Assembly: GCF_038087665.1 (NCBI RefSeq)
Contig: NZ_CP149925.1
Location: 2,542,870-2,606,869, forward strand
Length of the DNA stretch: 64,000 nt
From: Gallaecimonas sp. GXIMD4217
GTDB taxonomy: Bacteria; Pseudomonadota; Gammaproteobacteria; Enterobacterales; Gallaecimonadaceae
Reading direction: 5' to 3'
Of this stretch, positions 1-64,000 are shown in pieces (positions within the stretch are counted from its first letter, which is position 1; every line of letters starts with the position of its first letter). Under the pieces are notes generated by a model. The model did no database searches. It was given only the letters and a program-made list of their open reading frames with translations, and was not told where the DNA came from. The translations under genes were made by a program, and so were the position numbers.

Positions 1-911
1 CCTCGGCAAAGTCGATGTCGGTGGCCACTATGGTCTCGGCATTGAACCTGGCGTCCGGATCCGGGTTGCTGTTGATCAGGAAGTGACGCCACTCCTGGCC
101 GCCATCCCACTGGAACACATAGTGCTTGCCGGTGATGATGCCGTACACCACATTGTTCCAGCGGCCGCTGCTCCAGTCGAAGCTGGCCTCGGGCATCATC
201 ACGTCACCGCGCCACAGCGGCGCCACCATGGTGTCCGGGAAGCTCTGGAAGACGTCGGTGAAGGGGTAATGGAAGTTGAAGAACTCCGGCATCATGTCGA
301 ACTGCAGGTAGCCGAAGGGCGAGATCCCCAGCACGTCCTGGCCGTACATTTCCGGGTTGGCGTACAGGGGCACATGGGGCAGGCCGCTGGCCGCCAGCGG
401 GATATACAGCACCTGGTTGGAGCGGCCACTGATGCCCATATGAGCGTAGCCTTCGGAGGCCAGATCGTAGAAGGCCGGATCGTCGCCGTAGGGCACCTTG
501 CAGGTGGCGTCGGTGAGGTTGTCGGTGAACACATAGTGGCGCTTCATGCCCAGGGAGGACGGCTGCGCCGAGTCGATGCGGATGACGTTGCCGTCGACCG
601 TGAGGTCTTCGCCATAGCTGCCGATGCCGCCCACCACGACGCTGTCTTCCAGCAGCTGCAGGCCCTCGGCCAGGGTGGTGCTGAGGCTGAACTCGCGCTC
701 ACCGCCCAGCAGGTTGGGTGCCAGGGTGACGGTGAAGTCGACCCGATCACCGGCCTTGGCGGCGGTCTGAGACGCTTCTATCTGGGTGTCGCCGCCCATG
801 TGCTGCAGCTTGACGGCCATGTCGCCCAGGTTGTCACTGTTGTAGGCGTCGCTGCCCAGGCCGACCATGGCGTAGTAGACGTCCCCTTCCTGGGCATCCG
901 GCAGCTGCGTA
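1..911 (-). pseudogene. C-terminal part of S8 protease, in a shifted frame, partial at window edge
   Basis: Reading leftward from about 908, the minus-strand frame one base off from the protease frame is open without any stop down to base 1. It begins in frame with residues QLPDAQEGDVYYAMVGLG and continues with protein-like sequence (for example FDMMPEFFNFHYPFTDVF and HYVFQWDGGQEWRHF). This is the natural continuation of the secreted S8 protease, whose own frame runs into a stop at 834. One extra base (or two missing) near 905-911 separates the two parts. The region encodes extracellular beta-rich C-terminal sequence of a large protease and runs off the window. It is either a real disruption or an assembly or sequencing error. 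Confidence 0.75.
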
Positions 912-3900
912 GTTGAGCCTGACATTGTAGGGGATAATGCCGTCGGTGCTGGCCGGGCCTTCCAGGCTGAGGTTGCCGCTGTCGCCGGCGGTGACGATGC
1001 CCAGGGCCAGGCTGAAGTCGTCGGCCAGGTTCTTGGGATCCTCGTATTCCCACTTGTAGTTACCCACTGTCACCCAATAGCGGCCCGGCAGCGGATCGTT
1101 GACGGCGCAGTAGTCGCCGGCGTCGGTCCAGGAATAGCAGAGGGCCTCGTCGCTCCACTGGATCTGGCCATCACCGTTGAGGTCCATGCCCATGTCCACC
1201 GCCGTGTAGGCATTGGCGTCAGCGGACAGCACTTCCCAGACGATGCGCCTGGTGCCTTCGGGCACGTCGAAGAACAGCACCTTGTGGTTGCCGGCCTCCA
1301 GCTCCTCGACCGTCCTGAAGGTGTCACGGAAGTCGCGGTTGTCGGCACGCTGCAGCTGGAGGTCGAAGCGCTCGCCCTTGGCCAGGCCGTCCACCCGGTA
1401 GTTGAAGGACTGGATCTCGGCGGTGTCCAGCTCCGGGGTCAGCAGGTGGCCCTGCTGGCGGTGGATGGCGCCGGACAGCTCCTGGGGCAGGTTGTCGCCG
1501 CTGTAACGCACGCCCAGCGGCAGGTGCTGCAGGGGCAGGCCGTCATTCTGCGGGGTCAGGGTCACGGCGCCCTGGACCAGGAGCTGCGAGGCGTCGGCAC
1601 CCAGGGCCTCGACCTCGAGGATCTTGGCGGTGACGCTGATCACCTGGCTCTCGCCGGCGCGCAGGCTGAACTGCTTGGGCGACACCTCCATCTCCAGCAT
1701 GGGCGCCCCTTCCATGGCCAGCGGCTGGCCATCCACTGTCCAGCTGCCGTCCTGGGTGGCGGTGACGGTACGCATCCAGGTGCAGGTGCCGGCACAGGCG
1801 CCGTTGTAGAAGTAAGGCAGGTTGAGGGTGTGGACATTGCCGCCGTTCCTGGGGTTGGCGGCCCGGTAGTTGTCGGCGGTTTCATCCAGCAGCAGGCCGG
1901 CATTGACGGCCCGGGCGACGTTGATCACGCCGCTGCCGGCATCCTCGTAGCCGGCCTCGACCGCATCATAGGGATAACCGTCCCTGGAGCGGGTCACCCC
2001 CGCCAGGGAGGCGGTGGTCATCAGCGCCGACTGGATCTGGGCCGGGCTCCAGTTGGGATGGGCCTGGCGCAGCAGGGCCATGGCACCGGCCACATGGGGG
2101 GCGGCCATGGAGGTACCGCTGATGGCGGCGTAGTCGGCCGGGGCACCGAAGGCGCTGAACGGCATCTCGTCGGCCCAGGCGGCATAGATGTTGACGCCGG
2201 GAGCGGCCAGGTTGGGCGACATCACGTCCGGCGTAGTCAGGTTGGGACCCCGGGACGAGAAGTCGGCCACGTAGTCGGCCACGCCTTCGGCGGTGCGCAC
2301 GTCGCTGGCGGTGATGGTCAGGCGGTGGCCGCTGCCGGCGGCCAGCCAGTCCTGGAGGCCGAAGTAGCCGTTGTCGTAGCCGCCCTGCCAGCTGTTGCTG
2401 TCGATATGGATGCCCGGAATGACATAGGCGTCGTTGTTGAGGGTGTCGCCGGAGCCGGTGTTGTAGAGGATAAAGCCGCCGGCGCCGCCGGCCTGGACGT
2501 TCTCGGCCTTGGCCACCCGGGCGATGTCGCCGCGCTGGCAGACCACGATGGGCGCCACATCGAAGGGGGTACCGTCCGGGGCGTTGTCGAAGAAGCCGGC
2601 CGGGAAGGCCTCGTTACATTTGGTGTGCTCTTCGCCATAGGCGGCCGCTGCCACCACCGGGCCCGTGTATTCGCCGCTGATGCCGGCGCCATTCATGTCC
2701 GCCAGGGGCTGATCGCCGCCGCTGGCGCCGGTCAGCATCTTGCCTTCCACGACGATCTCACGGCCGTGGGTGGTGGCGGCCACCGAGGTCAGCCAGGGGC
2801 TGTGGTGATCGATGGCGCCCCTGGCCTGGCTGGAATATTGGGGACTGTAGGAATTGCCGGCCGAGGCGGCCACCGAGATGCCGGCGGCGCGGGCGGCCAG
2901 GAAGCCCAGCTCCATGGGATCTTCCCAGGGGAAGGAGCCGAAGGTGGAGCCGATGGAATAGTTGATGACGTCGACCCCGTCGGCAATGGCGTCCTCGATA
3001 CCGGCCAGCAGCGCCGCGCCCGGGCAGCCGACATTGGTGTCGCCGTAGCTGCCGTCGCCCGGATAGCAGACCTGGTACATGATGATGTTGGCGTGGGGAG
3101 CGACGCCGGAAACGGTCTCGAACTTGAGGCCGGTGGCATTGCCGTCGCCGGTCTCGCCGACGCTGGGCACCACATAGTCCACATCCATCAGCACGTTGCC
3201 GCCGGCGGTGGAGGCGGTGTGGGAGCCGTGGCCGTTGTAGTCCTCGCCATTGGCGGGGCGTTTGGGCTCGATCTGCCACCAGGGCACTTCGGGCTGGTAG
3301 AGGGGATCCGAGTAGGTGTCGGTGATCACCTCGTAGGAGCGGACACCGATCAGCTTGTCGTTACAGAGGCCGGCGAATTCGTCCTTTTCGCAGTCGCCCA
3401 GATAACCATCGTAGCGGGCCGGCAGCTGGTGATCGTAGCCGTCGCCACCCACATCGGCGAAGGAGGCATGGTCGGTATTGATGCCGGTGTCCAGCACGCC
3501 GATGACGATGCCTTCGCCCTTGTAGGGCATGTCGGAGGCGGTGCCGGTCCAGATGCCGTCGGCGCCGATGTGCTTGGGACCGGTGTCGGTGTGCAGCTCG
3601 TAGACCTTCTCCAGGCTGACGTTGCGCACCCCGGGCAGCTCGGCGACCCGGGCCGCCTGCTCCTGGGTCAGGCGCAGGGCCATGCCATTGAAGGCCAGGC
3701 TGTAGCGGCGCCTGACGTCGAGCCTGCCGCCGACCTTGGCGCTGATCTCGGCCAGGATGCCGTCCTGCTTCTGGCTCAGGTACTGGCGGTAGTCCCGTAC
3801 CGCGCTGCTGTTGACATCGAACTTCGGTGCCGCACCCAGGCGGCGGCTGGGCTGGGCAGACAGCGCCGTGGCCTGGAGCTGGCCGATGCCACCCTGGTAC

Positions 3901-4238
3901 AGGGTGACCGGCTTGTCGCTCAGCTCGACTATCCAGGTCTGCTCGCCGACCAGGCCGTCCTGGTACTGGAAGGGCACCTTGCTGCCCTCGCCCACGGCAA
4001 TGGCCCGGTGCACGTTTCTGCCGTTGCTCTGGGGGCGACTGTCCAGGCCGGGAGCCCGGCTCTTGCCGCTGCGCAGATCCTCGTTGAATTGAATGATGGC
4101 ATCGGTGATTTCGATGACTCTGTGGCCACTGCTCGCGGCGCCGGTTTCCGAACCGGGCGAGGCGGCCAGGACAGAAGTAGCAACCCCGGCGCCATAGAGG
4201 GCGGCCAGTGTTGCCAGGGTGAGGGACTTGAGTTTCAC
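834..4238 (-). CDS. Secreted S8 (subtilisin-like) serine protease with PA insert, frameshifted near its 3' end
   Basis: Large extracellular subtilase of 1134 codons in this frame. Start chosen at a GTG preceded by GGAGG four bases upstream, which gives a Sec signal peptide (KLKSLTLATLAALYGAGVA, residues 2-20). An I9-like propeptide lies at about 100-215. The catalytic triad is visible: Asp250 (GVLDTGIN), His337 (NGHGSH), Ser710 (SGTSMAAPHVAG), with the oxyanion Asn near 462. A protease-associated (PA) insert spans about 525-645 between His and Ser. The C-terminal beta-rich region includes a calcium-loop-like segment (DLNGDGQIQW). The last residues after about position 1110 are out of frame; the true continuation lies in the next frame (1-911). 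Diverges from the mipA-like gene across a 205-bp intergenic region. Confidence 0.85.
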   Translation of the reverse strand: MKLKSLTLATLAALYGAGVATSVLAASPGSETGAASSGHRVIEITDAIIQFNEDLRSGKSRAPGLDSRPQSNGRNVHRAIAVGEGSKVPFQYQDGLVGEQTWIVELSDKPVTLYQGGIGQLQATALSAQPSRRLGAAPKFDVNSSAVRDYRQYLSQKQDGILAEISAKVGGRLDVRRRYSLAFNGMALRLTQEQAARVAELPGVRNVSLEKVYELHTDTGPKHIGADGIWTGTASDMPYKGEGIVIGVLDTGINTDHASFADVGGDGYDHQLPARYDGYLGDCEKDEFAGLCNDKLIGVRSYEVITDTYSDPLYQPEVPWWQIEPKRPANGEDYNGHGSHTASTAGGNVLMDVDYVVPSVGETGDGNATGLKFETVSGVAPHANIIMYQVCYPGDGSYGDTNVGCPGAALLAGIEDAIADGVDVINYSIGSTFGSFPWEDPMELGFLAARAAGISVAASAGNSYSPQYSSQARGAIDHHSPWLTSVAATTHGREIVVEGKMLTGASGGDQPLADMNGAGISGEYTGPVVAAAAYGEEHTKCNEAFPAGFFDNAPDGTPFDVAPIVVCQRGDIARVAKAENVQAGGAGGFILYNTGSGDTLNNDAYVIPGIHIDSNSWQGGYDNGYFGLQDWLAAGSGHRLTITASDVRTAEGVADYVADFSSRGPNLTTPDVMSPNLAAPGVNIYAAWADEMPFSAFGAPADYAAISGTSMAAPHVAGAMALLRQAHPNWSPAQIQSALMTTASLAGVTRSRDGYPYDAVEAGYEDAGSGVINVARAVNAGLLLDETADNYRAANPRNGGNVHTLNLPYFYNGACAGTCTWMRTVTATQDGSWTVDGQPLAMEGAPMLEMEVSPKQFSLRAGESQVISVTAKILEVEALGADASQLLVQGAVTLTPQNDGLPLQHLPLGVRYSGDNLPQELSGAIHRQQGHLLTPELDTAEIQSFNYRVDGLAKGERFDLQLQRADNRDFRDTFRTVEELEAGNHKVLFFDVPEGTRRIVWEVLSADANAYTAVDMGMDLNGDGQIQWSDEALCYSWTDAGDYCAVNDPLPGRYWVTVGNYKWEYEDPKNLADDFSLALGIVTAGDSGNLSLEGPASTDGIIPYNVRLNYAAAGCPGRGRLLRHGRPGQRRLQQ

Positions 4239-4325
4239 GGAACCTCCAGGGGTTGTGGTTGTTAAACAACGACTGCTTTTGTTAGCAGGTTGTGAACCCG
4301 GTATACCCCGTCCACCCACGGCAAC

Positions 4326-4343
4326 CTGTACAAAAGTGTACAG
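4326..4343. promoter_or_regulatory. Perfect inverted repeat between S8 protease and mipA-like gene
   Basis: CTGTACA and TGTACAG, 7-bp perfect arms separated by AAAG, lie in the divergent intergenic region about 90 bp upstream of the protease start and 100 bp upstream of the mipA-like start. The size and symmetry suit a dimeric regulator. The CTG-to-CAG spacing is 12, so it is not a LexA box. The cognate regulator is unknown. Confidence 0.4.
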
Positions 4344-4443
4344 AGCCGCCAATGCCGCCTGGCCCCCTTCCCCGGCTTTGTTATGATGCGGTAAAAGATT
4401 GTTTCCTGTTTGATTAGCAACAGGTCTTGGAATAGGTCGAAGC

Positions 4444-5277
4444 ATGTTGTCGAAGTCTTCTGCTGCGTTGTTGCTTGCCCTTGGCTGGTGCCTGATGGTG
4501 CCGGCCGGTGCCCGTGCCGATGAGTCTCTTGAACCCAGTCCCTGGCGCTTTTCCCTGGCGCTGGGCTTTGGCCAGTACGGCACCGTGCTCCACGACAGCA
4601 AGGCTCAGGATCTCCATGTGCTGCCGCACTGGTCCTACTATGGCGAGCGCTTCTACCTGGAGGATCTGGATCTGGGCTTCAACCTGGTGGAATCAAAGCG
4701 CTGGTCCCTGGACCTCACCACCAGGCAGAGCTTCGACGCCCTGCTGCTGCGAAAAGACCTGGATGATGCCTTCCTGGCCGGTATCGCCGACAGCCCGCTC
4801 CCCATCCCGAGGCGCTTCGATCTGGGCCCCCTGGTCCGGCCCGGTCACCGCAGCCTGAGCTACCTGGGCGGCCTGACCCTGTTCTGGCGCCATGAAAACT
4901 GGCAGCTCAGCTCCGCCTGGCACACCGACATCAGCAATGTCCACCACGGCTCCGAGTGGGAAACCAAGGCCAGGTACCTGTTCCGGGCCGGTCCCGTGGA
5001 TCTGGCCGTCACCGGCCAGGTGCGGCGCCTGGACGGCGACTACAGCAACTATTACTTCGGGGTGCACGAAGACGACATCAACCGACTTTTCACCTTTAAG
5101 CCCGGCAGCCAGTGGCTGCCGTCCTTCAAGCTGGAGGCCAGCTACCCCCTCAACGACAGCGACCGGCTGTTCTTCAGCTGGAAGCGGGAATTCCTGGCCG
5201 ACGACTATGAAAAGAGCCTATTTTTCAAGAAGCTGCACCACGATGTCTGGTTCATGGGCGTAAGCCGTACATGGTGA
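4444..5277 (+). CDS. MipA/OmpV family outer-membrane protein
   Basis: 277 residues. An N-terminal signal peptide (LLALGWCLMVPAGARA, cleavage near residue 25) is followed by alternating amphipathic beta strands rich in aromatic residues, ending in a terminal aromatic (SRTW), as expected for an outer-membrane barrel. The start of the mature part (SLALGFGQYGTV) and the motif LPHWSYYGERFYLEDLDLGF fit the MipA/OmpV family, whose members act as murein-synthesis scaffold or envelope porin-like proteins. First gene of a tight operon with a DUF3019 gene, a response regulator and a histidine kinase; it overlaps the next gene by 7 bp. The context suggests an envelope-stress or antimicrobial-peptide sensing unit, but that is inference. 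Confidence 0.85.
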   Translation: MLSKSSAALLLALGWCLMVPAGARADESLEPSPWRFSLALGFGQYGTVLHDSKAQDLHVLPHWSYYGERFYLEDLDLGFNLVESKRWSLDLTTRQSFDALLLRKDLDDAFLAGIADSPLPIPRRFDLGPLVRPGHRSLSYLGGLTLFWRHENWQLSSAWHTDISNVHHGSEWETKARYLFRAGPVDLAVTGQVRRLDGDYSNYYFGVHEDDINRLFTFKPGSQWLPSFKLEASYPLNDSDRLFFSWKREFLADDYEKSLFFKKLHHDVWFMGVSRTW

Positions 5278-5657
5278 CGAGGCGGGGCTGGCTACTGCTG
5301 CTGTTACTGTCCTCGGCGCTTTGGGCCGACGACAGGGCCCCTGCCTCTTTCACCGTCATGCCCCTGGTCTGCATGGGGCCTGAGGGGGAGCCATGCCGCC
5401 TGGAGGTGCACCTCGGCTGGCGCCAGCACGAGCGAGCCTGCCTGGTGCTCAGGTCGCGCCCAAGCGAGCCGCTGCTGTGCGCCAGGGAGGTGGAAGATCA
5501 CCCCCTGAACCTCGTCATCAGCGGCAATGTCACGCTGCAATTACTGAGCACAGATGGTGCCAGGCTCCTGGCCGAGCGGGAGCTCCGCCACCTGCAGCCG
5601 GCTGAGCTGCCGGCCTCCCTGATCCGGCGGCGCCTGGAGTGGAGCATCTTCCGATGA
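5271..5657 (+). CDS. DUF3019 family secreted protein
   Basis: 128 residues: signal peptide (GWLLLLLLSSALWA, cleavage near residue 20), then a compact beta domain with two cysteine pairs (VCMGPEGEPC and ACLVLRSRPSEPLLC), typical of the small periplasmic DUF3019 family. In related bacteria these genes accompany mipA-like genes and an OmpR-type two-component system, and the same order is seen here. It overlaps the upstream gene by 7 bp and the downstream regulator by 4 bp (ATGA), so translational coupling is likely. The biochemical role is unknown; a periplasmic partner of the MipA protein or of the adjacent sensor kinase is a reasonable guess. Confidence 0.75.
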   Translation: MVTRRGWLLLLLLSSALWADDRAPASFTVMPLVCMGPEGEPCRLEVHLGWRQHERACLVLRSRPSEPLLCAREVEDHPLNLVISGNVTLQLLSTDGARLLAERELRHLQPAELPASLIRRRLEWSIFR

Positions 5658-6352
5658 GAAAACACATCCTGCTGTTGGAGGACGATGTCGAGCTGGCCAG
5701 GCTGATCAAGGAGTTCCTGATCCAGGAAGGCTATGCCGTCACCGCCTGCAACAACGCCTCCCGGGCCCAGCTGCTGCTGACGCAGCAACCCTTCGACCTG
5801 CTGCTGTGCGACGTGATGCTGCCGGGGGAAAACGGCTTCGACTTCGTGGCCGGGATCCGCGACCGCTTCCAGGGCCCGATCCTGTTCATGACCGCCCAGA
5901 CCCAGCTCCACCACCAGCTGCACGGCTTTGCCCTCGGCGCCCAGGATTACCTGGTCAAGCCCGTCGATCCCCGCATCCTCTGCGCCAAGATCCGGGTCTT
6001 CCTGCCCCTGGAAAAGGCCACAAAAACCGAACACCAGGGCCAGTACCGGCTGTTCAACCTGCTGCTGGACGAAGATCGGGCCAGCGTCAGGCTGGACGGC
6101 CAGGTGCTGCCGCTGACCAATGCCGAATTCAAGCTGCTCTGTGCCCTGGTGGCCCATTACGGCAGCGTGGTCAGCCGGGAATGGCTGTTCCAGCAGCATC
6201 TGGGCCGGGAATACGACGGCATCGACCGCACCATGGACGGCCGCGCCTCCCGGCTGCGCAAGAAGCTCCAGGCCAGGGATCCCCACTGGAACGTGGTGAC
6301 CGCCTGGGGCGAAGGCTACCGGCTCTGCTACGACAAGGATGACGATGATTAA
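5654..6352 (+). CDS. OmpR/PhoB-type response regulator
   Basis: 232 residues. The receiver domain (1-115) has the acidic pair (LLEDD), the phosphoacceptor Asp53 (LLLCDVMLPGENGF), a conserved Thr/Ser (MTAQ) and Lys (QDYLVKPVDP). A winged-helix DNA-binding domain follows (about 130-230; LTNAEFKLLCALVAHYG, TMDGRASRLRKKLQ, GEGYRL). I start at the ATG overlapping the previous stop as ATGA, with GGAG nine bases upstream, rather than the ATG fifteen bases earlier. It forms a two-component system with the overlapping histidine kinase and probably regulates its own operon. Confidence 0.93.
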   Translation: MRKHILLLEDDVELARLIKEFLIQEGYAVTACNNASRAQLLLTQQPFDLLLCDVMLPGENGFDFVAGIRDRFQGPILFMTAQTQLHHQLHGFALGAQDYLVKPVDPRILCAKIRVFLPLEKATKTEHQGQYRLFNLLLDEDRASVRLDGQVLPLTNAEFKLLCALVAHYGSVVSREWLFQQHLGREYDGIDRTMDGRASRLRKKLQARDPHWNVVTAWGEGYRLCYDKDDDD

Positions 6353-7556
6353 CTCACCGCGCTGGCGCTATTACCTGTTGCTGCTGGCAACCCTGCTGCT
6401 GCTCTCGTTCAGCCTGCAGCAGCTCTATGAATGGCTGACGGTGGAGCGCTCCCCCCTCGTCGACAGCCGCCTGGTGCTCGATGCGGTGCAGCAGGCCGAT
6501 GAACAGGGCCGGCCGCTCAGCTGCGAGGCGGGCAGCTCGCCCGATTGCAGCGAGGCGCTCTTTGTCCGTTATCCCCCCGGGTACTGGGGCGGCCAGCAGC
6601 TGTCGGCCCCGGGGGAGGTCATCGCCCTGAGCGACAGCAGGGGCCGGGGCATGTTCTGCAGCGTCGACGAGCGCGGCGGCATGCTGTGCCTGAACAGGAT
6701 CAACTGGCCCGGCAAGCGGGGCTTTACCCTGGATTTCGCCTACCTGTTCTATTTCTGCCTGCTGCTGGCGCTGATCCTGCTCAGCCGCGGCATCTTCCGG
6801 GATCTCGAGATCCTGCGCAGCAGCGCCCTGGAGGAGATCCGCTTCGGCAAGTTCCCCAGTTTTACCCTGAGCCCCAGATCCTACCTGGCCCCCCTGGCCC
6901 AGTCCCTTGGCAACCTGACCGAACGCATCGAACAGCTCAACCGCTTCCAGGCCGAAGTGGCGGAAACCGTCTGCCATGACATCAAGACGCCCCTGTCGCG
7001 GATGCGCTTTATCAGCCATATGCTGGCGCCGGACAACCTGGACAGCACCAAGAAGCAGCTGGCCCAGAACATCGGCGAGATAGAGCAGAACGTCTACGAC
7101 TACCTGCGGCTGGCCCAGAACGACTACAGCGAGCAGGAACCCAGCCGCCAGCTGCTGCAGCTGCGGCCCTACCTGCAGCAACTGCTCGAGCCCTTCGGCC
7201 ATCACGGCGACAAGGCCATCGAGCTGAGCATAGAGCGGGAGCTGGCCTTCGAGGCCGACGGCAAACTGCTGTCCCGGGCCATCAACAACCTGCTGGTCAA
7301 CGCCCTGAGGTTTGCCCGCCATCTGGTGAGGGTCAGGGCCGAGCTGGCGCCGGGGCAACTGCTGATCAGCGTCGAGGACGATGGCCCTGGCTGGCAAAGC
7401 GGGGGCCGGCACCAGGGCAGCGACGCCATAGCGGAACATCATGGCCTGGGGCTGGCCATAGTGCGCCGGGTCATGGAGCAGCACGGCGGCCGGCTGGTCA
7501 TGGCGTCGGCACCGGGGGGCGGCACCCGCGCCAGCCTGATCCTGCCTCGGCCCTGA
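6345..7556 (+). CDS. Sensor histidine kinase paired with the OmpR-type regulator
   Basis: About 403 residues. The first membrane helix (residues 6-26, [20 protein letters not shown]) and the second (about 132-150) bracket a roughly 100-residue periplasmic sensor loop containing four cysteines. The H-box [14 protein letters not shown] gives the phosphorylated His near 211. The N-box ([14 protein letters not shown]), a DDGPGW G-box and a C-terminal glycine-rich ATP lid ([11 protein letters not shown]) complete the catalytic ATPase. The ATG at 6345 has AAGGA five bases upstream; an ATG at 6339 is the alternative. Overlaps the regulator stop by 8 bp. Conserved cysteines in the sensor loop may form disulfides. 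Confidence 0.9.
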
Positions 7557-7704
7557 GGTTGGACGCCCGCATCGAAACCAGGCAAAGGGACAGGTCGGGT
7601 CTGGTCAAACGCCTGCTGCTGTTATGCTCCCCCGGCCTGCCGCCTTGTATTGTCGGTGGCGAAGCCTTTACCTTATTAGCCGACCGGAACAACAAAACGC
7701 GCCG

Positions 7705-8304
7705 ATGCACCTGACCGCCGTCCTGATGACCTTCCTTGCCTACCTGCTGGGTTCCGTATCCAGTGCGGTCATCGTCTGCAAGCTCAGGGGCCTGCCGGAT
7801 CCGCGCCGGCACGGCTCGGGCAACCCGGGTGCCACCAACGTGCTGCGCCTGGGCGGCAAGGGCGCCGCCGCCACCGTGCTGGTTTTCGACGTGCTCAAGG
7901 GCACCATCCCGGTCTGGGGCTCCTACTTCCTGGGCATAGAAGCGATCTGGCTGGGCATCATCGCCATCGCCGCCTGCCTGGGCCATATCTTCCCGATCTT
8001 CTTCCATTTTCGCGGCGGCAAGGGCGTGGCCACCGCCTTCGGCGCCATGCTGCCGGTGGGCCTGAGCCTGGGCGGCCTGCAGATCCTGACCTGGCTGAGC
8101 ATAGTGGCCCTGACCCGCTATTCATCCCTGGCGGCCATCGTCACCGCCGGCCTGTCGCCCCTCTATACCTGGTTCATCAAGCCGGCCTACACCATTCCCT
8201 CGGCCATGCTGGCGACCCTGATCATCATCCGCCACAAGGACAACCTGCGCCGGCTCTGGCACCACACCGAACCCAAGGTGAAGTTCCGCAAGCCCAAGGA
8301 CTGA
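7705..8304 (+). CDS. plsY: Glycerol-3-phosphate acyltransferase PlsY
   Basis: 199-residue integral membrane enzyme that transfers an acyl group from acyl-phosphate to glycerol-3-phosphate, the first step of phospholipid synthesis. The three conserved PlsY loops are visible: [11 protein letters not shown], the glycine-rich [18 protein letters not shown], and [18 protein letters not shown]. At least five hydrophobic helices are present, and the length matches the family. The start is the ATG that gives the usual short N-terminus. Transcribed toward tsaD and separated from it by a shared hairpin terminator. Confidence 0.95.
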
Positions 8305-8308
8305 ACAC

Positions 8309-8337
8309 TAAAAAAGGCGCCATCTGGCGCCTTTTTT
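8309..8337. terminator. Bidirectional Rho-independent terminator between plsY and tsaD
   Basis: An A-run, the stem GGCGCCA/TGGCGCC and a T-run form a symmetric hairpin between the convergent 3' ends of plsY and tsaD, so it can serve both strands. Confidence 0.85.
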
Positions 8338-8348
8338 GTCGTACCGGC

Positions 8349-9362
8349 TCAGGCCGGCGGCAGCTCGTCCAGGGGCCAGCGCGGCCGCGCGGCCACGCTC
8401 AGCTCGCGGGTGCCTTCGCTTGGCAGGCGAATGGCGCCGGCCAGGGCGATCATGGCGCCATTATCGGTGCAGAATTCCGGCCGGGCGTAGAACACCTGGC
8501 CGCCCAGCTTGGTCATCATGGCCTCCAGCTGCTGGCGCAGGGCCTTGTTGGCGGAAACGCCGCCGGCCACCACCAGGCGCTTGAAGCCGGTTTCCTTGAG
8601 AGCCCGGCGGCACTTGATGGCCAGGGTGTCCACCACGGCGTCCTGGAAGGCGCGGGCGATGTCGGCCTGGGTCTGGGCATCGCTCCCTTCGCGGTGGATG
8701 GTGTTGGCGGCGAAGGTCTTGAGGCCGGAGAAGCTGAAGTCCAGGCCCGGCCTGTCGGTCATGGGCCTCGGGAAATGGAAGCGGTCGGCCCTGCCCTGCT
8801 CGGCCATGGCCGCCAGGCGCGGTCCGCCCGGGTAGTCCAGGCCCAGCAGCTTGGCGGTCTTGTCGAAGGCCTCGCCGGCGGCGTCGTCGATAGATTCACC
8901 CAGGATGCGGTAGCGGCCTATGCCCTCCACGGCCACCAGCAGGGTATGGCCGCCGGACACCAGCAGCGCCACGAAGGGGAACTGAGGCGGGGTTTCCTCC
9001 AGCATGGGCGCCAGCAGGTGGCCTTCCATGTGGTGCACGGCCACGGCCGGGATGTTCCAGCCGTAGGCCAGGCTGCGGCCTATGGTGGCCCCCACCAGCA
9101 ACGCCCCCACCAGGCCGGGACCGGCGGTGTAGGCGACGCCGTCAAGGTCGCTGCCCTTGAGGCCGGCCTCGGCCAGGGTTTCCCTGACCAGGGGCAACGT
9201 CTTGCGGATGTGGTCGCGGGAGGCCAGTTCGGGCACGACACCGCCATAGTCGGCGTGCAGCTTCACCTGGCTGTAGAGCCGGTGGGCCAGCAGGCCGGCG
9301 TCGGTATCATAGATGGCGATACCGGTTTCATCACAGGAGGTTTCGATACCCAGGACTCGCAT
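8349..9362 (-). CDS. tsaD: tRNA N6-threonylcarbamoyltransferase TsaD
   Basis: 337 residues, the usual length. Transfers the threonylcarbamoyl group to A37 of ANN-decoding tRNAs, working with TsaB and TsaE. Diagnostic features are the N-terminal [10 protein letters not shown] ATPase motif, the metal-binding HHMEGHL around residue 110, the VSGGHT nucleotide loop, the [10 protein letters not shown] segment and the C-terminal [12 protein letters not shown]. Essential-type housekeeping gene that lies divergent to rpsU, the usual gammaproteobacterial arrangement. ATG start. Confidence 0.97.
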
Positions 9363-9451
9363 GCGTTACCACTCTCACGGGGGGAAGCGGCGATTTTACC
9401 TGCCCCGCCGCCACCGTGCCAGTCGCGAAGGCCTGGTGGGGTGAGTTTCGC

Positions 9452-9481
9452 TTTACAAGGGCCAGGGGGGCGCGTTAAAAT
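9452..9481 (+). promoter_or_regulatory. Sigma-70 type promoter for the rpsU-dnaG-rpoD operon
   Basis: TTTACA, 18 bases, TAAAAT lies about 75 bp before the rpsU start codon in the tsaD-rpsU intergenic region. Both boxes are one or two bases from consensus and the spacing is near optimal. Predicted by eye. Confidence 0.6.
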
Positions 9482-9493
9482 TCCGCACCAAAT

Positions 9494-9526
9494 TTAATCA
9501 GCACGGTCATTTTGTGACCGGATTAA
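9494..9526 (+). promoter_or_regulatory. Leader hairpin upstream of rpsU
   Basis: Two nested complementary arms, TTAATC with GATTAA and CGGTCA with TGACCG around a TTTTG loop, form an extended stem in the 5' leader of rpsU, 27 bp before the start codon. There is no downstream T-run, so it is not a terminator. It may influence translation or stability of the rpsU message. Confidence 0.4.
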
Positions 9527-9553
9527 CCAAATAACCCCTGAGGTGATAGGTAC

Positions 9554-9769
9554 ATGCCCGTAATCAAAGTACGCGAAAACGAACCCTTCGACGTCGCTCT
9601 GCGTCGCTTCAAGCGCTCCTGTGAAAAGGCCGGCGTCCTGGCCGAATGCCGCAAGCGCGAGTTCTTCGAGAAGCCGACCTCCGAGCGTAAGCGCAAGAAG
9701 GCTGCTGCCGTTAAGCGTCACATGAAGAAGCTGGCTCGCGAAAACGCCCGTCGCGTTCGCCTGTACTAA
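9554..9769 (+). CDS. rpsU: 30S ribosomal protein S21
   Basis: 71 residues, the full family length. The start [20 protein letters not shown] and the very basic middle and C-terminus ([17 protein letters not shown]) are diagnostic for bS21, which binds near the 16S rRNA 3' end and helps initiation. A GAGG-type ribosome-binding site lies upstream. First gene of the macromolecular-synthesis operon; a YqeY gene, dnaG and rpoD follow on the same strand. Confidence 0.97.
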
Positions 9770-9796
9770 GACAGCTTCCGGCATCGAGGATTGCGC

Positions 9797-10240
9797 ATGA
9801 GTCTCATCGAACAACTCAAAGACGCGCAGAAGGATGCCATGCGTGCCAAGGCCAAAGAGCGCCTTGGCACGCTTCGTTTGGCCCTGGCCGCCATCAAGCA
9901 GGTCGAGGTCGACGAGCAGAAGACCCTCTCCGACGATGAAATCATTGCCGTGCTCACCAAGATGGTGAAGCAGCGCCGTGATTCCATCAGCCAGTACGAA
10001 AGCGCCGGTCGTTCCGACCTGGCCGAAGCCGAAGCCGCCGAAATCGTCGTGCTCCAGGACTTCCTGCCTCAGCCCCTGAGCGAGCAGGAGCTGGCTGCAC
10101 TTATCGACGAAGCCATGGCCGCTACTGGTGCCCAGTCCATGCAGGATATGGGCAAGGTCATGGGCTACCTCAAGCCCAAGGTGCAGGGCCGCGCCGATAT
10201 GGGCGCACTCAGCGGCGCCATCAAGGCCAAGCTGTCCTAA
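9797..10240 (+). CDS. GatB/YqeY domain protein
   Basis: 147 residues, helical, with the YqeY signature: start SLIEQLKDAQKDAMRAK, the stretch RLGTLRLALAAIKQVEVDE, and the C-terminal MGKVMGYLKPKVQGRADMG. Related to the tRNA-binding tail of GatB; its role is not settled. Start at the ATG with GAGGA six bases upstream; a TTG two codons earlier is also in frame. Lies between rpsU and dnaG, a common position in gammaproteobacteria. Confidence 0.92.
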   Translation: MSLIEQLKDAQKDAMRAKAKERLGTLRLALAAIKQVEVDEQKTLSDDEIIAVLTKMVKQRRDSISQYESAGRSDLAEAEAAEIVVLQDFLPQPLSEQELAALIDEAMAATGAQSMQDMGKVMGYLKPKVQGRADMGALSGAIKAKLS

Positions 10241-10338
10241 GCCCGCCCCCAGAGGGCCGCATCCAAGCGATATAGAAGCCGTGCTAAGATGGTTTTCGCC
10301 GTCACATTTAGCGCGGTTTGTTTTTGTCAGGAGCATCA

Positions 10339-12078
10339 ATGGCCATACCGCGTGATTTTATCGATGATGTGCTTGCCAGGGTCGACCTGGTGGAACTCAT
10401 CGGCCAGCGCGTCAAGCTGAAGAAGACCGGCAAGAACTATTCCGCCTGCTGTCCCTTTCACAGCGAAAAGAGCCCTTCCTTCACCGTCAGCCCCCAGAAG
10501 CAGTTCTACCATTGCTTCGGTTGCGGTGCCCATGGCAACGCCATCTCCTTCTTGATGGAGTTCGACCGGCTCGAATTCCCCGAGGCCATCGACGAGCTGG
10601 CCGGCCAGCTCGGCCTGGAGGTGCCCCGCAGCCATGCCCCCAATCCCAAGGCCCAGGAGAAGCGGGAAGACGCCTACGCGCTGATGCAGGCCATCGGCCG
10701 CCAGTATTACCAGAACCTCAAGCACCACCCCGCAGCCGTGGACTACCTCAAGGGACGGGGCCTGTCCGGGGACATCGTCAAGCAGTTCGGCATCGGCTAT
10801 GTGCCGGACAGCTGGGACGCCGTGCTCAAGCAGTTCGGCACCAATTCCGAGCGCCAGCAATTGCTGCTGGATACCGGCATGCTGGTCAAGAACGACCAGG
10901 GTCGCCGCTACGACCGCTTCCGGGACCGCATCATGTTCCCGATCCGCGACCGCCGCGGCCGGGTGATCGCCTTTGGCGGCCGGGTGCTGGGTGACGGCAC
11001 CCCCAAGTACCTCAACTCGCCCGAGACCAAGATCTACCACAAGGGCAAGGAGCTGTACGGCCTCTTTGAAGTACGCCAGGCCAACCGCGAGATCCCGCGC
11101 ATCCTGGTGGTGGAGGGCTATATGGACGTGGTGGCCCTGTTCCAGCACGGCATCAGCTATGCCGTGGCCAGCCTGGGTACCTCCACCACCGCCGAGCAGC
11201 TGCAGACCCTGTTCCGCACCACAACAGAGGTGGTCTGCTGCTACGACGGCGACAATGCCGGTCGCGAGGCGGCCTGGCGGGCCATGGAGAACGCCCTGCC
11301 GCTGCTCAGCGACGGTGTCAGCCTCAAGTTCGTGTTCCTGCCCGACGGCGAGGATCCCGACAGCCTGGTGCGCAGCCAGGGCAAGGCGGCCCTGGAAGCC
11401 CAGCTGGACCAGGCCATGCCCCTGTCCCAGTTCCTGCTTGGCGAGCTGGAAAAGCAGGTGGACATGCGCAGCCCCGACAGCCGCGCCCGCCTGGCCCAGC
11501 AGGCCCTGCCGCTGATCGACCAGGTACCGGAGTCGGTGTTCAAGGTGATGCTCAAGGACAAGCTGGCCAAACGGCTGGGGGTGGATCAGTCCCAGCTCGA
11601 CCGTTTCCTGAGCAGGCCAGAGCCCAAGGCCGGCCCCGCCCGAGGCCAGGCCAAGGCGCCCCAGCGCCAGACCCCCATGCGCCGTGCCATGGCCCTGCTG
11701 CTGCAGAATCCGGCCCTGGCCGCCGAGGTTCCACCCGCCCTGCCGCTGCGGCAAACCGGCCTGGCCGGCGCCGAGCATCTGGCCGGGCTCCTTGAAATCC
11801 TGCACCAAAACCCCCAACTGGGTACCGGGCAGCTGCTGGAGCGTTACCGGGGCACGCCCCTCTTTGATGCCATGAGCAAGCTGGCCCTGTGGGATCTGTT
11901 CGAGGATCAGGAGCAGGTAGACGCCAAGGCGGAGCTGCTGGACACCCTGGATCGCATCCTTGGCAGCTTCCTGGAAGTGCGCTTTCAGGAGCTGGAGAAT
12001 AAGGGCAGGGCCGGTGTCTTAACTACAGAAGAGAAAAGGGAATATCTGGAACTCTTGATGGCCAGGAAGCAGGCCTGA
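10339..12078 (+). CDS. dnaG: DNA primase DnaG
   Basis: 579 residues. Synthesises RNA primers for replication. The N-terminal CHC2 zinc finger has ligands Cys38, His41, Cys59 and Cys62 (CPFHSEKSPSF, YHCFGCGAHG). The TOPRIM core has VVEGYMDVVALFQHG and the acidic YDGDNAGREAA. The C-terminal helicase-binding domain starts near 435 after a proline/alanine linker. Start is the ATG with AGGAG five bases upstream, giving the standard MAIPRDFIDD N-terminus; the open frame extends seven codons further upstream without support. Confidence 0.97.
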   Translation: MAIPRDFIDDVLARVDLVELIGQRVKLKKTGKNYSACCPFHSEKSPSFTVSPQKQFYHCFGCGAHGNAISFLMEFDRLEFPEAIDELAGQLGLEVPRSHAPNPKAQEKREDAYALMQAIGRQYYQNLKHHPAAVDYLKGRGLSGDIVKQFGIGYVPDSWDAVLKQFGTNSERQQLLLDTGMLVKNDQGRRYDRFRDRIMFPIRDRRGRVIAFGGRVLGDGTPKYLNSPETKIYHKGKELYGLFEVRQANREIPRILVVEGYMDVVALFQHGISYAVASLGTSTTAEQLQTLFRTTTEVVCCYDGDNAGREAAWRAMENALPLLSDGVSLKFVFLPDGEDPDSLVRSQGKAALEAQLDQAMPLSQFLLGELEKQVDMRSPDSRARLAQQALPLIDQVPESVFKVMLKDKLAKRLGVDQSQLDRFLSRPEPKAGPARGQAKAPQRQTPMRRAMALLLQNPALAAEVPPALPLRQTGLAGAEHLAGLLEILHQNPQLGTGQLLERYRGTPLFDAMSKLALWDLFEDQEQVDAKAELLDTLDRILGSFLEVRFQELENKGRAGVLTTEEKREYLELLMARKQA

Positions 12079-12174
12079 TTCATGCCGTTGCGGTAGAAGT
12101 AGTCAGCGCTACGCGTTATACTGCGATATTCGCCTCACCGGCCAGCAATTCATTAACCCGAGCGGATGATGTCT

Positions 12175-14007
<1,833 letters not shown>

Positions 14008-14024
14008 GGCCGGTACCGCTCCCC

Positions 14025-14054
14025 AAAAACGGCGCCCCAGGGCGCCGTTTTTTT
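14025..14054 (+). terminator. Rho-independent terminator after rpoD
   Basis: The stem ACGGCGCC/GGCGCCGT with a short CCA loop, preceded by an A-run and followed by seven T, starts 18 bp after the rpoD stop. Confidence 0.9.
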
Positions 14055-14161
14055 ATGCCGGCGGACGCACCCTTTGACACCAGGCAAGTTCAGGGGCTAT
14101 TTCTATCCCTAAAGTAACGGCCATGATCATGGCAGCTACCACCAAGGGAATAGGGTCAGGG

Positions 14162-15952
14162 ATGAAAGACCATCAGGACTCCACCAGCGCACTGTTGAAC
14201 ATGCTGCAGATCATGGCCAGCGCCCTGTCCACCCTCAGTGGCAGGGAATTCTTCGTTGGCATGGCCAACCTGCTCTATGTGCAGTCCGGTGCCGATTACG
14301 TCATCATCGGCGAGTGTCAACAACCCGGCGAGATCCGCACCCGGGCCCTGCTTAAGGACGGCCAGCCGCTGCCCAACATGGATTACCGGCTGGCCGGCAC
14401 CCCCTGCGAAGGCCTGATGGAAGGCCATTGCTGCTGCTATCGCCAGGGCGTGGCCGAACAGTTCCCGCAAGATCAGATGCTTGCCGACCTGGGGGTGGAC
14501 AGCTATATCGGCCGCGCCCTGCACGACAACGACGGCAAGCCCCTGGGCCTGATCGCCCTGCTCTACCGCCATCCCAAGGAGCAAAGCCAGCTGCTGGCGC
14601 AGATGCTGGATCTGTGCGCCAGCCGCACCGGTGCCGAGCTGGAACGCCAGGCCCAGATCCGCCACCTCAAGTACCTGTCCGAGCACGATCCCCTCACCGG
14701 CCTCTACAACCGCACCCGCCTTAACAAGGCCGTCGAGCGCATCGAGGACAACGGCGCCCTGTTGCTGCTGGATTTGAACCACTTCAAGGACATCAACGAC
14801 ACCCTGGGCCACGGCACGGGCGACCGCCTGCTGGTGGCCGTGGCCGACCGCCTCAAGGCCCTGGGCGACGACCAGCGTATCGAGGTATACCGCCTTGGCG
14901 GCGACGAATTCGCCATACTGCTGCTGGAACCCGGCTCGCCCGTGGAGCTGTGCGAGCGCATCGGCCAACAGCTGGCCCGCACCTTCAGGGTGGACGGCAT
15001 CGATCTCAGCGTTGGCGCCAGCATCGGCATCGCCCGGGTGCCGGACCATGGCCGGGACCTGGAGCCGCTGCTGCGCTGCGCCGACGTGGCCATGTACGGC
15101 GCCAAGCACAGCGGCCGGCTCTGGCAGTGCTACGACCCCAAGCAGGACGGCAACAGTCCCCAGCGCCTGGCCCTGCTGCACGGCATCAAAGGCGCCCTGA
15201 GCGGGGGCCAGTTCCAACTGGTCTACCAGCCGAAGCTGGCTCTGGCGGACCAGCGCCTGGTCGGCGTCGAAGCCCTGCTCAGGTGGCACCACCCTGTCCA
15301 GGGTGAGATCCCGCCGGGCCGGTTCATTCCCCTGCTGGAACAGACCGAGCACATCCGCGAGCTCAGCCTCTGGGTCATGGAGGCGGCCCTCAGGCAGATC
15401 CGCCTTTGGCACGAGCAGGGCCTGGTGATCCCGGTGGCCATCAACCTCAGCGGCGCCAACCTGGGCGACAACAGCTTCGTGTTCCGGGCCATGAAGCTGC
15501 TGGACGGCGCCCCCCAGTGGGCCCGCCACCTGGAGGTGGAAATCACCGAAACCGCCTTCATCACCAACCGCGAACGGGCCGACTGGATCCTGCGCCAGCT
15601 CAGGGGCCGTGGCGTCAGCATCGCCATCGACGACTTCGGTACCGGCTACAGCTCGCTGTCCTACCTGCACCGCCTGCCCCTGGACCGGCTCAAGGTGGAC
15701 AGATCCTTCATCCTCAACATGGAAGAGGACGACCAGGCCAGGGCCATAGTGCAGACCATCATCGATCTGGCCCACGGCGTCGGCCTGGAGGTAGTGGCCG
15801 AAGGCATCGAAAAGCCGGAGGTGGCCCAGGCCCTTTATGAAATGGGCGCCGACCAGGCCCAGGGCTTCCTGTACGGACGGCCCATGGCCCCGGCGGTGCT
15901 GCGGGCCTGGCAAATGCGAAGGGAAAAAAACCGGGCCAGGAGAGCCCGGTAA
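14162..15952 (+). CDS. GAF-GGDEF-EAL cyclic-di-GMP protein
   Basis: About 596 residues. An N-terminal GAF-like sensor (about 1-165) contains a cysteine-rich CEGLMEGHCCCY. A GGDEF domain follows (about 180-335) with the intact LGGDEFA signature and DLNHFKDINDTLGH. A C-terminal EAL domain (about 350-590) has GVEALLRW, EITETAF, IDDFGTGYSSLSYL and VVAEGIE, so the metal and catalytic residues for phosphodiesterase activity look intact. Both catalytic motifs are preserved, so the net direction (synthesis or breakdown) cannot be read from sequence. The start could also be the ATG at 14123; neither ribosome-binding site is strong. Confidence 0.92.
   Translation: MKDHQDSTSALLNMLQIMASALSTLSGREFFVGMANLLYVQSGADYVIIGECQQPGEIRTRALLKDGQPLPNMDYRLAGTPCEGLMEGHCCCYRQGVAEQFPQDQMLADLGVDSYIGRALHDNDGKPLGLIALLYRHPKEQSQLLAQMLDLCASRTGAELERQAQIRHLKYLSEHDPLTGLYNRTRLNKAVERIEDNGALLLLDLNHFKDINDTLGHGTGDRLLVAVADRLKALGDDQRIEVYRLGGDEFAILLLEPGSPVELCERIGQQLARTFRVDGIDLSVGASIGIARVPDHGRDLEPLLRCADVAMYGAKHSGRLWQCYDPKQDGNSPQRLALLHGIKGALSGGQFQLVYQPKLALADQRLVGVEALLRWHHPVQGEIPPGRFIPLLEQTEHIRELSLWVMEAALRQIRLWHEQGLVIPVAINLSGANLGDNSFVFRAMKLLDGAPQWARHLEVEITETAFITNRERADWILRQLRGRGVSIAIDDFGTGYSSLSYLHRLPLDRLKVDRSFILNMEEDDQARAIVQTIIDLAHGVGLEVVAEGIEKPEVAQALYEMGADQAQGFLYGRPMAPAVLRAWQMRREKNRARRAR
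15925..15949 (-). terminator. Minus-strand hairpin terminator overlapping the end of the GGDEF-EAL gene
   Basis: Read on the minus strand, ACCGGGC and GCCCGGT arms are followed by seven T. It would stop leftward transcripts. Before the island inserted, leftward transcription from lysO would have reached this point, which may explain it. Confidence 0.45.
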
Positions 15953-16056
15953 ACAGGACGATGTGAGTACAAGTTTCCGTGGAAACGGGGCTACTCTAAC
16001 CGCTGTACCTTGGCGGCGAAACCGTAAAAATCAGAACGCTATGTTCGAAAATTCGT

Positions 16057-16132
16057 GCCGGTGTAGCTCAGGCGGTAGAGCAGCGCATTCGTAATGCGTA
16101 GGTCGGAGGTTCGAATCCTCTCATCGGCACCA
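16057..16132 (+). tRNA. tRNA-Thr (anticodon CGU), island attachment gene
   Basis: 76 nt with encoded CCA. The acceptor stem pairs GCCGGTG with CATCGGC, the D-arm is TAGCTCAGGCGGTAGAGC, the anticodon loop TTCGTAA gives CGU (threonine), and the T-arm contains GGTTCGAATCC. The last 24 bases (16109-16132) are repeated at 28650-28673, marking this tRNA as the integration target of the island. Confidence 0.95.
16109..16132 (+). repeat. attL: left 24-bp direct repeat (3' end of tRNA-Thr)
   Basis: Identical to 28650-28673. It covers the T-loop through the CCA end, so integration restores the tRNA. The identity stops at both borders. Confidence 0.9.
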
Positions 16133-16194
16133 TTTCCAGCTAAGTCTTTGACTTAGCTGAAAATGGTACTTCGAAGAGCATGACGCCCCCGGAA

Positions 16195-16217
16195 GGTGGT
16201 ACACCGGGGTGGTACAC
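16195..16217 (+). repeat. Two copies of GGTGGTACAC at the left island end
   Basis: GGTGGTACAC occurs at 16195-16204 and 16208-16217, and a third copy in the same orientation at 28553-28562 near the right end. Repeats of this size beside both att sites look like arm-type integrase or excisionase binding sites. They also sit just upstream of the integrase start, so they could regulate it. Confidence 0.5.
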
Positions 16218-16233
16218 TCTGTCGAGGTGCATC

Positions 16234-17625
16234 ATGGCAAGTTCACGCTTTATCATCCGCAACCGGCACGGCAATAGCTGGCATGGCCGGATCATCATCC
16301 CCTCTTCCTTACGTACGTATTTTGACGGACGCAAAGAGATCCGCCGTTCACTAAGAACAGCGGATAGGACCGTGGCTGTCCGCCGCGCCCTTGCGCTCTG
16401 GCTACACTTTCAGAAAATCTTCGAGTCACTTCGGCAAGGCGACAACAAGATGGCCGGGAAGAAATTCGGGCATGATAGCTGTAACCCCGAAACACTTAAT
16501 AAGAAAGCGCCTATTACGCTGGAAGACGCGCTCGGGGCACCCCATCATTTTGACCTTGGCGATCCTGACAAGGAACTGGAAGCGGCCCAGCGCGCACAAG
16601 CAAGAGCCGAAGCGCTGCTTGAGCGTTACAAAGATAACCCTGAGATGCTCGACAGACTTTTCCGGGTCGATCGCAAAATACCGAAGGAAGAAGACGCGCC
16701 GCAAACGCCAACACCATTCAACGTCACCATCGATCTGTATTACAAAAAGCTGGAAACACAGGGGCGAAAGGGTAAGAGACTCGCCCCCCGTACCCTGCTC
16801 GACTACAAGGACAAACTCACCTTCTGGCAGGACTATTTCGGTGACAGGATGGCCCATAGCATCACACAGAAGGAACTGAGCGACATACAGGGCTGGCTGA
16901 CCCGCCTGCCATCCAATTACGCCAAGAAAGGCCTCACGGCAATGCAGGCAGCAGACTATGCCAAAGCAGAGCGCTCAACGCTCAAGTCTATTTCGGATAA
17001 CACGCGGGCCCAGTATCTCGGGCAGCTCAAGGGGGCCTTCGAATATGCATGGAGCTGCGGCTTTACCGTGACGAATATGGCGGGCTTCATCGAACTTCCC
17101 AACACCCAGACAAGACGGGATATCGAGCGCCTGCCCTTTACTATTGAAGACTTACGCCTGATTTTCCCCGGCGGCGACTACGGGACCGACTTTGGTGACA
17201 CCAGAGGCAAAATTTCCCTTGAAGCCAAATTCTGGTTCCCGCTCCTGGGAGCCTTCACCGGAGCCAGGCTGGAAGAGCTGGCCCAGCTCAAGGTCAGCGA
17301 TATCCGCACCTGCCCTGACACCGGCATTATCTATGCCATGGTAGACAACCGGGGCACCGCCTCGGACGGTGTTCGCAAGCGAACCAAAAACCTGAATTCC
17401 GTCCGGCAGATCCCCATTCATCCCATGCTTATCAAAATCGGCCTGCTGAAGTTTCTGGAAGAGCGCAAGCAGGACGGGCCTGATGCCAGCTTGTTCCGGC
17501 TTGCCCGAGACAAGCAGGGACGTATGGCCAAAGGCGTTTCCAACTGGTTCTCACGCTTTGAGCCCAGGCAAGGACGGAAACCCAGGGCCGTGAGCTGTTC
17601 CCTGCACCACCAACATAAGCATTGA
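16234..17625 (+). CDS. Tyrosine-type site-specific integrase, C-terminally truncated
   Basis: 463 residues. The N-terminus (RFIIRNRHGNSWHGRIIIPS) is the short arm-binding type found on large island integrases. A SAM-like core-binding domain lies at about 175-290, and the catalytic domain begins with the first catalytic Arg in FTGARLEELAQLKVSDI. A basic segment (RKRTKNLNSVRQIPIH) that would hold the catalytic Lys follows. After NWFSRF the sequence loses similarity and stops, so the H-x-x-R, the second His and the nucleophilic Tyr are absent. ATG start with GAGG six bases upstream. It is therefore predicted inactive. Adjacent to tRNA-Thr. Confidence 0.85.
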   Translation: MASSRFIIRNRHGNSWHGRIIIPSSLRTYFDGRKEIRRSLRTADRTVAVRRALALWLHFQKIFESLRQGDNKMAGKKFGHDSCNPETLNKKAPITLEDALGAPHHFDLGDPDKELEAAQRAQARAEALLERYKDNPEMLDRLFRVDRKIPKEEDAPQTPTPFNVTIDLYYKKLETQGRKGKRLAPRTLLDYKDKLTFWQDYFGDRMAHSITQKELSDIQGWLTRLPSNYAKKGLTAMQAADYAKAERSTLKSISDNTRAQYLGQLKGAFEYAWSCGFTVTNMAGFIELPNTQTRRDIERLPFTIEDLRLIFPGGDYGTDFGDTRGKISLEAKFWFPLLGAFTGARLEELAQLKVSDIRTCPDTGIIYAMVDNRGTASDGVRKRTKNLNSVRQIPIHPMLIKIGLLKFLEERKQDGPDASLFRLARDKQGRMAKGVSNWFSRFEPRQGRKPRAVSCSLHHQHKH

Positions 17626-17821
17626 CTTATTTGATCGGAGTGAGCAAGAGCAGCATCTTCTAGCGTCTAAGGTCACTGACGGCATTTGAACGAAAGTACG
17701 CTATGGATGAGTTGCTGTCCCTTTCCTCCTCTCAGAAACGTAAACAGGGTCACGAAATCACCAAGATTCATTAGGCAGCGACGGGTGTTAAACCCGCCGC
17801 CAATTACAAGCTCCTTGAAAA

Positions 17822-18115
17822 TTAAATTACAATCACCATCTCTTCCTCCTTTTTAGTTGGGTAGTATTTTTTCTTGTAATCCAACTCAAAAAAAAGAGTA
17901 CCATGTATACCAACAACCTTCTTTTTGTTTATTGGTACAGCCCATAACTTAGGCATGATCTCCGAACACTTTTCCTCACCCAACCTTGAGATTAGATCAG
18001 AAAAAAACTCTATATCCCTCCCCTCTGGAAAAATAATATGAAAAACATCATCCTCGATACAATAAATGTCGTAAGTGCAGTTTTCCGCACCATCAATAAC
18101 TTGAATGTTTCTCAT
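17822..18115 (-). CDS. Candidate immunity protein for the RHS toxin
   Basis: 97 residues, acidic at the N-terminus and lysine-rich near the C-terminus, no signal peptide, no family recognised. It begins inside the stop of the RHS gene (ATGA overlap) with a strong AGGAGG six bases upstream. This is the standard position of a cognate immunity gene for a polymorphic toxin, so I infer that it binds and neutralises the C-terminal toxin domain in the cytoplasm. AT-rich composition matches the toxin tip and differs from the YD-repeat core. Confidence 0.65.
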
Positions 18116-21100
18116 TTTTTACCTCCTCTCGTTTTACCACCTGGGTGAACGTTTATGTAACCACCGCCTGGCTTCTGGACATCCCAATGCGGTCCACCAT
18201 GGCCATTGGGTCCAGTAGGAACCCAGACATTGCCTCTTTTATCTGGATATCCGTATCCCCTGCCATTGGGTGACCTAACTTTTTTTCCATCCCATTTTTT
18301 TGGTGGCTCATAGCCGTCTTTTTCAGTAGGACACCCAGGAGCGTCTGCTGCTAACTCATTAGACTCTTCATTCCAGGCATCAAGTAGCTCATCTCCAATC
18401 CAAAGTCCAGCCCCAAAGCCAGCTGCACCACCAACAACGCCACAAACTGGCCCACAAACAAAGTTACCAATTATAAAGCCACCCTCAGCTGTAATCGCAT
18501 TTAGGCCTTGAGGGTCAATGCTAATTAGAGGATTTCCGCCGACATAGACATATGTATTAATTCCACCAGATAATCCAATCGGATCACTTTGGACATACCG
18601 TCCGGTCAATGCATCATAGTCTCTGTGCCAGTTCTGCCAGGTGGCGCTTTCCTTGTCCCAATACTGGCCGGGGAAGCCAATGTTGACTTGGCCAATGCTG
18701 GTGCTGAGTACAGAGCGGCCGAAAGTGTCGTTGCGGGCTTTCCACACCACCGTCTGACTTTGGTTGGTAACCTGCTCCGGGCGACCAAGGTGGTCACTGT
18801 GCACGTAATAGAGCTGGCCGTTGTGGATCAGGCCGACGATCTCGCCATCCAACCAGACATAGCTCTTGTAGCGACTCCCAGCACGCGTTTCTGTAAGCAG
18901 TTCACCGCCTTGCCCGTAGATGAAGTGCGTTTCATAGGTGGGCGCCTTCTTAGCGACGCGCAGGTTACGGGCGTCATACCAGTTCTCGTAGGACTGGCCG
19001 CCGCCGCTGAAGGTGCGAACCCGGTTTTCGCCGTTGTATGTCCAGCTGAAGGCGCCCTTGCGCACCTGGTTACCGGCTGCGTCGTAGTCCCAGAGGTAAC
19101 TCCAGGAGGAGGTGCCGGATTTGCGGGCCAACAGCTGGTTGCTGCCGGAGTCAATGCTCAGGTATTCGCTGTTATAGCGGGTGCGGTTACCTGTCTTGTC
19201 ATAGGCATAGGTTTCCTTGGTGGTACTGCCATCGACGACCTTGGTCAGCCTGGACATGCTGTCGAAGGTGAGGTAACGCTTGATACCGGTGAGACCATCG
19301 TAGATGTAGTCAATATTACCTGCTGCACTCCATGCGTAGGTACGGTTGATGCGCTGAGGCGACTGGTAGCTGAAGTTCATCGTACTGTTCAGGGGGGGCC
19401 AGCCGGCACCGTGATACAGCCTTTTGAGTTGATAGCCAGTGCCGTACTCGCGGTAGGTCCTGAGGCTGTTGCCGTAGGAGCCGTAATACAGCGGGCCAAA
19501 CGGCTTCCTGTTCAGTCCATTGATCACGTTTTTTGTGGTGCCGCCGATTGTAATGGAAACACCGTCAGCCTTGCCGTAATAGCCGTAGCTGTACGTCACA
19601 ACCTCGCCGAACGGGTACTTGATGGTCTTTACCCTGCCGGCCTTGTCGTAGGTCCAACTGGTCTTGTAGGTCTTACCGTTGGTGACCCTGGTCTCTGTGG
19701 CAAGATTGCCGTCGGGATGATAGGTGTAGCTGCTCGAACCGGCGCGATCGGTTACACGGCAGAGGCGGCCTGTGCCATAGGTGCAGCTGTCGTAGGTGAA
19801 GTGCTTGACCACGTCACCCGAGTCGGCCTCGGTAACCCGCCCCAGGGCATCATAGCTGTAGGCTGTACTCTTGCCGTTTGCCCTGTCGACGCGGCTGACA
19901 AGGCCATTCGCATGGTAGCTGTAGCTGGTGATCCCCGTATCAGGGCTGGTGACCGTTAAAACGTCGCCGAAGGCGTTGTAGCTATAGCTGGTCTTTTTGC
20001 TCCTGGGATCGATGACCCAGATGACGCGATCGTGGTCGTCGTAGCCATAGCGGACAATACCGCCGTCGGCACGGGTTTCCTTTACCAGCCTATTGTGGGC
20101 GTCGTACTCATAGGTCCAAGTCCTGCCAAGGCCATCCTTCCTGGTTTTCAAGTTGCCATTGGCGTCGTAGCTATATGTCTCGGTCTTAGACCCGGCCTTG
20201 CTGGTTAGGGGATGATTGAGCTCATCGTAGGTGTTGGTGGAAAGGTAGTCTTGCACCTCTACTTCCGTTGGCTCCGACTCGCCAGGGAAGCAAAACGGGT
20301 TGCAGCCTGTCATGGATGACTGCATTTCGACATGACTCAGCTTCTCGGTCAGGGGATTGCTCGCCTTATCGTATGTGAAGCGCTTAATGTGGGGCAGGCG
20401 AGTCCCGGTCGTCAGGCTTGCGCTGATGAGACGCCGGGCGTCGTCGTACTCATTTGTCAGCTTGAGTCCCTCGGGACCAACGGACTCCAGAAGCTTGCCG
20501 TCGATGTCGTAAGAGAAGGTGGTAGTGACCGTGCCGGTGGGCAGAAGCTTGCTGACAGAACCTATCCTGCCGCGCGGGTCGTACTGGATATTGGTCTTTA
20601 TGCCGTTGGCATCCACTACCGTAGTCGGTCTGGCCATGCCGTCGAATGCGGTGTACTGCAGGACAGTATGTTTGGCATTGGCCACTTTGTAGAGCCGCCC
20701 CTGACTGTCGTAGCTGTAGTCGACATAGTCAGACACATCCGTCCTGGGGCCATCTACACGCATTTTAGTGAGATTCCCACCAGCATCTTCAGTATATGTG
20801 TAGGTTGTTACCCTTTGCTGGTTCGTGCTGAGATCCTTTTGAGTCACCCGCAGCACCCGTCCGACGTCGTTGTACTCGGTGCTGGTTTCCAGATTACCGA
20901 GGGTTTCCTTGGCTACCTTGTTGTAGATGGAATGCCACTCTAGATGCCGTATCTTTTCCTCGGCTGTTCCCTCTCCCCTTATTTCCTTGGTTATGTTGCC
21001 CAGAATGTTCCGTTCGAATCGTGTGCTGTTGCCGGCACGGTCGGTAACTAGCTCGCGATAGCCGTTGGCGTCGTATTGGTAGGAAGCATTGCTGGCCACA

Positions 21101-22254
21101 CAGTTCGCTGATGCCAGGCCTTCCACGCGGCCGATCTGCCCAGGAGTATCGGTAGACATCCAGAACTTGGTTTGTTTGCCAAGGGGGTTGGTCTCAAGCA
21201 CATAGCCGCTGCTTAGGTGGCTATAGTCCAAACGGACAAGCTCTGCTCCTCCGGCATGTTGACTAGAAGTGGCTCTCTTGGAACTGTCGTAGGTCCAGGT
21301 GGCGAAACGTTTACCGTTGAAAGAAATCCCGGTTAAAAGTCCATAGGACTCATAATGGTATTGCTTTAGTTGAGTGTCAGGAAACCTAATTGACGCCAGT
21401 TTAGAACTGCTATAGCCGTAAATATATACCGCTCCGCTGGAGTCTGTGACTTTTTCCACTCTTTTCCCTGAATAAGAGAAAGAGAGGCTGCCACCTTTAC
21501 TTCCAACCACTTGCTTAATTCGCTTTCCATATGTTGAGTCTTCATATGAGAAAGCTATGCCATTATTGTTTCTTGTATCCTGAATTGACTTGATTGAGCC
21601 ATCAGGCGCGTAACTCTCTACTACGCCATCAGGAGCGAAGTAAGTCCATCCAACAGGGGTTTGAATTAAGCGCTCAAGCTTGCCAGAGCCTTTTCTTTTC
21701 CAAACTGTGCTGCCGTTTTGCTCCGACGGGTACACTGTCATCGTGCCCTTATTAGCACGGTAAAGCTTAACTCGCGTGACTTTTCCAAGGTAAACAGTGG
21801 GGGTTAATTTATAATCAAAGTTGCTCTGCCAGTTGTCCCCAAAAAAACCTGACGTAGAAGAGTAACTACGGTATTCCCGTCTCAGAGAAAGAAGGGGGTT
21901 GACTAAATTCTCAATGTCAATTTCAATTTGGATTTTTTCGCCAGTGGCGATATTGATGGGGTTGCCAGAACACAAGCTTTCTTTATTTTCATCTCTCTCT
22001 GTTGAGTCAGCGCTGCCAGAATCACCACCTCCCAAATCGTGATCTCCACTATTATACCCACCTCCAGTCAATATAGAGCCTGAGTCGAAGCAAGTTTTCA
22101 CATCTTTATATGTTGTCACATAGTGCTTAACGCCTTCCATGTCTGTATATGAGTAGGAACCTGAACGAACTTTATCCGTCCAGCAGTACTCTTCGCCAGC
22201 AAATGACTTCCCAGCCAAGATGGCTAGCACAAGCAATGTATATCTATTTTTCAT
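18112..22254 (-). CDS. Secreted RHS/YD-repeat polymorphic toxin with type-37-like C-terminal domain
   Basis: 1380 residues. The N-terminus is a Sec signal peptide ([20 protein letters not shown]). The DUF6531-like entry [18 protein letters not shown] is at about 100-130, and many YD repeats follow ([21 protein letters not shown]). The RHS core ends with the conserved [20 protein letters not shown]. After a hydrophobic glycine-rich segment (about 1265-1295), the last 70 residues form the variable tip ([33 protein letters not shown]), which resembles polymorphic toxin type 37. No PAAR, VgrG or type VI gene is nearby; the signal peptide suggests export through Sec. The start is the ATG that exposes the signal peptide; the upstream frame is open but unsupported. 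Confidence 0.85.
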
Positions 22255-22883
22255 ATCCGAATAACCTAGAAGATATGGCATGATTGGTAGGATGGGAGAG
22301 GGCAACAGAACGCTATCAGCTTGTTGCAAATCTGTCAAAGGCGCGTTTAATGATTTTCACCCACATTCAGCTTAATGCAGTTTTTTTGAGCAAATCATTT
22401 CCGGAGGCCTCACAGCCTCATCCCCTGCCAGTGGAGTCCCCACTGACAGATATACCCAGAACGGCCATGCCATTACCAACTTTGGTGTAGCAATCACCTA
22501 GGCTAAAGGAACCTAGACAATGGCTTGCCCCCTTATAAGTGAGAGATACGGCACTTTAGTATTTCGTAGACTCCCCAGGATTAGGTCAACCGCATATAAC
22601 AGAAAGGCCTAAAGGGATTAAACAGATCCGTCATCATTTGCATGGCTCCCCTCTTCGGCATATAGTAGGTAAGCGACATCATCAAGTCCCGTCTTTTTGA
22701 CAGGCAATCCTAAAAGCGCTTTGGCACCGTCAAAGCGCTTTTTCCTTGTTTTAAGGGTATAAAAATGCTCTATAACTGTCACAATATGTCAGCATATAGA
22801 AAGTAAGCTTATAGATTAAGGGAGGAATGAGTGCTTTCTGGATCCCTCAGCAGAGAACCATAAAATCCTCTACCGATAAAAGA
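22255..22883. other. Island intergenic stretch without a supported gene
   Basis: About 630 AT-rich bases upstream of the RHS gene and downstream of the coiled-coil remnant. It holds one clear terminator (22712-22745). Short frames on either strand lack family resemblance and convincing ribosome-binding sites. It presumably includes the RHS promoter, which I could not fix. Confidence 0.5.
22712..22745. terminator. Strong hairpin terminator in the island
   Basis: AAAGCGCTTTG and CAAAGCGCTTT, 11-bp perfect arms around GCACCGT, followed by a T-run on the plus strand and preceded by A on the other side. It can act on both strands and probably ends the leftward operon carrying the coiled-coil gene. 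Confidence 0.8.
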
Positions 22884-23363
22884 TCACGGAGAGTCAGGTT
22901 TGTTAGGCTTTATCGAAGATAAAATTTCACCGGCTTCTTCAGCAGATACACTTCCACTTTTAAGAACGAGACTAATCGTTGCGACCATCTGATTGAAATT
23001 ATTTTGCAAAGAATCATGATACATTTTCATCTGCCTTTCCAGGCTTTCAGTCTGCCTTACCAAACTTTCAGTTTGCGTCTTTATTAGATTATCAAATGAC
23101 TCTCTATGAGCTTTCATAAGCTCTTCATTGTTTTTCTGTTGCTGTTCACTAACAACTCTAAAATTATCTTTTATTAAAGAAAACTCTCTTTGAAACCGTT
23201 CTGAGAAACGGTTTGCAATTTTTTCCTCACATCGAGACAGACGGTCCTCCATACTTTTATTGCCAACTCTCTCTTCCATCCTTATCAATCTTTCTTTTAT
23301 ATCGTCCAGTTTTGAGTCTACTTTATCCACCCTTTTGGACGTTTTGGTAAAAATTCCACTAAG

Positions 23364-23372
23364 CCATTTAAC
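23364..23372. repeat. Left copy of the 9-bp target-site duplication of the IS
   Basis: CCATTTAAC, identical to 24456-24464 and directly abutting the IS inverted repeat. Nine bases is the duplication length typical of the IS903 group. Confidence 0.92.
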
Positions 23373-24455
23373 GGCCTTGTTGATCAATTCAGCCCCAAGG
23401 CCAGTGGGCCCCAACACCGTCCGGGGTCAGCGCACCATGTCACTGACCGGCATGCCCAAGGCCGTCATTTTGTTCAACGCCGCAACCCGGGCCATTGCCT
23501 CGCCAACCTGGCCGTTGTAGTCGCGCAGTCGTAGCCGGTTGCCGGTCAGTTGCTTGAACCGCCACATCGCCGTCTCCCCTATCGAGCGGCGGTGGTAGCC
23601 GCTCGCCACCTTCCATTCTGCCAGCTCCCCGGCCTTGAGCGCCGCCACCGCCTCGTTGCGGGGATGCCCTGCCTGCCAATAACCGGCATTGCTGCGTGGT
23701 GGTATCAGCGGGCGGGCGCTTTTGTGGGCGATTTCCTCGTAGCATTGCCGGCTGTCGTAGGCGCCGTCAGCGTAGACGCTGCCTATCTGGCGGCGCAGTG
23801 GCCTGAGCATGGGGGCTAGGACCTGGCCGTCGGCCACATTGTCCAAGGACAGCTCGGCGTAGATGAGCCAGTGACCCTGGCCGTCCACACCCAGGTGCAG
23901 CTTGCGCCAGCTGCGGCGTTTCTCCTTGCCGTGCTTGCGCACCTTCCATTCGCCTTCGCCGTAGACCTTGAGGCCGGTGGCGTCGAACACCAGGTGCGCT
24001 ACCGGGCCCTTGGGGCGACGGATATCCACTGTCACCGTCTTGGCCCGCTTGCTGATGCTGCTGTAGTCCGGCGAACTGAGCTCCAGGCCCATCAACTCGA
24101 ACAGCGAATTGATGAAGCCCTCCGTCGCCCGCAGGCTCAAGCCGAAGACTGCTTGGATCATCAGTGCGGTGGTGATGGCTTGGTCGCTGTAATGCAGGTC
24201 CCGGCCCCGCTTGCCGTTGGGCTGGGTGCTATGCCAGCTGCGGATGGCCGCCTCGTCCAGCCAGAAGGTCAGGGAGCCGCGCTTGACCAGCGCTTCGTTG
24301 TATTGGGACCAGTTACGGACCCGGTACTTGGCCTTGGGCTTCTTGTTATTGCTTTGCGCGGCTTTCATGGCCATGGCGGTTGTCTTCTACGGCTGGGATT
24401 GGCCGATCTGATCGCCCGGCTCCGACTAAGTTCCATCGATTTGGTCAACAAGGCC
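23373..24455 (-). mobile_element. IS5 family, IS903-group insertion sequence (1083 bp)
   Basis: Ends are 18-bp inverted repeats starting GGCCTTGTTGA on both sides, matching at 16 of 18 positions and resembling the IS903 end. Flanked by the 9-bp duplication CCATTTAAC. One intact DDE transposase fills it. Its GC-rich codon use differs from the surrounding island, so it arrived separately and probably recently. Confidence 0.93.
23427..24374 (-). CDS. IS5/IS903-type DDE transposase
   Basis: 315 residues, full length. Catalytic triad: Asp in HLVFDATGLKVYG, Asp in GSVYADGAYDSRQ, and Glu in YHRRSIGETAMWRFKQLTG, the Y(2)R(3)E(6)K signature of the IS5 family. The DUF4372-like N-terminus (RNWSQYNEALVKRGSLTFWL) fits the IS903 group. 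The gene is intact, so the element may still be active. GC-rich relative to the island genes around it. Confidence 0.95.
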   Translation of the reverse strand: MAMKAAQSNNKKPKAKYRVRNWSQYNEALVKRGSLTFWLDEAAIRSWHSTQPNGKRGRDLHYSDQAITTALMIQAVFGLSLRATEGFINSLFELMGLELSSPDYSSISKRAKTVTVDIRRPKGPVAHLVFDATGLKVYGEGEWKVRKHGKEKRRSWRKLHLGVDGQGHWLIYAELSLDNVADGQVLAPMLRPLRRQIGSVYADGAYDSRQCYEEIAHKSARPLIPPRSNAGYWQAGHPRNEAVAALKAGELAEWKVASGYHRRSIGETAMWRFKQLTGNRLRLRDYNGQVGEAMARVAALNKMTALGMPVSDMVR

Positions 24456-24464
24456 CCATTTAAC
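24456..24464. repeat. Right copy of the 9-bp target-site duplication of the IS
   Basis: CCATTTAAC, matching 23364-23372 and abutting the right inverted repeat. Confidence 0.92.
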
Positions 24465-24577
24465 TACACCACGCAAGGATGTCTTGTCAACCACACTGCC
24501 ATTTGAATCACCACCATCATTTTTATCAGTCATAATAATCACCAGTAATTAGTAAAGATATCAAACTCTAATTTGCA

Positions 24578-24841
24578 TCAATCGCCATCGAAATTTATCT
24601 TAAACTCTGCAACCAACGGCAAGTGATCTATTACGACTGCCTTATATTCAGATAAAGTCATTTCTAGTATTTCATGCATAGGCACTATCTTTAATATACC
24701 TTCAAGGTATTCTTGCTCCCCTATATCAGTGAAGGCATATCCATCAAGAAGATTTCCAATATGAGTGCTCCCTCTGGTTTCACTAATATGGCTGCCTTGC
24801 CCAGCACTGTGCACTATACGAAATCCTAAGCCTGTCTCCAT
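24578..24841 (-). CDS. Small protein of unknown function, possible EEP-domain remnant
   Basis: 87 residues. The C-terminal YKAVVIDHLPLVAEFKI resembles the last strand of endonuclease/exonuclease/phosphatase enzymes (the SDHxPxxAEF motif), and GLGFRIVHSAGQGSHI could match a preceding strand. The rest of such an enzyme is absent, so it is either a truncated remnant or an unrelated short protein. No signal peptide. Starts 13 bp after the stop of the membrane-protein gene upstream and precedes the interrupted coiled-coil gene, so it sits inside the leftward island operon. Confidence 0.5.
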   Translation of the reverse strand: METGLGFRIVHSAGQGSHISETRGSTHIGNLLDGYAFTDIGEQEYLEGILKIVPMHEILEMTLSEYKAVVIDHLPLVAEFKINFDGD

Positions 24842-24854
24842 AAATTAACATAGC

Positions 24855-25658
24855 TCATGTCTGTTCTTCGTCCTGAAGAGGTCTAGTTGCTTCACAACTT
24901 TCCTTGAAGTTCATTTGCTTTTCAGGGTCAAGAGCTTGGAACTTTTTCTGCTTATAAATGATTCCACAAGCTTTCTTCGTATCAAATGCTAACTCGCCAA
25001 ATCTAGGAGCTAATTTATTTGCAGAAAAGGCACTCCAAGTTATCAGCGCAATCAGAGCAGCCGAAAGATATTTCTCCTTTAGTGGCTGGGAGTATGATGC
25101 AATAGGGAAAACGCAGCACCTTAAATACAACCAAACAAAGAATGATGTAACTAACACAGACGCAATAAAATTATCTTCCACAAACTTATCCATTGTTGTC
25201 TGCTCAATCAAAAGCAAGTTCATGTAGAAGACAACTATTGGAAAGAAAAAGAAGATAAACACAGAGTAAAATCTTGCATATTGAAGGGAGCATAAAAAAA
25301 CACTACTGGATACGTTAATTTTTCTCTTTGAAACCATCTCTACCATGTAGAGCAGCAAAAAGAAGGCCACTGTAGAGAAGAGTGCGTAGTAGGTAATTTG
25401 GGCAAGGATCGTGAACTGGCTGCTAAACAAGGACCATGCCACGCTCAGATTCCTATGAAACACCAGGTCTATTACAGCTATGAAAAATGAAATCAATGTT
25501 ACGGCGTAAACGATGTCCAAAAGAGCATAACTTAGACCTCCCTCCTTTTTATAATCGGCCTCAACTATATCAGGTCTTTTCATAAAAATTGCGACCCTGG
25601 TCAAATATTCAAGGAAAGGAATTCTTTCTTTCATGACTTTAAACGGCTGGCTATACAC
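24855..25658 (-). CDS. Multi-pass membrane protein of unknown function
   Basis: 267 residues. About five hydrophobic helices: around 45-65 (YALLDIVYAVTLISFFIAVI), 85-110, 125-150 (FYSVFIFFFFPIVVFYMNLL), 165-185 and 200-212. A charged, glutamate-rich cytoplasmic-looking C-terminus follows. The layout is reminiscent of YIP1-like proteins, but no signature supports that name. Start is a GTG with AGGAG six bases upstream; an ATG eight codons later is the alternative. Part of the leftward island operon. Confidence 0.7.
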   Translation of the reverse strand: MYSQPFKVMKERIPFLEYLTRVAIFMKRPDIVEADYKKEGGLSYALLDIVYAVTLISFFIAVIDLVFHRNLSVAWSLFSSQFTILAQITYYALFSTVAFFLLLYMVEMVSKRKINVSSSVFLCSLQYARFYSVFIFFFFPIVVFYMNLLLIEQTTMDKFVEDNFIASVLVTSFFVWLYLRCCVFPIASYSQPLKEKYLSAALIALITWSAFSANKLAPRFGELAFDTKKACGIIYKQKKFQALDPEKQMNFKESCEATRPLQDEEQT

Positions 25659-25705
25659 ATTGAACTCCTGTCATTCCAATTACACTGCCTATCTGGAATC
25701 CTGGT

Positions 25706-26257
25706 TTAATCTGATGCTTTATGGCTATGCATCATTCTATCCACTGAGAGCCCTTTATTTAGGCTCACAACGCCCTTGTAGATATACTCTTCATCATATG
25801 CTGATGCGTATCGGATCGATAACTCCACATCTTTCGATGCCAATAACGACATCATTTCAAGTTTACAGCCAAGGATGTCGGCACCAGTAACGGATATAAG
25901 ATGCACTTCTTCTGAAGGCTTTAACACTGCCCCTACAGGAAGGTATCTGTTGACAAAACAGTCTGGGTTCAACCCAACACTTTCATACATTACCCTCAAA
26001 TCACCAGCCGTTAAGTCAAAAGCCTCTTGATTGATAATGATTTTTGCTGACTTAATAAAGGCTGGGCCAACGCCATCATTACTGACAAATACGCCGTCTC
26101 TGCCTTTATCGCCTGTCACTACAGGATTGCTTAACAGATACGGTTTCAGGGAAAGCCTGTTATGCTCTCTTGTTACAACTCCCTGCCAGATGGATACTAC
26201 TAATGCAATTATTGCTATAACAGTTACAGCAATATTCATTGTCTTTTCAAGGCTCAT
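25706..26257 (-). CDS. Single-helix membrane-anchored protein of unknown function
   Basis: 183 residues. One N-terminal helix (IAVTVIAIIALVVSIWQGVV, about 8-27) anchors a soluble beta-rich domain (SLKPYLLSNPVV, VFVSNDGVGPAFIKSAKIII). The NxGxGPA pattern with an Ig-like alternation is common in membrane-anchored proteins found beside defence and restriction genes, but it does not define a function. Member of the leftward island operon, 47 bp after the membrane protein start on the coding strand. Confidence 0.65.
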   Translation of the reverse strand: MSLEKTMNIAVTVIAIIALVVSIWQGVVTREHNRLSLKPYLLSNPVVTGDKGRDGVFVSNDGVGPAFIKSAKIIINQEAFDLTAGDLRVMYESVGLNPDCFVNRYLPVGAVLKPSEEVHLISVTGADILGCKLEMMSLLASKDVELSIRYASAYDEEYIYKGVVSLNKGLSVDRMMHSHKASD

Positions 26258-26302
26258 ATAAGACCTCCCAACAAAGAAACATCTTTGTTTTTGCAGATGA
26301 TG

Positions 26303-26686
26303 TCACCCGGTTTTCGCATCCCGGCCAGCAGAAAAGTAATAAGTAACAACACTGCCGACGAGCATAGAGGCGAATGCCAGGACTTCAGTAAAATGAGGGT
26401 TTTGGCTAAAGGCCAGGACGAAGACTATTACTAGCATGGCGAATACAACGCCCATTGCCAGAAGTGGCTTGGCTCGTTTATTGAGTCGCTCTGTTACTGG
26501 CTCGGCCATCCCTATGCCGCCACAAGCCCCACAAAGCAAACCGATATGTTCATTCCCTTTCAGTTCATTCTTCTTAATGCAGGCGGTACAGCTTTTACTT
26601 TCCACACCATTCTTACATGTCCCTGTCCCGGCACAGTGGGCGCATGGGTACAAGTTAGATCTAATGCTTTCCAAGCTAACCTCCAA
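26303..26686 (-). CDS. Zinc-ribbon protein with two membrane helices
   Basis: 127 residues. The N-terminal third has DnaJ-like cysteine pairs (YPCAHCAGTGTCKNG, CTACIKKN, LLCGACGGIGM) that would bind one or two zinc ions. Two helices follow (about 72-92 and 100-118). No family named with confidence. It starts 5 bp after the stop of the YdjM-like gene, so the two are probably cotranscribed. Confidence 0.65.
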   Translation of the reverse strand: MEVSLESIRSNLYPCAHCAGTGTCKNGVESKSCTACIKKNELKGNEHIGLLCGACGGIGMAEPVTERLNKRAKPLLAMGVVFAMLVIVFVLAFSQNPHFTEVLAFASMLVGSVVTYYFSAGRDAKTG

Positions 26687-26691
26687 GAGGC

Positions 26692-27060
26692 CTATATCTT
26701 CCCCACAATGGGGAGCGATTTCTTTGTGAACGAATCAAGGAGTAAGTGGCTTAGGTATGCACCCCCGCCAATCAATAACAGTTGCCTCATCAACTGTTTT
26801 CCTGCTGTTTCCGGTTCCCAGCCATAAAGTTTTTTCATTCCGTAGAACATCGTTACCGCTACAAAAAAGCTATGAAAAAACTGGCGATGGTTAGGATGTA
26901 AAGCAGGTTCCAGAATGTCCGGCAACCTGCCGCCGATACTGCCAATCAGTGCTGCGGAAAACGGGTCTACAGCAAAAGACCCGGCATTCTTCCTATCAAG
27001 CATGCAAAGCAATGCTCCCGTGACAGCACCTGCCGTTTGGTGTGTCTTACCATTCGCCAA
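26692..27060 (-). CDS. YdjM-like (LexA-binding, membrane-bound metal-dependent hydrolase) family protein
   Basis: 122 residues. The start ANGKTHQTAGAVTGALLC, the DxxLPDxxEP-type segment GRLPDILEPALHPNHRQFFH and a following helix with HS and HLLLDSFT are the histidine/aspartate pattern of the YdjM/PF04307 family, which is short here. Several hydrophobic helices place it in the inner membrane. The start is a TTG, with GGAG eight bases upstream that overlaps the end of the 57-residue gene; that site decides the start. Island operon member. Confidence 0.7.
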   Translation of the reverse strand: MANGKTHQTAGAVTGALLCMLDRKNAGSFAVDPFSAALIGSIGGRLPDILEPALHPNHRQFFHSFFVAVTMFYGMKKLYGWEPETAGKQLMRQLLLIGGGAYLSHLLLDSFTKKSLPIVGKI

Positions 27061-27062
27061 CG

Positions 27063-27236
27063 TTACTTCTCCTTCCTGACGCCTTTGAACGGGGTTTTGT
27101 CAGAGGTTTTCACATCCATGAATCGTCCCGTGTCCTTGTCCCTCTTGACCCAATGTCCGGAAGGGGTTTGGGTTTGAGAACGATTACGAACGGCACCATT
27201 ACGATGCCCGTCACCAGTCGGGGGGTTAGTAGCCAT
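27063..27236 (-). CDS. 57-residue basic small protein
   Basis: ATG GCT ACT... through TAA encodes 57 residues, too short for many gene finders. It is basic and hydrophilic: NPPTGDGHRNGAVRNRSQTQ, then SGHWVKRDKDTGRFMDVK and TPFKGVRKEK. The ending resembles a small conserved bacterial family (TGRFMDVKxxxxPFKGVRKE) of unknown role. GGAGAG lies eight bases before the ATG. Its stop overlaps the ribosome-binding site of the YdjM-like gene, so translation is likely coupled. Confidence 0.7.
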   Translation of the reverse strand: MATNPPTGDGHRNGAVRNRSQTQTPSGHWVKRDKDTGRFMDVKTSDKTPFKGVRKEK

Positions 27237-27266
27237 GAGTACTCTCCTCTTTGTCAGTCAGCAGGC

Positions 27267-27476
27267 TTAGCGTGTGGAACCGCCAAGACACCAATGGCAG
27301 TTGTCGTAACCTTGCCTTTTCGCCTCTTCCAGCGACGAAAACGGCTTATCGTGTCCAGCGCGGATGATTTCATCGATCTGGCAAGTGGTTTTTTCGTTAT
27401 CCAGATCATGGACCTCAGTGGTGTTGGTGTTACCGAGATAACGTTCTCCGTTCATATTTCCGGTGTAGCGGCGCAT
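27267..27476 (-). CDS. Small predicted metal-binding protein
   Basis: 69 residues. The pattern HDLDNEKTTCQIDEII, AGH, and GYDNCHWCLGG offers Cys-His-Cys-Cys ligands like the N-terminal metal site of Ada-type domains, so zinc binding is plausible. No function can be assigned. Start at the ATG preceded by AGGAGAG; this leader is nearly the same as that of the next small gene. First gene of the leftward island operon, reading from the divergent promoter shared with the WYL regulator. Confidence 0.65.
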   Translation of the reverse strand: MRRYTGNMNGERYLGNTNTTEVHDLDNEKTTCQIDEIIRAGHDKPFSSLEEAKRQGYDNCHWCLGGSTR

Positions 27477-27507
27477 GGTTACTCTCCTAGGTTGTGGTTG
27501 CATGACA

Positions 27508-27537
27508 ACCATACGATCTAATATTGATAGCGGTCAA
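27508..27537 (-). promoter_or_regulatory. Promoter of the leftward island operon
   Basis: On the minus strand TTGACC, 18 bases, TATGGT, ending about 30 bp before the first ATG. Its -35 box is only 17 bp from the -35 box of the divergent WYL promoter. Confidence 0.6.
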
Positions 27538-27558
27538 GATCTTTTTTCGATCGATTGA
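27534..27558. promoter_or_regulatory. Candidate WYL-regulator operator between divergent promoters
   Basis: TCAAGATC and GATCGATTGA form an imperfect inverted repeat whose outer TCAA and TTGA halves overlap the two divergent -35 boxes. A dimer bound here would block both promoters, as expected for an autorepressing BrxR/CapW-type regulator. Confidence 0.4.
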
Positions 27559-27583
27559 ACTATCAGAAACACTCACATACTAT
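27555..27583 (+). promoter_or_regulatory. Promoter of the WYL regulator
   Basis: TTGAAC, 17 bases, TACTAT, about 34 bp upstream of the ATG. Near-consensus sigma-70 promoter. Confidence 0.6.
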
Positions 27584-27616
27584 CCTGACAATAAGATAAC
27601 GAGAGGAAGCAGGATC

Positions 27617-28510
27617 ATGCCGCATCCGAGACTATTAGAGATGCCTCAGGCACAGCGGGAGCGTGTGTTCCATATAGAGTTCAGGCTGTACTTCCTTGGC
27701 ACCGTGCACAGAAGCGACTTGATAGAGCGCTTCGGCATAAAGGAAGCGGCTGCATCGAGGGATTTGGCTGAATACAGGAAGATACGCCCTGACAACATGG
27801 TCTTCGATACCAAGTCCAAGGCCTACTTCAAGGGGGACTGTTTCGACCCCCTATTCGAATACACTCCCAAGCAGGTACTCTCAGCTTTGTCGCAGGGAAT
27901 GGGGGCTCACTTTGCTGGCATGCATACATCCATGATCGCCTGCGAAACCCCGGTGCTCCTGAACCATCCATCTGTTGAAGTCCTTTCAGCACTATCAACA
28001 GCAATCCACCAGGGGCAGGCAGTTCACATTGAATACTGCTCGCTGAGCAGTGGCACCTCAGAGCGAGAGATTGTGCCCCTGGCCTTAGTAGATAACGGAC
28101 TCCGCTGGCACGTCAGGGCTTATGACCGGAAGCGGAACCGCTTTGCGGATTTTGTCCTCACGCGTATAACAAATGCCGTTGTGCGGTTCGGGCATGTTGA
28201 GCGTCATGAGAAGAAGGATGCTGATATCCAGTGGAACCGGATCGTTGAAATGGAGATTGTCCCTCACCCGAACGAAAAGAACGTTGAGCACCCCAACGCT
28301 GTTGAACTCGATTACGGCATGAAGGATGGTGTTCTGAAAGTGAACATCCGTGCGGCAGTTGCAGGCTACGTCTTACGCCGCTGGAACGTTGATTGCTCTC
28401 CTGACCACTCGCGGAAAGGAAAGGAATATCAACTATGGCTGCGTAATACTCCGGCGCTTTATGGCGTGGAAAACCTTAGCATCGCACCAGGATACGGGTC
28501 AGAAGCCTAG
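27617..28510 (+). CDS. WYL-domain transcription regulator, BrxR/CapW-like
   Basis: 297 residues. An N-terminal winged helix (about 15-60; VHRSDLIERFGIKEAAASRD) is followed by the linker FDTKSKAYFKGDCFDPLF. A WYL domain (about 125-200) has VHIEYCSLSSG, IVPLALVDNGLRWHVRAYDR and FADFVLTRI. A C-terminal WCX-like domain (about 230-290) ends the protein. This order and length match the BrxR/CapW regulators that repress phage-defence operons such as BREX and CBASS. Here it diverges from a six-gene operon of orphan membrane and zinc-binding proteins, which is not a defence system I recognise. The ATG is preceded by GAGAGGA. Confidence 0.85.
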   Translation: MPHPRLLEMPQAQRERVFHIEFRLYFLGTVHRSDLIERFGIKEAAASRDLAEYRKIRPDNMVFDTKSKAYFKGDCFDPLFEYTPKQVLSALSQGMGAHFAGMHTSMIACETPVLLNHPSVEVLSALSTAIHQGQAVHIEYCSLSSGTSEREIVPLALVDNGLRWHVRAYDRKRNRFADFVLTRITNAVVRFGHVERHEKKDADIQWNRIVEMEIVPHPNEKNVEHPNAVELDYGMKDGVLKVNIRAAVAGYVLRRWNVDCSPDHSRKGKEYQLWLRNTPALYGVENLSIAPGYGSEA

Positions 28511-28552
28511 TCATTATTGAACACCCGGGGCGCTGCCTGCGTAGTCCATCAA

Positions 28553-28562
28553 GGTGGTACAC
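28553..28562 (+). repeat. Third GGTGGTACAC copy at the right island end
   Basis: Same sequence and orientation as the pair at 16195-16217. It lies 88 bp inside attR. The 11-mer GCTCTTCGAAG at 28624-28634 is the inverted copy of CTTCGAAGAGC at 16169-16179, a second symmetry shared by the two ends. Confidence 0.5.
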
Positions 28563-28649
28563 TTATAGACAGGCCAGGCACACCACATGCCTGGCCATAG
28601 ACGAAAAATCAATGAGTTAGGACGCTCTTCGAAGCCTAAGCCGATGTCA

Positions 28650-28673
28650 GTTCGAATCCTCTCATCGGCACCA
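28650..28673 (+). repeat. attR: right 24-bp direct repeat
   Basis: Identical to the last 24 bases of tRNA-Thr (16109-16132). The identity starts at the T-loop and ends at CCA; the rest of a tRNA is absent upstream. Marks the right end of the island, 5 bp before the lysO stop. Confidence 0.9.
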
Positions 28674-28677
28674 GTCC

Positions 28678-29568
28678 CTAGGCCAGCAGCAGCGCCATCA
28701 GCACCGGCGTGGCCAGCGACAGCGCAAAGCCGCTGACCACGGCGATGGGCACGCAATCCACACCACCGCTCTTCTGCAGCGCCGGCAGGCTGAAGTCCAT
28801 GGCCGTGGCGCCGGCATAACCTATGGCCAGCGGCCGGCTGCGGTGCATCAGCACCGGGATCAGCGCCAGCGCCACCAGCTCCCGGGCCAGATCGGTGAAG
28901 AACACCATGGCCCCCCACTGGGCGCCAAGGGCGTCGCTGACCAGGATCCCGGACAGGGAATACCAGCCGAAACCGCTCATCACCCCCATGCCCTGCCAGG
29001 GCGTCAGCCCCAGCCAGGGCGACAGCAGCGCCCCCACCGCCAGGCTGCTCAGCAGCACGGCGCCGGCAATGGCCAGGCCCAGTCGGTTCAGCAGCAACTG
29101 GCGCAGGCTCATGCCGGCGGCCCTCAGCTGGATGCCGATCAGCAGCAACAGCAGCGCCAGGGCATATTCTGACCAGGTGCCCACGTCCAGCGTCCACAGC
29201 AGCCCCACCAGGGTGCCCAGGGCCACGGCGCCTACCAGCAGGCCGCTGTCCTTGAGCAGCGCCAGCCAGTTGACCGGGGCGCCATCGCCGTCCCGGCCCC
29301 GTTCGCCCATCAGCCTGGCCACCAGGGCCAGGGCCAGCCAGTTGCCCAGGCTCAGGCAGGCGAACATGGCGGCGATGGTGCCGGCCATGGGCAGCAGCTT
29401 GGCGCCAAGCTCCTCGATCTGGGCCAGGCCCATGCCCATGATGAACAGGATCACGTACACCAGCAGGCTGACGCCGCGATTGATGGCATCAAGCCAGGCG
29501 GCATTCTTGATGGTCAGCAGGTAACCGAGGAAGAGCGGCAACAGGATCAGCAGCAGGCCGGACAGCAT
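28678..29568 (-). CDS. lysO: Lysine exporter LysO family protein
   Basis: 296 residues, about eight to ten hydrophobic helices. Signatures of the LysO (YbjE) family: the N-terminal LILLPLFLGYLL, the middle LLKDSGLLVGAVALGTLVG, the GFGWYSLSGILVSDALGAQWG loop, and the FTDLARELVALALIPVLM plus GYAGATAMDFSLP segments with conserved charged residues. Exports lysine and toxic analogues. Its 3' end lies 5 bp from the island attR, so the island inserted without disturbing it. Confidence 0.9.
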   Translation of the reverse strand: MLSGLLLILLPLFLGYLLTIKNAAWLDAINRGVSLLVYVILFIMGMGLAQIEELGAKLLPMAGTIAAMFACLSLGNWLALALVARLMGERGRDGDGAPVNWLALLKDSGLLVGAVALGTLVGLLWTLDVGTWSEYALALLLLLIGIQLRAAGMSLRQLLLNRLGLAIAGAVLLSSLAVGALLSPWLGLTPWQGMGVMSGFGWYSLSGILVSDALGAQWGAMVFFTDLARELVALALIPVLMHRSRPLAIGYAGATAMDFSLPALQKSGGVDCVPIAVVSGFALSLATPVLMALLLA

Positions 29569-29623
29569 GGCGTTGTCTCACAGGAACAAGGAGGCCAGAG
29601 CATAGCCAGTGCCGGCCAGGGCC

Positions 29624-29815
29624 TCAAGCCGGTTGCGGTGAACGGCGCTGCTGGATACGCGACCACAGCCTTTCGTGGAAGAAATAGGCCACCGTATTGC
29701 AGGCCGGCTCCACCAGCGCCATGACGCCGCCCACCAGCAGCGAGCTCGTCATCAGGTAGGCAACGGCAAAGGCGATACTCATATGCACGCAGGCAAAGGT
29801 CAGGGTCTTGATCAT
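29624..29815 (-). CDS. DUF2061 family small membrane protein
   Basis: 63 residues. KTLTFACVHMSIAFAVAYLM and LLVGGVMALVEPACNTVAYFFHERLW are the two helices and the signature of DUF2061 proteins. Function unknown. ATG start. A weakly Fur-box-like AT-rich stretch precedes it. Lies between lysO and the first S8 protease of the kinase/protease locus and is transcribed away from the protease. Confidence 0.8.
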   Translation of the reverse strand: MIKTLTFACVHMSIAFAVAYLMTSSLLVGGVMALVEPACNTVAYFFHERLWSRIQQRRSPQPA

Positions 29816-29898
29816 GGCTGGGCTCCCTTGAATACGCTCAAATGGTATCCATTCTCATTTGCAATTGAAAGCAAGAAAAGTCGATGGCCACATTCGCC

Positions 29899-29937
29899 TG
29901 AGGGAAATCCCCCAAGGGCACTGAGGGATCACGCCCA
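29899..29937. promoter_or_regulatory. Tandem palindromic operator upstream of S8 protease A
   Basis: Two 16-bp sites, TGAGGGAAATCCCCCA at 29899-29914 and TGAGGGATCACGCCCA at 29922-29937, with starts 23 bp apart. The same pair occurs upstream of the paralogous protease (41348-41386) with the same spacing. It ends 61 bp before the ATG, a distance that would suit an activator site. Confidence 0.65.
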
Positions 29938-29998
29938 TGGCCTGCCTTTGTGTCAGTGGTCACTATCAGAGTCGACCACTACCACAAGGAACACCACC

Positions 29999-32467
29999 AT
30001 GACAGCCTACAAGTTCCACCGCCTGCGCGCCCTCTTTGGGGGCGCCGTCCTCTACTTCGGCAGCCATGCCGCCCTGGCCCTGAGTCTGGATCCGCAACTG
30101 GCCCAGCTGGCCGCCACGGCCGACACCGGTGACAAACTGGAGGTCATAGTCACCTTCGAGGGCGACGGCCCCCTCGGCCCGGACCAGCGCCAGCTGCTGA
30201 CCGACCTCGGCCTCAGCGGCCTGACCCTGCAGTCCCTGCCCATCGCCGGGGTGCTGGCCACCCCGGCCCAGCTGGCCGCCCTGCAGCAGCTGGACGGCAT
30301 CCGCTCCCTCTACCACAACCAGCCCCTAGCCTGGGACAACGCCGAGGCCACCGCCCTGACCGGGGTCGACCGGCTGCGCCTGGATCCCCAGCTGCGCAGT
30401 GCCGGCCTGCCCTACTCTGGCCGCGGCATCGGCGTGGTGATCAACGACTCCGGGGTGGACGGCAGCCACAACGACATCCGCTTCCCGGAACATGCGGTGC
30501 AGAACGTGCTGGCCCAGACCAACCTGCGCAGCTTCAGCGACACCCTGCCCATCAGCTACCAGCAGGACGTGATCAACACCGATATCGGCGGCGGCCACGG
30601 CAGCCATGTGGCCGGCATCATCGGCGGCAACGGCGCCATGTCCTCGGGCCGCCAGGAAGGGGTGGCCCCGGGTGCCGATCTGATCGGCTACGGCTCCGGC
30701 GCCGGCCTGTTCATCCTCGACACCCTGGGCGGCTTCGACTACGCCCTGACCCACCAGTACGACTACAACATCAGGGTCATCTCCAACTCCTTCGGCTCCA
30801 CGGGCGATATCGGCAGCGACTTCGATCCGGATCACCCCACCAACGTGGCCACCAAGGCCCTGGCCGACCGCGGCGTGGTGGTGGTGTTCTCGGCCGGCAA
30901 CTCCGGCTCGGGCGAAGGCACCATCACCGGCAACTTCAAGAAGGCGCCCTGGGTGATCACCGTGGCCGCCGGCGACAAGCAGGGCCGGCTGGCGGACTTC
31001 TCCTCCCGGGGCGTGCGCGACAGGGAAGGCGAGACCGAGGTCGACGGCACCCCCTATGTCTGGGTGGACAGGCCCACCATCACCGCCCCCGGCGTCGACA
31101 TCGTCTCGGTGCGCGCCAGTACCTCGGGCCCCCTGGGCGCCCTCAGCCTGAGTGGCGACCTCGAGGCCATGCCCGAAAGCGAGCTGCCCTACTACACCGT
31201 CATGAGCGGCACCTCCATGGCCGCCCCCCATGTGTCGGGGATAGTAGCGCTGATGCTGGAAGCCAACCCCGGCCTGGGCTGGCGTGAGGTCAAGGCGATC
31301 CTCCAGGACACCGCCACCAACATGCCCGGTTACGAATCCTGGGAGGTCGGCGCCGGCTACGTCAACGCCCATGCCGCCGTACGCGCCGCTGCCGGCTTCG
31401 CCGACGCCTATGGCGACACCACCAAGCACAACCGCAGCTTCCATGCCGGCGTCGACAGCTCCCTGGCAGGCCAGTCCAGCCACCAGGTGCCCTTCAGCCC
31501 GGTCGGCGAACCCGAGCAGGTGCCCTTCGAGGTGGCCGAGGGCATCAGCCTGATCAGCGCCTCGGCGCGGATCGGCAGCAACACCCTGGCCCTGGTGCTG
31601 ACCGATCCCGACGGCATTCGCTACGGCTCCGGCATCGCCCTGCCGGTGCTGGGCGAAAACGTCGCCGCTACCGCCCCCGGCAAGCCGGGCACCTGGACCC
31701 TGAGCCTGCGCGGCGTCGGCTCCGTTTCCGGCGTGCCCCTGGATCCGACCGGCGCCAGCAACGGCATCGGCCTGCCCGAAACCATCACCGCCACCGTCCG
31801 CCAGCAACGCATCGACGGCTACAATGGCATCGACGATGTCTTCGGTCACCCCGCCGAGGCCTTCGCCCTTAAGGCGGTGGCCGAGCAGCTGATGGACGCC
31901 AGGACCAACGGCTTCGAACCCGATGCCAGGCTGACCCGCGCCGAACTGGCCGATTACCTGACCCTGGCCGGCGCCGCCCGCCAGAGCATCGCAGGCAACG
32001 CCGGCGGCTTCGACGACGTGGCCGCGACCCTGGCCGGGGCCGTCAACGCCGTGACCAGCCCGGGCGCCGCCCTCAAGGATCTGTATCAGCGTCAGCAGGC
32101 CCTGGTTCCGGCCCTGGCCGAGGGCCGCTTCGGCCCGGGGGGCCAGGTCGAACGCAGCCTGCTGGCCTACAGCCTGATCCAGAGCCTGGGCCTGGAAGCC
32201 CAGGCCCAGGACGCTCCCGAGCAGCTGCATGTGGATCACCTGGGCCAGGCTGTGCCTGTGGTGGACAGCGACAGCATCCCCGCCCAGTGGCGCGGCCATG
32301 TGCAACTGGCGCTGGATCTGGGCCTGCTGGCCCCCCGCTTCGCCGTGGAGCAGGGCCCCTTCGAGCTGACCCCGACCCTGAAGGCCTACTTCGAGCCGGC
32401 CGGAGTGGTCAGCCGTGGCGACTTCGCCGCCGCCGCGGTTCGCCTGCAGGCCAGGTATCTGGATTGA
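29999..32467 (+). CDS. Secreted S8 serine protease A with C-terminal SLH-like repeats
   Basis: 822 residues. Signal peptide (LFGGAVLYFGSHAALA, cleavage near 28), I9-like propeptide (about 45-110) and subtilase domain with Asp150 (INDSGVDGSH), His200 (GGHGSH), Asn301 (SAGNSGSG) and Ser406 (SGTSMAAPHVSG). A beta domain lies at about 480-600. The C-terminus (about 610-822) holds repeats such as LTRAELADYLTLAGA and VSRGDFAAAAVRLQ, which look like S-layer-homology motifs and suggest cell-surface or pilus-like attachment. ATG with AAGGA upstream. Converges on the NarL-type regulator, sharing a terminator, and is paralogous to the protease at 38799-41279. Confidence 0.9.
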   Translation: MTAYKFHRLRALFGGAVLYFGSHAALALSLDPQLAQLAATADTGDKLEVIVTFEGDGPLGPDQRQLLTDLGLSGLTLQSLPIAGVLATPAQLAALQQLDGIRSLYHNQPLAWDNAEATALTGVDRLRLDPQLRSAGLPYSGRGIGVVINDSGVDGSHNDIRFPEHAVQNVLAQTNLRSFSDTLPISYQQDVINTDIGGGHGSHVAGIIGGNGAMSSGRQEGVAPGADLIGYGSGAGLFILDTLGGFDYALTHQYDYNIRVISNSFGSTGDIGSDFDPDHPTNVATKALADRGVVVVFSAGNSGSGEGTITGNFKKAPWVITVAAGDKQGRLADFSSRGVRDREGETEVDGTPYVWVDRPTITAPGVDIVSVRASTSGPLGALSLSGDLEAMPESELPYYTVMSGTSMAAPHVSGIVALMLEANPGLGWREVKAILQDTATNMPGYESWEVGAGYVNAHAAVRAAAGFADAYGDTTKHNRSFHAGVDSSLAGQSSHQVPFSPVGEPEQVPFEVAEGISLISASARIGSNTLALVLTDPDGIRYGSGIALPVLGENVAATAPGKPGTWTLSLRGVGSVSGVPLDPTGASNGIGLPETITATVRQQRIDGYNGIDDVFGHPAEAFALKAVAEQLMDARTNGFEPDARLTRAELADYLTLAGAARQSIAGNAGGFDDVAATLAGAVNAVTSPGAALKDLYQRQQALVPALAEGRFGPGGQVERSLLAYSLIQSLGLEAQAQDAPEQLHVDHLGQAVPVVDSDSIPAQWRGHVQLALDLGLLAPRFAVEQGPFELTPTLKAYFEPAGVVSRGDFAAAAVRLQARYLD

Positions 32468-32490
32468 AAAGGATGCGTTCCCTGACATTG

Positions 32491-32518
32491 GCCGGGCTGG
32501 ATGCCCGGCTTTTTTTAT
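32491..32518. terminator. Terminator between S8 protease A and the response regulator
   Basis: GCCGGGC/GCCCGGC stem with a TGGAT loop and seven T, 24 bp past the protease stop. The T-run overlaps the last codon of the convergent regulator. Confidence 0.85.
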
Positions 32519-33153
32519 GTGAGCAGGCCGCGCCTGACAGCCAGACGAACCAGCTCGGCGGTGTTGTGCACCTGCAGCTTGTCCATCAGCCTGGTGCGGT
32601 GGTTTTCGGCGGTCTTGACGCTGATATCGAGGCGGCTGGCGATCTCCTTGGTGGTGCGCCCCTCTATGACCAGGTGGAAGACTTCCCGCTCCCTGTTGGT
32701 GAGATCGCCATACGGATCGCTCAGATCCCGCTCCGGCTCGCGCATGCTGTCGGCCAGGATCTGCGCCGCCCTGGGGCTGAAGTAGCCCTTGCCCTGGGCC
32801 AGGCTCAGCACCGCCTGGCACAGTTCGGCGGAGGCACTGTCCTTGACCAGGTAGCCGGCGGCGCCGGCCTTGACCATGTGCAGCACGTACTCCTCCTCCT
32901 CGTGCATGGTCAGCACCAGCACCCGGATCTGGGGCTGCTGCTGGTGCAGCCGCCGCACCACTTCGATGCCGTTGAGGCGCGGCATGGTGACGTCGGTAAC
33001 CAGGATGTCGGGCTTGAGTTCCAGGGCCTTCTCCACCGCCTCCATGCCATCACTGGCCTGGCCGATCACCCGGATCTCACCCTGGCCGTCCAGCAACGAC
33101 ACCAGGCCCTGCCTCACTATGGTGTGATCATCTGCCACCAGGATGCGGATCAT
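32515..33153 (-). CDS. NarL/FixJ-type response regulator
   Basis: 212 residues. Receiver domain with ADDH at 7-10, phosphoacceptor Asp54 (ILVTDVTMPRLNG), Thr (LTMHEEE) and Lys (GYLVKDS). The C-terminal LuxR helix-turn-helix (about 148-205) reads LTNREREVFHLVIEGRTTKE and SVKTAENHRTRLMDKL. Starts 24 bp after the stop of the cytosolic histidine kinase, its obvious partner. Last gene of the five-gene operon and the best candidate to bind the tandem TGAGGGAAATCCC palindromes in front of both flanking proteases. Confidence 0.94.
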   Translation of the reverse strand: MIRILVADDHTIVRQGLVSLLDGQGEIRVIGQASDGMEAVEKALELKPDILVTDVTMPRLNGIEVVRRLHQQQPQIRVLVLTMHEEEEYVLHMVKAGAAGYLVKDSASAELCQAVLSLAQGKGYFSPRAAQILADSMREPERDLSDPYGDLTNREREVFHLVIEGRTTKEIASRLDISVKTAENHRTRLMDKLQVHNTAELVRLAVRRGLLT

Positions 33154-33177
33154 GGCACTGCTCCTCTTGTCTTGCGT

Positions 33178-33885
33178 TCAAATGTCCAGGTGCACGCGGA
33201 TCTCGGTGCCGCTGCCGGGACTGGTGTTGATCACCAGCTCGCCTCCGAACAGCTCGACCCTGTCCTGCATGCTGCGCAGGCCGAAGCCGTCGCCCTGGGC
33301 CGCCAGGGCGCTGTCCAACTCGAAGCCGGCGCCGTTGTCGGCCACGCTCAGCAGCAGCCGCTGGCCGGTGCGCAGCAGGCTGATATCCACCACCGAGGCC
33401 TTGGCATGCTTCTGGGCGTTGGCCAGGGCCTCCTGGGCCACACGAAACAACAGCGTCTCCAGCTCCGGCGCCAGGCGCTGATCCAGGCCGGACAGCTGCA
33501 GCGGCACCTGCCAGCCGGTGCGCTGCTCGGTGAGCCGGCACAGCCAGTTGAGGGCCGGCCCCAGGCCGAGGTCGTCGAGTATGGCGGGCCTGAGCAGCCG
33601 CGCCAGGTTGCGGGTGTCGGCCAGGGCCTGCTCGGCCAGGGCCAGGGCATCGCGGCTGGCATCGCTGGGCGCCAGAGCCGCCAGCCGGTGCTTGAGGGCG
33701 GTCAGGGTCTGGCCCAGGCCGTCGTGCAGCTCCCGGGCCAGGCGCTTGCGCTCTTCTTCCTGCACCCGCCAGACGCTGCGGGCCAGGCCACGAAAGCGCT
33801 GCTCGCCGGCCATCAGCTGCCGGGTCAGCCTGTCCTGCTCCAGGGCCAGCTGGTGCAGCCGGCTCATCACCTCATGCTGCTCCAT
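33178..33885 (-). CDS. Cytosolic sensor histidine kinase (HisKA_3 type)
   Basis: 235 residues. A short N-terminal coiled coil is followed by the NarX-like H-box LARELHDGLGQTLTALKHRL with His54, then an HATPase domain with EALANAQKHAKAS, VADNGAGFEL and GFGLRSMQDRVELFGG. No membrane segment or separate sensor domain is visible, so the input must come from a partner. It overlaps the end of the Ser/Thr kinase gene by 14 bp, which suggests that kinase or the FHA-GAF protein feeds it. Start chosen at MEQHEVMSRL; the longer frame upstream is the reading of the kinase gene in another frame. Confidence 0.92.
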   Translation of the reverse strand: MEQHEVMSRLHQLALEQDRLTRQLMAGEQRFRGLARSVWRVQEEERKRLARELHDGLGQTLTALKHRLAALAPSDASRDALALAEQALADTRNLARLLRPAILDDLGLGPALNWLCRLTEQRTGWQVPLQLSGLDQRLAPELETLLFRVAQEALANAQKHAKASVVDISLLRTGQRLLLSVADNGAGFELDSALAAQGDGFGLRSMQDRVELFGGELVINTSPGSGTEIRVHLDI

Positions 33886-36800
33886 CGTCCTCTCTCCACC
33901 GTTCGGGAATCCAGGGCAGGGCCAGGAAGGCCTGCCGTTGTTGTTGGTCCAGGCCGCGACGGAACCAGGCCGGCAGGGCCTGGCAGGTCGCCTGTTCACA
34001 ACGCAGGGCCTGTTGGCGCAGCTGGAACCAGGATTGGGCCGGCGGCGCCTCCAGGCCCTGGTACCAGCGCCAGATCCGGGCCGGGCTCACCGCCTGGGAC
34101 GGCGCCAGTCCCAGCCGCGCCGCCAGCACCTGCCGCCAGCCCGCCTCCCAGGCCGGCAGGGGCCGCGCCATCAGCCCTTCCAGCTCGGTCCTGGCCTGTG
34201 AACGCAGGCCCTGCTCCAGCAGCCATTCGGCCCGGATCAGCCGCTGCCGGGCCTGCTGGTCCGGCGTGGCGTCGGGGTCCAGGCCGTGGGCCAGGGGATC
34301 GCCGCCGTAGCGCAGCGCCAGCTCGGCCCGCAGCAGCAGGATCTCCCGCCTGGCACGGGGATCCTCAAGCTCGTCGGCGAGGCGGGCGGCAGCGGCCAGC
34401 TCGGCCTCGGCCTGGACGCTCTGGCCCCGCCACAGGCCCAGCTGGGCCAGGTGGATCATGGCCGACAGCCGGGCCTGCTGATCCCCCAGCGCCTCGGCCT
34501 CCTGGCGGCTCTGCAGCCAGGCGCGGGTGGCCTGGGGCCAGCGGCCGTCCTGGCCATCCAGGGTGGCCAGGTGCTGGCGACAGCGCATGTCGCCGCGGCT
34601 GTCCCCCATCGCCTGGTAACCGGCCTGGGCCTGCTGGAAATAGACCCTGGCCTCCTCGCCGTTGCCGGACAGCATGGCCATGTAGCCGACATTGACCTGG
34701 CTCTCGGCCACCAGGCCCGGATCCCCCAGCTCCCGGCGCAGGCGCAATGCCTTGAGGTACTGGCCCTTGGCCTCGCCGTAGCGGCCCAGCTCCTCCAGCA
34801 GCAGGCCCTTGTCGTTGAGGATGCTGGCCAGCAGCGCCGGGGCATGGTCGCCCTGGAGCAATTGCTCGGCCCTGTCCAGCAGCTTGCCGGCCTGCTCCAG
34901 CTGCCCGGCGATGGCGCTCAGGAAGGCCAGGTTGGCCAGCAACCCGGCCTGGCCGGGCTCGTCCCCCAGGGCCTGGCGCCCAGCCAGGGCCTGGCGGTAG
35001 TAGTCCCGGGCCAGGGCCAGCTCTCCCAGGTGCTCCTGGGCCACCCCCAGGGCGGCCAGCACATCGGCCTCCAGGGCCCCCTGGCGCTGGCTGCGGGCCA
35101 GCACCAGGGCCCGGGCCAGGGCATTTTCCAGGGCAGGCCTGGGCTGGCCCTGGCGGATCTGCTGGCGGCCCAACAGGTACCAGCCCCGGGCATCGGCCGG
35201 GCTCACCGCCAGCCAGTCCTGCAGCGCGGCGATGGCGGCGTTGAGATCCCGGTGCTCGGCCAGCAGCTCGGCATTGAGGTGGGCCAGGCGACCGTCGAAG
35301 GGCTGGCGCGCCCGCAGCAGGGCCAGGGTGGCCAGGGCCTGCTCGGCGGTGCCGGCCAGGCGCTGTTGTTCGAACTGGATGCGCAGGGCCAGGGTCGAGT
35401 CGGGATCGCCCAGGCGCTCGGCGGCCTTGGCCAGGGCCTGGGTCGCCCCCTCGGCCCGGCCTAGGCCGTCATAGGCTCGGAAGGTCAAGTACCAGCTCAG
35501 CGCCGAGGGCCATTGGCGGGTCAGGCGGTTGAGGCTGGCCAGGGCCTGGTCGTGTTCGCCCCGGTCGAGGTGCTGGCGCACCAGGTTGACCTCGGCCAGC
35601 TGAGCGGCCGGCACGGCCGGTGGCGCCTGGGCGCCCCTGTCCAGGCGGATCAGCAGCTGACCGCCCAGCTCGCCCAGGGCGGTCAAGACCGCCCCCGGGG
35701 CGCTGTGGCTTTCCAGCAGTTCCCCGGACAGCTGGCCAGGAGGGCCGAATCGCAGCGCCAGGTGCCAGTCCTCCTGCAGGGGCCGGATCCCGGGTGCCAC
35801 CACCCAGGCGGCCTCGAAGGCCTGCAGCAGCTCCCGCTGCTGGGCCGGGCTCAGGGGCGGCTGCCAGTCCATCTGGCGGATGTAGTTGAAGACCTGTTTC
35901 TGTTCCACCAGCTGCAACCTGGCCGAGCCCCCCAGCTGGCTGTAGAGCTGCTCGGCGGCGGCCTCCGACAGCCAGGCCGGCAGGGGCGCGGCCACCTCGG
36001 CCGGCAGGATCAGCAGCGGCGGCACCGCCGTGGCGCCGCCTTCGTCCCGGGGCGAGCCGGGCGGCCAGCGCCACCAGGCCAGAACCGCCAGCAGCACCAG
36101 CGCCGCCCCCCAGTACCAGGGCCGGCGCCGCGCCGGCCGGGGCGCCAGCCGGGCCAGGGCCTGGGAGGCGTCGGCGGGACGCTGGCGGGGATGGATGGCC
36201 AGCAGGGCCATGATCAGCCGGCTCAGGCCCAGGGGAATGTCGTGACAGCGCAGGTGGGGCGGCTGGGGCCGGCGCGCCAGGCGCGCCTGCATGCGCGCCT
36301 CGGGGTCCTCCCCTTCGAAGGGCAGGCAGCCGGTGGCGGCCTCGTAGAGGATCACCCCCAGGCTGAACAGATCGGAGCGGCCGTCCAGGGGCCGGCCCTG
36401 GAGCTGCTCCGGGGACAGGTAGTCCGGGGTGCCGGCACGGCCACGAGTGGCGCCGTCGGCATCCAGGGCCCGGGCAATGCCGAAATCGCTGATATGGGGC
36501 TGACCCTGGCCATCGAGGAGAATGTTGTCGGGCTTGAGATCCAGGTGCACCACCTGCTTGCGGTGGGCCAGCGCCAGGGCGTCAAGCAGTTGCCGGGCCA
36601 GTGTCGCCACCACCGCCGGCGGCAGCCGCCCTTCCCGGTCGAGGCGCTCGGCCAGGCTCTCGCCCTCGATCAGCTCCATGGTGCAGCACAGCCCCTGCTC
36701 GGTCTCGACCAGATCGTGCAGGCGCACCACGTTGTCGTGGCTGATCCGGCGCGCCAGCAGCAGCTCGTTGCCAAGCGCCTTGGCGTCGCCGCCGTCCAGC

Positions 36801-36973
36801 AGCTTCAGGGCCACCGCCACCCCCAGTCGTTCATCCCGGGCCCGGTAGACGAAACCGTGGGCGCCTCGTCCCAGCAGCCGCTCTACGACGAAGCGCCCCG
36901 CCAGGCGCGCCCCGGCCGCCAGGGGCTCCGGCAGGTTATCCAGGGTCTGGGTCGGCTGGGGATCATGAACCAC
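33872..36973 (-). CDS. Membrane Ser/Thr protein kinase with extracytoplasmic TPR-like repeats
   Basis: 1033 residues. N-terminal Hanks-type kinase (about 25-275): P-loop GRGAHGFV, Lys57 in VALKLLD, catalytic loop VVHLDLKPDN with Asp145 and Asn150, DFG 163-165, GTPDYLSPEQ. The usual HRD is HLD here, so it is a non-RD kinase that may not need activation-loop phosphorylation. One membrane helix lies at about 287-303 (YWGAALVLLAVLAWW). A TolB/CsgG-like segment (310-470) and a long run of TPR-like helical repeats (about 470-900) follow. It sits between the FHA-GAF gene and the histidine kinase gene, joining Ser/Thr and His-Asp signalling in one operon. Confidence 0.92.
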   Translation of the reverse strand: MVHDPQPTQTLDNLPEPLAAGARLAGRFVVERLLGRGAHGFVYRARDERLGVAVALKLLDGGDAKALGNELLLARRISHDNVVRLHDLVETEQGLCCTMELIEGESLAERLDREGRLPPAVVATLARQLLDALALAHRKQVVHLDLKPDNILLDGQGQPHISDFGIARALDADGATRGRAGTPDYLSPEQLQGRPLDGRSDLFSLGVILYEAATGCLPFEGEDPEARMQARLARRPQPPHLRCHDIPLGLSRLIMALLAIHPRQRPADASQALARLAPRPARRRPWYWGAALVLLAVLAWWRWPPGSPRDEGGATAVPPLLILPAEVAAPLPAWLSEAAAEQLYSQLGGSARLQLVEQKQVFNYIRQMDWQPPLSPAQQRELLQAFEAAWVVAPGIRPLQEDWHLALRFGPPGQLSGELLESHSAPGAVLTALGELGGQLLIRLDRGAQAPPAVPAAQLAEVNLVRQHLDRGEHDQALASLNRLTRQWPSALSWYLTFRAYDGLGRAEGATQALAKAAERLGDPDSTLALRIQFEQQRLAGTAEQALATLALLRARQPFDGRLAHLNAELLAEHRDLNAAIAALQDWLAVSPADARGWYLLGRQQIRQGQPRPALENALARALVLARSQRQGALEADVLAALGVAQEHLGELALARDYYRQALAGRQALGDEPGQAGLLANLAFLSAIAGQLEQAGKLLDRAEQLLQGDHAPALLASILNDKGLLLEELGRYGEAKGQYLKALRLRRELGDPGLVAESQVNVGYMAMLSGNGEEARVYFQQAQAGYQAMGDSRGDMRCRQHLATLDGQDGRWPQATRAWLQSRQEAEALGDQQARLSAMIHLAQLGLWRGQSVQAEAELAAAARLADELEDPRARREILLLRAELALRYGGDPLAHGLDPDATPDQQARQRLIRAEWLLEQGLRSQARTELEGLMARPLPAWEAGWRQVLAARLGLAPSQAVSPARIWRWYQGLEAPPAQSWFQLRQQALRCEQATCQALPAWFRRGLDQQQRQAFLALPWIPERWREDDGAA

Positions 36974-36997
36974 TGGCGATGGCGCCTCCTGTCATTG

Positions 36998-37885
36998 TCA
37001 GTGCCGGGACCAGGCCAGGACGCTGGGCAGGGGCGCCCTGGCCGACCGGCCGCTGAGCGCCTCGAGATCGGCCCTGAGCATGGCGGCCACTATGGCCATG
37101 GCGGCGTTGTTGGCCATGGCCTCGAGTATGGCCAGATCCAGCTCGGTGATGGCCTTGCCCTCGGCCAGGCTGTCGGTGTAGATGACCCCAAGGCGCTCGT
37201 CGCCGTAATCCAGCGGCAGGCAGGCCAGGGCGCGGATGGCCTTGAGCTGTACGCTGGGCTGCTGGCCCAGGTAGCCGTGGGCCTGGCTGTCGCTGGTGAC
37301 CAGGGCCTCGCCGCCTTCCAGCACCAGGTTGACGGCGCTGCGCGAGCCCACGAAATCCGGGCTCAGCAGCGCCTGGGGAGAAACCCCCAGCACGGCCCTG
37401 ATGGCCAGCTCGCCGCCGGGCTCCTTGAGCAGGATGAAGGCCCGGTCGGTGTCGGCCAGCCCGACCATGGCCTCCAGCACCTGGGCCAGCAGCCGCTGCA
37501 GATCCGGCTCGCCGTTGAGCTGCCTGCCGTAGCGGGCACAGGCCTGCCAGCGGGCCGCCTCCCGGCCCTGCTGCTCCTGGAGCTGCTGCTGGCCGAGGAT
37601 CTGGAAGCGGGCGTTGAGCTGGCCGAAGGTCAGCCAGCGGTCGCCGTCGATATGGGCGCGGGTGATGGCCTCGCCGTTGACCGTGGTGGCGTTCTTGGAA
37701 CCCAGATCCTCCAGGGTCCAGCCCCTGCCCGCCCCCAGGAAGCGGGCGTGCTGGCGGGACACTGAGCCGTCTTCAATACAGATCTGGCAGTGGGGATCCC
37801 GGCCCAGGGTGTAGCTGGCCTGCTCGTCGAGCAGGAACACCTTCACCGGCTGCTGGGGAAAATAAAGGGACAACCGGGCCGGCAT
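36998..37885 (-). CDS. FHA-GAF domain protein
   Basis: 295 residues. FHA domain (about 10-97) with YTLGRDPHCQI, SVSRQHARFL and GSKNATTVNG, the phosphothreonine-binding residues Arg29, Ser43, Arg44, His46 and Asn70. A GAF domain (about 120-275) contains AFILLKEPGGEL, SRSAVNLVLEGGEAL, CLPLDYGDERLGVIYTDS. It probably recognises a phosphothreonine made by the adjacent kinase and senses a small ligand. Start at the ATG giving MPARLSLYF. The gene lies 24 bp upstream of the kinase start and 4 bp after the secreted-protein gene. Confidence 0.9.
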   Translation of the reverse strand: MPARLSLYFPQQPVKVFLLDEQASYTLGRDPHCQICIEDGSVSRQHARFLGAGRGWTLEDLGSKNATTVNGEAITRAHIDGDRWLTFGQLNARFQILGQQQLQEQQGREAARWQACARYGRQLNGEPDLQRLLAQVLEAMVGLADTDRAFILLKEPGGELAIRAVLGVSPQALLSPDFVGSRSAVNLVLEGGEALVTSDSQAHGYLGQQPSVQLKAIRALACLPLDYGDERLGVIYTDSLAEGKAITELDLAILEAMANNAAMAIVAAMLRADLEALSGRSARAPLPSVLAWSRH

Positions 37886-37889
37886 GGCG

Positions 37890-38678
37890 TCAGTCCTGCA
37901 GCAGGCTGAAGCGCAGGGTGTCGGCCTGGCCCAGCAGGCGCCCGGCCAGGTTGTCCAGATCCCGGCTGGAACGCCAGACATTGGCGATGGCCTGGCCCTG
38001 CTGGGCGTCGACGAGGCGGGTGAAGGCGGCCAGCTGCGACAGCGCCAGACCGGTATCACCCAGTTCATGGGCCTGCTCGGACAGGCTCAGCAGCTGCTGC
38101 AACTGGGCCAGCAGCGCCGCCGGCAGGGCGCTGCCCTCGAGGATGGCCCCCAGGCGCTGGTACTTTGCCGCTACCACGGCGTCGTTGTCGCGCTGGTCAC
38201 GCACCACCAGCCACTCGGAAAAATTGCCGGTACGGCCCCGGGCCCGGTAGGAACCGGCACCATGGTTGGCGGTGACGTCCCTGAAATCGCCGCCGAGGGG
38301 CGCCTTGAACAGCCGGTAGCCGGCGTCGAAATCGAGATCATGGGTGTGGATGGCCACCTCCGCCGGCCCTTCGAAGGCCAGGCCCTGATCGGCGGGCGGC
38401 TCTATGACGATCATCATCGGGAAGGCCGCCACCGGGGTGACACCCGCCGGCAGCCTGGCCAGCAGGGCGGCGTCGGTGGGGGAAAACAGGTAGGCGTCGA
38501 CGCCCGCACTGTGCTCGGTCAGGCCCAGGGCCCTGTCGAAGGAGAGCGTCAGCTCGACGCTGTGCAGGCCCTCGGCCAGGGTGAACTCGGCCTTGTCCCG
38601 GGCAATGCGGCTTTCGGTAACGGCCGCCAGGCAGCTAAAGCTCAGCAGGCAGGCGAGCAGACTCAGTTGACGCACCAT
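37890..38678 (-). CDS. Secreted protein of unknown family, first gene of the kinase operon
   Basis: 262 residues. Signal peptide (QLSLLACLLSFSCLAAV, cleavage near 19) with no lipobox in the right context. A beta-rich first half (ELTLSFDRALGLTEHSAGVD, FPMMIVIEPPADQG) and a helical second half (about 175-262) follow. Family not recognised with confidence. As the only periplasmic protein encoded within this operon, it could present a signal to the TPR domain of the kinase, but that is inference. GGAGG lies upstream of the ATG. Confidence 0.7.
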   Translation of the reverse strand: MVRQLSLLACLLSFSCLAAVTESRIARDKAEFTLAEGLHSVELTLSFDRALGLTEHSAGVDAYLFSPTDAALLARLPAGVTPVAAFPMMIVIEPPADQGLAFEGPAEVAIHTHDLDFDAGYRLFKAPLGGDFRDVTANHGAGSYRARGRTGNFSEWLVVRDQRDNDAVVAAKYQRLGAILEGSALPAALLAQLQQLLSLSEQAHELGDTGLALSQLAAFTRLVDAQQGQAIANVWRSSRDLDNLAGRLLGQADTLRFSLLQD

Positions 38679-38751
38679 GGTTTGATTCCTCCAGGATAAC
38701 GGCGTCCTTGCCTGATTCTGTTACATGACATTAACAACAAATGCGGCGCCA

Positions 38752-38795
38752 AATAAAGCCGGGGCATGAGACTGTGCTCCAGCTCACACCCCGGT
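38752..38795 (-). terminator. Terminator after S8 protease B
   Basis: On the minus strand CCGGGGTGTGAG and CTCATGCCCCGG form a long stem followed by CTTTATTT, 4 bp after the protease stop. It separates the protease from the five-gene operon downstream on the same strand. Confidence 0.65.
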
Positions 38796-38798
38796 CCC

Positions 38799-41279
38799 TC
38801 ACTGCTGGTAGGCGTCGTAGAGACGACCAGCGATCACCGCGTAATGGGCGCGGCTGATCCTGCTGGCCGGCTCGAAGCGGGCCACCAGGCTGGGCGTGAT
38901 GTCATAGGGGCCTTGCCGCACCTCGAAACGCACACCCAGCAGGCCCAGGTTCAGCGCCTCCTGCACATGGCCCAGCAGCTCGGCCGGCACCTCTGTGGCG
39001 TCCAGCACCGGCACCTGCTCGCCCATGTAGTCCACCCTCAGCTCGCCGTCGTGGGCCAGGGCTTCGGCTTCACGGCCCAGGCTCTGCACCAGGCTGTAGG
39101 CCAGCTCCGCCTTGGTCACCGCCTGGCGGGGGTTGAACGCCTCGGCGCTGCGCATTACCGGTGACTGGGCGTTGCTCCTGTCTTTGAGGGCGCCTCCCAC
39201 CGCGGCCACGGCGCTGACGAAGGGCATGTCCTGAGCCCTGACGTCGCTGAAGCTGACCAGAGGCTCGTTGAGCAGCGGTCGGCTCTGGCGCACCGCAGCG
39301 CCCATCACCAGGTAGCGGGCCAGCTGGTTGCGGCGCAGCGGCTGATCCGGGGCGAACTTGTTGTTGGCCAGGCCATCCATCAGCCGTTCGCTGATGGCGT
39401 ATTCGATGGCGCCTTGGGCGGGATGGCCCTGGCTGTCGTCGATGCCCTCGAAACCGTCGGAGATCAGGAAGCTGATCTGGCCGCCGATCATCTCCGGCAG
39501 GCCCGGGCCATTGGTGGTGCCTGTGGGATCCGGCTGCACCCCGGACAGCGAGGTCAGGCCGTATACGCTCAGGATCCAGGTACCGGCCTGGCCGGGGGCC
39601 GAGACCCGCATGTTGCTGCCCAGCACCGGCAGGGTCAGGTTACCCAGGTATTCGGTGCCGTCCGGTGCGGTCAGCTTGAGCTTGGTGGTATTGGCCAGGG
39701 CCTCGGCCGAGGCCTTGATCCAGGCCACCTCCTCGCCAACCTCGAAGCTGTAGCTTTCGGACGGCCCCACCGGGCTGAACAGCAGCTCGAACCGGTCGAC
39801 CCTGTCGCTGACAAAGAGCTGTTCGTTGGCATTGAAGTCGTCGCGCAGATTGTTGACGGTGCCCTGGTCCGCCGTGCGCTCGTCCAGGGCCGCCGCCACC
39901 GCCGCCTTGGCGTTGACATAGCCGGCGCCCACCTCCCAGCGCTCGTAGCCTGGCATATTGGTAGCGGTTTCCATCAGCAGCCGCCTGATATCCAAGGGCG
40001 TCAGCTCGGGGTTGGCCTCCAGCATCAGGGCGGCGATACCGGCCACATGGGGGGTGGCCATGGAGGTGCCGGAAATCATGGTGTAGTAGGGAACGTGCTC
40101 CAGGGCCATGGCATCGAGATCCTCGGCGCCGCCGTTGGAGGCCAGGTTGGTCACGGCCCGGGTAGAGATGATGTCCACCCCGGGCGCCACTATGGAGACC
40201 TCGTTCCGGTATTGCCACTGGCTGCCGTCGGGCATGGTGAAGCTGCCGGACTCGCCTTCCTTGCCCCGGGAGGAGAAGCCGGCCAGGCCGCCCGACTTGG
40301 TGCCGGCACCCACGGACAGGCCCCAGGGGATCTGGGCGTAGGGGTTGTGGGTGTCTTCGCCGGGGCCGTCGTTACCGGCGGCGAACACGCTCAGCACGCC
40401 CAGCTTGTAGGCCTTGTAGGAGGCCAGGCTGATGGGGCCATGGGGGTCGAAGCTTCCGGAGCTGCCCCAGGAGTTGCTCATGATGCGGATGGGGCTGTTG
40501 AAGTCCCACAGGTGGGCGATGCTGTAGTCGTAGCCGCCCAGGGCGTCGAGGATGGACAGGCCGGCGCCGGAGCCGTAGCCGATCAGGTCGGCGTCCACGG
40601 CCACCCCCTGGTAAAGGCCGCCGGACTGGGCACCGGTGCCGCCGACGGTGCCGGCACAGTGGGTGCCATGGCCCACGTTGAGATCGGAGTTGGCCTGGCC
40701 TTCCAGCCACAGCCCTTCCGGAAAGACCGGCAGCAGGGCGCGGCCGACGCTGGCATTGGTGATGGCCTGGACGTTTTCCACCACCTTCTCGCCCAGGCGC
40801 AGATCACCGTGGGTAGCGTCTATGCCGGAGTCGTTGACCAGCACCGTGACGCCCTTGCCGGTGAAGGTGACGCCGTTGCGATCCAGGAAGGCGTCGGACT
40901 GCAACTCGCTGACGCTGGTGACCTCGCGGGCGTCGTGGTTGCTGTAGCTCAGGGTGCGATTGAGGTACACGGAGCGCACATCGGGGCGCTGCAGCAGGGC
41001 GCCGATCTGCTCGGCATTGGCCAGAGCGCCGACGATGGGCAGGGTCTGAAACTGCACGCCCTGGCTGATGCCCAGGCCGTTGAGAGCGCGGATCTGCTCC
41101 GGGGTCACCGCCTCCATCTGGTCATAGGTCACCACCACCATCAGCTGCTCATCCGGGGCCAGGCCGTCCAGCTTCTGGGCCAGCTGGCTGCCCAGTACGC
41201 CCTGGGCCACGGCATTGAGACTGAAGCCCGCCAGCATGGCGCCACCAGCCATCAGGGAAATCAGGTTGCGCTTTTTCAT
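38799..41279 (-). CDS. Secreted S8 serine protease B with C-terminal SLH-like repeats
   Basis: 826 residues, paralogue of the protease at 29999-32467: triad residues Asp150 ([10 protein letters not shown]) and Ser406 ([12 protein letters not shown]) fall at identical positions, with His204 (VGHGTH). Signal peptide [20 protein letters not shown], propeptide about 45-110, C-terminal SLH-like repeats ([47 protein letters not shown]). Start at the ATG with GGAG six bases upstream; four codons further upstream another ATG lacks a site. Preceded by the tandem palindromic operator shared with its paralogue. Confidence 0.9.
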
Positions 41280-41347
41280 GATCTGCTCCACTGGTTATGA
41301 AGTTGTTAATACCGCACCAGTGTCGGGGCTGGGCTGCGCCAGCACCA

Positions 41348-41386
41348 TCGGGGAGATCCCCCAGGACGACTGAGGGATTTCCCTCA
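41348..41386. promoter_or_regulatory. Tandem palindromic operator upstream of S8 protease B
   Basis: On the minus strand a perfect palindrome TGAGGGAAATCCCTCA (41371-41386) is followed 23 bp later, start to start, by TGGGGGATCTCCCCGA (41348-41363). Same motif, order and spacing as at 29899-29937. It ends 68 bp before the ATG. A possible -10 box (TATTAA) lies between it and the start codon. Confidence 0.65.
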
Positions 41387-41474
41387 GCGCCGAACCGTTT
41401 GCCGAAAAAACGACCGCAATACAAGCCATTGCCGGGTGACAGTCAGACGGGATGCTCTTATAATTCAGCGCCAC

Positions 41475-41551
41475 GGCCCCTTAGCTCAGTTGGTTAGAGC
41501 AGTCGACTCATAATCGATTGGTCGCCCGTTCAAGTCGGGCAGGGGCCACCA
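41475..41551 (+). tRNA. tRNA-Ile2 (anticodon CAU, lysidine-modified)
   Basis: 77 nt with encoded CCA. The acceptor stem GGCCCCT pairs with AGGGGCC, and the anticodon loop CTCATAA gives CAU. Overall it matches the minor isoleucine tRNA rather than methionine tRNAs (start GGCCCCTTAGCTCAG), so the wobble C should be converted to lysidine by TilS. Confidence 0.92.
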
Positions 41552-41559
41552 GATACAGC

Positions 41560-41595
41560 AAGGGCTAGCAGGTCAGTGACCGCTGGCCCTTTTTC
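41560..41595 (+). terminator. Terminator after tRNA-Ile2
   Basis: AGGGCTAGC and GCTGGCCCT arms with a 12-base loop and a T-run, 8 bp after the tRNA. Confidence 0.7.
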
Positions 41596-41665
41596 ATGTC
41601 TTCTCATTGCCGTCCTTTTCCCTTAGGCTGGGCTTCCCAACGGAAAAACGCCCACAAGGACCCGG

Positions 41666-42586
41666 ATGAAAGCCCTGCTTGTTGCCCTGCTGGCCGCCCT
41701 CGCCTTCACTGCCCATGCCGATATCGCCCGCACCCTGGCGGTGACCATAGACGACCTGCCCGTGGTCCGGGGCCAGGATCTGGCCAGGGCCCAGGCCATC
41801 ACCCACGGGCTGCTCACCAAGCTGCAGGCGGCCAAGGCGCCGGCCATCGGCTTCGTCAACGAACAGAAGCTGGGCGAGCCCGAGCCGGATCCGGCGCGGG
41901 TGGCACTGCTCAAGGCCTGGCTGGACGCCGGCATGGATCTCGGCAACCACGGCTATTCCCACAAGTCCTTCTACAAGACGCCCCTGGCGGAATTCCAGCA
42001 GGAACTGCTCAAAGGCGAGCGGGTGCTCAAGGAGCTGCTGGCCGCCCAGGGCCGCAAGCCGGCCTTTTTCCGCCATCCCTACCTGAACACAGGGCCGGAC
42101 GCCGACACCCGCGCCCAGTTCGAGGCCTTTCTGGCCGAGCACGGCTACCGGGTGGCACCTGTGACCTTCGACAACGACGAGTGGATCTACGCCCTGGCCT
42201 ACGACAAGGCCCTGGTGGCCGGCGACAAGGTCAAGGCGGAGAAAGTGGCCGAGGATTACCTGCGCTACATGGCCGAGAACACCGCCTTCTTCGAGGCGCT
42301 GTCGGTGAAGCTGCTGGGCCGGGAGCCGGCCCAGATCCTGCTGCTCCATGCCAACGCCCTCAATGCCGACTACCTGGCGCCGCTGCTGGCCCTGTACCGG
42401 GACAGGGGCTATGGCTTCGTGAGCCTGGAGCAGGCGCTGGCCGATCCCGCCTATCGCCAGCAGGACCACTTCATCAGCCCCTGGGGCATTTCCTGGCTGG
42501 AGCGCTGGTGGCACGACAGGCACGGCAAGCGGCTGCGCACCCCGGATGCCGCCCCTTGGGTGGCGGAGCTGGCCGGGATCAACTGA
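41666..42586 (+). CDS. Secreted polysaccharide deacetylase family protein
   Basis: 306 residues. Signal peptide (KALLVALLAALAFTAHA, cleavage near 18). NodB-homology domain: LAVTIDDLPV carries the catalytic/metal Asp pair, DLGNHGYSHKSF the two metal His residues, and PAFFRHPYLNTG the RxPY-like motif. The C-terminal LLLHANALNADYL holds a further conserved His. Predicted to remove N- or O-acetyl groups from an extracellular polysaccharide. AAGGA lies before the ATG. Confidence 0.9.
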   Translation: MKALLVALLAALAFTAHADIARTLAVTIDDLPVVRGQDLARAQAITHGLLTKLQAAKAPAIGFVNEQKLGEPEPDPARVALLKAWLDAGMDLGNHGYSHKSFYKTPLAEFQQELLKGERVLKELLAAQGRKPAFFRHPYLNTGPDADTRAQFEAFLAEHGYRVAPVTFDNDEWIYALAYDKALVAGDKVKAEKVAEDYLRYMAENTAFFEALSVKLLGREPAQILLLHANALNADYLAPLLALYRDRGYGFVSLEQALADPAYRQQDHFISPWGISWLERWWHDRHGKRLRTPDAAPWVAELAGIN

Positions 42587-42587
42587 G

Positions 42588-43976
42588 TCACGGCTCCGGC
42601 TCGATCCTGTTGCGGCCCTTTTCCTTGGCACGGTAGAGCTGCCGGTCGGCGGCCGCGATCAGGCTGGCAGCCTCGTCGTCCTGGCCGGGGACCAGGGTCG
42701 CCACCCCGGCGCTGATGGTGACGATACGGCTCGCCCCCTCGCCCCGGTGGGGCCAGGCCTGCTCGGCCACGGCCTGGCAGCACCTTTGCGCCAGGGCGGC
42801 CGCCTGCGGTGCGCCCGTGTCGCTGAGCAGCAGGGCGAATTCCTCGCCGCCGTAGCGACAGACCAAGTCCGTCTCCCGCCTGGCCACCTGGCCCAGCACC
42901 GTGGCGGCCATCTTCAGGCATTCGTCTCCCTGCAGATGGCCGTAGCGGTCGTTGTACTCCTTGAAATGGTCCAGGTCGACCAGGATCAGCGACAGCGGCT
43001 CGCGGCTGCGCCTGGCCCTGGCCCAGGCCTTGTCCAGGGCCAGATCGAAGCTCCGCCTGTTGGCGATGCCGGTGAGGCCGTCCAGGTAGGAGAGCCGCTC
43101 CAGCTCCTGGCGCAGCCGCGCCAGCTCGTCCTCGGTCTTCCTGCGTTCGGTGACGTCACGAATGACGGCGGAAAAGCCGATCACCCCATCCGGATCCCCT
43201 TCGATGACCGACAGGGTCAGGTCCATGAACAGACGCTGGCCGTCGGCGCGCAGGCATTCGATGGTCTGGGAACGGTAGCTGAGGCCATTGGCCATCAGCT
43301 CGGTCATCAACCGCACCAGCTTTTCCGCCCAATGGCCGTCGCTGATGTCGCTGATGCGCCGGCCCACGGCCTGGTCGCTGGCAATGTCGAACATGGCCTC
43401 GGCCGCCCTGTTCCAGCGCACGATCAGGCCGTCTCTGGTGGTGGCGATGATGGCATCGTGGGCATGGTCGAGGATGTTCTCCAGGAACTGGACCGACACC
43501 ATGTAACGGTGCAGGAGGCGCACGTCCGTGCTGGCGGACATGGCCAGGCGATGGTTGATGCCGCTGAGGGTGGTACGGTGCTGCCGCCCCTTTCTGACCG
43601 ACCTGATGTAGCCCCTGAGGCCGTCCAGGCCGTTTCCCAGCTCGAACACCCGCCAGCGACCGCCCAGGCCGTTGACGGGGGAGTTCAGCTGCTCGACCAG
43701 CGCCTCGGCCCGGTCGTCCACCAGGAAGGCAAAGTGCCATTCACCAGCCAGTTTGTCCGCCAGCCGTCTGGCCAGGGGCAGGGGCGAGCAGAGTCCTGGC
43801 CCCAGCAGGATCAGGACCGGCTGGTCGCCGCCGCGTTCGAGCACCAGGCGCACATCCTGCCACTGGCCGCTGCAACTGCTCAGCTGCAGATCCAGCGCCG
43901 CTATCTGGCTCTGCAGCTGCGCCCTGGTCCTGGCCAGGCTTTGGGGGGCATCGACCAGCAGCACATGGGGCGACAT
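42588..43976 (-). CDS. PAS-GGDEF diguanylate cyclase
   Basis: 462 residues. The N-terminal 150 residues are an unrecognised receiver-like segment (MSPHVLLVDAPQSLARTRAQ). A PAS domain (about 170-285) has AHDAIIATTRDGLIVRWNRA and FSAVIRDVTERRKTE. The GGDEF domain (about 300-455) has DLDHFKEYNDRYGHLQGDE and the active-site variant GGEEF, with an RETD inhibitory site five residues before it, so product inhibition is likely. No membrane helices. Converges with the deacetylase gene (stop codons 1 bp apart). Confidence 0.92.
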   Translation of the reverse strand: MSPHVLLVDAPQSLARTRAQLQSQIAALDLQLSSCSGQWQDVRLVLERGGDQPVLILLGPGLCSPLPLARRLADKLAGEWHFAFLVDDRAEALVEQLNSPVNGLGGRWRVFELGNGLDGLRGYIRSVRKGRQHRTTLSGINHRLAMSASTDVRLLHRYMVSVQFLENILDHAHDAIIATTRDGLIVRWNRAAEAMFDIASDQAVGRRISDISDGHWAEKLVRLMTELMANGLSYRSQTIECLRADGQRLFMDLTLSVIEGDPDGVIGFSAVIRDVTERRKTEDELARLRQELERLSYLDGLTGIANRRSFDLALDKAWARARRSREPLSLILVDLDHFKEYNDRYGHLQGDECLKMAATVLGQVARRETDLVCRYGGEEFALLLSDTGAPQAAALAQRCCQAVAEQAWPHRGEGASRIVTISAGVATLVPGQDDEAASLIAAADRQLYRAKEKGRNRIEPEP

Positions 43977-43990
43977 GGCAGGCTCCGGCC

Positions 43991-45154
43991 CTACAGCAGT
44001 GGCTGGCCAAGGAGCAGGCGGCCGGCCCAGGTCTTGAGGATGTCGGTGGTGGGGGCCATCACATGGCTGGCCCTGGCATCACGGAGGATCCGCGCCAACT
44101 CACTGTTGTCGCGATAAGCGGCGCCGCCACAGCAGGTCATGGCCTCGTTGGCGACCCTGACCACGGTGTCGGCGGCATCGGCCTTGGCCAGCATGATCTC
44201 GGCGGTGGCGCCGGGATCGCCGATATCACCCAGGTAGGCGGCCCGGTACAGCAGGCCCCTGGCCTTGGTCACCGCCAGGCTCATCTCGGCGACCCTGTGC
44301 TGCAGCACCGACACATCCGCCAGGCTTTCCCCGGAATGCTGGTAGTGGCGGTTCTGCAGGTGGCAGAGGGTGAGATCCAGGGCCGACTGGGCCAGGCCCA
44401 CATAGCTGCCGGCCATGGCAATCAGGAAATAGGGCGCCACCACCTCGAACACGTACCAGATCTGGTCCCCTTCCCGGCCCAGCAGGTTCGCCGACGGTAC
44501 CCGGATATCCTCCATGGCCATGGCCCTGGAGGAGTTGCCCCTCATGCCGAAGCCCCGCCAGGGATCGCGCCAGCGGATGCCCTGGGTGTCGGCATCGACC
44601 ACCAGGCAACTGAAATCCCCCGGCTCCGCCTCCGCCATGCTGGCCTGGGTGGAGATCACATAGGAATCGGCATGGCCGCCATTGGTGACGAACTGCTTGG
44701 TGCCGCTCACCCTGAACCTGTCGCCGTCGCGGGCCAGCCCGGTCCGGGGCAGGTAGAAATGGGCGCCCGTGCCCGACTCCGACAAGGCCAGGGTGGTGAT
44801 ATGGCGGTTCTCGGCGATGGGCCTGAGGTAGTGTTCTTCATGGTGGGGGGTGGCCTTGGCGGCAATGACGGCACTGCCCACGCAGTGCATGGCATAGCAC
44901 AGGGCGGTGGAGGCGCAGCCCCTGGCCAGGGTTTCCCCCAGCACAGCCAGGGCCAGCAGGCCCTGTTCGTGACCGCCCAGGCGCTTGGGTACGTGCAGCC
45001 CCATGAGATCCGCGTCCGCCAGCACCTGCATGGACCGTGCCGGCCAGCTCGCCTCCCGGTCGACATGGGCACTCTGTGGCCCTATCACCGCCTGGGTCAC
45101 TTCGGCCGCCGTGGCACGCAGCCTGAGTATCGAGGGGGAAAGCAGATCGTTCAT
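43991..45154 (-). CDS. Acyl-CoA dehydrogenase family protein
   Basis: 387 residues. N-terminal helices (ASWPARSMQVLADADLMGLH), the FAD/substrate segment TTLALSESGTGAHFYLPRTG with KQFVTNGGHADSYVIST, the middle beta domain RGFGMRGNSSRAMAMEDIRV, and C-terminal helices with the conserved CCGGAAYRDNSELARILRDA. Oxidises an acyl-CoA thioester using FAD; substrate not predictable. The glutamate base usually seen in classical enzymes is not obvious at the expected place, so an acyl-CoA dehydrogenase-like monooxygenase role is possible. Confidence 0.87.
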   Translation of the reverse strand: MNDLLSPSILRLRATAAEVTQAVIGPQSAHVDREASWPARSMQVLADADLMGLHVPKRLGGHEQGLLALAVLGETLARGCASTALCYAMHCVGSAVIAAKATPHHEEHYLRPIAENRHITTLALSESGTGAHFYLPRTGLARDGDRFRVSGTKQFVTNGGHADSYVISTQASMAEAEPGDFSCLVVDADTQGIRWRDPWRGFGMRGNSSRAMAMEDIRVPSANLLGREGDQIWYVFEVVAPYFLIAMAGSYVGLAQSALDLTLCHLQNRHYQHSGESLADVSVLQHRVAEMSLAVTKARGLLYRAAYLGDIGDPGATAEIMLAKADAADTVVRVANEAMTCCGGAAYRDNSELARILRDARASHVMAPTTDILKTWAGRLLLGQPLL

Positions 45155-45328
45155 GCTTGACTCTCATGATTCCTTGTCAAAGCCCCGGCCATCCCTGGTT
45201 GCATCTTTCCGCCCTTGCTGGTCGGGGCCTTCCCTGCCCCCTACACCAATGTAAGCACAAAGAAACACTTTTGGCAGGCGCTCGGGCCCTCTTGCCGGCG
45301 CGCCAAGGCAGGCGTTCAATGCCCAAGG

Positions 45329-47425
45329 TCAGGAGCGCCCCTGCAGCTGCGCCAGCACCTCCTGGGGGGCCGGGGCATAGTGCTTGAATTCCATGGTGAA
45401 GGTGGCGCGCCCCTGGGTCAGGGAGCGCAGCGCCGTGGAATAGCCGAACATCTCCGCCAGCGGCACCAGGGCGTGCAGCTGCTTGCTGCCGCCGGGGATG
45501 TCGTCCATGCCCTGCATGGCGCCGCGCCGGGCGGTGAGATCGCCCATGACGTTGCCCATGAACTCCTCCGGGGTTTCCACCTCCACCGTCATCATGGGCT
45601 CCAGCAGCTGCGGCCCGGCCTGCTTCATGGCCTCCTTGAAGGCCATGGCGGCGGCGCTGCGAAAGGCGTTCTCGTTGGAGTCCACGTCATGGGAGGAGCC
45701 GTCGGTCAGGGCCACTTGCACGTCCACCACCGGGTAGCCCGCCAGCACCCCGGTCGCCAGGGATTCCTGGATGCCCTTGTCCACCGCCGGGATGAATTCC
45801 CTGGGCACCACCCCGCCCTTGACCTCGTCCAGGAAGGCGTAGCCGCCGCCCTCCTCCAGGGGCTCCAGGCGCAGCACCACATGGCCGTACTGGCCGCGAC
45901 CGCCGGTCTGTTTGATGAACTTGCCCTCCACGCCGGAAACGGCCTGTCGCACCGTTTCCCGGTAGGCCACCTGGGGCTTGCCGACCCTGGCCTCGACCCC
46001 GAATTCCCGCTTCAGGCGGTCCACTATGATGTCCAGGTGCAGCTCACCCATGCCGGAGATGATGGTCTGGCCCGACTCCTCGTCGGAACGGACCCTGAAG
46101 GAGGGATCCTCCTGGGCCAGGCGGCCCAGGCCCTGGCCCAGCTTCTCCTGGTCGGCCTTGGTCTTGGGCTCTATGGCCTGGGAGATCACCGGCTCGGGGA
46201 AGCTCATCTTCTCGAGGATGATGGGGTGGTTGAGATCGCAGAGGGTGTCGCCGGTGGTGACCCCCTTGAGGCCAACGGCGGCGGCGATATCGCCGGCATG
46301 CACCTCCTTGAGTTCCTTGCGGTCGTTGGCGTGCATCTGCAGGATGCGCCCCAGCCGCTCCTTCTGGCCCTTGGTGGGGTTGTAGACGGCATCCCCCGTC
46401 CTTACCACCCCGGAGTAGACCCGGAAGAAGGTCAGGTGACCGACGAAGGGATCGGTCATGATCTTGAAGGCCAGGGCCGAGAAGGGCTCGTCGACGCTGG
46501 GGTGGCGCTCTATCTCGTGGTCCTTCTCGTCGTGGCCCCTGATGGCGGGCACATCCACCGGCGAAGGCAGGTAGTCCAGCACGGCATCCAGCAGCGCCTG
46601 CACGCCCCGGTTCTTGTAGGCGCTGCCGGCCAGCATGGGCACTATCTCGTTGCGCAGCGTCCTGGCCCTGAGGCCGGCCTTGATCTCGGCCTCGCTCAAC
46701 TGCTCGCCGCCCAGGTACTTGTCCAGCAGCTCGTTGGAGCCCTCGGCGGCCGCCTCCACCATGTGCTCGCGCCATTCATTGGCCAGGGACAGCAGCGCCT
46801 CCGGGATGTCATGCTCGCTGAAGGTCACCCCCAGGCTGGCGTCGTCCCAGAGGATGGCGCGCATCTTCACCAGATCCACCACGCCGTGGAAGTCGTCTTC
46901 GGCCCCCAGGGGGATCTGCACCGGCACCGCCAGGCCCTTGAGGCGCTCGCGGATCTGCCGCTCCACCCGCAGGAAGTCGGCGCCGATCCTGTCCATCTTG
47001 TTGACGAAGGCGATGCGCGGCACCTGGTACTTGTTGGCCTGGCGCCACACCGTTTCGGACTGGGGCTGCACGGCGCCGACGGCGTCATAGACCATGACGG
47101 CGCCGTCCAGCACCCGCATGGAGCGCTCCACCTCTATGGTGAAGTCCACGTGGCCCGGGGTGTCGATGATGTTGATGCGGTGCTCGTCGAGATTGCCGGC
47201 CATGCCCTTCCAGGCGGTGCTGGTGGCCGCCGAGGTGATGGTGATGCCCCGCTCCTGCTCCTGATCCATCCAGTCCATGATGGCCGTGCCCTCGTGGACC
47301 TCCCCTATCTTGTGGCTGACCCCGGTATAGAAGAGGATGCGCTCGGTGATGGTGGTCTTGCCGGCGTCGATATGGGCGCTGATGCCGATGTTGCGGTAAC
47401 GCTCCAGGGGGATCTGACTGGTCAT
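45329..47425 (-). CDS. fusA: Elongation factor G
   Basis: 698 residues, full length. GTPase motifs: G1 [10 protein letters not shown]2 [15 protein letters not shown]3 [11 protein letters not shown]4 FVNKMDRIG, and G5 [10 protein letters not shown]. Domains III-V follow, with [20 protein letters not shown] and the domain IV loop [11 protein letters not shown]. The gene stands alone, not next to rpsL, rpsG or tuf, so it is probably a second EF-G paralogue with a specialised role in translocation or ribosome recycling. AGGAG precedes the ATG; the open frame continues 63 codons upstream without support. Confidence 0.93.
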
Positions 47426-47542
47426 GGCGGCTCTCCTGCTGACTCCTTTTTCAGCGTAGAAGCTTTCCCGGCGGACGAGGCCCTTCCTGATCCGGTCGTA
47501 ACAGCCTAGAGTATCGGTAACTTTTGCCAGCCGAGACCGACC

Positions 47543-48601
47543 ATGCCACGCCCCTGGGTCAATGACGCCATCCACAAGATCGAAGCCGACTTCCAGCGCA
47601 GCGCCGACACCCACCTGCTGAAACTGGCGATCCCGGCCTTCCCCGGCATCCAGCTGTACCTGAAGGACGAGTCAAGCCACCCCACCGGCAGCCTCAAGCA
47701 CCGCCTGGCCCGCTCCCTGTTCCTGTACGGGCTCTGCAACGGCTGGATCACCGAAGGCAAGACCATCATAGAGGCGTCCAGCGGCTCCACGGCGGTATCC
47801 GAGGCCTACTTCGCCCGGCTGCTGGGGCTGCCCTTCATTGCCGTCATTCCCAGGGGCACCTCCAGGGAGAAGATCGCCAAGATCGAGTTCTACGGCGGCC
47901 GCTGCCACCTGGTGGACTGCCCGGCCCAGATCGACGCCGAATCCCACCGCCTGGCCAGGGAAACCGGCGGCCACTTCGTGGATCAGTTCACCTTTGCCGA
48001 ACGGGCCACCGACTGGCGCGGCAACAACAACATCGCCGAGACCCTGTTCGCGCAGATGGCCCACGAGCCCCACCCCGATCCCCACTGGGTGGTGATGAGC
48101 GCCGGCACCGGCGGCACCTCGGCCACCCTGGGCCGCCATATCCGCTACGCCCGGATGAGCACCCGCCTGTGCGTGGTGGATCCGGAAAACTCCGCCTTCC
48201 ACGACTTCTATCACAGCCGGGATCCCGAGATCAGGACCAGGGGCTCGCGCATCGAGGGCATAGGCCGGCCCCACGTGGAGCCCAGCTTCATGCCCGACGT
48301 CATCGACGAGATGCTGAGGGTGCCGGACGACGCCAGCCTGGCCGCCATGCTGCTGCTGGAGGAGCTGCTTGGCCGCCGGGTGGGCGGCAGCTCCGGCACC
48401 AACTTCTTCGGCGCCCTGCTGAAGGTGAAGGAGATGGCCGAAGCCGGCCTGGAGGGCTCGGTGGCCACCCTGATCTGCGACCAGGGCGAGCGCTACCTCA
48501 ACACCTACTACGACGTCGACTGGCGCCGGGACCAGGGCATAGAAGTGGACAACTGGCTGCCCAAGCTGCGCCGCTTCTGGCAGCAGGGCCAGGGGCTCTG
48601 A
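47543..48601 (+). CDS. PLP-dependent cysteine synthase-family enzyme
   Basis: 352 residues. The PLP lysine lies in [17 protein letters not shown], the substrate loop in [15 protein letters not shown], and the phosphate-binding glycine loop in [13 protein letters not shown]. Fold type II. The C-terminal extension ([20 protein letters not shown]) matches the branch containing cysteine desulfhydrase Cds1-like proteins, so sulfide release from cysteine is possible. It diverges from the EF-G gene. No other sulfur gene is adjacent. Confidence 0.88.
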
Positions 48602-48676
48602 GGCACCAGGCCCGGGTTGGCGCAAGGCACCTCTGGTGCTTTAAGATGGCCGGGTAGCTACTTTCGAGAAATGCGG

Positions 48677-49126
48677 ATGGACAAGGCCCCCTGCGAGGCA
48701 CTCAGGCTGGACAATCAGCTCTGCTTCGCCCTCTATTCCACCTCCCTGGCCATGGGCAAGCTCTACAAACCGCTGCTGGCCGAGCTGGGGCTGACCTACC
48801 CCCAGTACCTGATCATGCTGGTGCTCTGGGAGCAGGACGGCCTCACCGTCACCGAACTCAGCCAAAGGCTGGGCCAGGACAAGGGCGCCCTGAGCCCGGT
48901 CATCAAGCGCCTGGAGGCCCAGGGTCTGCTCGGCCGCAGGCGCAGCCCTGAGGACGAGCGCCGGCAGCTGCTGTGCCTGACCGACGGCGGCCTGGCTCTG
49001 AGGAGCAAGGCCGAGGCCGTGCCCAGGCAGCTGCTCTGTGCCACCGGCCTGAGTCCTGACCAGGCAAGGGCCATGAAGGCACAGCTGGAGCAGCTGCGCC
49101 AAAGCCTCCAGGACCTCATCGACTGA
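48677..49126 (+). CDS. ohrR: Organic hydroperoxide sensor OhrR (MarR family)
   Basis: 149 residues. [20 protein letters not shown] with the peroxide-sensing Cys16, and [20 protein letters not shown], are diagnostic for OhrR. The winged helix (about 55-110) has [20 protein letters not shown] and the wing [12 protein letters not shown]. Oxidation of the Cys releases it from DNA and induces ohr, which lies 92 bp downstream with an operator in between. Start uncertain by two codons (ATG also at 48671). Confidence 0.93.
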
Positions 49127-49152
49127 TTCGATGGACGCCATCGAAAAACACT

Positions 49153-49181
49153 GTTATCGCAAAAATAGTTATTGCGATAAC
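49153..49181. promoter_or_regulatory. OhrR operator upstream of ohr
   Basis: GTTATCGCAA and TTGCGATAAC, perfect 10-bp arms with a 9-bp spacer, between ohrR and ohr and 36 bp before the ohr start. Its size and position fit a MarR-type dimer site. Confidence 0.7.
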
Positions 49182-49217
49182 TTTATCCTCGTCTTCAACG
49201 AACACGAGGAAACCACC

Positions 49218-49637
49218 ATGCAGGTACTCTACAAGGCCAGTGCCACTTCTACCGGCGGCCGCGACGGCCAGGCCATCGCCAGCGACGGCAAGCTGGACGT
49301 CCGCCTTGCCACCCCCAGGGAACTGGGCGGTGCCGGCGGTGACGGCACCAACCCCGAACAGCTGTTCGCGGCCGGTTACTCGGCCTGCTTTATCGGCGCC
49401 ATGAAGTTCCTGGCCGGCCATCAGCAGCTGGCGCTGCCCAGCGATCTCAGCGTCCGCGCCGAGGTGGGCATAGGCCAGATCGAGGGCGGTTTCGGCCTGG
49501 ACGTGGATCTCCATGTGACCCTGCCCGGCATGGCGCGGGAGCTGGCCGAGACCCTGGTGGCCAGGGCCCACGAGGTCTGCCCCTACTCCAACGCCACCCG
49601 CGGCAACATAGCAGTGCGCCTGCACCTGGCCGTTTAA
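49218..49637 (+). CDS. ohr: Organic hydroperoxide reductase Ohr
   Basis: 139 residues. The two catalytic cysteines are Cys57 ([15 protein letters not shown]) and Cys121 ([14 protein letters not shown]). The opening [17 protein letters not shown] and the Glu and Arg around the peroxidatic Cys are typical. Reduces fatty-acid hydroperoxides with lipoylated proteins as electron donor. GAGG precedes the ATG. Regulated by the adjacent OhrR and closed by a terminator. Confidence 0.95.
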
Positions 49638-49648
49638 GGCCCCGGCAG

Positions 49649-49675
49649 CAAAAAGCCCCCGACCGGGGGCTTTTT
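49649..49675 (+). terminator. Terminator after ohr
   Basis: AAAAAGCCCCC/GGGGGCTTTTT around GACC, 11 bp after the ohr stop. Confidence 0.9.
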
Positions 49676-49707
49676 CATATTCCAACAATTACCGCTACCA
49701 TAGGGCC

Positions 49708-50220
49708 ATGGCGACCCCCTTCGATGACCCCGGCAGCCACTGCCGCACACTGCTCCTGACCCCGGGCCAGCACCTGTGGTCTCCCGGCGACAGGCCGAAA
49801 TTTCTTGCCCATGTCGACCAGGGCCTGCTCAAGGCGGTAGTCACCTGTGACGGCGGCCGTGAGTACATCAAGGAATTCTACTGGCAGGGGGACTGCTTCC
49901 TCGATGTGCTGGGCTACCTGGCCAACGAGCAGGCCGACCATGCCGTGGTCGCGGTGGAGCCCTGCCGACTGCGCACCCTCCCCCTGCCGGCCCCGGACAG
50001 CCACGGCCCCTGGCTGGACGCCCTGTTTCGCCGTCAATTGCTGTTCAAGGAGCGCAAGGAACGGCTGCTGTTGACCCTGTCGCCACAACAACGCTACCGC
50101 CATTTCTGCCAGGAATTCCCCGAGCTGCAGCAGCGCCTGCCCGACTACCTGATCGCCGCTTACCTGGGCATCACCGCCATCAGCCTCAGCCGCATCAAGG
50201 GCCGACTTAACAAGGGATAA
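49708..50220 (+). CDS. Crp/Fnr family transcription regulator
   Basis: 170 residues, shorter than classical Crp. The cyclic-nucleotide-binding-like beta roll (about 15-110) has LTPGQHLWSPGDRPKFLAHV and EFYWQGDCFLDVLGYL. A short helical C-terminus with a helix-turn-helix (PDYLIAAYLGITAISLSRIK) follows. No cysteine cluster for iron-sulfur is visible. The effector and targets are unknown. A GNAT gene follows 55 bp downstream. Confidence 0.85.
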   Translation: MATPFDDPGSHCRTLLLTPGQHLWSPGDRPKFLAHVDQGLLKAVVTCDGGREYIKEFYWQGDCFLDVLGYLANEQADHAVVAVEPCRLRTLPLPAPDSHGPWLDALFRRQLLFKERKERLLLTLSPQQRYRHFCQEFPELQQRLPDYLIAAYLGITAISLSRIKGRLNKG

Positions 50221-50275
50221 TGAGTTGGCTTGCAAGTGGCGCTATGCTCGGCGAAAAATCACCGGAGATGCCCAG

Positions 50276-50725
50276 ATGCAGTGGTCACTGAAATCCTTCG
50301 ATGAGCTCAATGCCAGCGAGCTGTATGACTTACTGGCCCTCAGAAACCAGGTGTTCGTGGTGGAGCAGCAGTGCCCTTACCAGGACCTGGACGGCCTGGA
50401 CAAGGAGGCCTGGCACCTGCTGGCTTGGCAGGATGAGCGGCTGGTGGCCTATTTGCGTCTGATAGCCCCGGATCGGCTCATGCCCGCCATGGTGGCCATT
50501 GGCCGTGTGGTCACCGCCCAAGACCAGAGGGGGACCGGCCTGGGCCACCAGCTGATGGCCCGTTGTCTTAAGGCCTGCCAGAGCTTGTGGCCAGGTGCCG
50601 GCCTCTACATGAGCGCCCAGGTCCATCTGCAGGCCTTTTATGGCCGTCATGGTTTCCAGGCCAGGGGGGAAGCCTACCTGGAAGACGACATCCCCCATAT
50701 CGCCATGGAACGCTCGGCTTCCTAG
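50276..50725 (+). CDS. GNAT acetyltransferase, ElaA-like
   Basis: 149 residues. The start QWSLKSFDELNASELYDLLA with LRNQVFVVEQQCPYQDLDG is characteristic of ElaA. The acetyl-CoA loop is VTAQDQRGTGLGHQLM, and the C-terminal strand QVHLQAFYGRHGFQ is typical of the GNAT fold. Substrate unknown. The ATG is chosen with GGAG nine bases upstream. Converges with the S8 protease gene downstream. Confidence 0.9.
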   Translation: MQWSLKSFDELNASELYDLLALRNQVFVVEQQCPYQDLDGLDKEAWHLLAWQDERLVAYLRLIAPDRLMPAMVAIGRVVTAQDQRGTGLGHQLMARCLKACQSLWPGAGLYMSAQVHLQAFYGRHGFQARGEAYLEDDIPHIAMERSAS

Positions 50726-52560
50726 CGTGCCGGCTTGCCGCCCTTGCCGCCACCGCCCTTGCCACCCCCTTTGCCGCCACCGCTGACCGTCACCTCGGCC
50801 CAGGGCGTGCAGGCGGAGCTGCCGGCGTCGTTGACGGCGCGCACGCAGTAGCGGAAGGTACCGTTGCCGCTGGCATCCACATGGCTGCTGGTGTCGGCGG
50901 CCAGGCTCGTCACGCCGTCGGCCTTCCAGCCCAGGCTGCCCTTGACCTTCTTCCAGGCTTCGCGCACCAGCTCGAAGCCGGTCTCGTTATCGCTGTTGTC
51001 CACCCAGGCCAGCGCCGCGCTGCCGTCGCCATTGTCGCTGGCACCAAGCCCGGTAGGTGCGCTTGGCGGGCCGGCCGGCGGCGCTGCCTGGCCCAGGGCG
51101 CCGGCCAGGTTGAGGCGGCCGTGCTGGGACCAGGCCGAATAGTTCTGGCCCAGGGCCCCGAACGCATCGGCGCCCTGCTCCAGGGCGTCGCGGATGGCCT
51201 GGTTGCAGGGGGTGCCGGCACTGTCCTGGCAGGTCGCCACATTGCCCAGCTGATCGCCGAAGCGGTGGGCCCAGACCAGGGCCGCGGCCCCGGCCACATG
51301 GGGGCTGGCCATGGAGGTGCCGGAATACCAGTCCAGGCAGACATCCGAAGCGGGATCGAAGGGCTCGCCGGTGATCTCCGAATAGAAGACGCACAGCTCG
51401 TTGGGCACGGTGGAGAGGATGTTCTCGCCGGGCGCCATCAACGACACCCAGTCGCCGAAGCTGGAGAAGGAGGCGCGGTCGTCGTTGCGTTCTGTGGCGC
51501 CGGTGGCGATGACCTTGTCATGGGCCGCGGGGTAAACCAAATCGCTGGTGGCGGCATTGCCGGCGGCGGCCACCAACACCAGGCCCCTGTCCCAGGCGTA
51601 GTCGAGGGCCGCGGTTTCGGTATTGGGTTGCGGCGGTGGTGAGTTGGCGGGATTGCCCTGCTCATCCACCTGGTCGCTGGCGTAACTCATGTTGATGACG
51701 TGGTAGCCGTGGTCGGCGGCATGGATGATGGCCGCCGCCGACGAGGACACCGGGCAGACGCCGAGGTAGACGTAGATCCCCAGGGGCGGCGCCAGATCGT
51801 AGAGGTATTCGAAACAGGCCTTGAGATTGCCGACCCGGCTCTGCCAGCCCACCCCGGCCACGCCGATGTCGTTGTCGGTCCTGGCGGCGGCGATGCCGGC
51901 CACATGGCTGCCGTGGGCGACCACGTCGTCCGTGGTCGCCGTATAGTCGCCGACGAAGTTCATCTGTTCGACACACTTGGCCCCGTCGCCAGGCACGGCG
52001 GCGAACTCCAGGGTGGTGCAGTCGATGCCGGTGTCCAGTATGGCTATCTTGACGGCGCTGCTGCCGGTGCTGATGTCCCAGCCCTCTGGGGCGTCGATGT
52101 CGGCATTCGGGGTGCCCACCAGGGTTGTGGCGCCGGTCTCGGGGTCGGCCAGCAGCTGGCCGTTGTTGTTCAGGCCCCACTGCTGCTCGAAGTAGTCCAG
52201 GCCCAGGCCGCCCGGGGGATCCTGGCCCTCGTCGGGCAGGCCCATCACCCGGTAATAGTCCGGCTCGGCATAGCGTACATTGGGGTTTTGCCGGTAGCGT
52301 TCGACCCTTTCCAGCACGGCACCGGCCGGCACCTGCACCAGCTGCACCTCGATGCCGGGAATGGTCCTCAGCAGATGGCCACCGGCACGGCGATGGGCAG
52401 CGGCCATGTCGGCGGCCGGGGTACCGGGCTCGAAGCGCACCAGCAGCCGATCCGGCGCAAAGGCCGGCGGCGGCTGGTCATGGACAGGCAGTTCGGGCCT
52501 GGCGCCCTGGACGGTGAAGGAAAGCAGGATCCACAGGGATCCAAGGAGCAGGGACCGCAT
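50722..52560 (-). CDS. Secreted S8 serine protease with C-terminal FN3 domain
   Basis: 612 residues. Signal peptide (RSLLLGSLWILLSFTVQGA), propeptide (about 35-105) and subtilase domain with Asp176 (AILDTGIDCT), His216 (AHGSHVAG), Asn335 (AAAGNAAT) and Ser416 (SGTSMASPHVAG). Several cysteines (for example CTTLEF, CPVSSS, CLDWYSG) suggest disulfides. A fibronectin type III domain (about 507-592; PSAPTGLGASDNGDG) is followed by a low-complexity Gly/Lys tail (GGGKGGGKGGGGKGGKPAR). Unlike the pair at 30-41 kb it has no TGAGGGAAATCCC operator. Confidence 0.92.
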   Translation of the reverse strand: MRSLLLGSLWILLSFTVQGARPELPVHDQPPPAFAPDRLLVRFEPGTPAADMAAAHRRAGGHLLRTIPGIEVQLVQVPAGAVLERVERYRQNPNVRYAEPDYYRVMGLPDEGQDPPGGLGLDYFEQQWGLNNNGQLLADPETGATTLVGTPNADIDAPEGWDISTGSSAVKIAILDTGIDCTTLEFAAVPGDGAKCVEQMNFVGDYTATTDDVVAHGSHVAGIAAARTDNDIGVAGVGWQSRVGNLKACFEYLYDLAPPLGIYVYLGVCPVSSSAAAIIHAADHGYHVINMSYASDQVDEQGNPANSPPPQPNTETAALDYAWDRGLVLVAAAGNAATSDLVYPAAHDKVIATGATERNDDRASFSSFGDWVSLMAPGENILSTVPNELCVFYSEITGEPFDPASDVCLDWYSGTSMASPHVAGAAALVWAHRFGDQLGNVATCQDSAGTPCNQAIRDALEQGADAFGALGQNYSAWSQHGRLNLAGALGQAAPPAGPPSAPTGLGASDNGDGSAALAWVDNSDNETGFELVREAWKKVKGSLGWKADGVTSLAADTSSHVDASGNGTFRYCVRAVNDAGSSACTPWAEVTVSGGGKGGGKGGGGKGGKPAR

Positions 52561-52630
52561 CTTGACCTCCCGGGCGGTCGTCCGTTCGGCAGCGACCGGC
52601 CCTCAATCAGCAAGTGCCTCCCTGCAACGG

Positions 52631-52655
52631 CGGTCGTCCACCTCCTGGACGACCG
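52631..52655. promoter_or_regulatory. Perfect 10-bp inverted repeat upstream of the FN3-type S8 protease
   Basis: CGGTCGTCCA and TGGACGACCG around CCTCC, 71 bp upstream of the protease start. A further half site CGGTCGTCC is at 52575-52583. No T-run, so a regulator site or leader hairpin rather than a terminator. Confidence 0.45.
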
Positions 52656-52802
52656 GACAGCCCGCCGGGGCTGGCCCCTGGCGCACCCTTAAACATAGTC
52701 GCTGCGCGCCTGGCGGTGGGACGCCGTTGGCGGCACTGTGATCGCCTTATCAAGGCGCGGGCCTGACCTATAGTTGGAACAAGCAAAGCCGGGAGCCCTG
52801 CC

Positions 52803-53354
52803 ATGAAACACCTGCTCATTCCGTCACTGCTGCTGGCCGGCTGCACCTCCCTTGGCAACACGGTGTCGGAGCAGCGCACTGCCGTGCTGGCCATGCGCGA
52901 CGACACCCTGAACAGGCTCTACGAGGCCAGGCCCAGGGCCAGGGAGCAGATCCGCAGCGCCTACGGTTACGGGGTCTTCGACAGCGCCAACCAGAACCTG
53001 ATCCTGCTCAGCACCAGCGGCGGTTACGGCGTGCTCAGCGACCGCAGCGGCCGCCATACCTACATGAGGATGATCGGCCTGGGGGTCGGCTTCGGGCTGG
53101 GCATCAAGGACTACCGGGAGGTGCTGATCTTCAAGGACAGGAACAGCTTCGAGCGCTTCAGGGATTTTGGCTGGGATGCCTCGGCCCAGGCCGAGGCCAC
53201 CGCCAAGGCCGGGGACCAGGGCGGCGAGGCCACGGCTAACCAGTCGGTGGATCTGGATGTGATCAGCTACCAGCTCACCGAATCCGGGGTGGCGCTGCAG
53301 GCCACCATAGGCGGCGCCAAGTACTGGCAGTGGGGCGCCCTCAACGGCCGCTGA
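52803..53354 (+). CDS. YSC84-like domain lipoprotein
   Basis: 183 residues. Lipoprotein signal peptide with lipobox LLAGC (Cys15). The domain has AYGYGVFDSANQNLILLSTS, GGYGVLSDRSGRHTYMRMIG and GLGVGFGLGIKDYREVLIF, the glycine-rich pattern of YSC84/Las17-binding-like bacterial proteins. Role unknown; a lipid-binding envelope function is usual for the fold. Transcribed divergently from the S8 protease. Confidence 0.82.
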   Translation: MKHLLIPSLLLAGCTSLGNTVSEQRTAVLAMRDDTLNRLYEARPRAREQIRSAYGYGVFDSANQNLILLSTSGGYGVLSDRSGRHTYMRMIGLGVGFGLGIKDYREVLIFKDRNSFERFRDFGWDASAQAEATAKAGDQGGEATANQSVDLDVISYQLTESGVALQATIGGAKYWQWGALNGR

Positions 53355-53437
53355 GGGGGCAAAAGCACCCAGATCTTGTATGGAGATTGACCACTGATGT
53401 CGGTAAAATGACCAGACAATGATAACTGGTTCCGCCG

Positions 53438-54757
53438 ATGTACCCTGCCCGCACCAAGCTCTCCCTGACCTCGAACCTTGCCCTGTTGGGCCTGCTTGGC
53501 CTGCTGATGCTGCTGGTGGAATACGTCTGCGCCCTCAATGAAGCCGCCGCCCGGGAACAGCAGCGTACCCGGGTGCTGGCCCAGGTCACCGCCCTCAGGG
53601 CCACCCTGGAGGCCAAGGCCAATGCCAGCATCTACCTGGTCAGGGGCCTGGCGGCCTTCCTGCATACCCATCCGGATCCCTCCCCAGACGAGGTCGATGC
53701 CCTCCTCGCGGCCCTGCACCGGGACGGGCGCTTCGTCCGCAATATCGTGCTAGCCCCCGAGCTGGTCATGAGTGCCGTCTATCCCAGGGCCGGCAACGAG
53801 GCCGTGCTGGGGGTGGCCTATCGTTCCCTGCCCGGCCAATGGCCCTATGTCGAGAAGGCGGTGACCCTGAGGGAAACGGTGCTGGACGGCCCTGTCGATC
53901 TGATCCAGGGTGGCCGGGGCATCATCAACAGGACCCCGGTGTTCAGGGCCGACGGCAGCCTCTGGGGACTGATCAGCATGGTGATGGACATCGATACCCT
54001 GCTGCAGACGGCCGACTTCGACCAGGCCGCCCGGGAGCTGGCCCTGTACCTGCACAACCCCAACAAGGAGGGCGGTCACATCAAGGGCGATCGCCGCCTG
54101 CTCGACGGTGACCATATCAGCGTCCCCCTTTACCTGCACAACGAGCGCTGGGAGCTGGCCGCCCGGCCGCAAGGCGGCTGGCTGGCCCAGCCCTTCTTCA
54201 ACGCCACCCGCCTGACCGGCTGGATCCTGGCGCTGCTGTTCGGCACCCTGGTTTACGTGGTGCTGCGTGAACACAGGCTCAGCCAGTACCTGGCCCACCA
54301 CGATGCCCTGACCCGGCTGCCCAACAGGCGCTATTTCATGGCCAAGCTGGACGAATGCCTCGCCCAGTACCGGCACAAGGGCAGCCACTTCACCCTCTGC
54401 TACCTGGATCTCAATGGCTTCAAGCCCCTCAACGACCGCCTTGGTCACGAGGCCGGCGACGCGGTACTGAAGGAAGTCGCGGCCAGGTTGATCTCGGCCG
54501 CCCGGGACGGCGACTTCGTGGCCCGGATCGGTGGCGATGAATTCGTGCTGTTGTTACCCGGCCTTGGCGACGGGCCGGAAGAGGAAGCCATGGCTGGCCG
54601 GCTGACGGCCGCCGTCGAGGCGCCCCTGCATTTCCAGGGGCAAGCACTCAGGATCGGGGTTTCCCTTGGCATGGCCAGGCCGGCACCGACCACGGTCAAT
54701 GGTGACGAGCTTATCCGCCACGCCGACACGGCCATGTACCGGCACAAGGCCGGCTGA
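53438..54757 (+). CDS. CHASE-like sensor diguanylate cyclase
   Basis: 439 residues. A first helix (LALLGLLGLLMLLVEYVCAL, about 13-32), an extracytoplasmic CHASE-like domain (about 55-240; LAAFLHTHPDPSPDEVDALL, GPVDLIQGGRGIINRTPVF) and a second helix near 250-268. The GGDEF domain (about 275-439) has the intact GGDEF and an RDGD inhibitory site five residues before it. Predicted to make cyclic-di-GMP in response to an external ligand. Its stop lies 1 bp from the stop of the convergent DUF1318 gene. Confidence 0.9.
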   Translation: MYPARTKLSLTSNLALLGLLGLLMLLVEYVCALNEAAAREQQRTRVLAQVTALRATLEAKANASIYLVRGLAAFLHTHPDPSPDEVDALLAALHRDGRFVRNIVLAPELVMSAVYPRAGNEAVLGVAYRSLPGQWPYVEKAVTLRETVLDGPVDLIQGGRGIINRTPVFRADGSLWGLISMVMDIDTLLQTADFDQAARELALYLHNPNKEGGHIKGDRRLLDGDHISVPLYLHNERWELAARPQGGWLAQPFFNATRLTGWILALLFGTLVYVVLREHRLSQYLAHHDALTRLPNRRYFMAKLDECLAQYRHKGSHFTLCYLDLNGFKPLNDRLGHEAGDAVLKEVAARLISAARDGDFVARIGGDEFVLLLPGLGDGPEEEAMAGRLTAAVEAPLHFQGQALRIGVSLGMARPAPTTVNGDELIRHADTAMYRHKAG

Positions 54758-54758
54758 A

Positions 54759-55085
54759 TTATTTCTTGACCCAGCGACCAGACTTGTCGCGGATGAACTG
54801 CCCCCTGGGGGCACGGGCGATGGCCTTTTGGCCGGCCAGCTTGGCCACCTGCTCCAGCGACACGCCGTTCTTCCTGGCGATCTCGATATAGGCCTGGCGG
54901 CGCTTGGCGTTGATGTCCTGGACCAGGGCCACCACCTGGGGGCTGGACTGGACTATGCCCAGGTAGCCGTCCGGCTGTTCTCCTACCAGGCCCTGGCTCT
55001 TGGCCTCGCCCAGCCCCAGCGCGAAGGCCTGGGCGCAGATCAGCAATGGCAGCAGCGCCAGCATTTTTGACCAGTGTTTCATCAT
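54759..55085 (-). CDS. ydbL: DUF1318 (YdbL family) periplasmic protein
   Basis: 108 residues. Signal peptide (LALLPLLICAQAFA) and a DUF1318 body: GLGEAKSQGLVGEQPDGYLG, VALVQDINAKRRQAYIEIA and GVSLEQVAKLAGQKAI. In Escherichia coli the equivalent YdbL modulates the YdbH-YnbE assembly. Third gene of that operon, 7 bp after ynbE. Confidence 0.92.
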   Translation of the reverse strand: MMKHWSKMLALLPLLICAQAFALGLGEAKSQGLVGEQPDGYLGIVQSSPQVVALVQDINAKRRQAYIEIARKNGVSLEQVAKLAGQKAIARAPRGQFIRDKSGRWVKK

Positions 55086-55092
55086 CGTCTCC

Positions 55093-55278
55093 TTAAAACA
55101 GCTCGCTTTCCTCTTCGAAAAGCGTCTCCAGATCCTTTTCGACCTTGACCCGGATCTCGTGTTCGATCTTCACGTTCAGGTTGATGGTGATGGGTTCCTT
55201 GGGCGCTTCCAGAGCCACCCTGGGTGAACAGCCCATCAAGACCACCAGGCCTGCCAGCACTACTATCAGCTTGTTCAT
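55093..55278 (-). CDS. ynbE: YnbE family outer-membrane lipoprotein
   Basis: 61 residues. Lipobox LVVLMGC (Cys17), then PITINLNVKIEHEIRVKVEK, the short strand that in the E. coli protein completes the YdbH beta bridge. An acidic tail (LETLFEEESELF) follows. Overlaps the ydbH stop as ATGA. Confidence 0.93.
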   Translation of the reverse strand: MNKLIVVLAGLVVLMGCSPRVALEAPKEPITINLNVKIEHEIRVKVEKDLETLFEEESELF

Positions 55279-57848
55279 GGCTTGTCCCGTGCTTGTTTCA
55301 CTCTCTGCTCCAGCTCCGCTGCCAGATCCTCGCCGATGCGCAGACTGCGCAGCAGCTGGCGCAGATTTTCTTCATGCCTGTAGTTAAGTATCACAGGCAG
55401 GTTGTTCTTGTCCGGGTTTTGACCCCTTACGTTCACCTTCAGCGTGGCCTGGCCGTCGTCCGCCATGTCCAGGCGGGCTTCCAGGGTGTCGATGTCCAGC
55501 CGGCCCAGGGAGTCGAAGGCGACCTGGGCCCCCACGTTGCTGGCACTGAGGCTGGCCATGGCCTCGCTGTCCTTGAGGGCCATGCGTACCGGCGTGCTGT
55601 TGACCAGGTGGCCGTCCACCACCGCCAGGCTGTCCCTGCCCAAGAGGACCGGCAAGGTGCCGTCGAGCTTGCCGTCCAGGCTCAGCACCGGCTCGGACTG
55701 CAGCGCCACTATGTCGGCCAGGGCCAGCCCGGTGAAGCGCACCTCCTGCACCTGGGCCGCGGGCCAGTCCAATCGCGGTGCGCTGAAGCGGCCCGACAGC
55801 AGGCTGCCGTCCAGCTCCGTCAGGCTCAGGGCGTCGTTTTCATACCGGACTGCGGCCCGGATCCCGCCGAGGGGAATGCCCGGATCCAGCGAGTCCAGGC
55901 TGACCGGCCCCCGGCTGTGGAGCCGTTCGCCCCGGGGGCCGGCGCTGAAATCGAAGCGGCCGTCCAGGCCCCTGAACTGGCTGGCGGCAACAAAACCCTC
56001 GACCCGCTCCAGGACCAGCTCCCCCGCCAGGGACCAGTCCTCGGCCGACCAGTGGTAACGGCCGCTGCTGCCAAGGCTGCCACCGCCCACCACCACCGGC
56101 AGGCCCTGGCTGATGGCCGGCACCAGCTCGGTCTTGATCTCATAGTCGCCATCGATGCGGCCCTGCCGCCATTGGCCCTGGCCGGTCAACGCCGTGGCCC
56201 AGTCCGGCACCTGCAGCCGCCAGGCGAAGTCGGTCCCGTCCAGGGTCAGCTCAGAGCGGTAACGGGGCAGGCGCCACTGGGGCAGCACCAGGCCCCGGCC
56301 TTCCAGCAGCACCTGGCCGTGCAGGCCTTGGCGGTCCAGTGTCAGCGGCGCCTCCAGCCGGGCCTGGACCCGCTCCACCAGCAGCTGCTCCTTGAGGCCC
56401 CGGTTCAGCGTCAGCCGGCTGCCGGCCGCCAGCGCCAGCACCTCATCCCGCCATTGCCAGTCGCCCTGGAAGCTGGCTTCGCCGCCCCGGTCCAGCAGCG
56501 GCCCCGTGCTCAATGCCAGCTGGCCCTGGGCCGCGCCCTCCTGCCACAGGCCACGGGCATGCCCCCTCAGGGGCCAGTGTCGGTAGCGGCCCGCCAGTTC
56601 GAAGCCCAGCTCGGGGGCATCCGGGTTGATGTCCTGCTCTTGGCCGTCCAGCTCCAGCTCCAGCTCCGGCCCTATCAATTTGGCCTGCCAGGGCCGCAGC
56701 AGGTAGTGCTGGGGCGCCAGGCGGATGGGCAGCCTGGCCTCCAGGCTGACGCCCTGCTGCTGTCCCGACAGGGCCAGCACGCCGTCCAGCTGCCATTGCC
56801 GCGCCTGCCAGCTGAGCAGGCCCTGCTCCAGGTGCCCGCCGAACTGGTCGGCCGCTATGGTCAGCGGCAGCGGCACCTGGCCGCTGGCATCCAGCGGCAA
56901 TGACACGGCATGGACCAGATGCGCCCGGAACTGCTCATAAGCCAGGGCCAGCTCCTCCAGCAGCAGCTCCCTGCCCTGCCACTGAAAGCGGCCCTGGCCG
57001 CTGAGCTCGCCTTCCAACGTCAATTGGCCGCTGCCGCTTCGGGCCGCCGGCTCCTGGCTGCGCAGGCTCAGCCTGGCCTGGCTCCAGGGCGAGGCGATCA
57101 GCGCCTCGGCCTGCAGCTCCTGCAGCGCCTGGCCCTGGCCCCTGGCATGGGCCAGGGGGCCAGCCTGGAGGATCAGCTGCTGGCCCAGGGGCCAGGGTTG
57201 GGGCAGGGAAAGCTGTGCCTGCCAGGCGCCGTTTTCGGCCTTCAGGCCCAGCTTGAAGGGGCCCTGCAGTTCAGCACTGCCGAAGGCCTGGCTCTTCACC
57301 GTCAGCTGCCCCTGCCAGGTGCCACCCAGCCGCCACAGGCCGCTGCCTTCCAGCGCCAGGGCGCCCTGCAACCTGGGCTCGAAGCGGCCCGGGGTCAGGC
57401 TGCCGTCCAGCAGCCACTGGCCGTCCCGGCTATGCCACTGGCCGTTGAGGCTGTCCCCTTCCTGGCGCAGGCTGAAATCGAAGCGGCCCAGCTCCTGGCT
57501 CAGGGCCAGCGCCAGGGGCGGCTGCTGGCCGTAATGCAGTTGCCTGACCTGCAGCCGGAAGGCGGGCAGCGCCGGGATCGACAGCGGCTCGCCCGGCTCG
57601 CTATCACAGAGGGGAATATGGATCTGATCGGCAAAAAGCAACAGCGGGGACCCGCTCTCCAGGCGGAGCGCCGTGGCGGTAATGGGGTCGCAGCCGGGCC
57701 TTTCCAGGCGCAGGCGCTCGGCACTGAGGGGCCAGAGGGTGATGCCATTGAAATAGAGGCCCTGGCGTCCCAGCCAGTGGAAGAGACCGGCCATGACCAA
57801 CAACAGCAGGATCAGCAAGGTCAACAGCGCACGCCACACCCATTTCAA
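55275..57848 (-). CDS. ydbH: YdbH family intermembrane lipid-transport protein
   Basis: 857 residues. One N-terminal membrane helix (LLTLLILLLLVMAGLFHWLG), then a long beta-rich AsmA-like body spanning the periplasm, ending in KVNVRGQNPDKNNLPVILNY. Belongs to the TamB/YhdP/YdbH group, which shuttles phospholipid between the membranes. The operon order ydbH-ynbE-ydbL with ATGA overlap is the conserved one. Confidence 0.92.
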   Translation of the reverse strand: MKWVWRALLTLLILLLLVMAGLFHWLGRQGLYFNGITLWPLSAERLRLERPGCDPITATALRLESGSPLLLFADQIHIPLCDSEPGEPLSIPALPAFRLQVRQLHYGQQPPLALALSQELGRFDFSLRQEGDSLNGQWHSRDGQWLLDGSLTPGRFEPRLQGALALEGSGLWRLGGTWQGQLTVKSQAFGSAELQGPFKLGLKAENGAWQAQLSLPQPWPLGQQLILQAGPLAHARGQGQALQELQAEALIASPWSQARLSLRSQEPAARSGSGQLTLEGELSGQGRFQWQGRELLLEELALAYEQFRAHLVHAVSLPLDASGQVPLPLTIAADQFGGHLEQGLLSWQARQWQLDGVLALSGQQQGVSLEARLPIRLAPQHYLLRPWQAKLIGPELELELDGQEQDINPDAPELGFELAGRYRHWPLRGHARGLWQEGAAQGQLALSTGPLLDRGGEASFQGDWQWRDEVLALAAGSRLTLNRGLKEQLLVERVQARLEAPLTLDRQGLHGQVLLEGRGLVLPQWRLPRYRSELTLDGTDFAWRLQVPDWATALTGQGQWRQGRIDGDYEIKTELVPAISQGLPVVVGGGSLGSSGRYHWSAEDWSLAGELVLERVEGFVAASQFRGLDGRFDFSAGPRGERLHSRGPVSLDSLDPGIPLGGIRAAVRYENDALSLTELDGSLLSGRFSAPRLDWPAAQVQEVRFTGLALADIVALQSEPVLSLDGKLDGTLPVLLGRDSLAVVDGHLVNSTPVRMALKDSEAMASLSASNVGAQVAFDSLGRLDIDTLEARLDMADDGQATLKVNVRGQNPDKNNLPVILNYRHEENLRQLLRSLRIGEDLAAELEQRVKQARDKP

Positions 57849-57939
57849 AGCCCAGGCCCTCCTTCATGCCACAAGCCTAATAGCATGAAGGAGTTGGCCT
57901 TTGGCGCCAAGAGCAAGGCGGTCATTTTTTCGCTGCTTG

Positions 57940-58893
57940 TCAGCGGCTGACCACCAGCCACCTGGCCTGCTTGGCCAGGGCGAACAGGCTCTGCTCCACC
58001 AGCGGCCGGTACTGTTCGGGCTTCATGGCCATCAGTTCATCCAGGCTGAACGCCTTGCCCAGGTGGCTGACGACGCGGTAGCCCAGGTAGTAGCCGGCCC
58101 TTGGCAGATCGCCCTGATCCAGCAGGAAGTAGCGTTCGTAGTCGGCGCTCTGGTCGCTGCCCAGGTAGGCATAGAGGTTGGCTGCCAGCTGCGCCAGCTG
58201 CAGCTCGGCCTTCCTGCTCAGCCCCAGGGGCTGCTCCAGCATCAGGCTGGCCAGGGAGGCACCGGGGTTGAGGCGCTGGGCCACATAGGTGGCCAGGCCC
58301 TCCTCCCACAGCGCCGTCAGCAGCGGCGTCGGGCTCTCGGCCAGGGGCAGTGCCAGCCCCTGTTGCAGCCGGTACAGGTGCACCAGCTCGTGGTGCAGGA
58401 AGGGGCGCTGATCCAGCCAGTCGTGGCTTTCGGCCACCATGTCCACTCCCAGCACCAGGCTGGGCTCGCCGCCCAGCAGCAGCACCTGGCCGTTGGCGCC
58501 GGTCAGGGAATGGACCAGCCACACCGGGATGCAGGGCTGGAAGTCGGCAAAGGCGTTGGCGAATTCGCTGATGGCCAGGGGCAGCGTCCCCTTGAGCTGC
58601 CGATAGGCCAGCTCGAAGGCCGCCTGGCGCTCGGCAAAGGACTCCAGGGTCAGGCGCAGGGTGCGGCCGGGATTGGTCATCTGCGCCACTCGCTCGCCGT
58701 AGTAGTCGCCGAAGGGCAGCAGCAGATCGTCGCGCATGGCCAGCATGCGCTCGAAGGGCATGGAATCCTGGTGGCGTTGCCAGACATCGAGGAAGCGGCC
58801 GGCGGCGTCGTGGTATTGGGGCTCGGCGGCCGCTTGCGGGGTGCCCAGGGCCAGACAGGCCCCCAGCAGGCAGGAAAAGAAAGGCGATTTCAT
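57940..58893 (-). CDS. Secreted predicted zinc metallopeptidase of unknown family
   Basis: 317 residues. Signal peptide (FFSCLLGACLALGTPQAAAE, cleavage near 23). HELVH at 168-172 (RPFLHHELVHLYR) and LWEEGLATYVA at about 196-206 form an HExxH plus Glu arrangement as in gluzincins. The surrounding sequence (LTGANGQVLLLGGEPSLVLG, ADYERYFLLDQG) resembles DUF2268-like proteases, but I cannot name the family. Stands alone between the ydbH operon and arsJ. Confidence 0.7.
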   Translation of the reverse strand: MKSPFFSCLLGACLALGTPQAAAEPQYHDAAGRFLDVWQRHQDSMPFERMLAMRDDLLLPFGDYYGERVAQMTNPGRTLRLTLESFAERQAAFELAYRQLKGTLPLAISEFANAFADFQPCIPVWLVHSLTGANGQVLLLGGEPSLVLGVDMVAESHDWLDQRPFLHHELVHLYRLQQGLALPLAESPTPLLTALWEEGLATYVAQRLNPGASLASLMLEQPLGLSRKAELQLAQLAANLYAYLGSDQSADYERYFLLDQGDLPRAGYYLGYRVVSHLGKAFSLDELMAMKPEQYRPLVEQSLFALAKQARWLVVSR

Positions 58894-58973
58894 GACAAGA
58901 CTCCAACCAGGGCCCTTTATCTCACTATGGTGAGCGGGCCAGGTTTTTGCCGTGAAAATCGCCTATCTGTGGC

Positions 58974-60152
58974 TCAGATCGCCTGCTCCGGCTCGCTCAG
59001 TGGCCGCACCAGTAGCGCCGCCAGCAGCAGGAAGGCGCTGGACACCCAGAGACAGAGCGCCAGCCCCTGCCACTGGAACAGCCAGCCGGACAACAGGGTG
59101 CCCACCAGCCGGCCCATGGCGTTGGCCATGTAGTAGAAGCCCACGTCCAGGGACACCCCGTCGGCGTTGGCGTGGCGGACGATCAGGAAGCTGTGCAGGG
59201 AGGAATTGACCGCGAACAGGGCACCGAACAGCAGCAGTCCCCCTACCAGCCAGGGCGCCTGCGTCAGGGGCCCCAGGGCCAGCACGGCCGGCACCAGCGC
59301 CAGGCCCAGGGCCCAGAAGGCGGCGCCCTTGCCGTCGCTGCGCCTGGTCAGCCTGGGCGCCTGGGACTGGATCAGGCCGTAGCCGATGATCCAGCTGGCC
59401 ATGAAGGTGCCCACCTGCCAGAAATCCCAGCCCAGCTGGCTGCTCATGAACACCGGCAGGGCCACCACGAACCAGACGTCCCGGGCCCCGAACAGGAACA
59501 ACCGCGCCGCCGACAGCCAGTTGATGGCGGCGCTCTTGGACAGCAGCTCGCGGAATTTGGGCTTGCTCCTGGCCTTGCCCAGCTCGGCCTTGAGCAGCAC
59601 CAGGCTGGCCAGCCACACCAGCGCCAGGGCCGCGGCCATGGCGGCGATGGCGCCCTGGAAGCCGAGGGTACCGAGCAGCAGCGCCCCCAGGAAGAAGCCG
59701 GCCCCCTTGAGGGCGTTCTTGGAGCCGGTCAGCACCGCCACCCAGCGGTAGAGCTGGCCCTCGGCCCCCTTGGGCACCAGGGTCTTGACCGCCGACTTGG
59801 CGCTCATCTTGTTGAGATCCTTGGCGATGCCACTGAGGGCCTGGGCGGCCATCACCCAGGGCACCGTCAGCCAGGATACCGGCGCCAGCAGCATGCCCAG
59901 GGCCAGTACCTGCAGGCCAAGGCCCAGGTTCATGGTCCTGTTCAGGCCGATGCGGGCCCCCAGCCAGCCACCCAGCAGGTTGGTGATCACCCCGAACAGC
60001 TCGTAGAAGAGGAACAGCGAGGCGATGGCCAGGGGGCTGTAGCCCAGCTGGTGGAAGTGCAGCACCACCAGCATGCGCAGGGCGCCATCGGTGAGGGTGA
60101 AGGCCCAGTAATTGCCGGTGACGATGGCGTACTGGCGCAGGGCCTGATTCAT
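58974..60152 (-). CDS. arsJ: Organoarsenical efflux MFS transporter ArsJ
   Basis: 392 residues, twelve hydrophobic helices. The start [20 protein letters not shown] and the loop [20 protein letters not shown] are typical of ArsJ. It exports 1-arseno-3-phosphoglycerate made by the adjacent GAPDH, giving arsenate resistance. Its start overlaps the GAPDH stop as ATGA. Confidence 0.92.
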
Positions 60153-61150
60153 GCGGTGGCCACCTTCAGGGCCAGCTCGGCGGTGCGGTTGGCATAGCCC
60201 CATTCGTTGTCGTACCAGCAGTACAGTTTGAGCTGGCTGCCGTTGACCACCATGGTGGAAAGGGCGTCGATGATGGTGGAACGGGGATCGGTGCGGTAGT
60301 CGATGCTCACCAGGGGGCGCTCTTCGTAACCGAGGATGCCGGCCAGGGGGCCTTCGCTGGCCAGGGCAAAGGCCCGGTTGACCTCTTCGGCGGTGACCGG
60401 TCGCTCCAGCTCGAAGACGCAGTCGGTCAGGGAGGCGTTGGCCAGGGGCACCCGCACCGCGTGGCCGTTGAGGCGACCCTTGAGCTCGGGGAAGATCTCG
60501 GTGATGGCGGTGGCCGAGCCGGTGGTGGTGGGGATCAGGCTCATGCCGCAGGCCCGGGCCCGGCGCAGATCCTTGTGGGGCGCATCCAGTATGGTCTGGG
60601 TATTGGTGAGATCGTGGATGGTGGTCATGGAGCCGTGGCGGATGCCGAAGTTCTCCAGCAGCACCTTGACCACGGGCGCCAGGCAGTTGGTGGTGCAGCT
60701 GGCGGCGGTGACGATGTGGTGCTGGCCGGCCTCATAGAGATGGTCGTTGACGCCCATCACCACATTGAGCACGCCCGGCTCTTTCACCGGCGCCGTCACC
60801 ACCACCTTCTTGACGCCCTGGGCCAGGTAGGCCTCGAGCAGCGCCTTCTTGCGCATCTTGCCGCTGGCCTCGATGACCAGATCGCAGCCGGACCAGTCGG
60901 TGTCGGCGATGGCGGCGTTTTGGCTGACCCTGATGGTCCTGGCACCGACCACCATGTCGTCGCCCCGCCACTGGGCCTCGTGCTGCCAGCGGCCATGCAC
61001 CGAGTCGAAGTTCATCAGGTGGGCCAGGGTCTCGGCGCTGCCGGCCGGATCGTTGATCTGCACGAACTCCAGCTCGGGCCAGTCCCAGGCCGCCCTCATG
61101 ATCAGCCGGCCCATGCGGCCGAATCCGTTGATACCGACTTTGATGGTCAT
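60149..61150 (-). CDS. ArsJ-associated glyceraldehyde-3-phosphate dehydrogenase
   Basis: 333 residues. NAD-binding [16 protein letters not shown], catalytic Cys152 in [15 protein letters not shown], and the C-terminal [20 protein letters not shown]. Normal GAPDH function, but the context (arsR before, arsJ after) marks it as the arsenic-specific paralogue that makes 1-arseno-3-phosphoglycerate for export. Nine bases after the arsR stop. Confidence 0.94.
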
Positions 61151-61159
61151 CTTGTTCTC

Positions 61160-61477
61160 CTAATCGCAGCAACTGGTGGTGTTTTCAATGTCCTGGGGCC
61201 AGGCGGCCGCCACCTGGGGCAGGGTCGCATCCAGCACCCGGGCGGCCCAGGGGGGAAGCTCATCGGCCAGGCGGTAATGCACCCACTGGCCGCAGCGTTT
61301 ATCGGTGACCAGGCCCAGCTGGCGCAGCTGGGCCAGGTGCCGGGAGATCTTGGGCTGGCTGAGGTCCAGGGCGGCCACCAGATCGCAGACGCAGATCTCG
61401 TCCAGCTCGCGGATCAGCCGCAGCAGCCGCAACCGGGTGTCGTCGCTCAGGGCCTTGAAGAAATGTGCGGGTTCCAT
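61160..61477 (-). CDS. arsR: ArsR/SmtB-type arsenic repressor
   Basis: 105 residues. Winged helix with FFKALSDDTRLRLLRLIREL, the arsenite-binding region ICVCDLVAALDLSQPKISRH (Cys pair), LGLVTDKRCGQWVHYRL. An extra CC pair sits at the very C-terminus (TTSCCD). First gene of the arsR-GAPDH-arsJ operon, preceded by an AT-rich palindrome. Confidence 0.93.
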   Translation of the reverse strand: MEPAHFFKALSDDTRLRLLRLIRELDEICVCDLVAALDLSQPKISRHLAQLRQLGLVTDKRCGQWVHYRLADELPPWAARVLDATLPQVAAAWPQDIENTTSCCD

Positions 61478-61510
61478 GGCAAAATCCCTCCAGGTGATGA
61501 AGGGATTTTA

Positions 61511-61528
61511 TATACGGATATCCGCATA
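61511..61528. promoter_or_regulatory. ArsR operator/promoter region
   Basis: TATACGGATATCCGCATA with a perfect CGGATATCCG core lies 34 bp upstream of the arsR start, in an AT-rich stretch that probably contains the -10 box. Confidence 0.6.
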
Positions 61529-61534
61529 AGCAAA

Positions 61535-62515
61535 TTAACCAGCGGTCAGCCTGTGGTGGGGGCCGTCCAGATCCAGCCTTGGCCCCCCCGGCACTATGCC
61601 GGTGGGGTTGATGGCCCTGTGGCTCTGGTAGTAATGGCGCTTGATGTGCTCGAAATCCACGGTGTCACTGATGCCGGGCATCTGGTAGAGCTCCTTCACG
61701 AAGCCCCAGAGGTGTCGGTATTCGCACAGGCGCTGGCGGTTGCACTTGAAATGGCCGTGGTAGACGGGGTCGAAGCGGATCAGGGTGGTGAACAGCCGCC
61801 AGTCCGCCTCGGTCAGCCGCTCGCCAAGCAGGTAGCGGCTGCGGGACAACCGCTCTTCCAGGCCGTCCAGGGTGGCGAACAGCCGCTCGAAGGCGGCGTC
61901 GTAGGCGCTCTGGGCGGTGGCGAAGCCGGCCCGGTAAACGCCGTTGTTGACGTGCTCGTACACCTCGGCGTTGACGGCGTCGATGTCGGCGCGCAGGGCC
62001 TGGGGATAGAAGTCCAGCTCGTTGCCGGTGAGGTGATCGAAGGCCGAGTTGAACATGCGGATGATCTCGCTGGACTCGTTGGAGACGATGCAGTGCAGCT
62101 CCCTGTCCCACAGCACCGGCACAGTCACCCGGCCGCTGTAGTCTTCCCTGTGCTTGGTGTAGAGCTCGTGGAGGAAATGGCTCTGGTAGAGGCGGTCGCC
62201 GCTGGAGCCGGCCTTGCGGTCGAAGCTCCAGCCCTGCTCGGCCATCAGGTAGCTGACCACCGACACCGACACCAGCCTGTCCAGGCCCTTGAGCTGGCGG
62301 AAAATCAGGGTGCGGTGGGCCCAGGGACAGGCCAGGGACACATAGAGGTGGTAGCGGTCCGCCTCGGCCTTGAAGCCCCCCTCCCCCGAGGGACCGGGGG
62401 AGCCGTCCGGGGTGATCCAGTTGCGCACCCGGGCCGCCTCGCGCTGGAAGTCGCCCCCCGTGCTGTCGGTGTCATACCATTCGTCGTGCCAGTGACCCTT
62501 GACCAGTAAGCCCAT
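61535..62515 (-). CDS. Glutathionyl-hydroquinone reductase (Xi-class GST)
   Basis: 326 residues. GLLVKGHWHDEWYDTDSTGG, the catalytic motif SLACPWAHRTLIFRQLKGL with the nucleophilic Cys, VPVLWDRELHCIVSNESSEI and the C-terminal helices with RYLLGERLTEADWRLFTTL are the YqjG/ECM4 signature. Reduces glutathionyl-hydroquinones. GGAG lies seven bases before the chosen ATG; seventeen upstream codons are unsupported. Its stop is 58 bp from the arsR start on the same strand. Confidence 0.94.
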   Translation of the reverse strand: MGLLVKGHWHDEWYDTDSTGGDFQREAARVRNWITPDGSPGPSGEGGFKAEADRYHLYVSLACPWAHRTLIFRQLKGLDRLVSVSVVSYLMAEQGWSFDRKAGSSGDRLYQSHFLHELYTKHREDYSGRVTVPVLWDRELHCIVSNESSEIIRMFNSAFDHLTGNELDFYPQALRADIDAVNAEVYEHVNNGVYRAGFATAQSAYDAAFERLFATLDGLEERLSRSRYLLGERLTEADWRLFTTLIRFDPVYHGHFKCNRQRLCEYRHLWGFVKELYQMPGISDTVDFEHIKRHYYQSHRAINPTGIVPGGPRLDLDGPHHRLTAG

Positions 62516-62600
62516 GCCCGTCTCCAGGAAATCTGCCCACCCATGGCACCACCAAGGGTAGTCCAACTCAAGGGCAATAAGGCGGGGCTAGCTGTCGACA

Positions 62601-63095
62601 TCAGCGATCTTCATGGGCCGCCAGCCACTTGCCGAGCAGGGACTTGAGCTGGGCCTGCTCCGCCTCGTCCAGGGGCGCCATCATGGTCCGCTCGTTGGCC
62701 ACATGGGCGGCCACGGCCCGGTCGATGAGGGCCAGGCCGTCCTCGGTGAGCTGTACCTTGAGGCTGCGCCTGTCCTCCTGGGACGGCAGCCGCCGCACCA
62801 GGCCCTTCTGCTCGAGGCGGTCGATACGGTTGGTCATGGCCCCGGACGACAGCATGGCGCTGCGGTAGAGCTCGGTGGGGGTCAGGCTGTAGGGGGCGCC
62901 GCTGCGCCTGAGGGTCGCCAGCACGTCGAAGTCGTTGCTGGCCAGGCCGAACGCCTTGAACACCTTCTCTATCATGGGCCTGGACAGGCCATGGGCCCGC
63001 TGCAACCGGCCCCAGAGCCCCATGGGCGTACAGTCCAGATCCGGCCTTTCCCGGCGCCATTGGGCAAGCACCTTTTCCACGTGATCAGTTGCCAT
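62601..63095 (-). CDS. MarR family transcription regulator
   Basis: 164 residues. Helix-turn-helix with LTPTELYRSAMLSSGAMTNR, wing VRRLPSQEDRRSLKVQLTED, and N- and C-terminal dimer helices. Diverges from an EamA transporter gene across 100 bp containing AT-rich palindromes, so it probably represses that gene and itself. Ligand unknown. Confidence 0.92.
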   Translation of the reverse strand: MATDHVEKVLAQWRRERPDLDCTPMGLWGRLQRAHGLSRPMIEKVFKAFGLASNDFDVLATLRRSGAPYSLTPTELYRSAMLSSGAMTNRIDRLEQKGLVRRLPSQEDRRSLKVQLTEDGLALIDRAVAAHVANERTMMAPLDEAEQAQLKSLLGKWLAAHEDR

Positions 63096-63158
63096 CGATT
63101 TTTCTCATCAAGAATCTCGATTGAAAGATACTTGATCTCTTCTCTCACCTGCAACAAG

Positions 63159-63178
63159 ATATCTTTATTCAAAGATAT
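63159..63178. promoter_or_regulatory. Candidate MarR operator upstream of the EamA transporter gene
   Basis: ATATCTTT and AAAGATAT around ATTC, perfect 8-bp arms, 17 bp before the EamA start. A second, looser pair ATCAAG/CTTGAT is at 63107-63136 nearer the marR start. Confidence 0.55.
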
Positions 63179-63195
63179 TTAATTGGGAGATAATC

Positions 63196-64000
63196 ATGTC
63201 CATTGTCATCGGCCTGCTGGCCCCGGTGCTCTGGGGCAGCACCTATTCGGTGGTCGGCCTGGTGCTGTACGACCTCAGCCCCTTGTGGGTGGCGGCCATG
63301 CGCGCCCTGCCCGCCGGCCTGCTATTGCTGCTCCTGGTAAGGCGCCGACCGCCCCTGCCCTGGCCACGCTTGCTGGCGCTGAGCCTGGCCAACATCACCC
63401 TGTTCTTTGCGCTGCTGTTCCTGGCCGCCTTCCGGCTGCCCGGTGCCGTGGCCGGCACCCTGGGCGCCACCCTGCCTCTGCAGCTGATGCTGGTGGGCTG
63501 GCTGCTCTACGACAACAGGCCGCGGCTGTCCCAGCTGCTGCTGGCGTTGCTGGGCCTGGCCGGGGTGACGCTGCTGCTCAACCCCTCGGCCGGCCTGGAT
63601 CCGCTCGGCATGACCGCGGGCCTGGCCGCCACGGCGCTGATCGCCCTGGCCTCCCAGTGGATGCAGCACTGGCGCACCGAGGATCTGCTGGGGCTCACCG
63701 CCTGGCAACTGGCCCTGGGCGGGATCCTGCTGGTCCCCCTGGCCTGGCTGCTGGAAGGGGCCCCGCCGCTGCCGAGCGCCCAGCAGCTGCCCGGCCTGGC
63801 CTACCTGGTGCTGGCCGGCACCGCCCTGGCCTACTGGGCCTGGCTCTGGTCCCTGCGCCACCTGGGCACAGAGCTGCTGGGCATGCTGGCCCTGGTCAAT
63901 CCCGTGGTGGCGGTGGCCCTGGGGGTGCTGCTGGTGGACGAGACCCTGTCCCCCTGGCAATGGGCCGGTATCGGCCTGATCCTGGCCGCCATAGTGCTGA
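63196..64000 (+). CDS. EamA/DMT family transporter, partial at window edge
   Basis: The frame is open from ATG (GGGAG upstream) to the window end, 268 codons. It encodes about ten short helices in two EamA repeats: IVIGLLAPVLWGSTYSVVGL and LPAGLLLLLLVRRRP in the first, LIALASQWMQHWR, AYLVLAGTALAYWAWLW and LALVNPVVAVALGVLL in the second. Only the last few residues are missing. Drug/metabolite exporter, divergent from the marR-type gene that likely controls it. Confidence 0.9.
   Translation, partial: MSIVIGLLAPVLWGSTYSVVGLVLYDLSPLWVAAMRALPAGLLLLLLVRRRPPLPWPRLLALSLANITLFFALLFLAAFRLPGAVAGTLGATLPLQLMLVGWLLYDNRPRLSQLLLALLGLAGVTLLLNPSAGLDPLGMTAGLAATALIALASQWMQHWRTEDLLGLTAWQLALGGILLVPLAWLLEGAPPLPSAQQLPGLAYLVLAGTALAYWAWLWSLRHLGTELLGMLALVNPVVAVALGVLLVDETLSPWQWAGIGLILAAIVL

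Follow-up and report, generated by a model that had tools for sequence, protein, structure and literature searches.

A G-rich palindrome at a fixed distance from a -10-like element, upstream of paralogous S8 proteases that enclose a Ser/Thr kinase and two-component operon: a candidate activator site

In the 64,000-nucleotide stretch of Gallaecimonas sp. DNA that was analysed (the window), two S8 protease genes enclose a signalling operon. Protease A (822 aa, 29999-32467, plus strand) and protease B (826 aa, 38799-41279, minus strand), with ATGs at 29999 (+) and 41279 (-), are paralogues of 46% identity, each with a signal-peptide-like N-terminus as judged by eye (hydrophobic residues 6-24 in protease B), a Peptidase_S8 domain and one SLH domain. 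The operon begins 120 bp past the end of protease B and runs on the same, minus strand in the order DUF6689 (PF20396) protein with a hydrophobic N-terminus (37890-38678), FHA-GAF protein (36998-37885), Ser/Thr protein kinase with a TPR region (1033 aa, 33872-36973), histidine kinase with HisKA_3 and HATPase domains (33178-33885) and NarL/LuxR-type response regulator, the proposed activator (212 aa, 32515-33153). With the starts chosen, the intergenic gaps are 4 to 24 bp, and the start of the histidine kinase overlaps the end of the Ser/Thr kinase gene; the FHA-GAF gene was started at the ATG just past the DUF6689 stop, and a longer alternative reading frame, to 38068, overlaps DUF6689. No segment of the histidine kinase exceeded the hydropathy threshold used. 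Between the convergent genes of protease A and the regulator, a terminator-like stem (32490-32511) was assigned by consensus match only. The fold of DUF6689 was predicted with a pLDDT of 90, and comparison of the model with solved structures gave no convincing relative (best-ranked TM 0.30).

In all four congeners, LysO lies 166-437 bp from the tRNA-Met gene; in the window, these two are 11.9 kb apart, with both proteases and the operon between them. The congeners yielded no proteases at E ≤ 1e-60 and no regulator at E ≤ 1e-40. The island has a GC content of 69.1%, compared with 61.9% in the rest of the window, and a similar third-position GC, figures that favour neither gain nor loss. The simplest reading is that the island was gained in this lineage, the alternative being losses in the congeners.

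Upstream of each protease, a pair of 16-bp palindromes was read directly from the sequence. The protease A promoter carries the distal palindrome TGAGGGAAATCCCCCA at 29899-29914 and the proximal palindrome TGAGGGATCACGCCCA at 29922-29937 (both plus strand); the protease B promoter carries the distal palindrome TGAGGGAAATCCCTCA at 41386-41371 and the proximal palindrome TGGGGGATCTCCCCGA at 41363-41348 (both minus strand). The original prediction had described tandem palindromes before both proteases, with starts 23 bp apart in either pair and gaps to the ATG of 61 bp (protease A) and 68 bp (protease B), and all of this was found as described. Predicted -10 elements, CACTAT for protease A (29961-29966, plus strand; offset 39-44) and GACACT for protease B (41319-41324, minus strand), are placed at the conserved offset detailed below and give predicted transcription starts at about 29973 and 41312, respectively; relative to these, the proximal palindromes are centred at about -43.5 and the distal palindromes at about -66.5 in both promoters. 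A sigma-70 scan gave no promoter at either pair, its single match lying at 41436-41464 on the opposite strand.

Among 98 relatives, both proteases were found at E ≤ 1e-60 in one genome (G034). In the family of this genome, which takes in Alteromonadaceae and Idiomarinaceae, relatives of protease B at E ≤ 1e-100 were found in 32 of 295 sampled genomes (one of the 32, G339, has protease A only); named carriers are Pseudidiomarina aquimaris, two Aestuariibacter and Marisediminitalea aggregata. We fetched 40 regions from 31 genomes other than G034 and one from G034 itself, and examined 44 loci; L107, a duplicate of L047, was removed before counting, and L051, a weak clostridial match, was left out. 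The recurring gene order is protease B, FHA-GAF, Ser/Thr kinase, histidine kinase, regulator, protease A. A relative of the regulator is present at 36 of the 44 loci, and DUF6689 at 33, between protease B and FHA-GAF; the 11 loci without DUF6689 represent proteases away from the operon, extra protease copies, or ends of a contig or region. The orientation of protease A varies between genera, some having it convergent and others co-oriented with the operon. A kinase search at E ≤ 1e-40 over 99 genomes returned the window's own genome only and missed the kinase of G034, found by synteny, so that it says nothing on absence of the kinase.

For motif analysis, 250 bp were searched in each of 77 protease upstream regions, taken from the 44 loci and the window without the duplicate L107. 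The original prediction would have fallen had the motif been absent upstream of orthologues; at least 10 of the 12 specified positions of TRRGGG-N4-CCCYYA were present in 77/77 regions, a count that is not blind since the scoring consensus was set after the first relatives had been seen. Scores of at least 11 were reached in 66 of the 77, and dinucleotide shuffles reach at least 10 in 5.4% and at least 11 in 0.5%. The consensus across the 77 promoters is TAGGGG-N4-CCCCTAT, with AT at offsets 15-16 in every one of them, the T standing outside the scoring. Cluster DNA totalling 729 kb holds 85 sites with scores of at least 11; the 24 kb directly upstream of proteases accounts for 66 of these. 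Protease A of five g76 genomes keeps the site on a different contig from the regulator, and proximity to the regulator is therefore unnecessary. Another site, scoring at least 9, stands 22-24 bp away in 16/77 promoters (genera g59 and g75, G348 and the window), the others showing one site at the threshold used; because it occurs in these 16 only, the 23-bp tandem appears to be a lineage variant of what is basically a one-site promoter.

Searching the 3.35-Mb genome for pairs at 23-bp spacing, as had been proposed, returned the tandem with exact core at two places, both of them the protease promoters; allowing up to 3 mismatches added only the same two places read backwards, with none in the reversed-pattern control. 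When this pair search was applied to the own genome and the 98 relatives, every match outside the own genome had 3 mismatches, and these were treated as chance. The single palindrome gave 5 rows in the window at up to 3 mismatches, some rows being one site on both strands, against a shuffle mean of 1.1, and single TRRGGG-N4-CCCYYA was not enriched in the window's own genome (3 perfect places vs 2 in the control; 73 vs 79 at up to 1 mismatch). The extra perfect palindrome in this genome (G000:C1:3165563, L168) lacks a -10 at the offset and has no open reading frame of at least 90 aa with its start in the 700 bp to either side; it was likewise assigned to chance. The palindrome-only search covered 57 genomes. 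In 32 cluster-bearing family genomes, it gave 88 palindromes vs 14 in the control, the 88 taking in the protease promoters and some repeat-like sites, at least three of them in G128 (L188-L190); in 20 family genomes without the cluster, the counts were 15 vs 12. The G128 sites resemble a dispersed repeat, not promoters, and were rejected. Within the family, a clear excess of palindromes is limited to genomes with the cluster. The four congeners, which have no cluster, gave 17 vs 10; together with the 3 vs 2 of the own genome, this means that a single palindrome tells little in this GC-rich genus, and the decisive support is conservation in relatives.

Spacing to a -10 element was assessed with an A and a T, the two most conserved positions of that element; the A/T test was picked after the promoters had been seen. 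An A at offset 40 together with a T at offset 44 from the proximal palindrome was found in 65 of the 77 promoters, with 7.3 expected from base composition and 13 at the next best offset; among 45 non-redundant promoters (<70% identity), the pair was found in 37, with 8 at the next best offset. The remaining 12/77 promoters lack the pair. A plain TATAAT score (at least 4/6) gave a weaker peak at the same offset (23/76; next 17, at offset 42). Both promoters of the window fit the conserved offset. The distance from palindrome to ATG ranges from 72 to 226 bp while that to the -10 is constant, so that the spacing to the -10 is what is kept. With +1 taken 7 bp past the -10, the palindrome centre falls near -43.5 and thus at the predicted position of a class II activator, whose site lies at a fixed distance from the -10 and replaces the -35 element, as is the case here by sequence and predicted starts. 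The 'operators' of the original prediction are indeed palindromic sites, but are better read as putative activator sites in a composite promoter, because the -10-like element stands at one exact distance from them.

The position over the -35 region could also let a bound protein occlude polymerase, and NarL represses the frdA promoter (PMC4549865, available in part), as would be expected if the palindromes were repressor operators at which the regulator or another protein blocks the promoter until the proteases are needed. We consider this improbable: the site is accompanied by no more than a weak conserved -10-like element, the sigma-70 scan leaves either pair without a recognizable promoter, and a -10 distance kept under so variable an ATG distance would fit an activator better. 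A further rival is that the similarity of the two promoters is a functionless leftover of the protease duplication. Although the proteases are paralogues, 46% identical, the bases flanking the pairs differ between the two promoters, and site and -10 spacing persist in promoters less than 70% identical and before unrelated genes; a leftover is accordingly highly improbable, and the earlier claim of a conserved site architecture, as opposed to recent duplication of the whole region, is supported.

The regulator contains a receiver (Response_reg, 2.5e-29) and a LuxR-type helix-turn-helix (GerE, 3.7e-19), and is thus of NarL/FixJ type; it is the sole protein of the window's operon with a match to a DNA-binding domain. 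In the phylogeny, a single clade (96/89) unites the window regulator with 36 cluster regulators and one duplicate and excludes 28 other regulators; the window regulator sits on a long branch and is only loosely placed within the clade. All clade members that cover it (L101 does not) have the recognition helix KT(A/V/I)E(N/H)HR, which is absent from the 28 others (RTVETHR, KTVNSYR and similar). The closest solved structure is DevR/DosR (3c3w, E 1.5e-38), in which, according to the accessible part of PMC4082495, Lys179, Lys182 and Asn183 contact bases; the aligned residues of the window regulator are Lys, Glu and Asn. Another LuxR-family or an unrelated regulator might bind the sites, with the cluster regulator serving other targets: a first look at the window's genome with the regulator as query gave 43 candidates, and the five g76 genomes keep the site with protease A on another contig. 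We regard this as unlikely, as the site excess tracks cluster presence within a single family, the cluster regulators constitute one clade whose recognition helix sets them apart, and the operon encodes no second protein with a DNA-binding domain match. Binding by the cluster regulator is the reading that we hold with good confidence: the palindromes are probably binding sites of the protein encoded at 32515-33153 and make up the upstream half of a class II promoter, one that depends on an activator.

Sites outside the clusters were followed up at 40 loci, comprising 37 in cluster-bearing family genomes, one in the own genome and two in genomes without the cluster; at least 8 more were listed. 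Of the 37, seven lie inside genes, and eight have another S8 protease as the next gene (L179 by BLAST only). Further genes follow the site with -10 spacing: DUF6689 alone (L174; L182 by likeness), an ExeM/NucH-type extracellular nuclease (L171, 542 bits vs a cut-off of 300; L178 by likeness), an S15 peptidase (L183), a 329-aa protein with a PEP-CTERM-like tail as judged by eye (L194-L197, L203), a GGDEF/EAL protein (L170) and an RHS protein (L176). Next genes at sites without -10 spacing encode a small lipoprotein-like protein (L172), response regulators (L175, L180), a Beta-Casp protein (L181) and a molybdopterin-binding protein (L199, L201); in one further case, L206, the genome has no cluster and the next gene encodes a TonB receptor. 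The palindrome-only search did not use the -10 spacing, which is found at 5 of the 8 distant S8 sites and at 12 of the 19 sites before other genes, in comparison with 4/27 on the opposite strand, 2/16 readings for sites inside genes and 2/10 readings for five sites without a near gene start. Three of the eight distant S8 sites lack the spacing, three show it on the wrong strand, and 5 of the 11 other target families are without it. Cluster DNA holds 19 other sites scoring at least 11; 13 were inspected, and in 12 of these the -10 spacing is seen on one or both strands, 2/13 showing it on the other strand also. Ten of the 12 precede the gene for a small secreted protein beside protease A and two precede DUF6689. 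The latter two, at L100 and L120, stand directly before that gene. Both the distant sites and these cluster-DNA sites fall outside the set in which the A/T test was picked. The PEP-CTERM likeness of the small secreted proteins was judged by eye only; when 4 of the 10 beside protease A were scanned, all were below cut-off for PEP-CTERM models (best 26.9 bits vs 100; Pfam PEP-CTERM 14.5 vs 20.7). The original prediction spoke of a 'small dedicated regulon'; outside the window's own genome, the regulon looks larger than two proteases.

Several known systems resemble parts of this arrangement. In Bacillus, DegS-DegU, a soluble HisKA_3-type kinase and a NarL-type regulator, control the secreted subtilisin (aprE), and the partner kinase here is similarly a HisKA_3 and HATPase protein with no segment above the hydropathy threshold. 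To our knowledge, DegU sites are not G-rich 16-bp palindromes, and we know of no FHA-GAF protein or Ser/Thr kinase linked to DegS-DegU, nor of S8 proteases or an FHA-GAF/Ser/Thr kinase operon linked to the DosR regulon. Against NCBIfam, the matches listed for the regulator (25 of 113 models) were all below the cut-offs, and none of these is named DegU. DosR/DevR shares with the present system a NarL-subfamily regulator and a GGG/CCC palindrome, but is mycobacterial, with other targets, other sensors and another phylum. A DosR probe contains GGGACTAAAGTCCC, and the DosR site, GGGACT...AGTCCC, is GGG-N8-CCC (PMC5999986, in the part available), whereas the consensus of the 77 promoters is GGG-N4-CCC. 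In DevR promoters, the proximal site overlaps the -35 and adjacent secondary sites are bound cooperatively (from the accessible text of PMC3029386); here the centre lies at about -43.5 from the predicted start and the tandem occurs in 16/77 only. Ser/Thr kinases phosphorylate DosR and lower its DNA binding, which is a precedent for cross-talk, not for its direction here (PMC12919924, seen as an excerpt). In E. coli, NarL sites are 16-bp 7-2-7 inverted repeats of heptamers, located at -40 to -49 in napF and -38 to -47 in yeaR, and an engineered NarL half-site reads TACCCCT (available portion of PMC4549865). The present site likewise spans 16 bp, with two inverted heptamers separated by 2 bp, at a similar promoter position, but its half-site, T(A/G)GGGGN, has the opposite polarity, and genes and signal differ. 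The component parts are of known kinds, and their combination was not found in the literature searched, in which the sole match on all terms was a biorefinery review (PMC7303364, available in part).

Our best reading is that the regulator would activate a regulon of extracellular enzymes. From sequence, this draws on the conserved palindrome, its fixed -10-like spacing, the co-occurrence with the operon and the same promoter form before other secreted-protein genes. In the proposed mechanism, the Ser/Thr kinase and the FHA-GAF protein would sense a signal and pass it to the histidine kinase, as gene order suggests, and the histidine kinase would phosphorylate the regulator. A regulator dimer would then bind the palindrome, which sits where the -35 element would be, upstream of a weak -10-like element, and recruit RNA polymerase. 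In the lineage of the window, binding may be strengthened by another dimer located 23 bp, or roughly two helical turns, farther upstream. The output would be secreted subtilases and, in relatives, also other extracellular enzymes and surface proteins. Since protease B is followed on its own strand by the operon, 120 bp away, read-through from protease B into the signalling operon could give positive feedback.

We propose tentatively, as a possibility somewhat short of probable, that this dedicated one-operon pathway, in which Ser/Thr kinase and FHA-GAF protein provide the input to a two-component system, switches on a whole extracellular degradation programme (several subtilases, an ExeM-type nuclease, an S15 peptidase, PEP-CTERM-like surface proteins and DUF6689) throughout a marine bacterial family by means of a single type of composite promoter, and that it also feeds back positively on its own operon. 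Members of the Alteromonadaceae play an important part in degrading protein and DNA in the sea. If the proposal is true, the system would be a compact natural example in which a single operon couples a Ser/Thr kinase pathway to a two-component system, and a promoter code tied to one regulator would predict which secreted enzymes are co-activated and make their control directly testable. As far as can be judged from DNA, it looks like a candidate new on-switch system for secreted digestive enzymes in related marine bacteria.

The S8 proteases A and B and the operon between them occupy an 11.9-kb island (window 29569-41474) between LysO and tRNA-Met, which are separated by 166-437 bp in all four congeners compared with the window. 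On the other side of LysO, a 14.7-kb stretch (window 14005-28677) encodes an RHS protein that bears an Ntox37 domain, along with a transposase and several ORFs of unknown identity, and GC content is low from about 15 to 27 kb of the window, with a minimum of 45%. As LysO directly adjoins the gene matching window 12166-14004 in each of the four congeners, this stretch appears, from gene order, to have been inserted at the same place as the protease island, as a second event.

Some genomes carry additional copies of protease B (loci L100, L101, L102 and L104), some of them accompanied by a further regulator copy; the palindrome precedes each protease at these loci. The DUF6689 gene (window 37890-38678) encodes a conserved, secreted-looking protein that accompanies the cluster; away from the cluster, DUF6689 genes have a site of their own (L174 and, by likeness, L182). 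The fold of the protein was predicted with confidence, and comparison of the model with solved structures revealed no convincing relative. In one genome, G128, the sites TAGGGG-AGC(G/T)/CGCT-CCCCTA at L188-L190 lie in near-identical contexts and look like a dispersed repeat.

Genes for small secreted proteins adjoin protease A at L048 (21485-21985), L049, L050, L092-L095, L097, L098 and L099, and share the composite promoter, in which the palindrome stands at a fixed distance from a -10-like element. Judged by eye, the C-terminal tails of their products are PEP-CTERM-like, and a link of these proteins to exosortase sorting is possible.
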